From Ulva prolifera (lineage: Eukaryota; Chlorophyta; Ulvophyceae; Ulvales; Ulvaceae), in the NCBI GenBank assembly GCA_023078555.1, contig CM041199.1:6639315-6703314 (forward strand): a stretch of 64,000 nucleotides of DNA. Direction: 5' to 3'. Numbering within the stretch: the first letter of the stretch is position 1; every line of letters begins with the position of its first letter. The notes under the pieces were generated by a model. The model was not told the origin of the DNA and did not search any database. It saw nothing but the letters and a program-made list of their open reading frames with translations. Made by a program: the position numbers and the translations under genes. Of this stretch, positions 1 to 64,000 are shown in pieces.

Positions 1-275
1 CAGACAACGGCGCTCGAGGAGAGCCGGCTCTCCAAGAAGGGCCTTGTGGCACCAAAAAAAAAAAGCCTCAAAATGACCAGAACGTGGGGAAAATAATCCA
101 GCACATCCGATGCCAGAGTGCTGTCACAGCAGAGCGCATGTCATGGAGTCTCTATGCGCCATTCTGGACCTGCAGATGCCCAGCCATGTGGCGCCTGCGT
201 CACAAATGCACACATAATTATTTGGCCACGGTGTGTGACTGAGAATTTGACTCAGAATCACACAATCGGGGCGGC
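1..275 (-). other. Conserved 3' flank of M3
   Basis: No gene is seen. From about 95 to 235 the sequence is close to 13330-13475, downstream of the psiM kinase tail; both contain GTGCTGTGACAGCAGAGCGC-like text. It is probably transcribed 3' UTR or flank that travelled with the duplicated unit. I see no clear polyadenylation motif. Confidence 0.5.
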
Positions 276-3200
276 CTATGACCCAGATCTGGAGCTCCAG
301 TTTGTACTCCGAGTCTGGATGTTGTCAAACTTGTGGTCCCACGATTTCAGCAGCGACTCCGACGTTGGCCGTTTCGCGGGGTCGCGCTGCAGACACTGCA
401 GCACCGTGCGCTTCATCCCGCGCAGCAGGTCGAGCCGCTGCCGCGTCGACACGCTGCTGCCCTCCCACGGCAGCGGCGCCCGCCCGGCGATCGCCTCCTG
501 TGCCGCTGCATCTGATTCGGCGCCAATGCCGGCGAGTGCTGGGAAGGCGCGCTCGCCGGTGAGGAGCTCAAAGGCGATGACGCCGATGGCCCAGATGTCG
601 ACGGCCGTGTCTACAACGATCGTCCGGGCTCTGGCCTCGAGGGCGTGCACGACCTCTGGCGCCGCGTACTTGAGCGAGAACATCAGACTTGCGGTACAGC
701 CTGCAGAGTTAGGACTTTGTGACTTCTGCATTACGGCGAGAGTGCTGAACAGGATCATCTAGGCAGGTAGACAAAAGGCATGATCTGCATAGCATAGTTG
801 ATCACTGGCTATGCAGCCGTATTGGTTACTATCAACAGCTCACGTCCACCGAATGGTGCTGTGAAAACTGTGTGTCACGGGGCCTACGAAGTCGTGTCTC
901 CAGACACCTCTACCGTTTTGTTCCATCTGTTGCTGAGCTCGAGGATGCAGTCACCAATCAGACACGAAGATTCAGAGAAACTCTGGAGAGCTGGTGAGGT
1001 CAGGAACGACATGGCCAACAGCGTGCCCAGAGAGCAGTGGTGGGGCCACGATGTGAGTCGGCAGTCGTACCGATCTTGGCAGTGCAGCCAAAGTCAATGA
1101 GCGTCCAGTCGTGCTGCTTGGGGCGGCGGAGGATGTTGCCGGGCTTGATGTCCCGGTGGGCATACCCGAATGCGTGAAGCTTCCGCAGAGACCGGACGGC
1201 GTGGTTCAGCGCCTGCAGTGATCAACATAAGTGTGCACCTGGCAACGTTACAGAGCTGCTTTTGAAATGAAGTGACAAGTCCACGTGTACAGTAGAACGT
1301 GTTTGCGTATAATACAAAGTTAGCAACAAATATCAGATGAAACTGCTCTGAAGTCGTCAGCAAACATCTCACGGCAGCCTGAGCTCAGTGAGAACCCCAG
1401 GACACGCATGGACAGCAATGCATGCATTGGACCTCTGCTCCGGTCGCCACACCTGGAAGATGGTGATGAAGTCAGTGTTCTGGTTGTCCCGAGCCCACTC
1501 ATCGAGGCTCTGCCCGCACTCGATGATGACAAATGGAGGGAACACATAGCCGTACGGGGTGCGGACGTCACCGGACGTGTTCTCCTCGACTGCGAGGGTG
1601 GCGGGCATCATGGCCTTGAGCTCCGACTCCGTGTACAGCTCCCGCTCCCTCTCGAAGGCTGTCTGTTGCATGTAGAACTTGATCGCGGCCTGCATTAAGC
1701 TGAAATGAAGCAGATGACCAGCACGCGCCACACAGTTCTCAGCGGGCGAACTTGGACGCAGCGACTTCGCAGCAGCGACTGTCATAATCTAGCCACAAGT
1801 ACGCAGCGGTCTCGTGCTCATGCGGTGTGGAGCTGCACCTAGAACACTCGCGGCCCGGGACAACATGTAACAGAAACTGTGGAGACCCGCCTTGGTTCAG
1901 CAAGGAGGCGATGTGGATCGAAAAGCGGCTCAAGATTTATTGGATCCCCAACGATTAATGAGCAGGCAGAGCTGAGACATCGATGTCAAAACCAGACTGA
2001 TTACCAGTGTTGTGTCAGCGGGCCCGAAATTGAATAGGAACAGCAAAAGATATTCAAGTGTTCATACAGGTTTGGTGTGGCAGCCCTGACGTACGAAGCA
2101 AGGGGCCTATCAGTGACCAAGACAATATCGTTGATGATGTCAGAATGATGGCTTCCCAAGACTGATTTCGCACCCGGTCCAGGGTGCCGGAGATTCCAGC
2201 AAACTGCACGACGCCCTGGCCACCGACGCGGCGGTCCACGGAGGAGCCGAGCGTGTAGCGGTGGTGGAAGACAGCCTGCATGCTGTGCATCGCGTCCAGG
2301 GCGATCTGCAGCTTATCCAACGCTGACCTGGCATCGCGTCCAGCCCTGCGCATCACAGGACATCGTCACGTGGCACAGCTGTAGTAATGTAAAGTAGCAC
2401 TGGATTCACTGACCCGTATCCTGAAAAGGACGTTGACAACTCCGAATTCGAATTAACGGGACGACACATGCCGAAAGGGTAAACCACCTGAAATAGTGTA
2501 CTGGCGGGCCAGGGCTTGGACAAAGTGAACACTCAGGGGTATGTGCACGAGGCCTCTAGACTCAGAGTGGGGAGGGGGAGGTGGGTATGCCTTGCAATTG
2601 GGGTTGATGGCAGCTAATGGTAGAAGACAAGGCACGCAGACATAGCACCACTGCTGGACAAAGCAAAGACAGCAAACGGCGGCGGAATGCATGCAAATCC
2701 AGTGTAAGCAGGGCGGCCGCACTGTTGAAAGTCTTCCCACGTCAGCTTTGTGATGGCCGTGACCGTGGTTGCCACAGTTGATGCATGCAGAGACGGGCTC
2801 CTGCCCTCTTGGCTGTGCCCTCCCGGAGTGCTCTCTTCTCGCGGCCACGCGCTCGCGGCCCCTTTTTCTTGCCATGGTATGTGCGGGCCTATTCCCGCCG
2901 CAGGGCTACCGACAAATGCAGGATTATAGTTGTTATAGTTATAGCCTGGTGCATAGCCATGCATGTATGGGGCACCGGCATGAAATGGGTACATGTTGGG
3001 GTGGGGTGGGGTTGCTCCGGGCGGGAAGCCGGGCGGAATGTGGTGGGCTCCGGTGAGCGCACCGGCTCGGGAAGCATGCGGGGCGGTCCTTGAGTTTGCA
3101 TTGCTGCGGCGGAAATGTGGCCACCATCCTGCACACAAACATCAATGAACATATTGCGTTGAATGCACCGTCCATGCGCGGCCATCAGGCGGACATGTGC

Positions 3201-6200
3201 CCAAAACCAGCGCATGTGCCTCCCCGGGACATAGAGCTGTCCGCGCAAAAGTCACAGATGGCGGGCCAGCAGGCCAGGCCGTGTTTGCGCTGCCCCCTGT
3301 CATATGCTGGCGCCGCAGGATGGGTGATGCCACTTCGTCAGTGTGTGCATGTATGTCACATCGGGGCTTTCCCTCATTGGAACGTAGCAGAACTCCGGAT
3401 GATCGCCTTGGCCCCACATGCATGCGGGTATGTGTAACGTGACGCCTGCTACGCCGGAATGCCGTGACGCTGAACCTGGGGTCGTTCACAGGGTGGGCGA
3501 TGCCACGCCGCGGGTGCGTGCATCGCATCTGATCGCCGTAAAGCTGCAGGTTGGACTGTGGGCGACACCGGCAGACGCATCGGAGATACGCACCACCGCG
3601 TCATGCATGAATGCGTGTGCACACAAAAGCATCTGCTGTGTGGCTGTGTGGCTGTGTGGCTGTGTCCGGCGCGAGTGCTGCCGTTGCGTGGGTGTTTTGG
3701 TGTGAGCTTTGTGTGGCTTGCTGCGTGGTGTGCGGTTCCCCTGGTTCTTGCTTGCGGTGCTACGTGCCTCGCTTGCTTTGTCCTTGTAACACAAAAGCAT
3801 CTATCACCGCAACCATGAGCCTGCAACCCTGCTCATGCTGCGACATACGAGGTATATGCAGCAGCTCCCCGTGCTGAGCATGACATCTGCCAACGCTCTC
3901 CAGAGCACGGGATTCAACACTGGCAGCAGTGCTCCAGAGAATGCATTGTATAGCTACCGTTCCAGGCGCACTTCAGCTGAGCCGCACATCGGATTGGTGG
4001 GACATACCTGCACGGGGCCTGCAGTCTCGCCCGGGTGTTTCGGATCATTGGCATCTTTCCGCCTCCGCTTGATCACCGCCATGGCGGCAATGCCCACGCA
4101 CAGCACCACCGCCGCCACTGCCGCGATCGCAATGCCCACGACCGCCCCCATACTCACGCCGGGGTCGGAATCGCTGTCCGCGACGGTGGCAGAGGCTGTT
4201 TCTGATGGTGCCGTGGGATTACGGGCACCGATAATCAAGCCCGGCTCTCCTGGTGACACCGCGGAAGCAGGGGGGGAGGGTGCGGAGCCGCTAGGGGCTT
4301 GCACTGGAGAGGGTGATGGTTCGGTCGGTGCTGGGGCAGTGGCGGGCGCGACGGCACGGATCGGGTAGTCGGCCAGGTATGCTGAAGCTGGGATCGTGGA
4401 GAGAGCCTGCATGTGGGTGCTGGCTCTGTGACACTGATAGTGCCGCGAGGGCAGCATGGCGGCAGCTCATCATGTACTGCAGCTTGTTATGCATGCGTCC
4501 CAGGCACACCACGTTGCAGCTTTGGTCCGGGACTGGGGTCACAATCGCCCGACAATTCAAGAGCAACCAGAGATACATCGACTGCGGCGCTCGGTGCAGT
4601 CACCTTCGCGTTGCAGCAGGAACATCCACCACCGAGCTGAGGCACGCTGTGGTGGCCAAGGCACATCGCAGCTTGAGACAAAATTCCAGCATCACACGAA
4701 CGCCAGACACTTTGGCCTACAGCTCTTTACGAGTTGACCATTAGATGCCAGATGTGGTATGAGACTGGGGCCCGCACCTGTTGCGCGGCAACAAACCAGG
4801 GGTCGTCAGCCTGCAGCGGCGGCGGCGACCTTGACCTGGCTGACTTGTTCGCCAGAGCTGCCAGCGGTAGAGGAGGGTATGTCAGGTGAGTCAACGCCTC
4901 CGTGCTCTGCACATGTGTACACGGTGCATACATCACAAGACCTTCCCCTTCTTACACTGGATTCGATGTAAGAAGAGAATCAGTAGCATGTTGACATACT
5001 ACTGACTGCTGCCAGGTGGAGCGATGCAGCAAGCCCGAGAGGATGCAAAGATTCAGCGTCACACATTGATGCTGTCAAATATGGTGTCCACTATAGCTAG
5101 CACGTGGCAGTGTTTGAATGCGTTGCGCTGGGCTACTGGCGCTGCAGACTATCAAGCACACTCAGAGCTGTTGGTCACCACGGATGACCTGGCAGGTGAC
5201 ATCATCGAGCTCACATGATCCTCAGTCAGGACTACTGCAGCGGTGGGTAGGCTGTGGAATCTGGACTGTCCAGGCACATCATTCCGCACAAGCACACCAG
5301 GGTCCGAGCATGCGTACGAGGTCACATCATTTGAACGTGGTCTCATGCATCGAGAACTCTCAGAGGTACTGTAAAGATGCTACTGTCGCTGGCAAGGCCG
5401 CCTCGCCTCAGCTGTCCGTATACCAGTGGTGGGGCGACGGACCCTATCATCATATGTAACAAAATCCAAATATTCAGGTCTAATTTCTTGGTGGCAGCGA
5501 CGGCCATTCTCCAAAGCAACCCGACACTGCTGTACACTTGGCCTTGTAGGTAGCGTGTTAGAACTGGGGGCGAACAAGCAGAGCTCAACGGGCGCACCAG
5601 ATGCTGCGGGTCATCGCTGTACATGATACCCCCTCTGGCCACCACGAGAGGGTCGGGGTTGAGGATGCCCGAGACGGTGCAGTTCTCGAATGCTATGCTC
5701 GCATTCAGGCCAAAGACATGGATCGCCCCGACTAGCGCCTCCCATGCCCCGACTTGCACGGCCGGCAGGTCATCCGAGAGGTCGCGGAAGACACACGACT
5801 TGAAGTAGGCTGTGCCGTACAGCGCAATGACCGCCCTGCGGTAGATGGACTCGCCCTCAAGAGCGTTGAACACGCAATCTGCAGATGACACGCGCATGCT
5901 CCACACGTCCCCCCACCCCCTCATGCATGTATGTCTGCTTTAGACAGGGCCGACTGGATTGAGGTTGCTCAGAACGGTCAGTCGTCCAACTCCACCGGCA
6001 AAAAAGAAGAGGCTTCAAGGTACACACATGCTGAGTAGCAGAAAAGTCGACGCTGGCCCCACAGGCGCTGGTGATAGCCATATATATACTCAAGATTACC
6101 ACTGGCTGATGGCCGAGAGGGGTGTGGAAGTCGACAGAACAGGTCCACCCTCGTGATCGCACCTTGCGCGTAGATGCCCCCGACGTTTCTGTACACCTCA

Positions 6201-9200
6201 ACACCAACTCCATCAGATGCACGGTCGCCTTGCACAACCGAGTTGGTCACGTACATGTTGCCGTAGTCCTGCAGCCAGAGGGCATGCGGGTGCTCCGCAA
6301 CGCCGAGTATCTGGATGTGGAGCGCGTCAATCCACAGACGCGAGCGGTCCACAATGAAGAGATGAACTGCTGTGATGATGACGCATCGGGGGGCCTGCCA
6401 GGGTTCCTCTTCAGCGATGTCGAGGCCGAATGCCTCGTCGGCGACGTCGCCCGTGGGGGGATCCATGCATTTGCCCTGCATGCTCCGCCACATGCATGCC
6501 TGAACCCGACAACTGAACTGCACCAAGCTGGACGACGAATCCACATATCTCAGACAGTGTAATCTGCTGCCAGACGCGCTATCCGATCATGTCAATTGCG
6601 ATTAGACAGCACTGTGTGTATGCATGATTGCATATTCGTATCCATCTGAACATGGAAAGCTCCGGAACCCAGGATTGACTGATGGACAGTGGTAGGCTCT
6701 GCGGTCAGACCAGGAGCGCGATGATGAAGCAGCAGACGGGTGCAAGCAGCGTGACCTCGAATGGCAGCAAGCAGGTGCACCTCAAGATGTGACAGCCGAA
6801 CCGCACCTGAATTGAACACGACCGATGAACACTTTTCCAATGACACAACACACAATCACGTTGTGTGTTGTGGAAGACAGACTCTTATCCCTCGGAGGGA
6901 TAAATTTGTATGTGTTCATGGCACAGGGTCGCGGACAGAGACGTCTCTGTTCACGCGAGACAAACAAGCATGAGGCCACACCCGTATTGACCTTGTGGAC
7001 GGGCCTGGCAGCCCAATCTGGACGAGGTCTATCGTCTCAAAGGGCACAATCGGGTCGCGGGGGATGGGGAGGGTGCGGAGGTCGAGGTGGGCGCGGATCT
7101 CGATGTCGCGGACGCCCTCATGGAATGCGTCCTGGAACTCGAATGCGGTGTATACCGCGGCCACGCTGGGGGCGGCATCGCCGGCGACTCCGAGCGCCGG
7201 TGGCGAGGGGGGGCCTGGCGGGGTCTCTGTCGCCATGGCACTACCCTCTGTGAGCGACTGCATGGCAACAGGCCTAGGCCTGTGGATCCCCCGGGGGAAA
7301 AAAACCCCCGTGTATGTGACTTGGACGGATGAGCTTTGAGCAGCACACGGAGCTGACGGGAACTTTTCGTCGTGGGCGGAATCGGCGAAACGCAGGCGTT
7401 CCGCATACGCAGCACAGTTCACACACGTGCACATGCATTTGGCTCAGGCAAGCAAGTGTCCGAGAAACTGCAAGTCACTGTGCTTCTCCTCGAGCCACGT
7501 CGCTGCGGCCTGCGCATGCTGGATGCGGATTCAGAGACCCATCGCGAGTCCATTGCATCCCATACACCCCATTGCCACAATCCACCCTCATCAGCAGATC
7601 CACAACATGCGCACACTTGTGATCGAAGCTGGATTGTCAACAGCACTCAGAAAGTGTCAACAGGCCTGCGCTGTGAACGCACCTGCTGGACTGCCGTGAT
7701 CCAAGGGTCGTCCATGCGGAGCAGAGGCGTCCGAGACTGCGGGAAGTTGTTCATCGTCGCGGGGCCTTGTGGCGCCACCAGCTCCCCCAGATACCGTAGC
7801 ATGATGGCCGCGCCGTCCCCCCGCACGACGCCGCCACTGCTGTCCCACTCGGCCCCGACAGTCGTGACGTGGCTGAAGGTGAGGCGGCCTGCGATCATCA
7901 ACCCAAGCTCGCTCCAGAACAAGTTGTTTGCGTCCACGTTGACGAATCGGGTGTCCTGCATGTGCAATTCGAAGTGTAGTCTGTAGTCTAACTCACAGCG
8001 GTGCCGATGGTGGAGGTGTCCGCTTGAGCCTGCAGCGTTGCAGCTGTATATCTCGCTGTTTCTGCACAATATCATTTACGGTGAGCAGGACAGATGAAAT
8101 GCAGACTAGTCACAATGACAGCGTGTGGCAGCTCTGCGTAAGTACCAGGGTTGGGTCGCATTGCAGCCTTTTCAGGGCTGCCACCCAGAATTTATACGTG
8201 AATATTCCGAATTGTTGCATATGATCGGGCCCCATGACCAAACATGGGTAAGTACGTGTGCTCTGTTTACCTGTGTGTGCTTCAAAAGAGCTCGCGAGCC
8301 CATTGCAAGCGAACAACATGCGGTCGGCAAGGTGTCGGAGGAGGGCGCACCAGGACGGCGACGGAGGCCGGCTCAGAGAGGGCGGTGACGAGTCCATCGA
8401 AGCGGAACAGCCCAGACACCACCTGAAACTCCACGGACGAGCCCCGCTGCCGGATGTTGGAGAACGTGCAGTTCTGCAGCACGATGGAGGAGCTAAACGC
8501 GTACACGCTGTGGGTGTCCCCTCCGACGTTGTCATATATGGCCTCTGCATGCATGCGCCAGGCGTCAGTTGCCGTAGCGGCCGGGAAAACACCCGGTGCG
8601 GGTCTGCATGCATATGGCCCATCCCTGCTGCCAACGTTCCCATGTCAGCAGGAAGAGGGCAGCTGCTGCTGGGTGGGGCAAGTTCTTGCCTAGACGAAGC
8701 TCTGGCCATGGCACGTCTGGCGTGCTTGGTGATGAAAGCAGAGCGCTCTGCTAGCCACGGCCCCAATGTTGGTGTGACCACCCTCCGCGGGACAGTGCTT
8801 GTGCTAGCTAGCATGTGTGCACTTGCAATACAATGTGCGCTGCCTGACAGGGCACATGCATGATATCCTCTGACGGTGTCGTTGTATGCCACATGCGTGC
8901 TGCGAGCTACTGGTGTAGTACCTCACAGTGCAGCTGCACAGCAGTGTCGGCTCACCGGCGCAATGACATTGAAAAACTAGGATTAAATATTAGGGATAAT
9001 TTTCCTGTATTAATATGCAATATTGCAGCCTGAGATGCTGCAAGGCAAACTGATGTTGCTGCAAAGCCAGAGTAGCCCACCTTGCATGAGCGCCTGGCCA
9101 CCGGTTTCGGCAGACAATGCACTGGTATTGGTCCCAGGGGAGCCTTGTACGGTCACACGGGTGGCGTACAGCACCCCCTTGCCGAAGACAGTGATTGCGT

Positions 9201-10351
9201 ACGTCGGGAAGAACCGGGAGGGACGCATGCGGAGGTAGAGCGCGTCCATCGCCAGCGGCTGTGGCACGAAAAAGACGTTGTGATCGCATACGATGATGCA
9301 CTGCGGAGATCGCCACAACGCGAAGTCTGGGGCTGGCAGGCCTAGTGACGAGGCTGCAGGGGGTGGGGAGGTGCATTCTCCCTGCATGACAGCGGTGCGG
9401 GCCTCGTCCAACCTCAGCTTGATCTAGCCATATGGCTATGCATGGGCATCACCCCAAGAATTCACAACATGAGACAGGACTCACCACAGGTGAAGGTACC
9501 GTTGGTGTGGGCATCTGAGGAATGGAGGCATCTACTGATCAGGCAAGCCATGTGCACGAGTCGCAGACAGGGTGCCCAAAGGCAGTCCACAATCCATGCG
9601 CCATCACAGAGGAGCATTTCACAGTGATTTGTGCCTGCGTTAAGGGCCTTACGCATATGAAATGAAGGACACACGCGTATGGACCTTGTGGACGCCTTGA
9701 AGTCGCCAAGGGCTGTTGAGACCAAAGAGATGTTGGAGTTGAAAGCGAGGGGCAGGTCGGTGAGGTTCAAGTGAGACTGGACCAGGATGTCCTGCGCCCC
9801 GGACGCAATTGCAGCTTGCAACTGGGCCGCTGTGTTGACTGCTGTGATGCTCGCCTGCGCACTTGCAGCTGCGGGTACTCGACTCTCTGCGTCCAAGAGT
9901 CGTCGGACACCATGCTGCAGCGAGTCCTCGCTGGCTTTCAGAACACTGATCTGTACAAATTTGTACAATTGTACAGTTCTTAGATATCGGTGGGCCAGAT
10001 TCGCGAGTAGCGCGCGGTCTTCGGTGGGCTGAGGACATGGCCCGACGCAACAGAACCGTCCACAGTGCCGCACAGCCCATAAACGTCAACGACTCCCTGA
10101 CAATATTGTTGATGCTATAGTATTGCAAAGATACCAGACCTTATAGCTGAGCACTGCTGAGAAAATGCACCGCTGCCGGATGCTCTGCGCTCTCCACAGC
10201 GCTTGTCTTAATACACGGACTAGCGTTTTGCTGAACTGCATCAACAGGAGAGCGTACGTACCAGTTGCCTGTTTGCAGAGATTTGGAGCTGTGCTGCGCA
10301 CTGAACGACCTGCGCGATCAGCAACACGCGGACCAGCATGGCCCGGGCCAT
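276..10351 (-). CDS. M3: receptor-like Ser/Thr kinase, 15 exons; exon 11 carries a 77-bp insertion
   Basis: Exons, 5' to 3': 10262-10351, 9675-9950, 9081-9381, 8351-8544, 7683-7955, 6982-7257, 6163-6475, 5598-5878, 4778-4906, 4008-4406, 2723-3128, 2174-2345, 1453-1689, 1071-1212, 276-700. The start MARAM precedes a hydrophobic signal peptide. Exons 2-9 form the duplicated ectodomain. Exon 10 has a Pro/Ala stalk, then a helix beginning GAVVGIAIAAV and ending KRRRK. Exons 12-15 give the kinase: GGQGVVQFA loop, AIKFY, HRDIKPGN, DFG, APE, DIWAIGV, and a DPAKRP C-lobe end. Every exon agrees in phase with M2 except exon 11, which is 77 bp longer (not a multiple of 3), so the simple splice model loses frame there. 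The gene is either recently damaged or rescued by other splice sites. Membership of the family is certain; functionality is not. Confidence 0.78.
2387..2477 (+). repeat. Interspersed repeat family B, copy 1
   Basis: This roughly 90-bp copy lies in intron 11 of M3. The family core reads CCGTATCCTGAA, then TTGACAACTCCGA, then a GGGACCACAT-like end; the other end is a GTAAAGTA run. I see no convincing terminal inverted repeat, so its class is open. Confidence 0.6.
3635..3788 (-). mobile_element. SINE-like element, copy in M3 intron 10
   Basis: The insert is flanked by a perfect 14-bp direct repeat, ACACAAAAGCATCT, at 3621-3634 and 3789-3802. The corresponding intron of M2 (around 18930-18960) reads straight through with a single related copy of this target, so it is an empty site. 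On the minus strand the element starts TACAAGGACAAAGC and is rich in CACA. Long variable target duplications fit retroposition better than cut-and-paste transposition. Confidence 0.7.
5424..5529 (+). mobile_element. hAT-like MITE, copy in M3 intron 8
   Basis: A roughly 106-bp element with ends CAGTGGTGGGG and CCGACACTG. The internal text AAATATTCAGGTCTAAT followed by GGTGGCAGC is shared with the other copies. The flanking octamers CCGTATAC and CTGTACAC match at 6 of 8 positions. Confidence 0.72.
8146..8247 (-). mobile_element. hAT-like MITE, copy in M3 intron 4
   Basis: 102 bp, flanked by a perfect 8-bp duplication GTAAGTAC (8138-8145 and 8248-8255). The termini are degenerate forms of CAGTGTTGGGTC. 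The same position in M2 intron 4 (23219-23310) carries the same insertion, so it predates the M2/M3 split. Confidence 0.85.
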
Positions 10352-10444
10352 CGCATTGCGGCATGGCCATCGCATGCCGGCGTGACCCCGTTCCTATGAT
10401 GCAGACACTCCTCTTATTGCATTCCCCATGTGTACTTTGTACGG

Positions 10445-10555
10445 GTAAGGAACCGCGGGAGCTACAGAGGTTGAGCACAGGACATCTACTCAGCGTGTGG
10501 GGAGCCGCTGCGTGGGGAGCTTTCCAGGCTGCGCAAATTGATGCATGATACCAAC
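10445..10555 (-). promoter_or_regulatory. Conserved upstream block of M3 (candidate promoter)
   Basis: This block lies about 95-205 bp upstream of the M3 start. It is strongly conserved with 25873-25980 (M2) and 32032-32140 (M1), sharing AGAGGTTGAGCACA, CCAGGCTGCGC and a GATGCAT-like end. It is far better conserved than the surrounding spacer. Promoter function is inferred from position and conservation only. Confidence 0.45.
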
Positions 10556-10739
10556 ACATGTCGGCCATGGACGGGCACATGGTCCACTGATCAGCGGATG
10601 CGAGCGGCATGTACGGCTTATACAGAGCCGTGCTGCGAACACTGACGAGGGCAGCTGCAGCGCGGAAGGCCTTGGCTGCATGCTGATGCCTGAATTCAGG
10701 CGGCATAAGCAAAATACCGCCACATGCAAAGTATGACTA

Positions 10740-11780
10740 ACTCTTCCGAGATGGTATTCAGCGATTTCGTCATACTTTGCTTGTGGCGGTGGGGTGCCTG
10801 GTAGGCAGGGCCATGCATGGCTTTGTAACAGGTCCGGAGTCAATCATGTGTTCTGCATAGCCTTCACATCCCAGGGGCTCCACGCAGTCAACAGCCTGTG
10901 GCAGAAACAAGTGTGTGACTACTCGTGAGCCACAACTGTGAGATGTTACAAGGATAACACGATCGATTGTGCTCTTCAGCATGTACGCCACAGCCTGAAC
11001 GCCAAGCGCAACTGACTAAGCAATGACGTATGCCCGATACCTTCACGTATCGCAGCTTTTAAGCTGAATAAACAATGGATCCACATACGGAAGTTAGGAC
11101 GTATGTACATACGACCTGTGTGACCAATGAGAGGAATGCCACCGACGCGGTACGGCGTCGTCTGTCTTCATGTCATGTGCACGCAGTGTTTGAGCATCTT
11201 CACCAAAGCTTTAGTTTAACGCTGTACTGCGTTGACACTGCCCGGCTCTTCGATGGTACAGCCATGTAACCGATCTCAGTCGATATGTGGGAGTCATCGC
11301 CTCCTGCACTCTCAGAATTATGCGTTTTTATTGCTCTCAAACATCCTTTGCAACGATTGATCATATTTATCAGTGATGGGATTCATTGGAAGGGGGCCCT
11401 CATCAGCAGCATGTGCTGCCTTGCACTTGGAGTCTGCTCGCTGATCACCTTTACAAGCCCATTTTCCAGTGTACAACGTGTTGTTGCAGCCGCATCAATT
11501 ATTGCTGTGATACCTTGAAATTGCCATCGTTCATCTGCCATGCTGAGAACAGTCATGGAGGCAAAGTGAACGTCCAACCATTCAATCAACTTGAGCTTCT
11601 CTAGAAACTGGTTTTGTTGAGACAAAAAATGCAGGTTCCATTGAGCTGAAACGAGATGCATGGCTCTGCCAGTTATGAAGCTTTTCGGCATACACTCGTG
11701 GGCCTGTGCTGCAGCAGGCTCTCCAAGACGGCACAGTAAGTAAATTCCAACACCACGCCGCTGAGGGGTTGCCCACACAG
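10740..11780 (-). other. Unidentified coding-like block co-duplicated upstream of M3
   Basis: Minus-strand segments here match the block upstream of M1 (32.3-33.2 kb) and in part that upstream of M2 (26.14-26.44 kb). The frame ending at 10770 finishes KPCMALPTRHPTATSKV and stop; the frame upstream of M2 finishes KPCMAMPSWHPNATRNV and stop, so frame and stop codon are conserved. A further open segment at 11383-11600 (SMADERWQFQGITAII) has a homologue at 33.0-33.15 kb that contains a stop. I do not recognise the protein. It may be the remains of a second gene carried in the duplicated unit. Confidence 0.4.
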
Positions 11781-13476
11781 CAAGACAGCCCCTCAGCGGG
11801 CTCAGGCCTCAGCAGGAAAGGCCCGCCTGGAGCAGGGCAGAGATCCAGGTGGGGCCCCTCCCGGCGCGGCAGGAACAGCTGAGGCGAGCAGTGCGCCTGC
11901 ATGCGCCTCGTGTCGCCTGCAGTCGCGGGCGCCTCCATACGCCTTCACACCGTCACCGATTTCGCGGCTTTATTTGACACACTGCCTGGGCAGAGGTGTT
12001 CTTGCATGCAGCGTGGCATCGGCCACACTCGCACAGCAGTGGTTGTACCAGTGTGTGTGGTTGCCCTCAATCCCTGGAACTGGCACTCAAACCAGGGTGC
12101 ATGTCCGGAGGCAGATCCAGGCGAACTGGGCAGCGAGCCCGGGACAGGTTCGAGATTCTGAATTGAGAATGCCTCCCACATGCATTGGAGAGGTGGGCTG
12201 TTGTATTGTGACTTGTTAGTTGGGTGAAGTTGAAAGGGCCGTCAGTGCAGACCTGTCAGTGGGGTGGGGGCGGTCAATCGTGGGCAGCAGCTGCCAGTGG
12301 CGACATTTGCTTGGCAGCCTCAGGTATGCATGAGCGTGCTAGCCCATACATGGAAGTGTTCCCATGTGTTGGCCTGGAACATTGAACCTAGGTGCTCGGA
12401 CTAACTTCCAGGAAAGTTCTACAGAGTAGGGGTCACGTAGTGGCCCGTGTCTCGATGGCCTCCATGCACACACTGTCGACTGATGACGTCATCAGTACGT
12501 GACTGTGTACATGCATGTGCTAGCGCGGTGGTGTTGCAGTGCACTCCCAGCTCTCGCGGCCATCTGTTCGGGGCTCCGACATGTCGGCGGCGCCTCTCAG
12601 TCATCAATGCACAGTCTCTGACCTCAGGCCAGCGCACCAGCGCCACAGGCAGCACGAAATCAAGGTTACTACGGCATTCAACATGCCATGGCCGCCAGGG
12701 ATCGTGATGATTACGGAAGAGGCGTGAACACACATTCAGAAGAGGCGTGGTGGTCAGACAGAGCATGACGACCTCTTCAAAACTGGTTTTCGCACACTTC
12801 GCCACACTGCATCAGGACGTGCTGCAGAGAGGTGCGGGGCGGCTAAAATTGCAACTGCCAAACTGCAGATTGAGTTGTTTGGCCCACGGCCGGTGGTCAG
12901 GGCGAGCCCTGAGCACCGGCCGAGACCTCCGCTGGCCCGAGACATCGCTGTGTGCGTAGTGACAATACTCTTCACCTGTTCCCATACCGAAAAGTACGTT
13001 CCTGAATCTCACCATTTCCTCACACGTATAAGCGAAAACTTTCATCTGGACCAGTTACGTACGAGATTGGGGGACAACGTCATTCGGCAGCTGAGAACTC
13101 CACGGCCGGTACGCATGAGATGCCAGGAAGACTGAAAACTGTTTGAACAGACAATGGGCTGGCAAAACGTGCGAGGCGGCAAGGCGAGCCGGACGTACGC
13201 ACACATCCCCCCATATCACCCACGGAAACGCCTGAAAACCCACCACGGAGGTCAGCAGACACGGGGTCTCGAGCAGAGCCGCCTCTTCTCACACGCCTTG
13301 CAGCACCGATGACTCGGAGAGCTGAGGACACGGGGGGAAAAAAAATCCATCCAGCACATCTGACGACAGAGTGCTGTGACAGCAGAGCGCATGTCATGCA
13401 GTCTCGATGCGCCATTCTAGATCTGCAGATGAGACGCACGTGGCGGCTGCGGCTGCGCCGCAGATGCGCACATCAT
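11781..13476. other. Spacer between the M3 upstream block and psiM
   Basis: I see no assignable gene. A 128-codon minus-strand open frame (12419-12805) is present without a recognisable domain or a second copy. From about 13255 to 13475 the sequence is the conserved 3' flank seen also at 95-235. Confidence 0.4.
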
Positions 13477-15022
13477 TCAGCTATCGCGTTTGACACAGAT
13501 CCACACAATCGGAGCGGCCGACGAGCCAGAGCTGGAGCTCCATTCTGTGCCCCGTATCTGTATGTTGTCGAACTTGTGGTCCCACGAACGCAGCAGCGCC
13601 TCCGACGGTGGCCGCTCCGCAGGGTCGCGCTGCAGGCACTGCAGCAGTGTGCGCTTCATCCCGCGCAGCAGCTCCAGGCGTTGCCTGGAGCTGCGCGTCG
13701 CCATCTGCGCGTCGCCACGCTGCTGCCCTCCCACAGCAGTGGCACCCGCCCAGCGATTTCCTCCTGTGTCACCCCCGCAGACTCGGCCCCAGCCCCGGAG
13801 ATTGCCGGGAAGGCGCGCTCGCCGGTGAAGAGCTCAGTGGCGATGACGCGGATCGCCCAGGTGTCTTCGGCCGCGTCTACGACGATCGTCCAGGCTCCGG
13901 CTTCCAGGGCATGTACGACATCTGGCGTCGCATACCTGAGGGAGAGCATCAGGCTTTCAGCACAGCCTGCAGAGTCAGGCACTTGGGATTTTACATTCCA
14001 GAGACAGCGGTAAACAAAGTCGCATTCCACCGTGTTTGTTAAAAGAACAACGTTTTCTATGCATTTCTATCTGAACGTAGGTGATCAACATATGACATGC
14101 TGGCATGACGGGTCTTCATGATTTCAGGACGGCGCCAGGAAAATCCGCACCGCCCTGCACCCCTAGCCACATGGCATGGGATCCATGCATATTGGAGATC
14201 TGATGCACCTGTAGCCACGATGCGTAGCAAGGCTTGTATCACTGTGCCCTGTGAAAAGCAGCTCAAAACATGCCGTAGTAGTATTGCACAGTGATACTCT
14301 TGCCACACATGTTAGTAGATACTTCATGCAGTGTGTCAGACCATAGATTGCACACATCGATGCACACTGCAATGGGGCAACAGTCTCATAATGGAGTGGC
14401 TCAATTTGCGCCAAAATAGCATGTTACCTACACAAAGTTTGAATGTTGCACCGAGTGACACATGCGTTTGCTACGCATTTTATTTTTAACGTTTTTTCAT
14501 TTCAGAGTGAACGAATGCAACTCTGGTGCAAATCAGGGCAGCTAGGCTTGAGCACGATCATCGTAGCACAATCGGCCACTGTCAGCATACTCAATCTCAC
14601 CACACAGAGCTGTGACCACAGTGTCCGGAATTGTTGTTTCGGGAAGCATTTGCGGCTAGCTGCTGCTGTTCACATCGGGCCTCTGCACGCCTCCGTAGGA
14701 CACGCGTACGTCAGACAGTGGACATCAGAGTCACTCTGCAGACTCAACGTGCTGGTGCGGCATCCCGGCAATAACTAAATCAGTGAATAATAAATGTCGC
14801 GTGTTCAGGCAAGGATGTGTTCAGAGAATATTCACTTCAAGTTTCTAGGCCGCTAATTGAGTTAGCAGGCGTACCGATCTGTGCGGTGCAGCCAAAGTTG
14901 ATGAGGGTCTAGTCGTGGTGCTTGGGGCGGCGGAGGATGTCGCCGGGCTTGATGTCCCGGTGGGCGTATACATATACAAATGCGTGAAGCTTCCGCAGAG
15001 ACCGGACAGCTTGGTTTGGCGC
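13477..15022 (-). pseudogene. psiM: kinase-tail remnant (exons 14 and 15 only)
   Basis: Only the last two exons of the receptor-kinase gene are found: exon 14 at 14875-15022 and exon 15 ending near 13966 on its upstream side. Exon 14 has an in-frame TAG (14909-14911) where the family has Trp after HD, a 6-bp insertion before HRD, Asn changed to Asp in HRDIKPGN, and DFG changed to NFG. Exon 15 has APE changed to TPD and a frameshift from a small local duplication around 13680-13715. It lies between the end of M2 and the start of M3, as expected of a partial duplicate left by unequal exchange. Confidence 0.88.
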
Positions 15023-15453
15023 CTGCAGTGCGCCCCGCTGTTGATCAACACCAGTAGGGATCAGCACTAGCATGTGGGACATGCTACATCGCAGGCTGAA
15101 ACCCCACCAGTCGCTTGCGGACGCCGGGCAGACCGCAAACTTTGATTCGTGTCAGATGTCGTGCCAGGCGGCAGCTGTCTAGGGGATCCGCATAACACAC
15201 TCGCCCATCCACAGCATTGGTAGGAAACGCCTGACATCCACCAATGACGTCGACTGTCGGCAGACAAGTTGAAGGACAGCCGTTAAAGAAAAAGAAAAAA
15301 AACACCGGGATGTGAAAAGATCCACCGCATCAGCCTACCTCAGACATGCGCCTGTCATGGAGTCGCAATGTAGCAGATGAAACGGAGCGTGACATTTGCG
15401 CCACAGATGCATGCGTGGCGTCGTGTACAAGACTCAAGCTTCGGAGACTCGGC
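15023..15453. other. Spacer downstream of M2
   Basis: This is the 3' flank of M2, with an A-rich run at 15287-15302. I see no gene. Confidence 0.4.
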
Positions 15454-18400
15454 CTACGACCGAGCACTCCAGTCTGTGCCTCGCGTCTGCATGTTGTCGA
15501 ACTTGTCGTCCCACGAGCGCAGCAGCAACTCCGACGTTGGCCGTTTCATGGGGTCGCGCTGCAGGCACTGCAGCACCGTGCGCCGCATCCCCCGCAGCAG
15601 AACCAGGCGCTGCCGTGTTAACTCGCCGCGGCCCTCCCACGGCAGCGGCGCCCGCCCGGCGATCGCCTCCTGCGCCGCTGCATCCGGATCCGCCCCAATG
15701 CCGGCTAGTGCAGGGAAGGTGCGCTCGCCGGTGAGGAGCTCAAAGGCGATGACGCCAATGGCCCAGATGTCGACGGCCGAGTCTACGACGATCGTCCGGG
15801 CACCAGCCTCGAGGGCGTGCACGACCTCTGGCGCCGCGTACTTGAGTGAGAACATCAGGCTTGCGGCACAGCCTGCAGAGTCAGGACTCCATGACTTCTA
15901 CATTGCGGCGAGAGTGCTGAACACGATGGTCTAGGCAGGCAGGCGAAGGCAAGATCTTTGTAGCATGATTCACAGCTGGCAATGCCGCCGAATAACTTGG
16001 TGCTGTGACCGCTGTGGATAACGGTGTCTACGAGGGCTTCTCTTCAGGCACCTCTTCAACTTTGCCCCTTTTGTCACTGGGGCTACAGTCACCAATCAAA
16101 CATGAAGATTTAGAATCCCTCTGAACAGCTGGTGTGGCCGGCAACAACAGGTCCAAGAATTGGTCCAGAAAGCAGTGGTCAGGCCACGATGTGAGTCAGC
16201 AGTCGTACCGATCTTGGCAGTGCAGCCAAAGTCAATGAGCGTCCAGTCGTGGTGCTTGGGCCGGCGGAGGATGTTGCCGGGCTTGATGTCCCGGTGGGCG
16301 TACCCGAATGCATGCAGCTTCCGCAGAGACCGGACAGCATGGTTCAGCGCCTGCAGTGCGCCCCGCTGTTGTTCAACATTGCTGTGCATCTGGCAACACT
16401 GCGGAGCTGCCTTTGAAACAAGTCAGGACGGCCATGTGCTCACAAAGTAGAATTGCTTTATGACCTGAGATGTATGGCTTTCACATGTGCACGCAAAGAT
16501 GTGATTGAGTGCAAATTCTGCAAATTTAAAACCGTGTATGCTTGCAGGTAAGCAGGAAGCTCGGCAGCACCGCCAGCACCTGGCTGCTTCTTCAGATTTT
16601 TGGGGTCAAGACAATACAAATGCATCAATACATATCGTTTCCTGAAGTACACGTATCAGACGACACTGCTCTGAAGACGTCAGCAAACATCTCACGGCAG
16701 CTCAGTGAGCAACCCAGGACATGCATGGACAGCAATGCATGTACAATATGTATTGAACCTCTGCTCTGGTCGCCACACCTGGAAGATGGTGATGAAGTCA
16801 GTGTTCTGGTTATCCCGAGCCCACTCATCGAGGCTCTGCCCGCACTCGATGATGACAAATGGAGGGAACACGTAGCCGTACGGTGTGCGGTTGTCACCGG
16901 AGGTGTTCTCCTCGACTGCGAGGGTGGCGGGCATCATGGCCTTCAGCTCCGACTCCGTGTACAGCTCCCGCTCCCTCTCGAAGCCCTCCCCATGCATGTA
17001 GAATTTGATCGCCACCTGGAATGAAGCAGGCGACCATCACGTGACACAAAGCAGCCGCTGAACTTAAAAAAAAAAAAAAACTTCAGCTAAGTGACTCGGA
17101 CGTAATCACTGTCACACTCTAGCCACAAATGTCAGGAAAAGCGCCCACCCGAAGGTGTACTGTTTTCCTTTGAGGATCTGGTCGTATATGTACTTGAGTG
17201 CTGATGACTCATCATGACACCCCCCCTCACTCAAGGACCGTTGACTAGGATCCGAAAGCTTGGAAGGCGGACGCGTATCCTGGGTGCAGCGGTCTCGGTG
17301 CTCATGTGGTCTGGAGCTGCACCGGGGACACTACCAGGACGACGTGAAACAGAAACCGCGAAGACTCGCCTTGATGCAGCAAGGAGGCGCAGTGGATCGA
17401 GAAACCGCTCATGTGTTACAGGACCAGGCAATCTATGAATGATCAGGCACAACTAAAACATCGTGCACCAACCGCCTGCTGACACACACCACAACAGTTC
17501 CAAATATCAGGTGCAGTTTGTGGATGGCAGCCATGGCGTCGCTGTAAGGGTGACAAAACGACATCATTGATGAGTTTGAGATGATACCATCAATGGTCAC
17601 CCAAGATTTCGCACCCGTTCCAGGGTGCCGGCAATGCTGGCAAACTGCACGACGCCCTGGCCACCGACGCGGCGCTCCAAGTGGGAGCCGAGAGTGTAGC
17701 GGTGATGGAAGACAGCCTGCATGCTGCGCATCGCGTCCAGTGCCACCTGCAGCTCCTCAAGCGATGACTCTGCTTTCCCACCAGCCCTGCACATCGCACG
17801 AAATCAATATGGGCCACAGCTGTAATTTACCGGTGGGGCAGTACTAGTGCTGAGACACAGTAAACACAGAAGGGTGAGTGCATGAGGTATCTAGAGTCAG
17901 TGTGGGAACGTGGATGTGCCATGGGGTGGGCGGCGACTAGAAGACACAGCACATAGAGACAGCACCACTGCTGTACCATGTAAAGGCAGGAAACGGCGGC
18001 AGCATATATATGCATGAATGCACGGCCAGTGCAAGCAGGGTGGCCGCACTGCTGAAAGTCTCCCCACGTCATTTTCGTGATGGTCGAGACCGTGGATGTC
18101 GCAGTTGATGCATGCAGAGGCGGTCTCCTGCCCTCTTGGCTGTGCGCTCCCGGAGTATTCTGGGCTCGCGGCCACGCGCTCGCGGCGCCTTTTTCTTGCC
18201 AAGGCATGTGCGGGCCTGTTCCCGCCGCAGGGCTACCGGCGAATGCCGGGTTGTAGTTGTTGTAGTTGTCGCCTGGTGGATACCCATGCATGTATGGGGC
18301 GCCAGAATGGTGCGGGTACATGTTGGTGTGGGGTGGTGTCGCTTCGGGCGGGAAGCCGGGCGGCATGTGGCCACCATTCTGCACCCAAAACATCAAGGCG

Positions 18401-21400
18401 TTTATTGTGGTGAATACACAGTCCATGCATGCCAAGCAGGCGCATATGTACCCAAAACCCAGTGCACGCGCCTCCCCGGGACATAGAGCTGTCCGCACAA
18501 AAGTTAACGATGGCGGGGCAGCACGCCAGGCAGCGCTTGCCCCCCGCCGCATGCTGGCGCTGCAGGATAGACGATGCCATGTTGCCGGTCTGGGCACGTA
18601 TGTCGCGTCGGGGCGTTCTCTCATGTGGAAGAGGCAGAACTGTAGATGATGGCCGATCGATCGCGAGGCGGCGCATGCACGGGCACGTGTGACATGAAGC
18701 CTGGTATGCAGGAACTCTGAGACGCTGCTCCTGACGTTTCACATGTGACACATCTGACACATCTGACTCACATGTTCACAGGATGGGTGCCGCCATGCCG
18801 GTTGCGTGGATCGCATCTGCGCGTCGTAAAGCACAGCTACAGGTCTGGAGGACTGAAGGTGGCGACACCCACAGATGCATCAGAGGAAAGCAACACCGCG
18901 CCATGCATGAATATGTTGCATGCATGCGCGTGCACAGACATGCATCCATCACCGCAACCATGAGGTATATGCAGCAGCGCCTCGTGCTGATCATGGCACC
19001 TGCCAGCGCTCTTCAGAGCACGGGCTTCAGTCTTCGCAGCAGTGCTGCTGCAGGGGTGTTTTAAGAATGCATCGTATACCTAACATGCAAATTGGGCCTC
19101 CATTCGCCGGGCAAGGCTGGGGATCCGGAGCTTCAGCTGTGCCGCACTCTCATAGGTGGGACATACCTGCACGGTGCCCTCAATGCCCCCCGGGCGCTTT
19201 GAATGATTGGCGACCTTCCGCCTGCGCTTGATCACCGCCATGGCGGCAATGCCCACGCACAGCACCACCGCCGCCACTGCCGCGATTGCAATCCCCACGA
19301 CCGCCCCCATGCTCATGCCGGAGTCAGAACCGCCGTCACCGTCCGCGTCGGCGGCGGTGGCTGTTTCTGATGGCGGCGTTGGGTTGCGGCCATTTATGAT
19401 CGGGCCCGGCTCCCCTGGGGATGCCGCGGAAGCAGGGGGGGTGGAGACCGCCGCAGGCTGGGGATATGGTGCGATCGGCGCGGGTGCGGGGGGGGGCGCG
19501 ATGGCGCGGATCCGGTAGTTGGCCAGGTACGCTGAAGCTGGGACTGTGGAGAGAGCCTGCATGCGGGTGCCGGGTCTGTGATTCTGTTTGATAGCATCCC
19601 GGGCGCAGCATGGCAGCAGCTCATCATGTACCATATCTTACTATGCATGCGTTGCAGATGCACTACGTGGCAGCTTTGTTCCGGGACTGGGGTCACCAGT
19701 TGTCCTGAGACCTGAGAACAAACAGAGAGGCCCATCAAATGCGGCACTTTATAATTGTGCGGTCACCTTGCAGCTGGCACATTAGCCATCGTGCCAAAGC
19801 TGGGTTGGCCACGACACGTCGTACTTTTGTGACAACTTAAGAATCCGAGCTCTGCATTTTCACATGACTCTTTGGCATGCAGCTCTTTCAAGTCCAGAGA
19901 AATCATCAGATGCCAGATGTGGTACGAGGCTGGGGCCCAGACCTGTTGTGCGGCAACAAACCAGGGGTCGTCCGCCTGCAGCGGCGGCGGCGACCGTGAG
20001 CTTGCTGACTTGTTCGCCAGAGCTGCCAGCGGCAGAGGAGCGTATGTCAGGTGACTCCGATAGTCCGTGCTCTGCAGAAAGTGCATACATAACAAAAAGT
20101 TGCATTCTCCCATTGGACATGCAGGTGTGTCCTCCGAGAAGGTGCATACTTCTCGTTAATGCCAGGCGGAGCAACGCAGCAAGCACAAGAGGATGAACAA
20201 ATGAAGCATCTCAGATTGCTGCTACAAAAATGGTGTCCATTGGCATGTGGCACGTGGCAGTGTCTGCCCCACGGCCAGTGCTGTGGCAGCAGAATGTCGA
20301 TTGAAAGTAGCTCAAGAGCTGTTTGTCATCACTGATGTCCAGACTGCAGGTGACTCAATCTGAACCAGGCGTGTCCAAAGCCTGGCCTCCGGACAGTTAC
20401 AGCATGGGGGGGCACTAGTAGGCAGTGGAATCTGGACCATGCGGGTATGTAATACTGCCTGTCATTGCAAGCAAAGTATGGCCGTGGCATGCTCGCGAGG
20501 CCCTATGCTTTCAATTCGCTGTCTCATGCTTCGAGAGCTTTCAGCCGGGCTGAGATCAACGTTGCTGGCAATGCCGATTGATGGTCACTTCAGCTGCCCT
20601 GTCACTTGGCCGCTGCGTGTTCACCCTGGGGGCGGGCAAGCAGAGCTCGAGCGGCGCACCAGCTGCTGCGGGTTGTCGCCGTACATGACGGCCCCTCTAG
20701 CCACCACGAGAGGGATGCCCGAGGCGGTGCAGTTCTCAAATGCCGTGCTCGCATTCAGGCCAAGGACCTGAACCGCCCCAGCCAGCTCTACCCATTCCCC
20801 GACATTTGCCGGTAGGTCGTACGAGAGGTCTCGGAAGACACACGACTTGAAGTAGGCGGTGCCATACACGACAATGACCGCCCTCCGGAAGCTTTCCTCG
20901 CCCTCAAGAGCGTTGAACACGCAATCTGCAGATGACGCACACATGCTCAACACGTCACCCCACCCCCACATGCATGCATGCCTGCATTGGAATTCGGCGA
21001 TAGGATTGAGGTACCACGTGCCACAGCAAGGTCAGTCATCCTGAACTCCGCCAGCAAAAAAGAAGAGAATTATAGCTGCGTACACGCTGAGTGAAGGAAA
21101 GTAATCTCAAATGTACAGAGCCGTATCCTGCAAGGACATCGACAACAGTAGCAGAGCTGTCAATGCTGGCCCCGCATGAGCCGCGGATATCCCTGCCTGG
21201 TACATACTCAGGATCACTCAGGTTTACTCATGATCACTAGTGGCTGGCTGATGGCAGAGGCGAGTGCCGCACTCGACAGCACAGTCCGACAATCATGAAT
21301 CATGATGCATGAACGCACCTTCCGCGTACAGCCCGCCGACGTTTCTGTGCACGTCTACACCTGTCCCATCGGAGGCGCGGTCGCCTTGCACAACCGAGTT

Positions 21401-24400
21401 GGTCACGTACATGTTGCCGTAGTCCCGCATCCAGAAGGCGGTCGGAGTGTGCGCCAAGGCGCGCATCTGGATATGGAGCGCATCGATCCACAGCCGCGAG
21501 CGGTCCACCACGAAGAGGTCTTCCGACGTGATGATGACGCAGCGGGGCGCCTGCCAGGGCTCCTCTTCAGCGATGTCGAGGCCGAATGCCTCTTCGGCGA
21601 CGTCGCCCACGGGGGAATCCGTGCATTTGCCCTGCATGCTCCGCCACATGCATGCCTGATGACTCATCGGGTAATCCCGACATGTGAACGGCACCAAGCT
21701 ACTAGCTTGTAGACGACACACCCGCACGTCTGAGATATATGTACACACTGCAATCTGCTGCTAGACGCAACACCCAAGCTTGTCAACTGAGGTTATACAG
21801 CAATGTGTATGTACTCCACATGGCGATCTCGTGACGTGCATTGGGCCGCTGGCGTGCGTATTCTATGTCCTGGTGGTGCTACCGGCCACTCCGGCTGTGT
21901 TCTTGTAACACTTCACACAATCACGTTGTGTGCTGTAGAAGACAGAGATAATTGTGTCTCTGTTCACGGCACAAGAGACGTGGACCGAGATGTCTCTGTG
22001 TGTTCAGATACACAGAGACGGCTCAATTCACGCGAGACACAAGAGCATGAGGCCACACCCGTATTGACCTTGTCGACGGGCCAGGCAGCCCGATCTGGAC
22101 GGGGTATGTCACTCCAAACGGCACAATCGGGTCGCTGGGGTTGGTGAGGTTGCGGAGGTCGAGGTGGGCGCGGATCTCGATGTCGCGGACGCCCATGTGA
22201 AACGCGTCCTGGAACTCAGATGCAGTGTATACTGCGGCCACGCTGGGCGCTGCGTCGCCGGCGACTCCAAGCGCCGGTGGCAATGGGGGGCCTGGCGGGG
22301 TCTCTGCTGCCGTGGTATTGCCCTCCGCGAGCGACTGCATGGCAGCAGGCGTGCGTAACCCCCAATTGCAAAGCATGTACACGCCTCGGATGGGTGAGCT
22401 TGATGCAGCACAACGAGCTCACAATGTCGAGCACTTACTTTCGTGGGCCGCAAACGGCGAAAGGCAGGGGTTCCGCATACGCAGCGCAGCGCACACATGT
22501 GAACCTAGCTCCGGCAAGCAAGTGTCTAAGAGGCTGTCTGTCAGTGCGCTTCTCCTCGATCAAAGTTTCTGCGGCCTGCCGGCTGCGGATTCAGAGACTC
22601 TTCGCCAGTCCCTCGAAGGCCACACACCCAAGAACCCCATCGCCGTAATCCATCCTAACTGACAGATCCTCAACATGCGCAGATTTGTGATCGAAGCTGG
22701 ATTGTGAACAGCACTCAGAAAGTGTCAACAGGCCTGCGCTGTGGCAGCTGTGAACGCACCTGCTGGACTGCCGAGATCCAAGGGTCGCCCATGCGCAGCG
22801 GCTGCGTGCGAGACTGTGGGAAGCTGTTGAGGGTCGTGGGGCCTTGCGGAGCCACTGGCTCCTTCTCATGCACCACAACGATGGCCGTGCCATTCCCCCG
22901 CACGACGGCGCCGCTGTTGTCCCACTCGGCCTCGACAGTCGTGACGTTGCTGAAGGTGAGGCGGCCCGCGATCACCAGACCAAACTCGGCCCAGAACAAG
23001 TTGTTTGCGTCCACGTTGACGAAGCGGGTGTCCTGCATGTGCAAACCGAAGTATAGTCTGGCGTAGAGGTGCCGATGATGGCGGTGCACGCTCGAGCCTG
23101 TGAGGCGCATTGCAGCTGTGTAGCTCGCTATTTCAGCACAGCATTGTGTGCGGTGAGCAGGCCAGGTGAGATGTTGGCTGGACACAATGACAGCGTGTGG
23201 CAGTTCTGCGTGAGTCCGAGTGTTGATCGCATTGCAGCACTTTCAAATTCACGGCTGCCACCCAGATTATACCTTAATATTCCGAATTGTTAGATAAGAT
23301 CAGGCCCGGCAGATGAGATGCAGGCTGGTCACGCTATTAGTGGCGAGGCAGGAATCACCGCGGGCAATAACCAGGGGAACCATGCACCACGCAACCAACA
23401 ACACGCAGGACGTGTGCGTTGTGTACCTCTGAGTGCTCGCGGGCCCATTGCAAGCAAACAGCATGCGGTCAGCAGAGGCTCGGAGGAGGGCGCACCAGGA
23501 CGGCGACGGAGGACAGCGAGGAGAGGGCGGTGATGAGTCCGTTGAAGCGGTACAGCCCCGACCTCACCTCGTACTCTATGAACGTGCTCCGCTGCCGGAT
23601 GTTGGAGAACGTGCAGTTCTGCAGCATGATGGAGGAGCTTTCTGTGGAGACGACGTGGGTTTCCCCTCCGACGTTGTCAAATATGGCCTCTGCATGCACC
23701 AGGCGTCAGTTGCCGTAGCGGCTGCAAAACACCTGGTGCGGGTCAGCATAGCCCGTATCTGCTGCAAACGTTCCCATGGGTCAGCAGAGGGGCTGCAGCT
23801 GCTGCTGGGTGAGGCAAGAAGAGCTCTCGTGGCCATGCACATGGCACATCTGGGGTGCTTGCAATTGGTGAGGAAAGTAGAGCTCTCCTAGCCACGATAC
23901 ATCTGGTGCTGCCCCACTTTCTGGTTCTCCCCAAGTGACTGAGCACCGCTGGACAGCAAAGTGGGGTGAAGTAACTCTGAATTTACGGAGCCGTATCGTG
24001 ACGAAGCATTGGCAACTCCGAAGTAATGGGACCACATTTGCTGAACGGGTAAGCCACCTGGAAACCCCCCCCCCCTCAGACGACCGTGCGCAGCTCACAG
24101 GGACTCCTCTTGTGCTAAGCGAGGTGGTCACGCACAGCCGTTTCGAATGCTCAAAGCGTACGCAGAATTGACGCCATGGCCACAGCGTCCTGAACAGGAG
24201 GGGGGGGGGGGGGGGGGGGGGGGGGTTGCTTCTATACCGTCATCAATCCATTGGACAGTGCTTGTGCTAGGTGGCAAGTGTACACTTGCAGTACATATGC
24301 GCTGCTTCTCCAGCTTTGGCATTGTACCACATGTGTTCTACAGGCAACTTCAACCCGACCTGGGCAGCAGTGTCGGCTCCCCGGCGCATTGACATTGAAT

Positions 24401-25770
24401 AAATGCGAGCATGCAAAGATACTGTTTTGTATGGCAGCCTCAGATTCTGCCAGGCAATCGATATAGCTGCACAGCCAGAGTGGTGAGTGGTGCACCTTGC
24501 AGGCTCGCCTGGCTACCGTCTGTGGCAGACAGTGCACTTGTATTGGCCCCAGGAGAGCCTTGCACGGTCACACGGGTGGCGTACAGCTCCGCGTTGTCAT
24601 AGACACTGATCGCGTCCGTCAGGAAGAACCGGGAGGGGCGGATGCGGAGGTAGAGCGCGTCCATCCACAGTGGCTGTGGTACGAGAAAGACGTGGTGATC
24701 GCATACGATGACACACTGCGGAGATCGCCACAATGCGAAGGTTGGGGCTGGCAGGCCGAGTGCCGAGGCTGCAGGGGGTGGGGAGGTGCATTCTCCCTGC
24801 ATGCCAGCGGTGCATGTCTCGTCCGATCTCAGCTCGGTTTCGTCACGGGAACTACCCAAAGAACATACAACATGAGACACGAAACGACACAGGTCATAGT
24901 AGCCTGACCGTTGTGTGCCGTTGGTGTGGTCATCTGAGGAATGGAGGCATCTACTGATCAGGCAAGCCGTGTACACGAGTCGCAGACAAGGTGGCCATAG
25001 GCCATCACAGCGAAGCACTTAATAAATAACTTGGCATGCTTCAAGGGCCTGACGCATATGAATTGATGGACACACGCGTATGGACCTTGTGGACGCCTTG
25101 AAGTCGCCAAGGGCTGTTGAGACGAAAGAGGCATTAGAGTTGAAGGCAAGGGGCAGGTCAGTCAGGTCCAAGTGGGACTGGACCAGGATGTCCTGCGCCC
25201 CAGACGTCATTGCAGCTTGCAACTCGGCCGCTGTGTTGACTGCTGTGATGCTTGCCTGCGCACTTGCAGCTGCGGGTACTCGACTCTCCGCGTCTAAGAG
25301 ACGTCGGGTACCATGCTGCAGCGAGTCCTCGCTGGCCTCCGGAACACCGCTCTGTACACACTTGCACGAATTGACAGTGCTTGGCTGTTTCGATGCGCCA
25401 GAGCCGCAAGTAGCGCCCGGTCTTCGGTGGGCTCAAGACATGGCCCGACTCAACATGTACAGCAATCGTTGCCATCAAAAATGCCGCACAGCCGATACAG
25501 CCTATATGACGTAAGCCAACGACTCACTGATTGTTGATTATATCTAGATGCCAGTGCAAAGAGAACAAAGTTTGTAGCTGAGCACTGCTGTCAAGGTGCA
25601 CCGCTGCTCTCTCCACTGCGCTTGCCTAAGCATACGGACTAGCGTTTTGCAGAAGAATATTTATGGGAGAGCGTACGTACCGGTCGCCTGTTTGCAGAAA
25701 TTTGGAGCTGTGCGGCGCACAGAACGACCAGCGTGATCAGCAACACGCGGACCTGCATGGCCCGGGCCAT
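15454..25770 (-). CDS. M2: receptor-like Ser/Thr kinase, intact 15-exon gene (about 1268 aa)
   Basis: Exons, 5' to 3': 25681-25770, 25076-25351, 24496-24796, 23496-23689, 22760-23032, 22059-22334, 21319-21631, 20660-20925, 19943-20071, 19167-19556, 18050-18378, 17615-17786, 16779-17015, 16209-16350, 15454-15872. The sum is 3807 nt, open throughout, with GT-AG borders. Residues 1-30 hold the signal peptide. Residues 31-706 are the ectodomain, two copies of one module, with paired Cys (GECTSPPP ... SPQC; GKC ... APRC). The stalk is Pro-rich, the transmembrane helix is near 790-815 and KRRRK follows. Residues 837-946 are a Pro/Gly/Asn linker. The kinase occupies about 947-1268 with GGQGVVQFA, AIKFY, HRDIKPGN, DFG, APE, DIWAIGV. 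All catalytic motifs are present, so an active kinase is expected. The ectodomain fold is my inference. Confidence 0.87.
23219..23310 (-). mobile_element. hAT-like MITE, truncated copy in M2 intron 4
   Basis: It occupies the same intron position as 8146-8247 in M3, with matching flank (GCAGTTCTGCGTGAGT against GCAGCTCTGCGTAAGT). The right terminus is missing. Confidence 0.65.
23335..23440 (+). repeat. SINE-like repeat fragment in M2 intron 4
   Basis: It contains GCGAGGCAGG and AACCAGGGGAACC with an ACACGCAGG end, as in the fuller copies at 28560-28740 and 3635-3788. No flanking duplication is clear. Confidence 0.5.
23961..24050 (+). repeat. Interspersed repeat family B, copy in M2 intron 3
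   Basis: It shows GAATTTACGGAGCCGTATC, GGCAACTCCGA and TGGGACCACATTTGC. A poly-G tract of more than 20 bases follows at about 24199-24226. Confidence 0.6.
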
Positions 25771-25872
25771 CGCACTGCGGCATCGCCATCGCATGCCGTG
25801 ATCGCCGGCGTCACACCGTTCCAATGATGTATACACTCCTCTTACTGCATTCCCCTCGTGTACTTTGCACGG

Positions 25873-25980
25873 GTCACGAATCGCGGGAGCAATAGAGGTT
25901 GAGCACAAGGGACCCACTCAGCGAGCTCGACGCCGCTGCGTGGGCAGCTTTCCAGGCTGCGCAAATTTATGCATCATACG
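25873..25980 (-). promoter_or_regulatory. Conserved upstream block of M2 (candidate promoter)
   Basis: It lies about 100-210 bp upstream of the M2 start and is nearly identical to 32032-32140 upstream of M1, sharing AGAGGTTGAGCACAAGGG and ACCCACTCAGCGAGCT. Function is inferred from position. Confidence 0.45.
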
Positions 25981-26142
25981 AATGCCTGCTTCCTATGTTC
26001 GTACACACAGTCCTCTCTTCTGCGTATGCGAGCAACGCGTACGGCTTGTAAATAGCTGTGCCGCGAAATCTGACTAGGGCAGCTGCTGCGAGGCACGTCT
26101 GGGCTCCCTCGAGGATCACGAATTCCATCTCGGAAGAACAAG

Positions 26143-26436
26143 TCATACATTGCGAGTGGCGTTGGGGTGCCAACTGGGCATGGCCATGCATGGCTTTGTA
26201 AGCAGGTGCCGCAGGTCCGCCTCCAGCGACCGGAATGATTCATGTAGGTCACCAGGCCAGCTGAAGTAGGCCATCCCACGCATCTGTGCTCTTGGTTCTG
26301 CAGAAATTCCCTCCCAGATGAGCTGCCTGTGCTTCATCAGTTGAGTCTCCCTGGTGCACGCACCATCATGGCATGCCCACCCATATGCATGTGCTGGCCT
26401 CCACAGGCCAATGGAGCGCAGTGCACCCACCATCAT
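26143..26436 (-). other. Short copy of the unidentified coding-like block upstream of M2
   Basis: The frame ending at 26143 finishes KPCMAMPSWHPNATRNV and stop, aligned with the frame ending at 10770 upstream of M3. Upstream it reads LIWEGISAEPRAQM, with no recognised domain. The longer 5' part seen near M1 and M3 is absent here. Confidence 0.35.
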
Positions 26437-26715
26437 GTGTTACAAATCCAAAGCGAGCGAGGCAGGTAGCACTGCGGGCAACAACCAGGGGAACCTCGCC
26501 CACGCAACCAGCACAGACCAACACACTCATGTAACTGCACACATCAGCACCTGCCCTGGCCGCAGCCATACACACACAGGTCGCGTGTGTCGCTGTATGG
26601 CTGTGGCCGGCGCGGGTGCTGACGTTGCGCGGGTGTGTTGGTGTGTGCTGCATGTGGCTTGTTGCGTGGTGTGCGGTTCCCCTGGTTGCTGCTCGCGGTG
26701 ATGCCTGCCTCGTCG
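26434..26715. repeat. Head-to-head pair of SINE-like repeats (inverted repeat)
   Basis: The left arm runs GTGTTACAAATCCAAAGCGA, GAGGCAGGTAGCACTGC, AACCAGGGGAACC. The right arm is its reverse complement, GGTTCCCCTGG then GATGCCTGCCTCG. It sits between M1 and M2, close to where M1 loses its 3' half. Confidence 0.65.
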
Positions 26716-27967
26716 CAAGTCTGATTCACTTCACTTGTCCTTTGACCACTGTCTAGTCGTCTGTGCACTATTGTCTGCCAGACTTCTACCGGAACCTCGT
26801 GAGGCCAAGGTGGTGTTCGAAAGTGACACCCCCAGCGTATAAACACTGGGGGCGGGCAAGCAGAACTGCAAGGGCGCACCATGGCCAGCTGCTGCGGGTT
26901 GTCGCCCCGGTTTGTCGCGGGCATACATCACGGCCCCTGCGGCGACCACGAGGGGATCAGGATTCAGGATATCTGCGATAGTGCAGTTTTCGAACGCCAG
27001 GCTCGCATTCAGACCCGAGACGTGCACTGCCCCGACCAATGCTTCCCATGGCCAGGCCCCGATTTCTACCGGCGGAAGGTCACCCGAGAGTTCGCGGAAG
27101 ACACACGACTTGAAGTAGGCGGTGCCGTACAGGGCCATGACCACCCTCCGGTAGCTCGACTCGCCCTCAAGAGCATTGAACACGCAATCTGCAGACGACA
27201 CACGCATGCTCGTCATGTGCCCCGACCAGCCCGGGCGGGCATCGGAGAGTGCCATTGCAAGTTTCTAGAGGACAGAGGCTAGACAGAGACCTAGGCATCC
27301 AGGATTTCGCCAGCAATTAAGCACAGACTTGTGCTTAAAATGCCGGTGTTCTAGAGATCTCAGCTAGGCTGTTCATCCTGCAACACGCTTTCGGAAGCGT
27401 GTGACAGGGTGAGCAGCCCAGCTGACAACACCAGTCTCACAGACGGCAGTTACGCCCACTTCTGAGGTGCCAACAAATACCCACAGAGAGCGGTGTGCGA
27501 AAGTCAACTGCACAGATGTTCCGCTTGTGCCCGCACCTTGAGCATAAAGACCCCCGATGTTTCTGAAAACCTGCACGGCGATCCCGTTGGACTCGCGGGC
27601 GCCTTGCACGGCCGTGCTGGTCACGCAACCGGTGCCGAAATCCTGTAACCAGAAGGCCATTGAGCGCCGCGTGCCGTTGCGTGCCTGGACGTGCCCAGCG
27701 AAGTGCCCGACCAGCGCAGTCCATGGAGCGCATCGACCCACAGCCACGAGGGGTCCACCAGGAAGAGGTCACCCGAGGTGATGTTGACGCAGCGGGGGGC
27801 CTGCCACGGTCCCCCTTCGGTGATGTTTAGGCCGAATGCCTCTTCAGCGATGTCCCCGCGGGACCCCGGCGGGGAGGGGGTCCATGCATTAGCCCTGCAT
27901 GCTCCGCCACAACTCCGAAATCCGAGGGAGTCCCTGATGCAAATTAGCAAGACCGTGTTCTTCCCAG

Positions 27968-28068
27968 CAGTGTTGGGTCATCGGGCCAATCACAAAGAAG
28001 AATTCCGACTATCCAGGTCTATTTTTTGGGTGGCAGTCCTGAAAATGCTTCAAAGCGACCCAACACTG
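27968..28068 (+). mobile_element. hAT-like MITE, copy in M1 intron 6
   Basis: 101 bp with termini CAGTGTTGGGTC and GACCCAACACTG in perfect inverted form. It is flanked by the perfect octamer CTTCCCAG at 27960-27967 and 28069-28076. This is the cleanest copy in the window. Confidence 0.9.
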
Positions 28069-28559
28069 CTTCCCAGATGGTATACGATACTAGTTGCCTC
28101 TCCGTTATGCACCTGCCAGTGGAGCATGCATGCAGCCGGGTAGTCATGGCAGCAGCGCAGACACGCGTACGATTGTGTCCTTGCAAGGGGCAGCAAGCTC
28201 AACTTGAGCTTACAGGAGGTCAACCTGGGGACTTGAAGGCCAGACTGAAGTGACCGACTCGCACAAACGCGAGCCGCACCCGCATCGACCGTGTGGATGG
28301 GCCGGGCAGCCCGATCTGGAAGATATACCGCTCTCCATACGGCACAGCGGGGTTGCTGGGGACGGGCAGGGCGCGGACCTCGATGTCGTGGACGCCCGCG
28401 TGGAACGCGTCCTGGAACTTGGGCGCCGAGTACACCGCGGCCACGCTCGGGGCGGCATCGCCGGCGACTCCGAGCGCCGGTGGCGAGGGGGGGCCTGGCG
28501 GGGTCTCTGTTGCCATGGGACTACCCTCTGTGAGCGACTGCATGGCAGCAGGTGTGTGT

Positions 28560-28740
28560 TACAAGGACAAAGCAAGCGAGGCAGGTGGCACCGCGAGCAG
28601 CAACCAGGGGAACCGCACACTACGCAACAAGCCACACGCAGCACACACCAACACACCCGTGGCCACGCACTGCCAGCAACTTGTTGAACCGCGCCGGCGA
28701 CAACCACACAGCCACACACACGACCACACACACCCACACC
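28560..28740 (+). mobile_element. SINE-like element, copy in M1 intron 5
   Basis: The insert begins TACAAGGACAAAGCAAGCGA and ends in a CACACCCACAC run. The flanking 14-mers CAGCAGGTGTGTGT (28546-28559) and CAGCAGGCGCGTGT (28741-28754) match at 12 of 14. M2 has the uninterrupted site near 22343-22370, so this insertion is specific to M1. Confidence 0.7.
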
Positions 28741-28907
28741 CAGCAGGCGCGTGTATCCCCCGATTGCACGGCATCAGCTGAGCATGCCAGCAGGGTGTGG
28801 GGACAGACTGCTGCCATCGAAGTTGGTGACACAAAATGTCGGACATCTTTTGCGCAGCACACAGATCTGATGGGGTCACAATACTCCCGTGCATGTTCTA
28901 CATCCGG

Positions 28908-28943
28908 TGAAGTGCAGGCTCCGTGTATGGAGCCTGCACTTCA
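28908..28943. repeat. Perfect hairpin in M1 intron 5
   Basis: Two 15-bp perfect arms (TGAAGTGCAGGCTCC and its complement) around a 6-nt loop. Role unknown. Confidence 0.75.
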
Positions 28944-29404
28944 TTACAGTGCATGCGCAGACGCGCATGCATGGTAATCTAGAACTAGTACTATGCGACA
29001 CAGGTCCGTTTTTTCCGGCACGTGCCTAATTCACGGGTACCTAATTCAGATTCCTTACGAAGATTCTCTGCGGTAGGTGTGAATGCATGCGCACTTGCTG
29101 GACTGCCGTGATTCACGGGTCGTCCAGCTGGTCGTCCAACAGGCGCAGCAGAGGTGTGCGAGACTGCGGGAAGCTGTCCAGCGCTGCGGGGCCTCGCGGC
29201 GCCTGCGGCTCACCCTGATACACCAGCACGATCGCCGTGCCATCCCCCCGCACGACGCCGCCGCTGCTGTACCACTCGGCCCCGACAGTCGTGACGTTGC
29301 TGTAGGTGAGGCGGCCTGCAAAACTCATCCCGTTCGGGCTCCAGAACAAGTTGACTGCGTCCACTTTGACGAAGCGGGTGTCCTGCATTTGCGGAGTGGA
29401 ATTG

Positions 29405-29495
29405 TGTGTCATGCTGTAGTTACATGATGTAGCTACACGATGTAGTTACATGATGTAGCTACATGATGTACTTACATGATGTATACTACGTAGTT
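29405..29495. repeat. Tandem repeat in M1 intron 4
   Basis: About six units of 13-14 bp, GTAGTTACATGAT with small changes. Confidence 0.8.
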
Positions 29496-29502
29496 ACAGC
29501 GG

Positions 29503-29612
29503 ACAGTGGCCGGGCATGAAGGCGGTGCTCGGAATCCATGTGCAAACCCACTCACTCATGCATGGCACTAGGCCGGGCACGAGCGCGTACCACAGCCCTA
29601 CCGGTAATACCT
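29503..29612 (+). repeat. Dispersed repeat shared with 55825-55940
   Basis: The shared text includes GGCCGGGCA, CATGGCACTAGGCCGGG, ACGAGC and GTACCACAGC. The other copy is in P2 intron 9. Class unknown. Confidence 0.6.
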
Positions 29613-32031
29613 GCCAAAGACTGAAGCCCGGCATGGAGCACATCAGCAATTGTTCATGCATGCATGTATGTGTGCTCCGTGAACCTCTGCAGGTTTCCAA
29701 CACATGAAGAGCCCGCGTGCTTCCAGTGCAAGCTTGTGCTCACAAGATACCATCGGCAAAGGCTCGGAGGAGGACTCACCAGGACGGCGAGGGCCGCGGT
29801 CGTGATGCCGGCGGTGATGAGACCGTTGAAGCGGTACAGCCCAGACACCACATCAAAGTTCAGGAAGGTGGGCCGCTGCCGGATGTTGGAGAAGGTGCAG
29901 TTCTGTAGCACGATGGAGGAGCTGAACGCGTACACCAGTGGGGTGTTCCCTCCCACACTGTCAAAACATGGACTCTGCATACATGCACCAGGCCTAAATT
30001 ACCGCAGCGCCTTTTTGGTTTAGCAAAAGCAACACACGCTTTTGCTTTTTCTTCTTCTCTTAGCACGCTACTACCGCACAAGCATGTGATGTGATTCTAC
30101 GCGTGTACCCTAAACCGTATGCTATACTGCAGCCCTTTGCAAAATGGCTACGTTGGCGTGCACACACACAGCTGATCACACTTGCATATGACACATGCAT
30201 GCACCTTTCTCGGTGAACCTTTCGGGTACACAACATCCCGCTGCGGTGCAGGTCAGCGTGGGCCCGGGCCGTCCCTGCCGCCATATGTCTGGCAGCACGG
30301 CTGGGGGTTTGCTGTTCCACACTGGATATCGCTCTGTCTCCCTGAATTGTGCATCGATGCACATGCATGTGTTGACAGAAGAGCTGCTGCTACTGCTTAA
30401 GCTCGGTGAGGATAGTTCAGCTCTCCTAGCCGTGTATGGTAGATGCAGCACAACAACATTAAGACTCAGTAAATCCACATTTACTTTAATTTATTTCGCA
30501 TATTGCTGGGGTAATTGACACCGCTGGACACTGTGTATGCCAGCAGGAAAGTTTAAATTTTCCGCACGTGAGTGCCGATCCTCCGCCTTTGTCCTTGTAC
30601 CAACTGGCTGCTGCAAGCTACCTTCTAGCCTCATGAGCGCAGCCACACAGCCGAGATGGCGCACCTTGCATGAGCGCCTGCGCACCGTCTACGACAGACA
30701 GTGGAGTAGTGTTGGCCCCAGGGGAGCCTTGCACGGTCACACGGGTGGCGTACAAATCCGCCAAGCCCGGCACAGTGATCGCGTAAGACTGGAATTAACG
30801 GGAGGGGCGGACGCGGAGGTAGAGGCCGTCCATCCAAAGCGGCTGTGGCACGATGAACACGCTGTGATCGCATACGATGACACATTGCGGAGACCGCCAC
30901 AATGCGAAGGTTGGGGCTGGCAGGCCGAGTGCCGAAGCTGCAGGGGGTGGGAAGGTGCACTTTCCCTGCATACCAGCGGTGCGGGCCTCGTGAGATGTTT
31001 CCTCCACTTGGACGGGGGAACTGCCCCTACAACACGCAGCATGTCATATTATCTGACATAGATTGCAAGGAAATGAACGTTTTGTAGCGCTGAATTGATT
31101 GGAAGGATTCAACCAACGAGGCGAGCCATGAAAACAGCCACCACAGCACAGGCCACAGAGACTCAACATAGCCTGCATTGAAGGACGCACGCGTATGGGT
31201 TCAAGGAAACACTCGTATGGATATGGCGGATGCCTTGAAGTCGCCAAGGGCTGTTGCGACCAGAGAGGTATTGGAGTTGAAGGCAAGTGGCAGGTCAGTA
31301 AGGTCCACGTGGGACTGGACCAGAATGTCCTGCGCCCTGGACGTCATTGCAGCTTGTAATTTGGCCACTGAGGTGACTGCTGTAATATTCGCCTGCTCGT
31401 CTGCAGCTGCAGGTCCTTGGCTCTCTGCGTCCAGTAGAAGACGGGCACCATGCTGAATCGGGTTCTCGCTGGCCTCCACACGACTGCTCTGCACGCAAAT
31501 CCGAGAACTGACAGTGCGAAGATATTTGAATGGGCCAGAGACGCAAGCAGCGCCCGGTATTTGGTCGACTCGAGCCTCGCGCTGCAGCAGCATGGCCAGC
31601 AATGGCAACAGCAATTGAGACCATCGTGATGCATCAAATGCACCGCACGGCACATACAGGCCTGCGGATTATTATTCACAGGGTGAACGGAACATTACAA
31701 TGGTGAGAGAGAGCATGTGTCGTAGATGAGCACCGCTGAGAAGCTGCGAGGCTGCCAATTGCTCTGCGAGCTTCACCACAGCACCTAGCCCGAGGGCATC
31801 GGCTGGAACTTTGCTGGAATAAATATCAGCCATCTCAACGTTTACGTACCGATTGCCTGATTCCATAATACTGGAGATTTATGGCGCACAGAACGACTAG
31901 CGCGAGCAGCAACACGCGAACTGCCTGGACCATCGCATTCCGGCAAGGACATCGCTTCCCAGCGTCACGCCATCACGAGGCTTTCAATAAAAATTTCCTT
32001 TCCAGTCTGCCATTTGTGACGTGAACGGGTC

Positions 32032-32140
32032 GCGAATTGCGGGAACAGTAGAGGTTGAGCACAAGGGACCCACTCAGCGAGCTTGGAGGTCGCTGCGTGG
32101 GCTGCTCTCCAGGCTGCGCGAACTGATGCATTATACGATT
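32032..32140 (-). promoter_or_regulatory. Conserved upstream block of M1 (candidate promoter)
   Basis: About 100-205 bp upstream of the M1 start. It is still well conserved with the M2 and M3 blocks although M1 itself is broken, which suggests recent decay. Confidence 0.4.
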
Positions 32141-32253
32141 ACTTATTGATTATTGATCCAGGACACATGTCAAGCTGATCTGTAAATGCGATCGATCGGT
32201 ACAGCATGTACAGAGGTGTGCCGCGAACAATGACTGGGCAGCTGTATACGTAG

Positions 32254-33160
32254 CTATAGCTGGTTTCGGCGTGCATGCCGCATGCTCACACCTCGCGAGG
32301 CCTCGAGGATCATGGATGCCACCTGCGGGAGAATTTGCGGGTTAGCAAGTGGCGCCGGGATCCCATATGGCCATGCCATTGCCAGCACCTGCAGCAGGCT
32401 CAACTCGCACTGAGGCCCATACATCGTACTTCCTGCCTTCGCTACGGATGACAGAGGCATCCCACACCAGACATTCTGTAACACAAGAACACCTGTCATT
32501 TCGTGTGTCAAGGACTGCTATGATCGCGACGATCGTGCTCTTCAACGTGAACGCCCGAGCATGTCCGCCACGCGCAACTGGCTTAGAAATGACACGCATG
32601 CCAACACCTTCATGTAGAGCGCCTGTAGCGTCTAACCTGAAAGCAGAGGCTTGAACTACGGAAATCAGTACGTGTGCACATGCCTGCGTGTGTGGCCAAT
32701 GAGAGGAATGCAAGCGGGCCGGTATGGCGTCGACTGTCTCCATGTCGTGTGCCCGCAGTGCTTCGCAAATCCGTCAACGTTTGATGCTTGGGCTGTACCG
32801 CCGCAACGTGCCCTCCTGGTCGATGGTCTGGGCCATGTAGATGATCTCAACCACACAGGTCAGTGAAGCAGAGGTTGACGGCTTCGTCAAGTCACAGCAT
32901 CAGGCCTTTTGGCTGATCTCTGCACATTCTTATCGAGCATTTATCAGGTTCATCTGGGATGTGAGATTGTTGGCAAGGGGAGCCATCAGCTGTCCGTCGT
33001 GACAGTGACTGGCTGTCTCCTGGCACATCAATTGAACAAGAACCGTTATCGGCAGGAAACGAGCTGCAGCTGCATCAACCTCTGCTGTGATACTTCACAC
33101 TTGTCTTCGTCCGTCTGCCAAGCTGACAACGGTCATGGGGACAACAGCTGAACAGCCTGA
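32254..33160 (-). other. Unidentified coding-like block upstream of M1
   Basis: It aligns with 10740-11780 in pieces: RAHDMETVDAIP here against RAHDMKTDDAVP there; a stop-terminated end GMAIWDPGATC (frame ending at 32342) against the MALPTRHPTATSKV end; and a segment at 33.0-33.15 kb homologous to SMADERWQFQGITAII but with an internal TGA. Other open text includes EIIYMAQTIDQEGTLRRY near 32.83 kb. It reads as a decaying gene of unknown family. Confidence 0.4.
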
Positions 33161-33351
33161 CCTCACAGGCCGCAAGGCCAAAAAATCGTTTTCAGAACTG
33201 TCACCCTTGAGAGACTGTGAACCTGTAGGTTCCCTCGAAGTCAAACGACACAAACGTCCTGCCCTGCCAGTCAAGTATTTTTGGGCCCATGCAGCAGCGG
33301 CCTCTCCACAGCAGCACGATGACCACGAACACTCAGTACAAAATATACCCC

Positions 33352-33437
33352 TTCGGCATATGTGGTCCCGTTAATTCGGAGTTGTCAATGTCCAATAGGA
33401 TACGGCTCAGTAAATTCAGATTTTACTTTACTTTACA
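33352..33437 (-). repeat. Interspersed repeat family B, intergenic copy
   Basis: It reads GTGGTCCCGTTAATTCGGAG, TTGTCAATGTCC, GGATACGGCTCAGTAAATTC and ends in a TTTACTTTACTTTAC run. Nearly the same text occurs at 53414-53491 and 63371-63452. Confidence 0.7.
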
Positions 33438-33940
33438 GTGACAGTACACAACACACTGCCAACAGGGGCCAGCATAGATCTCAGCTCTGCTCTGCAGGAA
33501 TGCCCCACAGTATCTGGAAAATGGATGGCGCATTCAGATCTGCTCGAGGTGGTTCGGGCGGTATTGACGTTCCGGGTTGACATTCTAGCACACCCCCCCA
33601 AGGCAGGCTTGTCAGGGCTGACGCCCGCATGCATTCAGCTGCCGAGGAATCGTCGCCAGCTGCTGCCCATGAACGGCCCCGCTGCCGAGCACACCCCCTC
33701 GCTGCAGCCGGCGACGCTGCCGCCACGCAGGCTGCTGCGGGGCTGTCGTTTGGGCCTGCGCCGACAACCTGATGAAATCCAGACTTACCCCGGATCAGCA
33801 GCCTACTTCAGCGGTGTACATCATGTGAACTCTCGATCCAGGATCTCGGTTCTGGCTGGGGCTCGCGAACCAGACCCCCGGGATGTGGCCCCGGACATGC
33901 ATATCCCGCTCCGAGGTCGTGCGTGCGAGGGCGAGCGTAC

Positions 33941-34042
33941 CAGTGTTGGGCCCTTGGGCCCGATCATGTGTAACAATTGCAAATATTCAGGTCTAATCTC
34001 TGGGTGGCAGCCCTGGAAATGCTGCAAATCGACCCAACACTG
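33941..34042 (+). mobile_element. hAT-like MITE, intergenic copy
   Basis: 102 bp with termini CAGTGTTGGG and CCCAACACTG. The perfect octamer GAGCGTAC flanks it at 33933-33940 and 34043-34050. Confidence 0.9.
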
Positions 34043-34083
34043 GAGCGTACATCAGCACACCAGCGCCGCAGCTGCTGTGTGAG

Positions 34084-34312
34084 TGTTACAAGGACAGAGT
34101 CAGCGAGGCAGGTAGCATCACAGGCCACAAACGGGCAGCCACACACCCACTCAACCACCAAAGTTTAACACGCTACACAGACCAACACTGTGTTACTTTG
34201 TCCGTGTAACACAGATCAACCCACCCATGCACCCGCACACGTCAGCACCCGCCCAGGCCGCAGCCAACACACAGGCCCCCACACCCACAACCACACACGC
34301 ACACCCACCCCC
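34084..34312 (+). mobile_element. SINE-like element, intergenic copy
   Basis: It begins TGTTACAAGGACAGAGTCAG and ends in a CACACCC-rich tail. The flanking 14-mers AGCTGCTGTGTGAG (34070-34083) and AGCTGCTATGTGGG (34313-34326) match at 12 of 14. It landed 41 bp from the MITE at 33941-34042. Confidence 0.65.
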
Positions 34313-34517
34313 AGCTGCTATGTGGGTTTGGTCACAAACAGCATGTAGCCATTGGCTACGACCTTGTGACACACACAGCATGTAGATCCCACGAACACGC
34401 CACTCGCGTGCACGTTCGTGAGCCCGCAACCAGGAGTATCGTCCCGAAGGCGCAGGTTGGAAAAAGGCTGGTACGAATCTCGATGCTTCCGGAGAAGCCG
34501 CGGTGTCATGATTCCAA

Positions 34518-36157
34518 TCACAGGCCAAAGGCGTCGGCGACGGCGGGCGACACGAGGCGCACGCGCGCGTACAGCCGCACCGCCTGCGCCAGCTGCTCCT
34601 GCCGCGCCGCGCTGCCGGCGGGGCAGCACAGGGCGCCCTCCTCCGCCGCCTGCGCCTGCCGCACCATCTGCTGCGCCTGCCGGTCCGCTTCGGTGAGCTC
34701 CTTGCCCCCATGCTGCTCCACCTGCGCGGCGACGACACGGTCCGCGGCTGTGTACGTCTATCCAATATCCCTCATATCCACACATACAGTCGGGGGGGGG
34801 GGGAGTCGTGCTCCCCTGCAAGAGGATGCCCAGCCGAGCGGTACGAGTATTGTGTCGGGCCACGTGAGGCAGCAGTGGCTGCTATTTCTGTGCGTGCTTG
34901 CATGTATGGATTTAAAAATATCGGCCGAATTCGGAAAGCCGAGGGTGCAGAGTGGCCCGCTCCCTCGGCTGTGTCCATGTACCACAGAGACGCAGACTAC
35001 CATTAAGAGGTGTAAGGAATGCATGGGTATGACTGCTGGTGGATGTCTGGTTTTTGTTTTCGCTGTTCTGCAACTGCGCAGATGTGCAGGCTATAACCTA
35101 TAGGCAGCCGAGCACCTGTTTGAACATCAGGTCGGTGCGCATGCACCACTTCTCGCCTCGCGCCAGCTCCTCGCCCGAGTGCAGCATGTTGTGGTTGAAC
35201 ACGATCGCCATGCCTGCTTCGGGCTTGACCTTCAGCCGCACTCGGCTGTTGCCCGACATCACAAACTTCCCACTCCTCTCATCGAAGGTCAGCCTGACAT
35301 CGTCCTCATCAGCCGTTCCATTGCCCACCTGACCAGCAGCTTCATGAGCCGTGTCACTGCTCTGGCCATCGCCGCCGGCAGGATCTGCTGCATCCGTCAC
35401 CGAAGTGGAATTCGGCTGCTCGGACGCTGTGGCTGTGTTCCCGGCCGAGATGAAACATGTCCCTCCTCCAGACTCAGCTGGGACGTCGTTCAGGTACACC
35501 ATGAACGTCCGCAGCGACTTGTGACCCGGCCCCGCGATGTACTCTGCGTCAACATGTGGCGCAAAGTGGCCTCCGGAGTCATACTGTAGGATCCGCCAGC
35601 ACTCGTTCAGCTGGTGTGGCTGCCATAAGCCAGCAGCACATTCCATTGGCGCCTGGTGCATGGTCCTGTCATCTGGCCTGACTGTGACGCTGTCTCGGAA
35701 CAGTGGAAGACCCGACAGGCGGTCAAAGAGCACTTGACTCGCGTCAGGGCACATGAAGCCGGCTCTCTTCATGTCTCGGTATCGCCGTGTGTCCAAGGTG
35801 CCATATGCCAGGTCCTACACAGATATCCAGTCTATCTGTGAGGGAACAAATACGTCACAGTACAATAGGCGCAGTGGCTCCAGGTTCCCGTGCGCAGCTC
35901 TCGGCCTCTGGTCAGGACCTGTTGCGCACCATCTGAGCAGATGCAGCTCCGCAGATCGCCGCGCATTCTTCCTTCGAAAGAACGTTGCGAACAACCCATA
36001 CACCATCTTCCAGACATTCGACTTCTGGGCACGCGCTTCTGTCGTGCTCCTCACGCGTGCGGGACAGGCCCAGCGCATCAGCTGAAAGCGTCGGGAAGTC
36101 ATCCGCTTCATGGCGGGCTTCAACCCTTTCGCCTTGCGACGACACAGATGACGACAT
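34518..36157 (-). CDS. 2-oxoglutarate/Fe(II) oxygenase, prolyl-4-hydroxylase-like
   Basis: Proposed exons: 35930-36157, 35116-35814, 34518-34757, all phase 0, 1167 nt, 388 aa. Exon 1 has the lead typical of these enzymes, NVLSKEECAAIC. Exon 2 carries the jelly-roll core: FAPHVDAEY gives the metal-binding His and Asp, RTFMVYLNDVPAESGGGT the next strands, FNHNMLHSGE the second metal His, and GEKWCMRTDLMF the basic cosubstrate-binding segment. A Ser/Thr/Gly/Asp-rich loop interrupts the core. Exon 3 is a helical, Ala/Gln-rich tail ending AVADAFGL. If the GTGCTC donor at 35115 is not used, the protein ends at 35098. The family hydroxylates Pro or related residues using O2 and 2-oxoglutarate. No signal peptide is evident, so action on secreted Pro-rich proteins is not supported. 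Exon 2 is firm; the joins are inferred. Confidence 0.75.
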
Positions 36158-37401
36158 GACAAAATTGTATTGTTTAAGCTTTATGAATTACCACTTCGAG
36201 CCCGTTTGATTGGCCTATGCTCGATGCGCCAGTACTCGTGGCACTGCGGACGGAGATGTTGCGCGGGGCTAGGTTGTAGGCAAGACTGATACCGCAGGAA
36301 CCTGCCACTTGAAAAAGAGTAATACCTTGAACTTCTGTATCGAGTTACATGGGATGTGAAGCAGAACTGCTGCTCTACTGGATGATCACGTCCCCGCAAA
36401 CTATCAGCGAGACCGCAGGATGCCTGGATGGCTGCAGACAACGCATTCCAACGCAACAAGATTAAATGCGTTGCATCTACGCGCTGTCACTGCACTACGC
36501 GCATTGGTGCCGCGCTTGGGCATGTGCATGCAGCATGCACAGGCTGGGAAGCCGAGGAGAAGCGCCAACGTCGTCCCCAGTGGGGACTCCCCACGCGGCC
36601 AAGCACCTCACAGTCGTTTCGTCAGCTGACGAACAGGGCCCAGCGTGATGGTATCGTGCACGTGGCCATTCAGTTGCAGCCATTATCCAGCACGCGAGAT
36701 CAATAGTGCCACGCGAGCGTGCATGCTCGCCTTATAATTATCCACCCTCCAGCAGGTTTAAGTTCGTGACATGCACTGAGCACTCGATCAAAGCTGCTGC
36801 TGTTGGATTACACAGTCTCATGAGGCCTCGGGGTAGGCTACCCCGGGTAGCCGCCTTGCAGGCTCCACATTGTGTCGCAGACTTCCGGGCAGGAAATGGC
36901 GAGAAGGGCACACGGCGAGCATCGATGAGTACAATTGGCGGGCAGCACATTCGGCACACGACGGCGGATGCGATCGGCTGCCGTGCTGGTACCTTTACAA
37001 CGTGGTGCGCTTGCAAGCCTGTACATTACGTCTTGGTCACGCTCGAGATGCAGCGAGTTACGACCCCGGCTCCGAGAGATCTGCGAGATCCGGGCGCGTC
37101 GATCCGTAAACTTTGCCGCTTCACAGTAGGCACGCCACATATCCTGTGAGCGACATACACCTTCGCCACCATTACTCATACTAGAGAGTCGTACGTATCG
37201 GGGCTATAATGGTATCACACCAAGCACCTTTGGCATGTCCTCGGCAGGTCCGAGTTGCCGACATCGTGTTCGACGCGCCGAAGTGCACTACAGTTCACAG
37301 AGTCGTGAATCTCGACTCGAGATACGCATCATCACGACATCACATCGCAGCCTCGGTTCGGTGAGACACGCACCACACTAGACCGTCCAGGGCATGCGCG
37401 C
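36158..37401. promoter_or_regulatory. Divergent intergenic region between the oxygenase and P1
   Basis: 1.24 kb between two genes that start outward, so both promoters should lie here. I see no recognisable promoter element and no convincing third gene; the open frames on both strands between 36.7 and 37.2 kb overlap one another and have no recognisable motif. Confidence 0.4.
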
Positions 37402-40400
37402 ATGGCGTTGAAAAATCACATTTTCGATAGGCTAGGATTGCTGCATGCTTGTCGGCTTCTGCTGGCGTGTCTGGCGCTGTTTGCAGGCCTGGGAGAGGCC
37501 TTGCACAGCAAACACTCACTCGTAAATGGCCACGCACTGGTACGTACGGCCGCAGTGCAGCCCTGTTTTCTAGATAACACCTTTTGGATGCCCACATCCT
37601 TGTTGGTCTCCGGATTGTCCACATGCTAGGCGCTGAGCACTTCAGACTCGCAATGTTCGTCGATCCGGATCCGTGCTCGAGGTGCACACTCCTATCCGAA
37701 CCTCCCACGCAGCTTGAAGGCATTGTACATGCTATATAGGGGTCAGAGTTTGACACTGCGGCGTTGGCATCCCGCCGCCTGCTGCTGGAAGCAGACTCCG
37801 TGGCTCGTGCGTCAGCGTCCATCACTGTCGTGAACACAGCCAGCCAGCTTCAGGCCGCTATCGTAGCCAAGGCCCAGGACATCGAATTGCGAAGCCATGT
37901 TGACATCTCCGCGCTGGGCCTGGTTCGCGGGTCCAATGCTTCCTTCGTTCCCATTGCTCTCGGCGCTGTGGAAGGCACACGCAGCATTCGGGTGTGTTTT
38001 CCTTCCAGCCCTTGTAAACAAAGACGTATTGCATCACATATGAGGCCACGCTGGTCACTGTATCGGTGCATGATCAGTAGCTTCTAGCCCAGGGACTGAG
38101 GAGCACACCGATGCAGCTGCCCAGTGTCATACGTGTAGACGACTGTGGAAGCTTTGGCATCCAACGAGCTATTGCAAATTTGCCATTTCCTTCTCGTGAC
38201 ACATCCTGTTTACAGTGACATTGATTTGCTGTGTCTGCTTGACGATGTTCGCATCGCCAGTCGAGAGTCTCGAGGCTTGGCCTCAACAAGTACAGCTCCA
38301 TCTGGGCTCATTTGTCTCAGGCTGCGCAGCAACAGCTAGGCCTGGGTAGTCACAATGCCTGATGTCACACAGTGATGCAAGACGGGCAGCACTGTACCGG
38401 TTTTTGTTGGCTACATGGTCTCCTTACACCTGGCAAAAACGCCATGTGCCTCGTATGGCTGACCAAGCCTGGGTCTCAATCGCCGAGTCCGCCTGCCGGC
38501 CCTTATTCGAACCCCTGTCCTGGTGTATCCAGTCAGGACGCCCGATTGGCCGGGGCACACCGCCCGATCAAACGCACACCTGTAGCCACAAGTTCCCTGT
38601 GGCCACGTCCGTGATGCTCCAAGGACCGACCGCGGCTCTGCAGCAGCCTGCAAGTGACGCTAGCTAGAACATCATGCATGTGGTGCAGGGCAACTGCAGC
38701 ACCCCGCCGCCGCCGCTCTCATCCTTCGGCATCTCCGGCCCGGCCTTCCAGTGGCAGGCGCCGCAGTGCGTCATCGTGTCGGACCACGGCAGCCTCAATG
38801 TGCAGAGCGCCACGTGGCTGGACGCCCTCTACATCCGCGCCAAGCCCTCGCCCGTGTCGATCTACCTCGCGCTGACCGTCAGTGCCTCAGCGGTGGTGTA
38901 CGGCAGCCGCCTGACGCTGCAGGGGGACGGCCACTGGAACACGAGCAGTGTGATGGTCACGGGAGGCAGCCGCGCGTACGTCGAGGGTGCGGGTCGCGGT
39001 CGAGCCTGCATGAATCGATGCTGCCTGTGTGAAACGGTCGAGCCTGTGCGATGCTCGAGCCTGAACAGGCTCACACACATGTGAGAAGTTCAATGTTAAA
39101 AGGCGCTGTCGACACCTGAGACACTTGCGAGCTGGTTTTTGTTGCTCAGTTTTCTAACTGCGAGTTGTGTGAGCCGATCCAGGCATGCATCGTCTGTACC
39201 TGAGAGCATGCGGTGGCAACTCGTTTAGCATTGGGTGCCTCGTGTTTGCACGGCGAGCGTGGTCTTTTGTGTTGCAGCGAATTGATGTGTGAAATATGTT
39301 TCGACATGTGTCGCAGTGGCGGTGCTGTTCGGCACACACGCACTGATCAAAATACACTCTTCGATCACTGCTGCTCACTGAAGTTGTGTTTTTTGCATCA
39401 AATTCTAGGCAGCTCAAGCTGTCTCAAGAACCACGTAAACGCACACCAGCGCTCATGCAGACAGCGTGTTCCTGGACTGCGGCGGGGAGACACAGTCCTT
39501 CACGGCGCTCGACTCGTCGCTCGTGTTCAACCGCACGAACTTCACCAACGTGGTGCAGCAGCCGGCGGCGGTGGCGCTGCACCCGCTGGCCGCCGGGGGG
39601 CCCAACGCCGGGGAGTACGGCGTCAACGGCCTGTTTGTCGCTGAGAACCCTGCCGCCAGCGTCCACGTGCAGGTGCGGCGGCCGGCGACCGCATTTTTTG
39701 GTGCATGTTTGCAGAGACGCGAATACTATAAGGGGTAGTGCCGGAGCTACAAATGTGCTTTCAGTTGTTTTTTGGTCACAGGACCCTGGTCACCTGCAGT
39801 CAGCCTGTCTCACACTCGGAGGGCACGAACTCCCATGCATGTGTGATGAGGCCCCCACAGCCACAGTCATACACGCACACCCAGCCCCACTGAAAGCCCG
39901 CCCTGTACAGGACAGTGTGTTTGACAACGTGACGGTGGTCAACACGTTCTTCCTGGTCGGAGGCGCCTCCGCCGCGGCGAGCGGCAACGCTCCCGCAATC
40001 GAAGTGGCGTATGACTTTGAGTCCCGCGCAGAGGTGGCTGTTCCGCAGCTGGGTGGAACGGCGGTTGCAGTCGGGGGGCAGCGGCTGCAGCCGCTGCGGC
40101 CAGACGATAAGTGGTGGACTACTGTCAAGGACGTGCGCTGCTGTGCCTTTGTCGCATTCACTGTTGGGTCGCTTTGCAGCATTTCCAGGTCTGCGACCTA
40201 GAAATTAGACCTGAATATTCCGAATTGTTGTATATGATCGTGCCCGACCTAACACTGGTCCCGGTCCTGCTCCGGGCGTTGTTTTAATAGCCATGCAGCT
40301 GCATGCCTGAGTATCGTTGTTGGGTTGCTTTACAGCATTTTCAGGGCTGCCACTCAGAAAGTAGACCTGCATATTTGGAATCTTTCTATGTGATCGGGCC

Positions 40401-43400
40401 CGGTGACCCTACGCTGCTGAGCGCGAGCCCGTGTTGTCTTCCGCAACATTTCGCGGATGTCATGCCTAGCTACAGCCTCACACCGCAGCAATCTTGTCAA
40501 GCGCTTCAGTGATTTGAGTTACAGAACCACATGGACAAGTCAGACAGTGCGGTGCAGTGATTACGTCAGCCCGCATTTTGCTCGGTACTATCAGCCTGCA
40601 TTGTGGCTGAAGCGTGCACTGCATGCATGCATTTTTACACAGCGTGTTTGACCGCGACTCGGTCGGCGACTGCCCATCAAACCAGCTTTGCTCATATATG
40701 CTGCATGCAGGGCTTGCTGTCGATTGTCCAGGTTCAAATCTGTTTTCAAATTGTTTCGGTCCGCATATGCTCGCGCCTACGTGACAGGAACGGCACGCAT
40801 CCGAGTATGCTACAGCAACGTCCAGATGTCACTTGATCCGCGGCTGCCTTCCAGAGAATTCTCAGAGCGGCCTCCCGTACGTATCGGCCGGAGCTGCCGC
40901 AGCTGCCGATGGTGCCGCCGTCGCCGCCGCCGCCGGTGGCGGCCACGGCGCCGCCGCAGATCGCGGCCGTGTACACCCCGGAAGACTTCCAGAGGGCCTT
41001 CCACGCGGGCGTCCGCGACATCGAGCTGCGGGCCCACATGGACATGCAGCCGCTCCAGGCGAAGGAGTCGACGGCTGGAGGGAAGCTGTGGAGTAAGCGG
41101 TTGGGCGGCGTGAAGCCGACGACGCGGTCAATCCGGGTGCGCACGTTCATCTCCTCGCTGCATGTGGATGTGCTGTCCGCGGAGGACCTGCTTGGGCTGG
41201 TGGCTATCGGTGGTTTTTGCCGAGTCTACTTAATAAATCAGTGGAAACTGAAGTTCGTAGCATGCTGCGGGCATGCATGGATGCATCAGCTCAGGTCGCT
41301 GTGGTAGTTTGTTGAGTCCCTCAACAATGCAGTTGCAGTGTCTTTGAGGCTATCTTGCCAAAACACCACACGTGGGACGGACTGAAGGTGTGGTCCAGTG
41401 TTCGCCATGCAGCATTGCTGGGGCTCCCATCCGGAAAGTAGACCTGAGTAATCAGAATTATTCAGTGTGATTGGGCCCCACGACCCAACACTGGTGTGGT
41501 CATGCGCCGGAACCACCTCACTGTCGAGCTCCGGAGCTGCTGGTCACTCAGCAGCATCGATATCCTGACCTACGTATGCTCATTGTGATGTGAATCCTTC
41601 GTGTGATGTCAAGGATGTGTCCTCTACCTGCCGGCACCCAGCCATGAATGTCCCTGACCGCACCATTCGCGTGCATGTCTCACTGCAATATGCTTGTAAG
41701 GCATCCTGCACCATATGCACTACCATTGCAACAGCTCCGTTGAAATTTCATCTACGGTACTGTAGTATGAACTCCGAAGTCATGCCGCATCTGCCTGCGG
41801 CAGTTGGCTGCGACCGAACTGTGCTTCGTCCATGCATGCGTGTGTGTCCACATGCTGACTTCGTCTCGTCCACCACGCCGTACCGCACAGGTGCAATTCT
41901 AACCACCTCAAACAACAGCATACTGCAGGCGGTATGTGTGCGCACCATACACATGCATGCCAGTGTCTGCAGGGCAACTGCACAGCCCCCCCGCCAGCCA
42001 GCCTTATGTGCGCATGCCAGTGTCTGCAGGGCAACTGCACAGCCCCCCCGCCAGCCAGCCTTAAGTGCGCACCACACACATGCATGCCAGTGTCTGCAGG
42101 GCAACTGCACAGCCCCCCCCGCCAGCCAGCCTTATGTGCGCACCACACACATGCATGCCAGTGTCTGCAGGGCAACTGCACAGCCCCCCCCGCCAGCCAG
42201 CCTTATGTGCGCACCACACACATGCATGCCAGTGTCTGCAGGGCAACTGCACAGCCCCCCCCGCCAGCCAGCCTTATGTGCGCACCACACACATGCATGC
42301 CAGTGTCTGCAGGGCAACTGCACAGCCCCCCCGCCAGTCAGCCTTATGGGCGCACCACACACATGCATGCCAGTGTCTGCAGGGCAACTGCACAGCCCCC
42401 CCACCAGCCAGCCTCAACATGGACCGCCTCGGCACCGTCACCTCCCCGGAGCCCTGGGCGGCCCCCCGCTGCCTCGTCATCGTCCGCGACGAGGCCTTCC
42501 TCACCGACTCCGCGCACCTCTGGCTGGACTCCCTGCACGTGCAGGTCGTCAGCGGCAGCCTCGAGGCGCCGCGCCTGATCTGGGTGTTCTGGGACGCGGC
42601 GCTGTTCATGACCAACACGGTCGTGCAGGGCAATGGCGACGTGAACGCGCTCGGCCTCGTCGCCTCGTACTCGCGCCGCGGCGCCTACGCACGCGGTGCG
42701 GCCCGTCATTGCAATGCTGTGCCACGTCTGTACAAGGAACCCTGACGATCCTGGGTTCTTTGGGCTGTGCAGACAAGTAGCGCCGCGCTTAGCAGGCGCA
42801 GGTACCAGTCTGCAGTCCCTACAGTATTTTCGTACAGCGCTCACTGCGCGCATGAGCGGCGTTAATCCCGCAGCAGGAAGCCTGGTGGACTTTTAGCAAT
42901 GCAGGAAGCCATCTCAGGGATCAAATCTTTGCCTCCACAGTTGATGCTACATGACTCTACACATGCAGGTCTGCGGACTTTGTTTGTGTATGTGGCGCGC
43001 CAGCACACAGAGCCAAATCTCACAGAGCCAAGCCGCCGAATGAGCAGAAGCGCATGCATGTGTCAACCAGTTCAACGTCCTAGCTTCACATCTGGCCATG
43101 TAGCAACCATTACAACAATCAATAGTGAACATGCCACATTTGCGTAGCCCGGGATGCCGGCCCCATCATGCCACTTCATCATCAGGCAATCGATTCCTGT
43201 GCACCGCATGCAGGCTGTGCTGTAACATTGAAAGCAACGTAAATTTGGCTTTTCTGAGCCGTATCCTGAAGAGGAGATTGACGACTCCGATTTAATGGGA
43301 CCACATCTGCCGAGTCACGTGCAGGCTGCGTCTTCAACTCGCTGCTAGGGCACCGCCTGGAGGGCATGGCCCTGCTGGCCTTCTACTCCCCCCTCTCCTT

Positions 43401-46400
43401 CGAGTCATGCACATTCCGAGCGCTGTCGGTGGCGCCAAAGCCTGGCCCCATCGTGGCGTTTGGGCGCGTGTACGGCGCGCTCCAAGCCAACGGCCTCAAC
43501 GCGACATTGGCACTCAAGAACTGCACGTTTGATGACATCCTGGCAGCATATCCCATCGGGATCACAGACGCAGAGGTCTACAGTGACAACCCTGCCCAGC
43601 AGGTACTCTGGCACCACATACGCCTACTATACAGTTGTTCTTGTCTTCCTGGTATTGTGTGTCATCAACTTGTGTGGCCGCTTGTCTAGATCCGCCGTCC
43701 GCCACTGCGGGCGCCGATTGCCCTCCCCCCGTGGAAAGCGCCTGTATCAACATGCATGACAATCGCACACGGGGTCAGGGCAGCCAGTGTACATACATAC
43801 TGGTTTAATTGTCTGTGCAGCCACAGACTCGGCAGTTTGTACAGTGCGTTCTGGCATTTCTGCTGTTCTCTCGTCTGATGAGCTCCAGCTCCGAAAGTGA
43901 CTCGAGACCACCACACGCATTCAGATTAATAAGTAAATATTTACTTTGCTGTACACGCTGTACCAGTGTTGAGTCGCCAGGCCCGATCACATAGAACAGT
44001 TCCGATTGCTCAGGTGTTTTTTTTTTCTCCCAATTTCGGGATGGGAGCCCCATCAATGTTGTATGGCGACCTAATACTGCTGTACATGCAAGTGACCTAC
44101 CCAAGGGCCGTGTGCTCATCACGCGTTGTGCTGCAGGCTTTCCGGTCGTTCAGGAGGGCAATTAGCACGCCGCTGCCGCTGTCTGCGATCGGCGGCCCGG
44201 ACGAGCGGGCTGGCCCGCCGCCAACAGCAACGGACCCCTGGTTCGTTGCCCTACAGCAGGTGCCCCCCCTCCGTGAAGTTTCCGTGGCGATACCTACTCT
44301 CCTGTGTGACATGCATTGGTCTGATCTGAGCTTGCGTCATAAAACCCCCGACTGTTGCTGCACATCAACTGCAGGGTCATCATCAAGTACAATACTATAC
44401 TATACGGTAGTAGTTAGCACTGCTGCTGCCTCTCGTGGACATGCTCAAGGTGTGCCTTGACACGATCAGATGCGGACGTGTGCCATGCAGACCCTATCGT
44501 CTCCCGCACCTTCCGCGTACCTCCAGGGCTACTTTGGCCCAGACTCCGAGGAGCGTCCTGCAGCTGCACCGCCACCACAGCAGTCCCCTGCGTCACCTCA
44601 AACACCGGACACCGGCGTCGCGTTGCCTCCGTTCTCCCCCACCCTCACACCCGCACCGCCAGGCAACAGCAGTGGTGATGAGGCGCTGTCAGTGGATGGC
44701 CCGGGCCAAGTCGCGGGCCGCCGGGAGGTCGGGCCGTCTGATGACGGCATGGCTACAGGTGCGATCGTTGGGATCGTCGTCGCGGCTTGCGCAGCGGTGT
44801 GCGTTGCTCTGCTGATAGCTGGGCTGTACATCCGGAGGCGGCGGCAGCGGGGTGAGGGCCAGCACGGATCCGGGCTTGGGGTCGCCATGGTACGCTGCCA
44901 GTCCCAAGTTGCTGTTTGACTGGTGTGATATCAGATCATGATGGGCTCTGCTGTCGCCTCGGTTGCCCACATCTGAGAATTGTGTCGCACTTTTTTTTGT
45001 TTTGTGCCCAGTCTGCACCGGACCAGACGCCACGTGTATGTACGTACGCATGAGCACTCCTGGCCATCTGCAAAAATGCATGATCGGTGTGCTTCTTACC
45101 GCCTACAGCCTACTGATTATACGTGCACCGCACACAGAGTGCCTGTGAAAGGTCTGCACGGGGACCAAGGAGTGTTGACGGCAATTCTCAAAGTCAAATG
45201 CTTCTGCATCGAGCGCTGTCAGCATGCATGCTGTCATGCATCTGAACGTGCAGCATTACTACTGACAGTATGCTTCAGCTGCCTAGGATGCTGAGCGATG
45301 CTTTCTCAACGCTGACGTGGCGTGGCGTCGCTCACAGGCGCCAGGGTCAACGGACGCGAAAGCTTCGGTGCCGGGTGGCAAGCAAGGCTTTGAGGCTGGA
45401 GCGCCGTCGGGACCGGCCGCGCCCTGGCTGCCCAATCCCCCACACAACCCACACTGGAGCCCCCCTCCCCCGCACCCCGGCTTCGGCGTGGCCGCGCAGC
45501 CGCACGCGCCGGGGATGGGGTTCCCGCCTGGCGCCCCCGCCGTCCCGTCCGCGGGATCAAGCGGGCCCGGCAGCGCGCAGCAGTCGGGCGGCGCGCCGCA
45601 CATGTCGGTGCACACGGATAGTGGCACCGGCACAGTTTTCACCCAAGACACGTGGTCGGACTTCCAGAGGTGCGGCCCTGCTGTGGGCTGTGTGGCGCCC
45701 ATCACGCATGCATGAGTTGCGCACCACACATGTGGCACCACCCAGCCCACACATCCATACACATCCCTGTAACCACATGATGTGTTACAAGGATAGCGCC
45801 AGCGCCTGTGTGGTGCGCATGTGTGGGAGATATGCCGTTTACATGGTATGCTGTATCTCAGGAGCAGATTTCCCCAAGCTTAAGATCTATATATGTTTTT
45901 TGGGGCAGATACTAGTACTTGGTGCCCCTTAGCTAAGATAGATGCTGTCAGGGGCACAGGCGTAGGCATGAGGACACCGTGATACCACGCCATCTGCACA
46001 GTAAAGTATAGTAAATCTGGATTTACATAGCAGTATCCTGAAGAGCACGTTGACAACTGTGTCTGAACGGGGCCACATACCATCGTGAGATGAAGCAGAA
46101 GCGGACTGGTCCAGTACTGGGCGGTGGTCTATTGATCCATGCCTTGTCATGCACAGCACCATACAGGCCCTGAGCATCTCCTGAGGCGCCCTGCAGATCG
46201 GAAATTATTATGTTACATTTGGCATGGTGTACACCATCGACATGTACAACATAGTGTAATATCTGGCCTTCCGAGACAAGATTGCAACCCTCGTAGCTCA
46301 AATATTTTATTTAATGCATATGCATGACTGTGAGAGAAGGCCCGCGCGTGCCGGGTCAGTGACATCGACGGTGGATATCCGCTGCAACCTGTGCTGCTGC

Positions 46401-48764
46401 GGTGCAGAGCAGCTGGCAGTGCCACGTCGCCGATGGACGAGCTCGAGACGGCGCTGGACGCGATGTGCGGCATGGCGGAGCCCTTCTTCGGCCGCTACCA
46501 GCTCCTCTCCGCCGTCGACCGCCGCGTCGGCGGCCAGGGCCTCGTCCAGTTTGCCAGCATCGCCAGCTCCAAGCAGACTCCAGAAAACGCCAGCGAACAG
46601 GTGCGCCAGAACTGACTCGCGCATCGACGCCTGCGGACAGCACGGACAGGAGCCGTTGCATTCTTACCTCCCCGTCCTGCTGTCTGTGACAGTCCAGTGG
46701 TGTAGCGGTCATCACAGAATCTGCTTCACACGAGCGATTCCTTTGTGGTGTCACCCTGTGCTTGTTCGCTCTTGTGTAAGAACACCACACGCTCGTTTTT
46801 GCCTCGGGCCACATGAAACGTGCCGATCATGCTGCCTCTGCAAGTTATCACCTGCGAGTTTCCAAGCAGAGGATGCGCCAGCAGCATGGATGTGTACGGC
46901 TGCGAGGCACTGTCGCTTCATTTTGGAAGTGCTGCGTGTGTAGGCGGTGATCAAGTTCTACATGGACCTCCCGGCATTCCGCAGCGAGCGGGAGCTGTAC
47001 ACCGAGTCCCGGCTGAAGGCGATGATGCCCGCCACCCTCGCGATCGAGGAGAACGCTGACGGGGCGCACCGCACGCCGTACGGCTACGTGTTCCCGCCGT
47101 TCGTCATCATCGAGCGGGGCCAGAGCCTCGACGAGTGGGCCAAGCGCAACGCGGCGGACTTCATCACCGTCTTCCAGGTGTGCCTGCACGCTAGCGCTTC
47201 AGGAGCGCTCCACATCAGCGCAGCTGCTGCACAGGTGTATGCGCTGCGGCGCTGCAACGGCGGCGTGGTCTCCCGCCGTGTCGGGGGCCAAACTACATCT
47301 TCAAGTTTTCCTGTCGGTGGATGTCTCGGTCTCCTGTCTCTTCGCATTTGCAGATGGCGGGTTTCGATACTGGCGCGTGTTGGGATGTTGTGGTCGGCAT
47401 ACATGCATGCTAGGCCACTGGCAAGTGGTACGCCGTCGACACGTGCAACACACTGTATGTGTGGTCCCAGAGTTTTCAGATTGGTCATATGTGGCGGAAC
47501 CGCTTGCCAGCAGCGGCGCAGCATGCTCGCCTTGTCGGACCAGGACGGACCGCGCCCACTCATGCCGAGCTGAGGTGCTGCGGTACCACTATGTAGGATA
47601 TTGTCCACTTGGTCAGAGCCTGATCTTTGTTTTCCCTTCTTTTTCTTAACGCTGCAGGGACACTGCTCACCTTTGTGTGACAAGGATAAAGCCAGCGAGA
47701 CCAGTAGCACCGCAGGTCATTAACAGGGCCACCACACACTCAAACAACCATCAACAGGAAACACAGACCAACACACCCATGACTCCTCATCTCTGGATAG
47801 CAAAGCATATATGCTAGTCGTCGCTGTTGCCATTCGTCAGGCTCCCGAGCCAGCCCGTGGTGCAGTGCATGTTTCGCTCTCCAAGCAGTACTGCCGCTGC
47901 AAGGATGTATGACGTTACGGTGTGAATTTTGCTTCTGCCATCAGCCAGGGGTGAGGCTCGTGAAGCGCAAGCGTGTTGCGTGCAGGCGCTAAGCCATGCT
48001 GTGCGTGCCTTGATGGACCTGCACAGCTGCGGGTACGCCCACCGGGACATCAAGCCCGGCAACATCCTCCGCCGCCCGAAACAGCACGACTGGACGCTCA
48101 TCGACTTTGGCTGCGCTGCCCAGATCGGTGCGACCCTCTGCAGTGGCTTCGACTGAAACATCTGTTCTTACATCAGTAGAAACTGCTCTCGATGAAACAG
48201 GGAGTCTCTGTAGCACTCTTCTCAAACAGTCCTTTCAGCTGAGCACTGTGCACAGGCCGAACACATGTATCCGGCCTGCTTGATGCGGTATCGCCTGATC
48301 GTGCACGAGTCTTTTGACAGTGTTGCATGTGCCCGCCTGCAGGCTCGACCGCCGGGCTGATGTTTTCTCTAAAGTACGCCGCACCGGAGGTCGTCCGCGC
48401 GATTGAAGCCGGAGCTCGGACGATCGTCGTAGACGCGGCGGTGGACATCTGGGCGATCGGCGTCATCGCCTTTGAGCTCCTCACCGGCGAGCGCGCCTTC
48501 CCGGTGCACGGCCTGAGTGCGGAGCAGTCCGAGGCGGCGGCGCAGGAGGCGATCGCGGGGCGGGTGCCGCTGCCGTGGGAGGGCAGCAGCGAGGTGGTGA
48601 GGGCGCGGCTGGAGGCGCTGCGGGGGATGCGGCGCACGGTGCTGCAGTGCCTGGAGCGGGACCCCGCAAAGCGGCCGACAGCAGAGGCGCTGCTGCAGTC
48701 GTGGGACCAGAAATTCGACAACATGCAGAGCCGCGGCACCTTCCTGAACCCGGGAACCCGCTGA
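37402..48764 (+). CDS. P1: receptor-like Ser/Thr kinase, intact 15-exon gene (about 1276 aa)
   Basis: Exons: 37402-37539, 37749-37991, 38689-38986, 39461-39672, 39911-40132, 40855-41136, 42383-42695, 43325-43602, 44137-44259, 44491-44889, 45338-45669, 46408-46600, 46944-47177, 47986-48127, 48343-48764; 3831 nt, open throughout. The first ATG (37394) stops at once, so 37402 is used. Signal peptide within residues 1-46. Ectodomain 47-703 holds two modules, each ending in a Trp-rich helix (DDKWWTTVKD; TDPWFVALQQ). Pro/Ser stalk, transmembrane helix about 793-817, then IRRRRQR. Pro/Gly-rich linker 837-946. Kinase 947-1276: GGQGLVQFA, VIKFY, HRDIKPGN, DFG, APE, DIWAIGV, DPAKRP. A TGTAA at 48887-48891 could be the chlorophyte-type poly(A) signal. 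Exon 7 has extra acceptor copies upstream. Confidence 0.88.
40159..40257 (-). mobile_element. hAT-like MITE, first copy in P1 intron 5
   Basis: Termini CACTGTTGGGTC and CTAACACTG. Flanking octamers GTCGCATT and GTCCCGGT match at 5 of 8. Confidence 0.7.
40315..40416 (-). mobile_element. hAT-like MITE, second copy in P1 intron 5
   Basis: Degenerate termini CGTTGTTGGGTT and GACCCTACGCTG. Flanks share CTGAG. It lies 57 bp from the previous copy in the same orientation. Confidence 0.65.
41396..41493 (-). mobile_element. hAT-like MITE, copy in P1 intron 6
   Basis: 98 bp with the perfect octamer GTGTGGTC on both sides (41388-41395 and 41494-41501). The right terminus CGACCCAACACTG is intact. Confidence 0.88.
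41951..42412 (+). repeat. Seven-copy 70/71-bp minisatellite spanning the P1 exon-7 acceptor
   Basis: Each unit holds ACATGCATGCCAGTGTCTGC, then AG and the first exon-7 codons GGC AAC TGC ACA GCC. The exon-like starts fall at 41973, 42030, 42100, 42171, 42242, 42313 and 42383; the last is the true exon. Spacing is 57, 70, 71, 71, 71, 70. The 70/71 difference tracks a run of 7 or 8 C. Units alternate in reading frame because of this, yet the last several stay open into exon 7. Confidence 0.92.
43238..43314 (+). repeat. Interspersed repeat family B, copy abutting P1 exon 8
   Basis: It runs GTAAATTTGGC, TGAGCCGTATCCTGAAGAG, GACGACTCCGA, GGGACCACATCTGC and ends about 10 bp before the exon-8 acceptor at 43323-43324. 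Confidence 0.65.
43964..44079 (+). mobile_element. hAT-like MITE, copy in P1 intron 8
   Basis: Termini CAGTGTTGAGTC and CGACCTAATACTG, with a T-rich expansion inside. A shared GCTGTAC lies at both flanks. Confidence 0.65.
46001..46080 (+). repeat. Interspersed repeat family B, copy in P1 intron 11
   Basis: It contains GTAAAGTATAGTAAATCTGG, CAGTATCCTGAAGAG, TTGACAACTG and GGGGCCACATAC. Confidence 0.6.
47668..47785 (+). repeat. SINE-like repeat, degenerate copy in P1 intron 13
   Basis: It contains TGACAAGGATAAAGCCAGCG, GTAGCACCGCAGG and ACACAGACCAACACACCC. Confidence 0.5.
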
Positions 48765-49115
48765 CCTGTCATCGATCGCGAGCTGTGGCAGCGCTGCCCA
48801 TCATCGCAGGGAACTCAAGTGTTTGAACAGGTAGTCAGCTATAGTCACAAAGCATGGCCATGGCGTGCTTTGCGCCGTTCTGGGAGTGTAAGAATTCATA
48901 TGGTTTGCTCAAGGTTTGCTAGCACCGTGCAAGTCAGCAATACTGTCACTGTAGAGCGAATGAGCCAAAGCGAGCTCGGCACATGAACCCCTCACGCAGC
49001 ATCGCAATGGTGGCAACATATATGCCATACATAGCAGCTGCGACTGCGTAAACCGGTGCACATGTGATCTGGTCCCTTACAAAAGAGTGAACGGGAGAAA
49101 ACAAACTCTGAACCG

Positions 49116-49165
49116 AATCTCATCCGACTCAACATCAACATGTTGATGTTGAGTCGGATGAGATT
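49116..49165. repeat. Perfect 50-bp palindrome downstream of P1
   Basis: The centre lies between 49140 and 49141 (AACATCAACA/TGTTGATGTT), with 25-bp arms and no mismatch. Confidence 0.9.
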
Positions 49166-49168
49166 GTG

Positions 49169-49265
49169 TGGCAATCCAGTGATATGGCCGCTATACCACT
49201 GGACCCTTGCACGTCGCGACGTGCAAGGATTCAGTGGTATAGCGGCCAGATCACTGGATTGCCAC
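49169..49265. mobile_element. Fold-back element with 8-bp flanking repeat
   Basis: Two 48-bp arms starting TGGCAATCCAGTGAT differ at only 3 positions and meet at a CGCG core near 49216. AGATTGTG flanks it at 49161-49168 and 49266-49273. A related fragment, CCAGTGGTGTAGCGGTCATC, lies near 46694 in P1 intron 12. Confidence 0.72.
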
Positions 49266-49539
49266 AGATTGTGACTGTATGCATGCATACACGCACACGA
49301 ACACTACAACCGCACTCACACCTCAGTCTGGCAGGATCGCGTCCTCGAGGCCCGCATCATACCATGTGACCTGGTGTGTTCCTGCTGATCATGGGCATTT
49401 CTGCCACTCGAGCTCGTGTCCCTGCCTGCCCGGGCCGGCTGTGCTTTTGGACGTTATGGCTTGAGCTGTGGGACACTTCATGCGAATCGGACTGAGTTTA
49501 TAGCTATGCCGCTGCCAGCTCCAAAAGTCCGGATGAAAC

Positions 49540-49576
49540 TCATTCCGAAGTGAGTTGATCATTCACTTCGGAATGA
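49540..49576. repeat. 14-bp-stem hairpin downstream of P1
   Basis: Arms TCATTCCGAAGTGA at 49540-49553 and its complement at 49563-49576, with a 9-nt loop. Confidence 0.75.
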
Positions 49577-49759
49577 TGAAGTCCAGACAGGGGCCTAGCT
49601 AGAATTGGCCTATAGAGTAGTGCTGTGCATCCCGCCGGGATTCCCGCTGAAACGGAAGATTTGTGGAAAACTCAAAGCGTGACACAGCCTGACTTGTAGT
49701 TACAAAAGAGTGAACGGGAGAAGACAACAACCAGCCTGACTCAGTTGCAAGGATTACGC

Positions 49760-50020
49760 GTCTGCGTGCTGTGCACCTGCGCCACAAAGATTCGCAGCGT
49801 GTTCCAGGTCACCGTGCGCCACACCAGCCCCTGATACTTAATCCTGCCAAGGGCACATATTTTCGGACAACGAGAGGCCCCACATGTACAGACTGACTGC
49901 ATCGCGGAGGCCAGGGAGATTCCGCTGATTGCACTTGGCTGTCTCAAAATGCAGCGCGTACGGAACCAATATCCTGCAGTGCACAGTGTGAAGTGATGAG
50001 CTAGGGAATGATTTGTCATC
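49760..50020 (+). promoter_or_regulatory. 5' flank of P2 shared with P3
   Basis: It aligns with 61797-62060 upstream of P3, sharing GTGCACCTGCGCCA, ATTCGCAGCG, ACACCAGCCCCT and ATATCCTGC. The promoter role is inferred from position about 50-310 bp upstream of the start. Confidence 0.4.
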
Positions 50021-50071
50021 GCGGCTTAGCCAGATCCATTGGATGTCGGCAGATGCCTTGTATTAGCAGAC

Positions 50072-53000
50072 ATGCTGCGGCGTCTTCGCTCAGTCGGTGC
50101 GTTGCATGTCGTGGTCGGCCTCCTCGTATCGCAAGGCTTCAGCAGCGCAGTGCCGACGGCCTACGGGCAGGTATGGAACATGCACCCGCTGAGTTGGGTC
50201 CACATTCTACATCAACGTTTGAATTGTGTCCGGCGTGCTGTCGCCTGGGCAGCGACACCGTTGCCGTGTTCATATACACTTCTCTCCCGCGCAACTCCGT
50301 TCCTGGGGCACACTCAACCAACGCTTGAATCATTCTCATGAGAAGCAGGAACGAGGTGCTGACGAGAGTGTTCTTCCATCCCGACGACTTCTGGTCAACG
50401 CTGGCCCTCGGGCCGAAGCAGCAGCGTCGGTCACTGTCGTCACAACAGCCAGGCAGCTGCAAGCCGCAGCCCAATCACGGGCGCAAGACATAGAGATCAG
50501 AGGCCATCTCGACCTTTCAGCACTGCCCCTTGCGACAACATTGAATTCCAGCTACAGTCCCACTGCCATCGGTGGTATCATCACTACTCGCAGCATTCGG
50601 GTGTGCCTTCCTGGTCATCCTCACTGCCTGTGCTACAGAAGGCCGCTGCAAATCCCTTGTGACTTCGTTTGACCTCAGACGATGCAATAGAAGAATCTTT
50701 GATTCCATCCCTGCATCCGCCTGGCTTTTCTTTTCACAAGGACAAAGGGATGAAAGCCAATAGCACCTCTGAAAAGACAAGCAGCTTAAGACCTTCCTCG
50801 AGGATCCGCTTGGCTATGCGTGTATGTTGAAGTTTGGCCCAACGTGATCATGCTCGAGCGGCGTTGCACATGCAGGGCAACTGCACGAGCCCGCCACCCG
50901 CCATCTCGTCCTTCGGCCTCTCCGGGCCAGACTTCCAGTGGCAGTCCCCGCAGTGCGTGCTCGTGTGCGACCATAGCGTCCTCATCACATGGAGCAACAC
51001 ATGGCTCGATGCCCTCTACATCCGGGCAAAGCCATCGCCGTTTTTCGTCTGGTTGGGCCTCGAAGTCAAGGAGAATTCCACGGTGTATGGCAGCCGCCTG
51101 ACGCTGCAGGGCGACGGGAACTGGAACACCAGTGGCGTCATCTCCAGAGGGAAGGCCTCGGTACAAGGTGAAGTTCTCCCAGCGGTCCTTCATACCGGTA
51201 GCTGCTCTGCAGTGGTACCGGGCCAGATGGCAGGCTTGGCACGCCATTGTTACGCATTCCATGCGCTTCTCCGTAGCCCCCAGCCGATGTGGGTGCACTG
51301 GCAGTCTGTCTGCAGGCTCAATGTGCACAATGGTCAATGTACATGTGTGGCCACAGTGTCATACGGCGGCCCTGCTGACCTGCCAATTGCCTTCAGCCTC
51401 TGTTGGCCCGGGATTCCTGGTCCAGTGTTGCGTTGCTTTGCAGCATTTCCAGGGCAGAATTTAGAACTGAATATTCGGAATTGTTACGTATGACCGGGCC
51501 TGACGACCCACCACTGCCTCGGTCGACCCAGGGCCTCTGCATTGCCAGCTTGTTGCAAGCAGGTGGAGCCCTGCCAAGACAGCGCAGTGTTGTGATCGGA
51601 TGCAGGCCGTCACCTGCCCGCCAATGCATGCAAGAGGCATATGCCGTGAACGCTTTTGACTGCTTTTCTGTACATGTGGACCTCCACAGGTCTGAGGCTG
51701 GAGTGTGGTACCGCTGCTCAGAGCCGCTGATATCATCGATGCAGACAGTCTGTTCCTCGACTGTGGAGGCGCGACTCAGCTGGTTGGCGCATTCAATGGC
51801 TCGGTCGTGTTCAACCGGACGGCTTTCAAAAATGTCGTGCAGCGGCGGGCGCCCCACGACTTCCAGCCCAAAACGGCAGGGGGGCCTGGCGGGGCGCAGT
51901 ACTTCGCCAATGGCTTCTTCGTGGCCACAGGCGACACCTCCAGCATCCTGGTGCAAGTGCGCGCTGCAGTCGACTGACGTCATGACGCTGTTCGATGCCA
52001 GTCGCAGCTGTGCCTTCAGTCACATGCATACTGTTCTCAGTCAAACTGCGAGTTGCGCCGATGCAACTCTCAAACTTCTTGTGTCTGGATGCCCGCACTT
52101 GATTGCAGCTGCAGGTTGCTAATTGGTGGTGTGCAACAGGCCCAGGATGACCATGCACACGTCCATTCCATGTCAAGTTCACGATGTCTGTCTCGATGAT
52201 ACGGCGCAGCATGTGATGACGACCTGGCACGGCGCATGCAGGACTGTGAATTTGTCAACGTGACGGTCGAAAACATGTTTTGGGTGGACAACGGCGGGTA
52301 TGCCGCTGGCGGCAACAACACGGGGGCGCCAGAATCTGTGTACGACTCCGATAGGCGGGCCGACGTGCCTCTCAACCGGCTTGGGCCTGTGCCGCCGGCG
52401 CACGTACAGCCACTGCGGCCGGACGATGTATGGTGGCTCACTGTTCGCAAAGTGCGGTCCGTTGCTTTTGAAACACCGTGAAAGAGTACTGCGTGTGATC
52501 ACGCCTTGAGCTCGTGCAGCTGGCACGACAAATAAAGACTTATCAAAATGGTGATCTTATATATGCTTATGCATGTATACGATGCATGTATACGATCACC
52601 ATGCATGGAGCATAGACCCGTGGAGGCCGCGGCTGTGTCTGTGCAGCCGGTGCTGTTGGTGGCTGCGTGCACTACCGTGATGCGCACTGCATTTCCCCTG
52701 CAATTTTCTACACGCATGCCAGTGTCGGAACCCAAAAAAGCACGGTTGTGTTGGGTAACTAGTGAGGTCGTGCTGCAGAGGCTGAGTGAGGTGAACGCCA
52801 GCAGCTACACGCCAGAGGCAGAGCCCCCGCCACTAGCGCAGCCTCCGCCGCCGGTGAACGGCACGGACCCACCGCAGATCGCGGCTGTGTACACTGTGGA
52901 GGACTTCCAGAGGGCCTTCCATGCGGGCGTCCGCGACATCGAGCTGCGGGGCCACATGGACTTGAGGCGAGCCGTGATGGCAACCACATACTTTAATGGC

Positions 53001-56000
53001 TTTGTGCAGTCGGCCCCCCTCGGCGGCGTGCGCAAGGCGACCCGCTCCGTCCGGGTGCGGACTCCAAGCCTAGCATACGTGGCATGCATGTGCGCTGAGT
53101 TGCGTTGGATCGCGTTTCTTTGGTTTTGGGTACGATCAAAACGCAATTTTCAATTCGAACCGTGTGATCAGCTGTTGAATCGCACGATTATTCCGGGTTG
53201 GACCGTGACTGGAGATCTCGAGCTCTGCGATGTGATGACCAGACAGCACCCATGGCGTCTCCGGTGATACAGTGATGCTGTGGGCAAGTCTGCGCAGCGG
53301 AAGTGCAGATTCCTGGGTCTGCACCCCCGGCCGCCCCCCCGCACAGAACATGCAGGTGCCCCACATGCGCACACTTCCGCATCCGTAGCAGATCTGCTGT
53401 ACCCGGCATATGCATATGTGTTCCCTTTGACTCGGAGTTGTCAATGTCCAATAGGGTACGGCTCAGTAAGTTCAGATTTACTTTACTTTACCCGCATGGA
53501 GCACCATGGAACCGGCGCAGATCTATCACACCAGGTACCATATAAGATGGACATCTCTTAGACACAGTGTGTGCGGCGGAGGCCACCCCGTATTCCCACT
53601 CACGCCCTGTGGACATCATCCAACATCTCGACTCTGAGTCATACGCAAGCCCTGTGGATATCACCCCATATTCAAGCTCACAGCCTGTGGATGTCACCCG
53701 ATATTCCGGCTCACACCCTGTGTATACCATCATGATGTGCAGGGCAACTGCACCTCGGCGCCGCCGCCAGAGCTGGACCCGGGGTCGGTGGCCACGTTGG
53801 TCTCACCCGAGCCCTGGGCAGCCCCCCGCTGCATGCTGCTCGTCAAGCACCGCACCTTCCTCCTGGACGCAGCTCACCTCTGGATTGATTCCTTGCACAT
53901 CCAGGTCGACAACATGACCGACGCCATTCCCTTCGTGTTCGTGACGGGGGGGTCCTCTGCCCTCTTCCTGACCAATTCCGTTGTCCAAGGCGATGGGCAA
54001 ATTGGCAGCGTGGCGCTTGAAACGGTCGGGTCCCGCCTTGGCGTATATATCCGTGGTGCGCCAGCTGCCTTGCCTACCGGTACCTTGTGCGCTGTGCACA
54101 TCTTGCAAGCATGATGCCGTTTCGTCACCGTGATGTCGGCGGTGCTCGGCAAGTCGGTTCAAACCAACTAATTACGTGTATCGTGATTGGGGCGATCACG
54201 CAGAAGTTAAGCCGAGATGTAATCGACCGTGCTTGGTGTGGTGGCCCAATCCCAAACACGCAGCTATTGACAGCTGAGCTCGGTCTCCACTTCTTCATTG
54301 CGGGTTGGGTCAACAATGTACAGCTTGAGGGCGCTCTCCGGCGACCCTCGACATTCTCAGGCAGCATGTGCAGATGTCGCTGAAATGTTATGGTTAATTC
54401 ATATCTTGGCAAGATCTTGCAACCGTTCAGAGCTCCTGCGCTATGAGGGGCCGCGGGCAATTCACGTTAATTACAGTGAGCGTTCGGCTGCGAGCAACCG
54501 GTATAATATGATGTATATCGTTACGTAGATTCATCGATATCCCTGAATAGCGTCTTCGACTTGGCACCCCTGCAACGAAATGCATGCCAGCCTTGTGCTT
54601 TGACGTGCCGGACGTGGCACACATGATAATGCGCATAGCTGTATCATGAGCTCATCGTTCTTGCCCGGCAAAGCATATGCATGTGCCGTACGAATCTCGA
54701 GCAGCTGCTGCTGGGTCGAGATTTTTTAGATGTATTTGTCTGAACCCATTTACTCTCTTCTGTGACATTCTTGCTGCTTTGTTGCCTCTGCCTCCGAGGC
54801 AGCTGCGTTCGCTGTCTTCAATTGCAAGTCCCCAGGCGATCTCACGTGTACCTCTACCACGCGGCATCTTGCACGTGTTTGGCCGGGTGGTCGGACCCCA
54901 GACATCTACACTTGTTGAGCTCGTAAACCCGCATCATCTGACCCTTTCGTGCCAGTGGGGCCTGCGCAGTGACGCCATGCTCGAGCTCCGAGGAACATGG
55001 CTGGGTGTGCCGCAGTTTTGTCTCGCATTGCTGAACTTGGACCATAACAGATCCACATTTGCTCTACGTGGTCACAAAGAACACAATCGATGGGGCCAAC
55101 TAATCCAACAATGGTGTGCAGGAACAATATTTGATTCCTTGTCAGGATTCGACCCGCAAACACATCCACCCGCAATAATGGCATTCTATTCGCCAGCTTT
55201 CTTTGAGACGTGCACATTCCGGAAACTGTCAGTGGCACGGGGATCGGTTCCCCTGGAAGCACGAGACAACGTACTTGGGGCTATCCACGCCTCGGGGTTG
55301 AATGCGTCCCTGGCGTTTCAGAACTGCAGCTTTGCTGACATCCGATCTGAGCATCTCATCAGCGCACTAGAAGGCTCCGCAGTTTACAGCGACAACCCCG
55401 CCCAGACGGTGCGCCTTTAGCCCGCAAGTCACCGAAGAGCACCACTGCCATCTCTTAGGAAGCTCCACACCAGCTACGTCATGACGGGTGCCAGGGCAAT
55501 GCTCGACACCCGTGCTCATGTACATGTCCCAAGGGCAAGATGGTGATTATGATTTGCACCGGAACGGCGTGAGTGATGAAGATGATGTCAAAGGTTCGGG
55601 CGCAGGTCGCGCCCCGTTGCCACCGAGCCATGTAGATGTGCTGTGCAGGGCGTCTGGGCGTACAAGCGGGACCCTTTCGTGCCTAAGCCACTGTCTGCGG
55701 TCGCGAGCCGCACTCTGCGCCAGGGGCCGTTTCTCACCTCCACAAACCTGTGGTTCACTGCACTGCAGGAGGTACGTGGCCCCTCTCTTGATCCAACAGC
55801 GCAGCGGGTATTTCCGCATGTAGTTACAAAGGACAGAGGCCGGGCAGCGAGCCATTGCCAGGGATGCACACGCAGATCCACTCTCGCAGTCATGGCACTA
55901 GGCCGGGTACGAGCACGTACCACAGCTCGGCCGGTGATGGCACGTATGTATGCCTGATTACATAGCCGTATCCATTTGGATATTGACAACTCCAAAATCT

Positions 56001-59000
56001 GGGACCGAAAGAGGCAATGTTGTGGATTCTGGCTGCATCTGGCTCTGTGGCCTGCTGTCGCCGCTCTGCACCAACAGTCTGTCGTATACCGTTATGACCA
56101 GGTGACTGGTGTTTGATGACTTACAGTGACGGACTCAAGGATGTTGTTGGGATGAGCTTCAGGTGGACAGGTGGACAGTGTGTTGTGTTGATGTGTAGCT
56201 CCGCGATTGATGCGTCTATGCATACATTCACGCTGTTGAAGTGTTGCACAGGGCCTCTGGAAGCAGCGGCGGGTCAAGCAACGTGGACCCAGGCCATGTA
56301 GAAATGAGTAATCTGTCTTGATCTACTAGGGGTCTGAGCCGTTCGGTGCCTCGACGGGGCGTCACTTCTAACCTGCCATCACATGAAAATTCCCGTCCTC
56401 GCTTCCCACTCGACAACGTTTCCCCTGGGCATGGCGTGTCGGCATGACCGTCATGCTGTGACGTCATCCTGTGGTTGCCGCTCCCACTGTCGTGAACCCT
56501 GTGCACAGCTGCGCATGTATGTGGACGCTTCAACTGAAACCGATCAGACACCCTTAAGTGTTAATTAAGCTTGCGGCGGCCCCATGCAGACGTTAGCAGC
56601 GCCGCCGCCATCCGCGTACCTCCGCGCGTTCCCCATCCCGGGGGCCGCGCAGCCACCATCGGCACCGCCGCCCCGCGCACCACCTCCGGAGCCCTCCACC
56701 GGCATCGCCTTGGGCCCCGGAGCCCGCCTCTCCGACGCCACATATGTATCCAGCAGCGATGGAGAGGGCGCTGCGACCGGCACGGGCGACGATTTCGTTG
56801 AGGTCGAAGCAGAAGGTGTCGGCAGTAGTGGGCGCATGGGCGCAGGCGTGATCATCGGCATCGTGGCCGCAGCGGTGGTCGCGGTGGTTGCGCTGCTGGC
56901 ACTGCTGCTGATTGGCATGCGCGTCAAGAAGCGCAGGCGAGATGAGGGGAAACCGCTTCCGGCCGCCACGGTGCCGGTGCGGCATTCTCCACAGCACTCT
57001 ACTTTCACGTTTTTTCTGGGCTGAATGCATCTCATCTAATACCCCCCCCCCCCCCCCCCCCCCATACTTTAACATACTCGCTCTGGCACAACACGAGCTT
57101 TGTTATCCATCCTTGCTGCATTGGCATTCACCCCTCGTGGCCTGATGTGCTGGTAAGTTTGGCTTGTCCCAATCAAACACTCACGATACCTATGGTACTA
57201 TAGTACTGACAGCCCCCCACGCGTACTCATGCCTGAGATATTGCATGGCCACTGCTGCAACTGGCATTGCGGGGCCCGGTAATTCGAACTTGTGCGAAGA
57301 ACGTTCAAGCCGTGGCTGACGATGCAGGCCGCCCAACCCACCGCCGGCGCTGCAGCCGCAAAGCACGGGGAGCCATTGCGCCTGCCGGTCCCACCGTGGG
57401 AGGGGTTCGCAAGCCACGGTCCACGCTTTGGCCCTCCTGACTACGTCAAGGGGCCCCACGGGTATCCGCAGCATGGGCCACATGCGTACGCCGCGGCTGC
57501 GCAGCCGCCCCAGTCCGGCGGCGGCAGCAGCGCCGCCTCTGCTGCGGCGCCGCGGCCACAGCCGTCACTGACCGCCAGGGCCGCATCGACGACCGTCACG
57601 GCATTCACCCGGTCCACATGGACAGACTACCAAAAGTGTGGCGCCTAAAGCCACCTCTTTGCACACTTCAAAGCGCACTGCATTGTGACACTTTCCTCCT
57701 TGCACGACAGTCCAGCGGCGTGGCTGGCACGCTCAATTTGAATCTGTTGAGCCGAGTTTTAAAATGAAGAAGCATACCTGTGAGTCGGAATGAGGTACCT
57801 TTGGATGAATGTGTGTAAGATATCCTCATGGGGCTTGTGCGCTGCAGGGCTGCAGGGGATGCGGCCACGCCGTTGGATCAGCTAGAGGTGGCACTGGATG
57901 CAATGTGCGGCATGCAGGCGCCGTTCTACGGCCGCTACCTCATCCTCTCTGCCATCGACCGCCGCCCAGGAGGCCAGGGTGTCGTGCAATTTGCCAGCAT
58001 CTCCGGCGCTGGCGGCAGCCAGGACCAGGTGTGTCCTCACGCCTCTGCCCTGCCGCGTCCATGCCCTTGGTCTGCAGGTCATGACAGCGGGAAACGGGTG
58101 GACCGAGCCTTGGAAATGATCACAGACTGCATCGCTAAAGGCCTGCGTCTGCGAACCCTGCAGGCTGCGATCAAGTTCTACTTGCAACGGGAGGCCTTCA
58201 GACGGGAGCGGGAGCTGTACACGGAGTCGCAACTGAAGGCAATGATGCCTGCCACCCTCGCAGTTGAGGAGAACGCTGACGGCGAGCACCGCACGCCGTA
58301 CGGCTACGTCTTCCCGCCCTTTGTCATCATCGAGCGGGGCCAGAGCCTTGACGAGTGGGCCCAGGACAACAGTGACAGCGACTTTGTCACCATCTACCAG
58401 GTGTGCATGGCAGGATTCCGATCGACCCTGGGTCGGACTTCGTCTCTGGCCCTAACCTGAACTGGTATTCAAGCCACCATAGTGTGGTTTGCATGACGTT
58501 GTCTCCAGTTCCCGGCAGCTCAAACAACCCCGGTTCTGCTGAGCAGGCTTGAGCCTATCTGGGTACACATGCTAGAGCTGTGCGACTTACGATCACATCG
58601 TTAGGTAATGAATATGGGCAGCTGTAGTGGGGTTCGATGTAGACTGAATGGTGCAGGCGCTGAGTCACGCAGTGCGGGCGCTCGCCAAGCTGCACGCATT
58701 TGGGTACGCCCACCGGGACATCAAGCCCGGCAACATCCTCCGCCGCCCCAAGCAGCATGACTGGACCCTCATCGACTTCGGCTGCGCCGCAAAGCTTGGT
58801 GCGGGCCTCTTGTGTGTGCTGCACCACGCGAGAGCGCGGCCCGTGATGCACCGTGCGGCGGTGACACGGCGTTGGGAGGGGACAGGAGCAAACGACGTGT
58901 ATCGTAGCTGCATTGAGTAGCGCTACCTATCGCACGCGCGCATGTGATGTTTGCGGGTGCTCCATGCATGCGCTGAACACACTGTGGTCATCTGGGGCGG

Positions 59001-59686
59001 GCATGCATGGGGCGGGGCTCACCAATGAAGCCAGTAAAGGGACCCAGCTGAATACAGCGTCCCGTTGGTGTGCCGGTGCTCGACCGCGCTGCGTTGCATG
59101 CCATTCATATGCATGTACATGAACCATATCCCGCATCGTGATGACTGAAAAAGTCAGCGCATGAGTGTAGCTGCCGCGTATGTAGCTACCGCCTGACTGG
59201 CCTGACTGAACTGTGCGGCACATGGACGCAAGCAGTGCCGACGCACAGACCTGTGCAGGATCAACCGCCAGCCTGAGCTTCTCCCTGAAGTACGCCGCCC
59301 CGGAGGTGATTCACGCCCTCGAGGCCGGCGCCCGCACCATCGTCTCTGACGCGGCCGTCGACATCTGGGCGATCGGCGTCATCGCCTTTGAGCTCCTCAG
59401 TGGCGAGCGCGCCTTCACGGTGCACGGCCTGAGAGCTGCGGAGTGTGATGCGGCGGCGCAGGAGGCGATTGCCGGGCGCGTGCCGCTGCCGTGGGAGGGC
59501 AGCAGTGAGCCGACAAGCGAGCGGCTGGGGAAGCTGCGGGTGATGCGGCGGACGGTGCTGCGGTGCTTGGAGCGCGACCCCGCCGCCCGCCCGACGGCGG
59601 AGGCGCTGCTGCGGTCGTGGGACCACACCTTCGACAACATGCACACCCGGGGCACCGACTGGAGTGCGTCTGCAGCGTCCGGGTGA
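50072..59686 (+). CDS. P2: receptor-like Ser/Thr kinase, intact 15-exon gene (about 1248 aa)
   Basis: Exons: 50072-50170, 50349-50600, 50876-51167, 51745-51956, 52242-52451, 52779-53054, 53743-54055, 55122-55408, 55649-55771, 56590-56976, 57328-57635, 57848-58028, 58164-58400, 58657-58798, 59259-59686; 3747 nt, no stop. Residues 1-33 are a signal peptide (MLRRLRSVGALHVVVGLLVS). The ectodomain reaches about 688, with GNCTSPPP and GNCTSAPP opening the matching exons of its two modules. Exon 10 has a Pro-rich, then acidic stalk, a helix near 772-798 and VKKRRR. Exon 11 is a His/Pro/Ala linker. The kinase has GGQGVVQFA, AIKFY, HRDIKPGN, DFG, APE, DIWAIGV, DPAARP. The exon-10 donor is uncertain (56970 or 56976, both in frame). 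All catalytic residues are kept. Confidence 0.88.
51423..51516 (-). mobile_element. hAT-like MITE, copy in P2 intron 3
   Basis: 94 bp, termini CAGTGTTGCGTT and CGACCCACCACTG. Flanking octamers TCCTGGTC and CCTCGGTC match at 5 of 8. Confidence 0.7.
53414..53491 (-). repeat. Interspersed repeat family B, copy in P2 intron 6
   Basis: GACTCGGAGTTGTCAATGTC, GGGTACGGCTCAGTAAG and a TTTACTTTACTTTAC end. Confidence 0.68.
53588..53721 (+). repeat. Imperfect tandem repeat in P2 intron 6
   Basis: Four units of about 33-45 bp built on CCTGTGGAYATCACC and ATATTCNNGCTCAC. It ends about 20 bp before the exon-7 acceptor, in the same intron that holds the P1 minisatellite. Confidence 0.7.
55825..55940 (+). 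repeat. Dispersed repeat shared with 29503-29612
   Basis: GGCCGGGCAGCGAG, CATGGCACTAGGCCGGG, ACGAGC, GTACCACAGC. It lies in P2 intron 9. Confidence 0.6.
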
Positions 59687-59843
59687 TCTCGATACATGCA
59701 GGGTCAACATGCTTCGTGCTGTTCAGCTCGCATGCGCATGCGGGAGCAACATTAATATTCCCGACCAGTGTAGAACTTGTGAAGCTGTTTGACCGGGTCG
59801 CAACGATCCAGCGGATCAAGCGGAAGTGACATGCTGGTGGAAG

Positions 59844-59877
59844 TGATCAACAGTCGTCACGTGACGACTGTTGATCA
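59844..59877. repeat. Perfect 34-bp palindrome downstream of P2
   Basis: Arms TGATCAACAGTCGTCAC and its complement with no spacer. It begins 158 bp after the P2 stop codon. Confidence 0.88.
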
Positions 59878-60161
59878 GTGCACGCCCAGGCCACAATTCT
59901 GGGGGCCGGTGTTCAGCTACAAAAGGAGGCACCTGCCAGTGTAGCTTCTGAGAACGGCATGGGCCGATGCATTCTTTGCGGCAGCCCAATGGCTTGATAC
60001 AATGGCCCTTCCCCACTGGCGCGGTTGTTCTATCTCTCGCCGGGCCTGGAACCGGATGTACATGCATGTGTGATTGTCCAGATTTCCTTCCAATTGCACG
60101 TCGCGACTCGCGCGCTCAGCAGCAGGAAACGCCGTGTGAGTGTACTTGCTGCTTGCCTGAT

Positions 60162-60210
60162 CTTGTACATGCAGTGAGTTCATGGTTTAGTGGTTCACTG
60201 CATGTACAAG
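60162..60210. repeat. 16-bp-stem hairpin downstream of P2
   Basis: CTTGTACATGCAGTGA and its complement around a 17-nt loop. Confidence 0.78.
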
Positions 60211-60970
60211 CTAGTACAATAATTGAACCGGCTAGTATACTACGTAGCTATTTCAATTCTCGTGCTCTGCAGCATTCCTCGCTTGCTGTGTGTACCATTC
60301 AATTGATGCCGTAATGAACTACACACAGCACACAGTGAAGGCCAATCCACATCTATTGCAGATTTAGTTTAGAGTATACGGCGTTTTAGAGGCGCTGCAC
60401 GCACCAGTGATCATGACCATGAGCCTTTTGTGTTGGCAGCCCCGCATACCGAAGCTGGCGGATGTAATATGCAAGTCGGTCCCACAGAGCTTGTGCCCTG
60501 TCGTTGCTACTATGTAACATTGCATATCATATGATGCTGGCATGCCGACGGATGCACTGCCTTCCACTCCGGGCAGACGCCTCCAGCCCTGTCCGGCAGC
60601 AGTGCATCATGATGAAAGCGTGGCTGTGTTGCAAAGTCAACACTTCCATGCATATTGTGACGCAACAACAATGGGCCACACCCAGCGCTCCAGCACGATT
60701 TCCATGCTCTCGGTATTCGATGTGTGTAATCTCGGGCCTCTCTCCGCCTCAATGTCTGCACGGGTGCAAAAATACCTGCATTGTCCCGGTGTTTTGGCAG
60801 ATGTCTATCTACCGATGGCGAATGATGCCTGGAGCCATGCACAGAACTGACACAGCTTTGAGGACATTGACGGCCTGACCAGTTGTGCTCTGGATGCAAC
60901 AGGGACTCTGTGTGGCAACCTTCCCTCGAATATCCTTTCATGTTCAGCTGCAGCTCTGTTTACTGTTCAC

Positions 60971-61066
60971 CAGTGTTGGGTCATCGGGCCCGATCATATA
61001 GAACAATTCCGAGTATCCAGGTCTGATTTTTGGGTGGCAGCCCTGAAAATTTATGCATTGACCTGA
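60971..61066 (+). mobile_element. hAT-like MITE, truncated copy next to psiP
   Basis: The left terminus CAGTGTTGGGTC and the body are intact, but the right terminus is missing just before the psiP exon. Confidence 0.68.
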
Positions 61067-61080
61067 TGAAGGCGCTGTAG

Positions 61081-61497
61081 GCTCGACTGACGGTCTGATG
61101 TATTCTCTGAAGTATGCCGCCCAGGAGGTCATGCTAGCGGTTGAAGCCGGAGCCCAGACGATTGTCGTAGACGCGGCCGACGGCATCTGGGCTAGCGATA
61201 TCGGCGTCATCGCATTTGAGCTCCTCACCGGCGAGCGTGCCTTCCCGGTGCACGGCCTGAGTGCTGCAGAGTCCGATGCAGCGGCGCAGGTGGCGATCGC
61301 CGGGCGCGTGCCGCTGCCGTGGGAGGGCTGCGGTGAGGCGGTGAGGGCGCAGCTGGAGGCGCTGTGGGGCATGCGGCGGACTGTGCTGCAGCGCCTGGAG
61401 CGCGACCCCGCAAAGCAGCCACCATGTGGCCCTCAGCGCAGGGGCTGCTGCAGTCGTGGGACCAGAAATTGGACGAAATGCAGAGCCGCGGCACCTA
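61081..61497 (+). pseudogene. psiP: kinase-tail remnant (exon 15 only)
   Basis: It begins after a TGTAG acceptor with the exon-15 sequence (SLKYAAQEV, FELLTGERAF, PLPWEG, LERDPAK). APE is changed to AQE, DIWAIGV to GIWASDIGV by a 6-bp gain, and after DPAK a small insertion shifts the frame so the conserved end is lost. No exons 1-14 lie upstream. It occupies the position that psiM has on the other arm: between one complete gene and the next. Confidence 0.85.
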
Positions 61498-62111
61498 TAT
61501 ATTGGCACCTATATATTACTATAGCTAAGGGAATTCCTGAACCCGTGAACCCGGTTATCACAGCAGGGAAGTTGACGTCAACTGCAGTACTGCGTGCACG
61601 CGAGGGGGGGGGTGGGGGGGGTAGTCGTTGTCATGAAGAGCCCGAGCGATCGAGGTAGTTGCTATTGTCCATGGCCACTGGGGCCCAGGTAGGCTACACA
61701 TGTTTATCGGGCTGGCCAATCAGGAGACTCTGGTATCGACGGCGGATCTTACGGCGAATCTTGCAAGGGTGCGTGTTTTACTGTGCGTAACCACGTTGCA
61801 CCAAGTACGCGCCTGCCTGCCTGCCGTGCACCTGCGCCATACATATTCGCAGCGCGTTAACGTTCCGCGGCAACATCACACCAGCCCCTCACGCTCGTTC
61901 TTGCTGACGCCACGGATGTCAGGTAGGTGAAAATCCCATTCTGATCTGCGCATGTAGCTGACGACAGAATGCTCTCGCGAATTGCCCTGGGCTGTCTCAA
62001 CTGCAACGAAACCAACATCGATATCCTGCGGGGCGAAGTGATGACGGGATGAATAGTGTTGCGGGCTAGCCATAGGCACTTTGCAGTGGCTCTCCTGTGC
62101 GAATTTTAGAC
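61498..62111 (+). promoter_or_regulatory. 5' flank of P3
   Basis: From about 61797 to 62060 it resembles 49760-50020 upstream of P2. A G-rich run lies near 61603-61621. No gene is seen. Confidence 0.4.
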
Positions 62112-64000
62112 ATGCTGGGGTTTCTTTGCTCAGTGCGTGCGTGGTACGTCGTGGTTGGCATCCTGTTGTCGCAAAGCTTAAGCTTCAGCAGCAGCGCGCC
62201 GTTAGCATACGGACAGGTATGGCACATACAGCCGATCATTCTACATCAACGTTCTTGCTGCATGCCTTTTTAGTATGCTCACACCTACATCGCTGTCCTG
62301 TTGACGCATGCGCACTCGGTGTCCTTGAGCCTCTCCCGCCTGCCACCTTGCTTGCGGCACACCCAACAAACGCTTCAGACATTTGTTTGATAAGCAGGAA
62401 TATGATGCTGACGACATATTTCTTCCATCCCGCCGACTGTTGCAGAGCGCTGGGCCTCGGGCCGAAGCAGCAGCGTCGGTCACTGTCGTCACAACAGCCA
62501 GGCAGCTGCAAGCCGCAGCCCAGGCTCGGGCGCAAGACATAGAGGTCAGAAGCCATCTAGAGCTGTCAGCACTTCCCCTGGCAACTGCAATCAATGGGTC
62601 CTATAATCCCACGGCCATCGGTGCTATCATCGCCACCCGCAGCATTCGGGTGTGCCTTCCTGGTCATCATCACTATAACTGCGACCCAGAGCGGGCCTGC
62701 AAAGGGCGTGTGCTTTCGCCAGACCTCTGAAGATGCGGTAGAAGCATCTTTGATTCCACCCCTAGATCTCCACCCCTGGATCTCCACCCCTGGATCTCTG
62801 TGGCTCTGCACCCCTGGCTCTGTGTTACAAAGGAAAAAAGCCGGAGGGGCCGGTAGCACCGCCAGGACCCTGGCTCTGTGTGCATTCGCCCAACATGAGT
62901 GGTGCATGGGTGGTGCTGCACATGCAGGGCAACTGCACGAGTCCGCCACCGGCCATCGCATCCTTCGGCCTCTCCGGGCCGGACTTCAAGTGGCAGTCCC
63001 CACAGTGCGTGCTCGTGTGCGACCATGATGTCCTGGTGATGTGGAGCAACACCTGGCTCGACGCCCTCTACATCCGGGCCAAGCCATCCCCGTTTTTCCT
63101 CTGGTTTGGCCTGGCAGTGGGGGAGAATGCCACGGTGTATGGAAGCCGCCTGACGCTGCAGGGCGACGGGAACTGGAACACCAGTGGTGTGATCTCCAGA
63201 GGACAGGTCTACGTACAAGGTAGAGTCCTCCGGACAGACCTGCATCGTGATATGATATCAGTACCTGATGTGTATACTATATATAGCTGCACTGGTGCCA
63301 GGCATGGCACGCCGAGTCGATTACCCCCAGCACTGTCAATTGGCTTCATAGGCTGCTGTTCAACAAGTTCGGCGTATGTGGTCCCGTTAACTCGGAGTCG
63401 TCAATGTCCAGTAGGATACGGCTCAGTAAATTTAGATTTACTTTACTTTTACAAGTTTTCAGAATCAACGTGAGGAATTGCCGATGTGGGGATCACAGTG
63501 TCATAAGGCTGGCCGGCAACCCCTCGGTGGGGCCTGCCTGCATGGCTACCCGAGCAGTTGCATGCAGCTGCAGCTGCAGCTGCAGCACTGCAGACGGCTG
63601 CAGCAAGTTATAATATAATTAATTGCAGCATCGCCTATGTTGGCAGGCCTGTATTGTGAACGGAGTCAACCTGACGCCTGGCCGCCAGAGCCATGAACAA
63701 CCAACAGACCTGTTTTGGAAACTGTTGCGTGGGTTTTAATTTCTTTGTTGCGTCTGGTGGGTTTGTGTTGGAAGTCTGTGACACTGGTGGTTGGTGACGC
63801 GCTACAGAGCCGCTGATGCAGACAGCCTGTTCCTCGACTGCGGAGGCGCGACTCAGCTCGTCGGCGCATTCAATGGCTCGATCGTGTTCAACCGGACGAC
63901 TTTCACAAACGTCGTGCAGCGGCGGTCGCCCCACGACTTCCAGCCGCAGGCGGCAGGAGGCCCAGACGCCGGCCAGTACCTGGCCAATGGCCTCTTCTCG
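62112..64000 (+). CDS. P3: receptor-like kinase gene, 5' part only (window edge)
   Basis: Exons: 62112-62216, 62398-62649, 62928-63219 and 63822 to beyond 64000. Exon 1 encodes a signal peptide (MLGFLCSVRAWYVVVGILLS). Exon 2 carries the SVTVVTTARQLQAAAQ segment, exon 3 GNCTSPPP ... SPQC, and exon 4 DSLFLDCGGATQL. Lengths of exons 2 and 3 (252 and 292 nt) equal those of P2, and identity is high, so these are close sisters. Everything seen is open. The transmembrane and kinase parts would lie outside the window. Confidence 0.82.
62757..62818 (+). repeat. Short tandem repeat in P3 intron 2
   Basis: About four units of CTCCACCCCTGGAT with changes. Confidence 0.7.
63371..63452 (-). repeat. Interspersed repeat family B, copy in P3 intron 3
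   Basis: GTGGTCCCGTTAACTCGGAG, GGATACGGCTCAGTAAATTT and a TTTACTTTACTTTTAC end. Confidence 0.7.

Follow-up and report, generated by a model that had tools for sequence, protein, structure and literature searches.

The boundary between intron 6 and exon 7 of P1, a receptor-kinase family gene, is repeated in tandem so that the same splice acceptor stands seven times in a row, and our analysis suggests that the array is, most likely, a repeat that is unstable but harmless and does not serve to vary the receptor. We consider it probable that it is a minisatellite of the 'mirage' type described in amphioxus, in which an intron–exon boundary was duplicated and then expanded, with splicing proceeding normally to the acceptor at 42383 and the upstream sites remaining cryptic. 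A tandem duplication would have taken in ∼38 bp from intron 6 together with 32 bp from exon 7, forming a unit of 70/71 bp, and slippage or unequal exchange may later have raised the number of copies to seven while homogenising the middle. The six upstream copies would then sit within the intron, and 42383, which lies next to the only complete exon 7, would most likely yield the normal receptor-kinase mRNA, while some leakage to the upstream acceptors would produce mostly frameshifted transcripts that are probably degraded. Length polymorphism of the array between individuals is plausible.

All positions are those of the window, the whole stretch of 64,000 nucleotides that was analysed (C4:6639315-6703314), unless a contig is named; the genome measures 88.9 Mb in 44 contigs. 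It yielded 38 matches to chlorophyll a/b-binding proteins, which marks the source as a photosynthetic eukaryote, probably a green alga. P1 is recognised by two open frames that both match Pkinase above the Pfam cut-off. The features of the gene and its array, with a slash at exon–intron boundaries, are:

40837..41136, + strand: open frame of exon 6, ending TRSIR, with the phase-0 donor CGG/GTGCGC at 41137
41933..42414, + strand: whole minisatellite array including its left, intron-only edge (41955-42414 from TRF; left edge at ∼41933 read from the letters)
41955..42011, + strand: unit 1, 57 bp, acceptor CTGCAG/GGC with exon-first base 41973, C-run of 7, out of frame (+2)
42012..42081, + strand: unit 2, 70 bp, acceptor 42030, C-run of 7, out of frame
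42082..42152, + strand: unit 3, 71 bp, acceptor 42100, C-run of 8, out of frame as an extension of exon 7
42153..42223, + strand: unit 4, 71 bp, acceptor 42171, out of frame as an extension
42224..42294, + strand: unit 5, 71 bp, acceptor 42242, the sole upstream acceptor in frame with exon 7
42295..42364, + strand: unit 6, 70 bp, acceptor 42313, out of frame (+1)
42383..42695, + strand: exon 7, acceptor CTGCAG/GGCAACTGC (GNCTAPPPAS...), placed by homology to exons of P2, P3 and P4, with the putative donor GCG/GTGCGG
43325..43602, + strand: exon 8 (GCVFNSLLGHRLEG...), limits predicted from homology
47926-48156 and 48318-48764, + strand: kinase open frames, Pfam PF00069

For exon 6, 40837 is the limit of the open frame and does not fix the left edge of the exon. 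Exon 7 belongs to a family, named GNC after its first residues, for which a genome search gave 62 matches at E<=1; of the best 31, the weakest at E=1.8e-4, 30 map to C4, at 6.33-6.72 Mb, and the remaining one to C5, and kinase exons recur among the neighbours of this exon family. The tblastn queries with which P1 was compared to its sisters are open frames by construction, and the sister matches thus do not prove that P1 is intact. Pfam gave no match for those extracellular exons that were searched, and searches of Pfam and PDB sequences with the exon-7 family found nothing. A modest structure model of exon 7 (mean pLDDT 69.4) has short strands and was assigned to no class, and its first 28 residues are of low confidence and mostly coil. 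Two minus-strand paralog exons of the GNC type, at 27525-27836 (-) and 30666-30965 (-), contain an internal stop codon and are possibly decayed copies or exons with wrongly drawn limits.

The array itself is read directly from the sequence. The acceptor with its first exon bases, CAG/GGCAACTGC, occurs in seven exact copies with exon-first bases at 41973, 42030, 42100, 42171, 42242, 42313 and 42383, and CAGGGCAACTGC likewise occurs in seven exact copies within 41970-42391. A full unit comprises ∼38 bp of intron end (to CAG) and 32-33 bp of exon start as read from the letters, the boundary inside it being placed by homology. TRF reports two overlapping arrays, one at 41955-42071 with a period of 57 (score 227) and one at 42012-42414 with a period of 71, 5.7 copies and 97% match (score 757), and the spacings from acceptor to acceptor are 57, 70, 71, 71, 71 and 70 nt. 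The preliminary description had given a 70/71-bp unit, which is correct for most units and fails for unit 1, where a 13-bp deletion relative to the 70-bp form leaves 57 bp. Its reading of seven acceptors, and of a C-run of 7 or 8, is borne out: the runs are 7,7,8,8,8,7,7 in order along the array. Units 3, 4 and 5 do not differ at any of their 71 bp, while units 1, 2 and 6 carry private changes, among them a T>A in unit 2 that creates a TAA at 42062-42064 and closes the exon-7 frame upstream, and a C>T and a T>G in unit 6. A search of the whole 88.9-Mb genome with the array found this one place, and all six genome matches of a paired-acceptor pattern fall within it, against none for the reversed pattern. 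Rfam and tRNA scans of the whole 64-kb window returned no matches.

On homology, 42383 is the ancestral acceptor of P1. The exons homologous to exon 7 in P2, P3, P4 and the minus-strand paralogs begin at the same codons; P2, P3 and P4 share an exon that starts with GNC (GKC in P4) after a phase-0 intron, and the phase-0 donor CGG/GTGCGN is common to P1-P4. An alignment of 9 of the 11 window exons, the other two being excluded because they contain stops, shows no variation at G1, C3 or P7. The end of the intron, TGCAG/GG, is nearly constant across 30 oriented family loci, with T(-5) in 28, G(-4) in 29 and C(-3) in 29, and both the AG and the GG present in all 30 (in two after the start was moved to a nearby CAGGGC). 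That sister genes have a single acceptor, as had been claimed, was upheld at every locus examined: with the best 30 of the 62 matches taken as loci, and each locus searched with its own acceptor 18-mer at up to 4 mismatches over ∼1.5 kb either side, the 18-mer was single-copy in 29/29 other loci and only P1 had more. At two loci, L007 and L028, the 18-mer did not sit on the acceptor but 12-13 nt into the exon.

Within P1, acceptors 3-6 are indistinguishable from the true acceptor for 33 nt on the upstream side and 20 nt on the downstream side; across all seven, the identity extends for at least 18 nt upstream and at least 20 nt downstream. Local sequence therefore cannot separate the acceptors, and the choice must rest on exon 7 itself, on distance or on kinetics, which makes the array a natural test of how the spliceosome chooses among seven acceptors alike in local sequence. 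A further TGCAG/G stands just 5′ of the array, with exon-first base 41929. No branch-point consensus for the genome could be fixed from a search of 30 introns for CTNAC, which we take to be the branch-point consensus; the motif showed a weak excess at -40 to -21 (6 sites, of which P2 and P3 have one each), which does not settle the choice of acceptor. With no consensus fixed, a model of scanning for the first AG might favour an upstream site.

The outcome of using each acceptor was followed by joining exon 6 (to 41136) to exon 7 from that acceptor to 42695 and on to exon 8 (43325-43602), all within predicted limits. Acceptors 41973, 42030 and 42171 give a +2 frame with a stop inside exon 7, and 42100 and 42313 a +1 frame with a stop in exon 8, so that five of the six upstream acceptors lead to a premature stop. 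A segment between TRSIR and GNC could be added only through 42242, as an in-frame, stop-free insert of 141 nt or 47 aa (GNCTAPPASQPYVRTTHMHASVCRATAQPPRQSALWAHHTHACQCLQ) rich in Pro, Cys and His. The units adjoining the true exon had been described as open into it, and the exon-7 frame is indeed open from 42065, but given the phase-0 donor the upstream acceptor closest to the true one, 42313, at a distance of 70 nt, does not keep the frame. One in-frame acceptor in six is below the two expected from six random spacings and gives no sign that the array has been kept as coding sequence. The unit lengths of 70 and 71 nt, which three does not divide, speak against coding selection; the lengths of 57, 70 and 71 nt and the C7/C8 changes, which break the frame, and the TAA in unit 2 point to an absence of coding constraint. 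Coding selection on the array was rejected on these grounds, since a coding tandem repeat would combine a triplet unit length with an open frame. Two other observations were also set aside: a unit open in all three plus frames is unremarkable, as 17% of mononucleotide-shuffled units are open too, and the resemblance of the upstream frame to a minus-strand paralog at 21820-21631 is a low-complexity alignment with an internal stop.

The units also carry a donor-like sequence. Units 1-5 each have GTGCGC, the donor hexamer of exon 6, 35 or 36 nt past the acceptor, and in unit 6 the hexamer has changed to GGGCGC. All 13 readable family donors (14 looked at, by eye) begin GTG[CT]G. Immediately before the donor-like GT the P1 units have T or A, as against G in 10 of the 13 family donors, which suggests that the unit donors are weak. 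Since units 3-5 have a C-run of 8, these three could act as in-frame micro-exons of 36 nt:

42100-42135, + strand: micro-exon candidate in unit 3, 36 nt, followed by GTGCGC at 42136
42171-42206, + strand: micro-exon candidate in unit 4
42242-42277, + strand: micro-exon candidate in unit 5

Such a cassette would encode 12 aa in frame (GNCTAPPASQPY) and be followed by an intron of 247, 176 or 105 nt on to 42383, while an intron from one unit to the next would be only 35 nt long.

Repeats of other kinds stand against the homologous acceptor in two neighbouring paralogs:

53650..53726, + strand: minisatellite of P2, 33 bp x 2.3 (TRF), ending 16 nt before the homologous acceptor (exon-first base 53743)
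C4:6705090-6705231: minisatellite of P3, 28 bp x 5.1 with 100% match, ending 14 nt before the homologous acceptor

Their sequences differ from those of P1 and do not include the acceptor. Intron 6 of P1 has no match at E<=1 in the corresponding introns of P2, P3 and P4, and the P2 and P3 introns share 60 bp at 77% identity with each other, and 30 bp at 83% inside the repeats. CTCAC recurs in both of these repeats and could possibly be a branch-point motif under the assumed consensus. At the other 27 of the 30 loci, no TRF array scoring at least 100 lies within 200 nt upstream of the acceptor. In 83,686 bp there are four such arrays, of which three lie at most 200 nt 5′ of one of 13 GNC acceptors (random placement p=0.0008; acceptors taken from the family matches, with the first-module exon of P4 left out), and these three are all among the 4 second-module P acceptors of the 30 loci (p=0.001). 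The clustering is a lead, since both tests are post hoc and P2 cannot count as independent of P3. Should it hold across the whole genome, clustered repeats at one intron end in three paralogs that lie side by side would indicate that some local cause gives rise to repeats close to acceptors. The fourth array, the only other one in the 83.7 kb to score at least 100, is a 13-bp x 5.7 repeat (CATGATGTAGTTA) at 29410-29483.

Several other explanations of the P1 array were weighed. It is unlikely that the array serves receptor variation, in which 42242, or another acceptor after a change of C-run or copy number, would be used at a useful rate and repeat instability would vary the length of the insert between individuals, placing the Pro/Cys/His-rich segment and an extra NCT sequon ahead of the GNC domain. 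The stop-free frame from 42242 fits this idea, as do the large, clustered exon family with kinase exons recurring among its neighbours and an insertion point that, in the structure model, would precede the low-confidence, mostly coil residues at the start of exon 7. Against it, five of the six upstream acceptors are out of frame, most changes in copy number would scramble the frame with a unit that is not a multiple of three, unit 2 holds a stop, and the repeated acceptor is absent from all 29 other loci. We regard it as quite unlikely that units 1-5, each with an acceptor and a GTGCGC, act as nascent micro-exons of 35-36 nt or represent intron gain. The positions and lengths of the paired sites fit, and the hexamer agrees with the family donors, but the base before GT does not, and units 1 and 2 would give frameshifting exons of 35 nt. 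Exons of 36 nt are usually poorly recognised. A model of like kind has been proposed for the amphioxus mirages (PMC3087553), and the accessible portion of a study of a potato RdRp gene (PMC4974935) describes an intron gained by tandem duplication of an intron–exon segment that activated a cryptic donor. P1 resembles that case, which follows the Rogers model, in having a duplicated intron–exon segment that carries an acceptor, splicing signals and a cryptic donor, and our check for intron-gain signals found both GTGCGC and CTGCAG in the units; in potato, however, one duplication led to a new intron that is spliced, whereas P1 has seven copies known from DNA alone.

The copy number could in principle be wrong or inflated, as tandem repeats are prone to assembly error. 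This we hold to be very unlikely, given that the units differ by private changes (the 57-bp unit, T>A, C>T, T>G and C7/C8) and that the assembly is contiguous. A purposeful role in regulating the splicing or expression of P1, for example unproductive splicing via the frameshifted acceptors, is extremely unlikely: it would suit the premature stops from the upstream acceptors and the repeats of P2 and P3 against the same acceptor, but those repeats have other sequences and lack the acceptor, and the remaining loci have no such array. Finally, it is quite improbable that the 3′ end of the intron is an expansion hot spot common to the three neighbouring paralogs which in P1 has produced an array of ready-made splice-site pairs, with units 3-5 as in-frame micro-exons of 12 aa and 42242 as an in-frame alternative acceptor. 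If it were so, changes in copy number and C-run would continually switch receptor isoforms on and off, and the array would be a nursery of introns or cassette exons in progress.

A mirage-type minisatellite with normal splicing to 42383 has close counterparts in amphioxus, here taken from the accessible portions of two papers (PMC3087553, PMC3902484). Mirages are minisatellites that duplicate an intron–exon boundary and are described in the globin genes BflGb6 and BflGb9 and in Adh3 (PMC3087553); many of their units carry AG/GT signals, and the clusters are homogenised with the exception of the boundary units (PMC3087553, PMC3902484). In BflGb6 the repeat units, 150-160 bp long, run from the 3′ end of an intron into the 5′ part of exon 2, two haplotypes have 6 and 3 units, and RT-PCR suggests regular splicing (PMC3087553). 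Adh3 has units of 10-72 bp (Canestro 2002, via PMC3087553), a size range into which the 70/71-bp units of P1 fall. The mirage of TnC is said not to generate aberrant mRNAs, and in PGBD5, which has imperfect repeats, an annotated extra exon inside them was rejected by the authors (PMC3902484). P1 shares the mirage features that were checked, namely a unit that spans the intron–exon boundary, splice signals (an AG acceptor in 7/7 copies and GTGCGC in 5/6 upstream units) and a homogenised centre (units 3-5) between divergent edges (units 1, 2 and 6). By analogy, the amphioxus precedent points to regular splicing in P1. The two differ in that amphioxus offers RT-PCR and haplotypes, whereas P1 is a receptor-kinase gene of a photosynthetic eukaryote known from one assembly. 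Boundary-duplicating minisatellites would thereby be extended from amphioxus to a photosynthetic eukaryote; among the papers listed in literature searches no report of one in algae appeared, which leaves their absence unproven.

Other precedents, likewise from accessible portions of the papers, lean the other way. In duplicated human genes, internal tandem repeats at exon–intron boundaries can alter splicing (PMC2812944), which by analogy favours an effect on splicing in P1, where boundary repeats also lie within a recently duplicated gene family; the human effect is supported by transcripts and involves an average unit of 30 bp, whereas P1 is one gene read from DNA. In C. elegans, a minisatellite is enriched near multiply spliced exons and intronic minisatellites are suspected of influencing splicing (PMC4039745), which counts against a plain view of normal splicing in P1. 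The accessible part of a paper on splicing in Chlamydomonas (PMC2830987) has no bearing on acceptor choice.

Repeats of this composition are not peculiar to P1. A triple pattern built on TGCAGGGC gave 14 genome matches, 5 of them in the P1 array, and as its reversed control gave 4, the pattern is not specific. Two matches, on C1 (C1:4910320-4910771, a 74-bp x 7.2 minisatellite with 98% match and TGCAGGGC in seven units) and on C6 (27 bp x 8.6, also with TGCAGGGC), are true arrays, in neither of which an exon boundary was recognised by eye, an inspection that does not amount to a test; a match on C7 is no array of this kind. Intron 6 of P1 also contains a dispersed repeat at 41402-41510, perhaps a small mobile element: within the 83.7-kb region, a 150-bp query from the intron has matches of 76-110 bp, with 68-78% identity, at 11 other places on both strands, including 40169-40275, 40333-40419, 43962-44069, 27965-28058, 33939-34026, 8156-8244, 51418-51516 and 60968-61043 in the window and further copies downstream.
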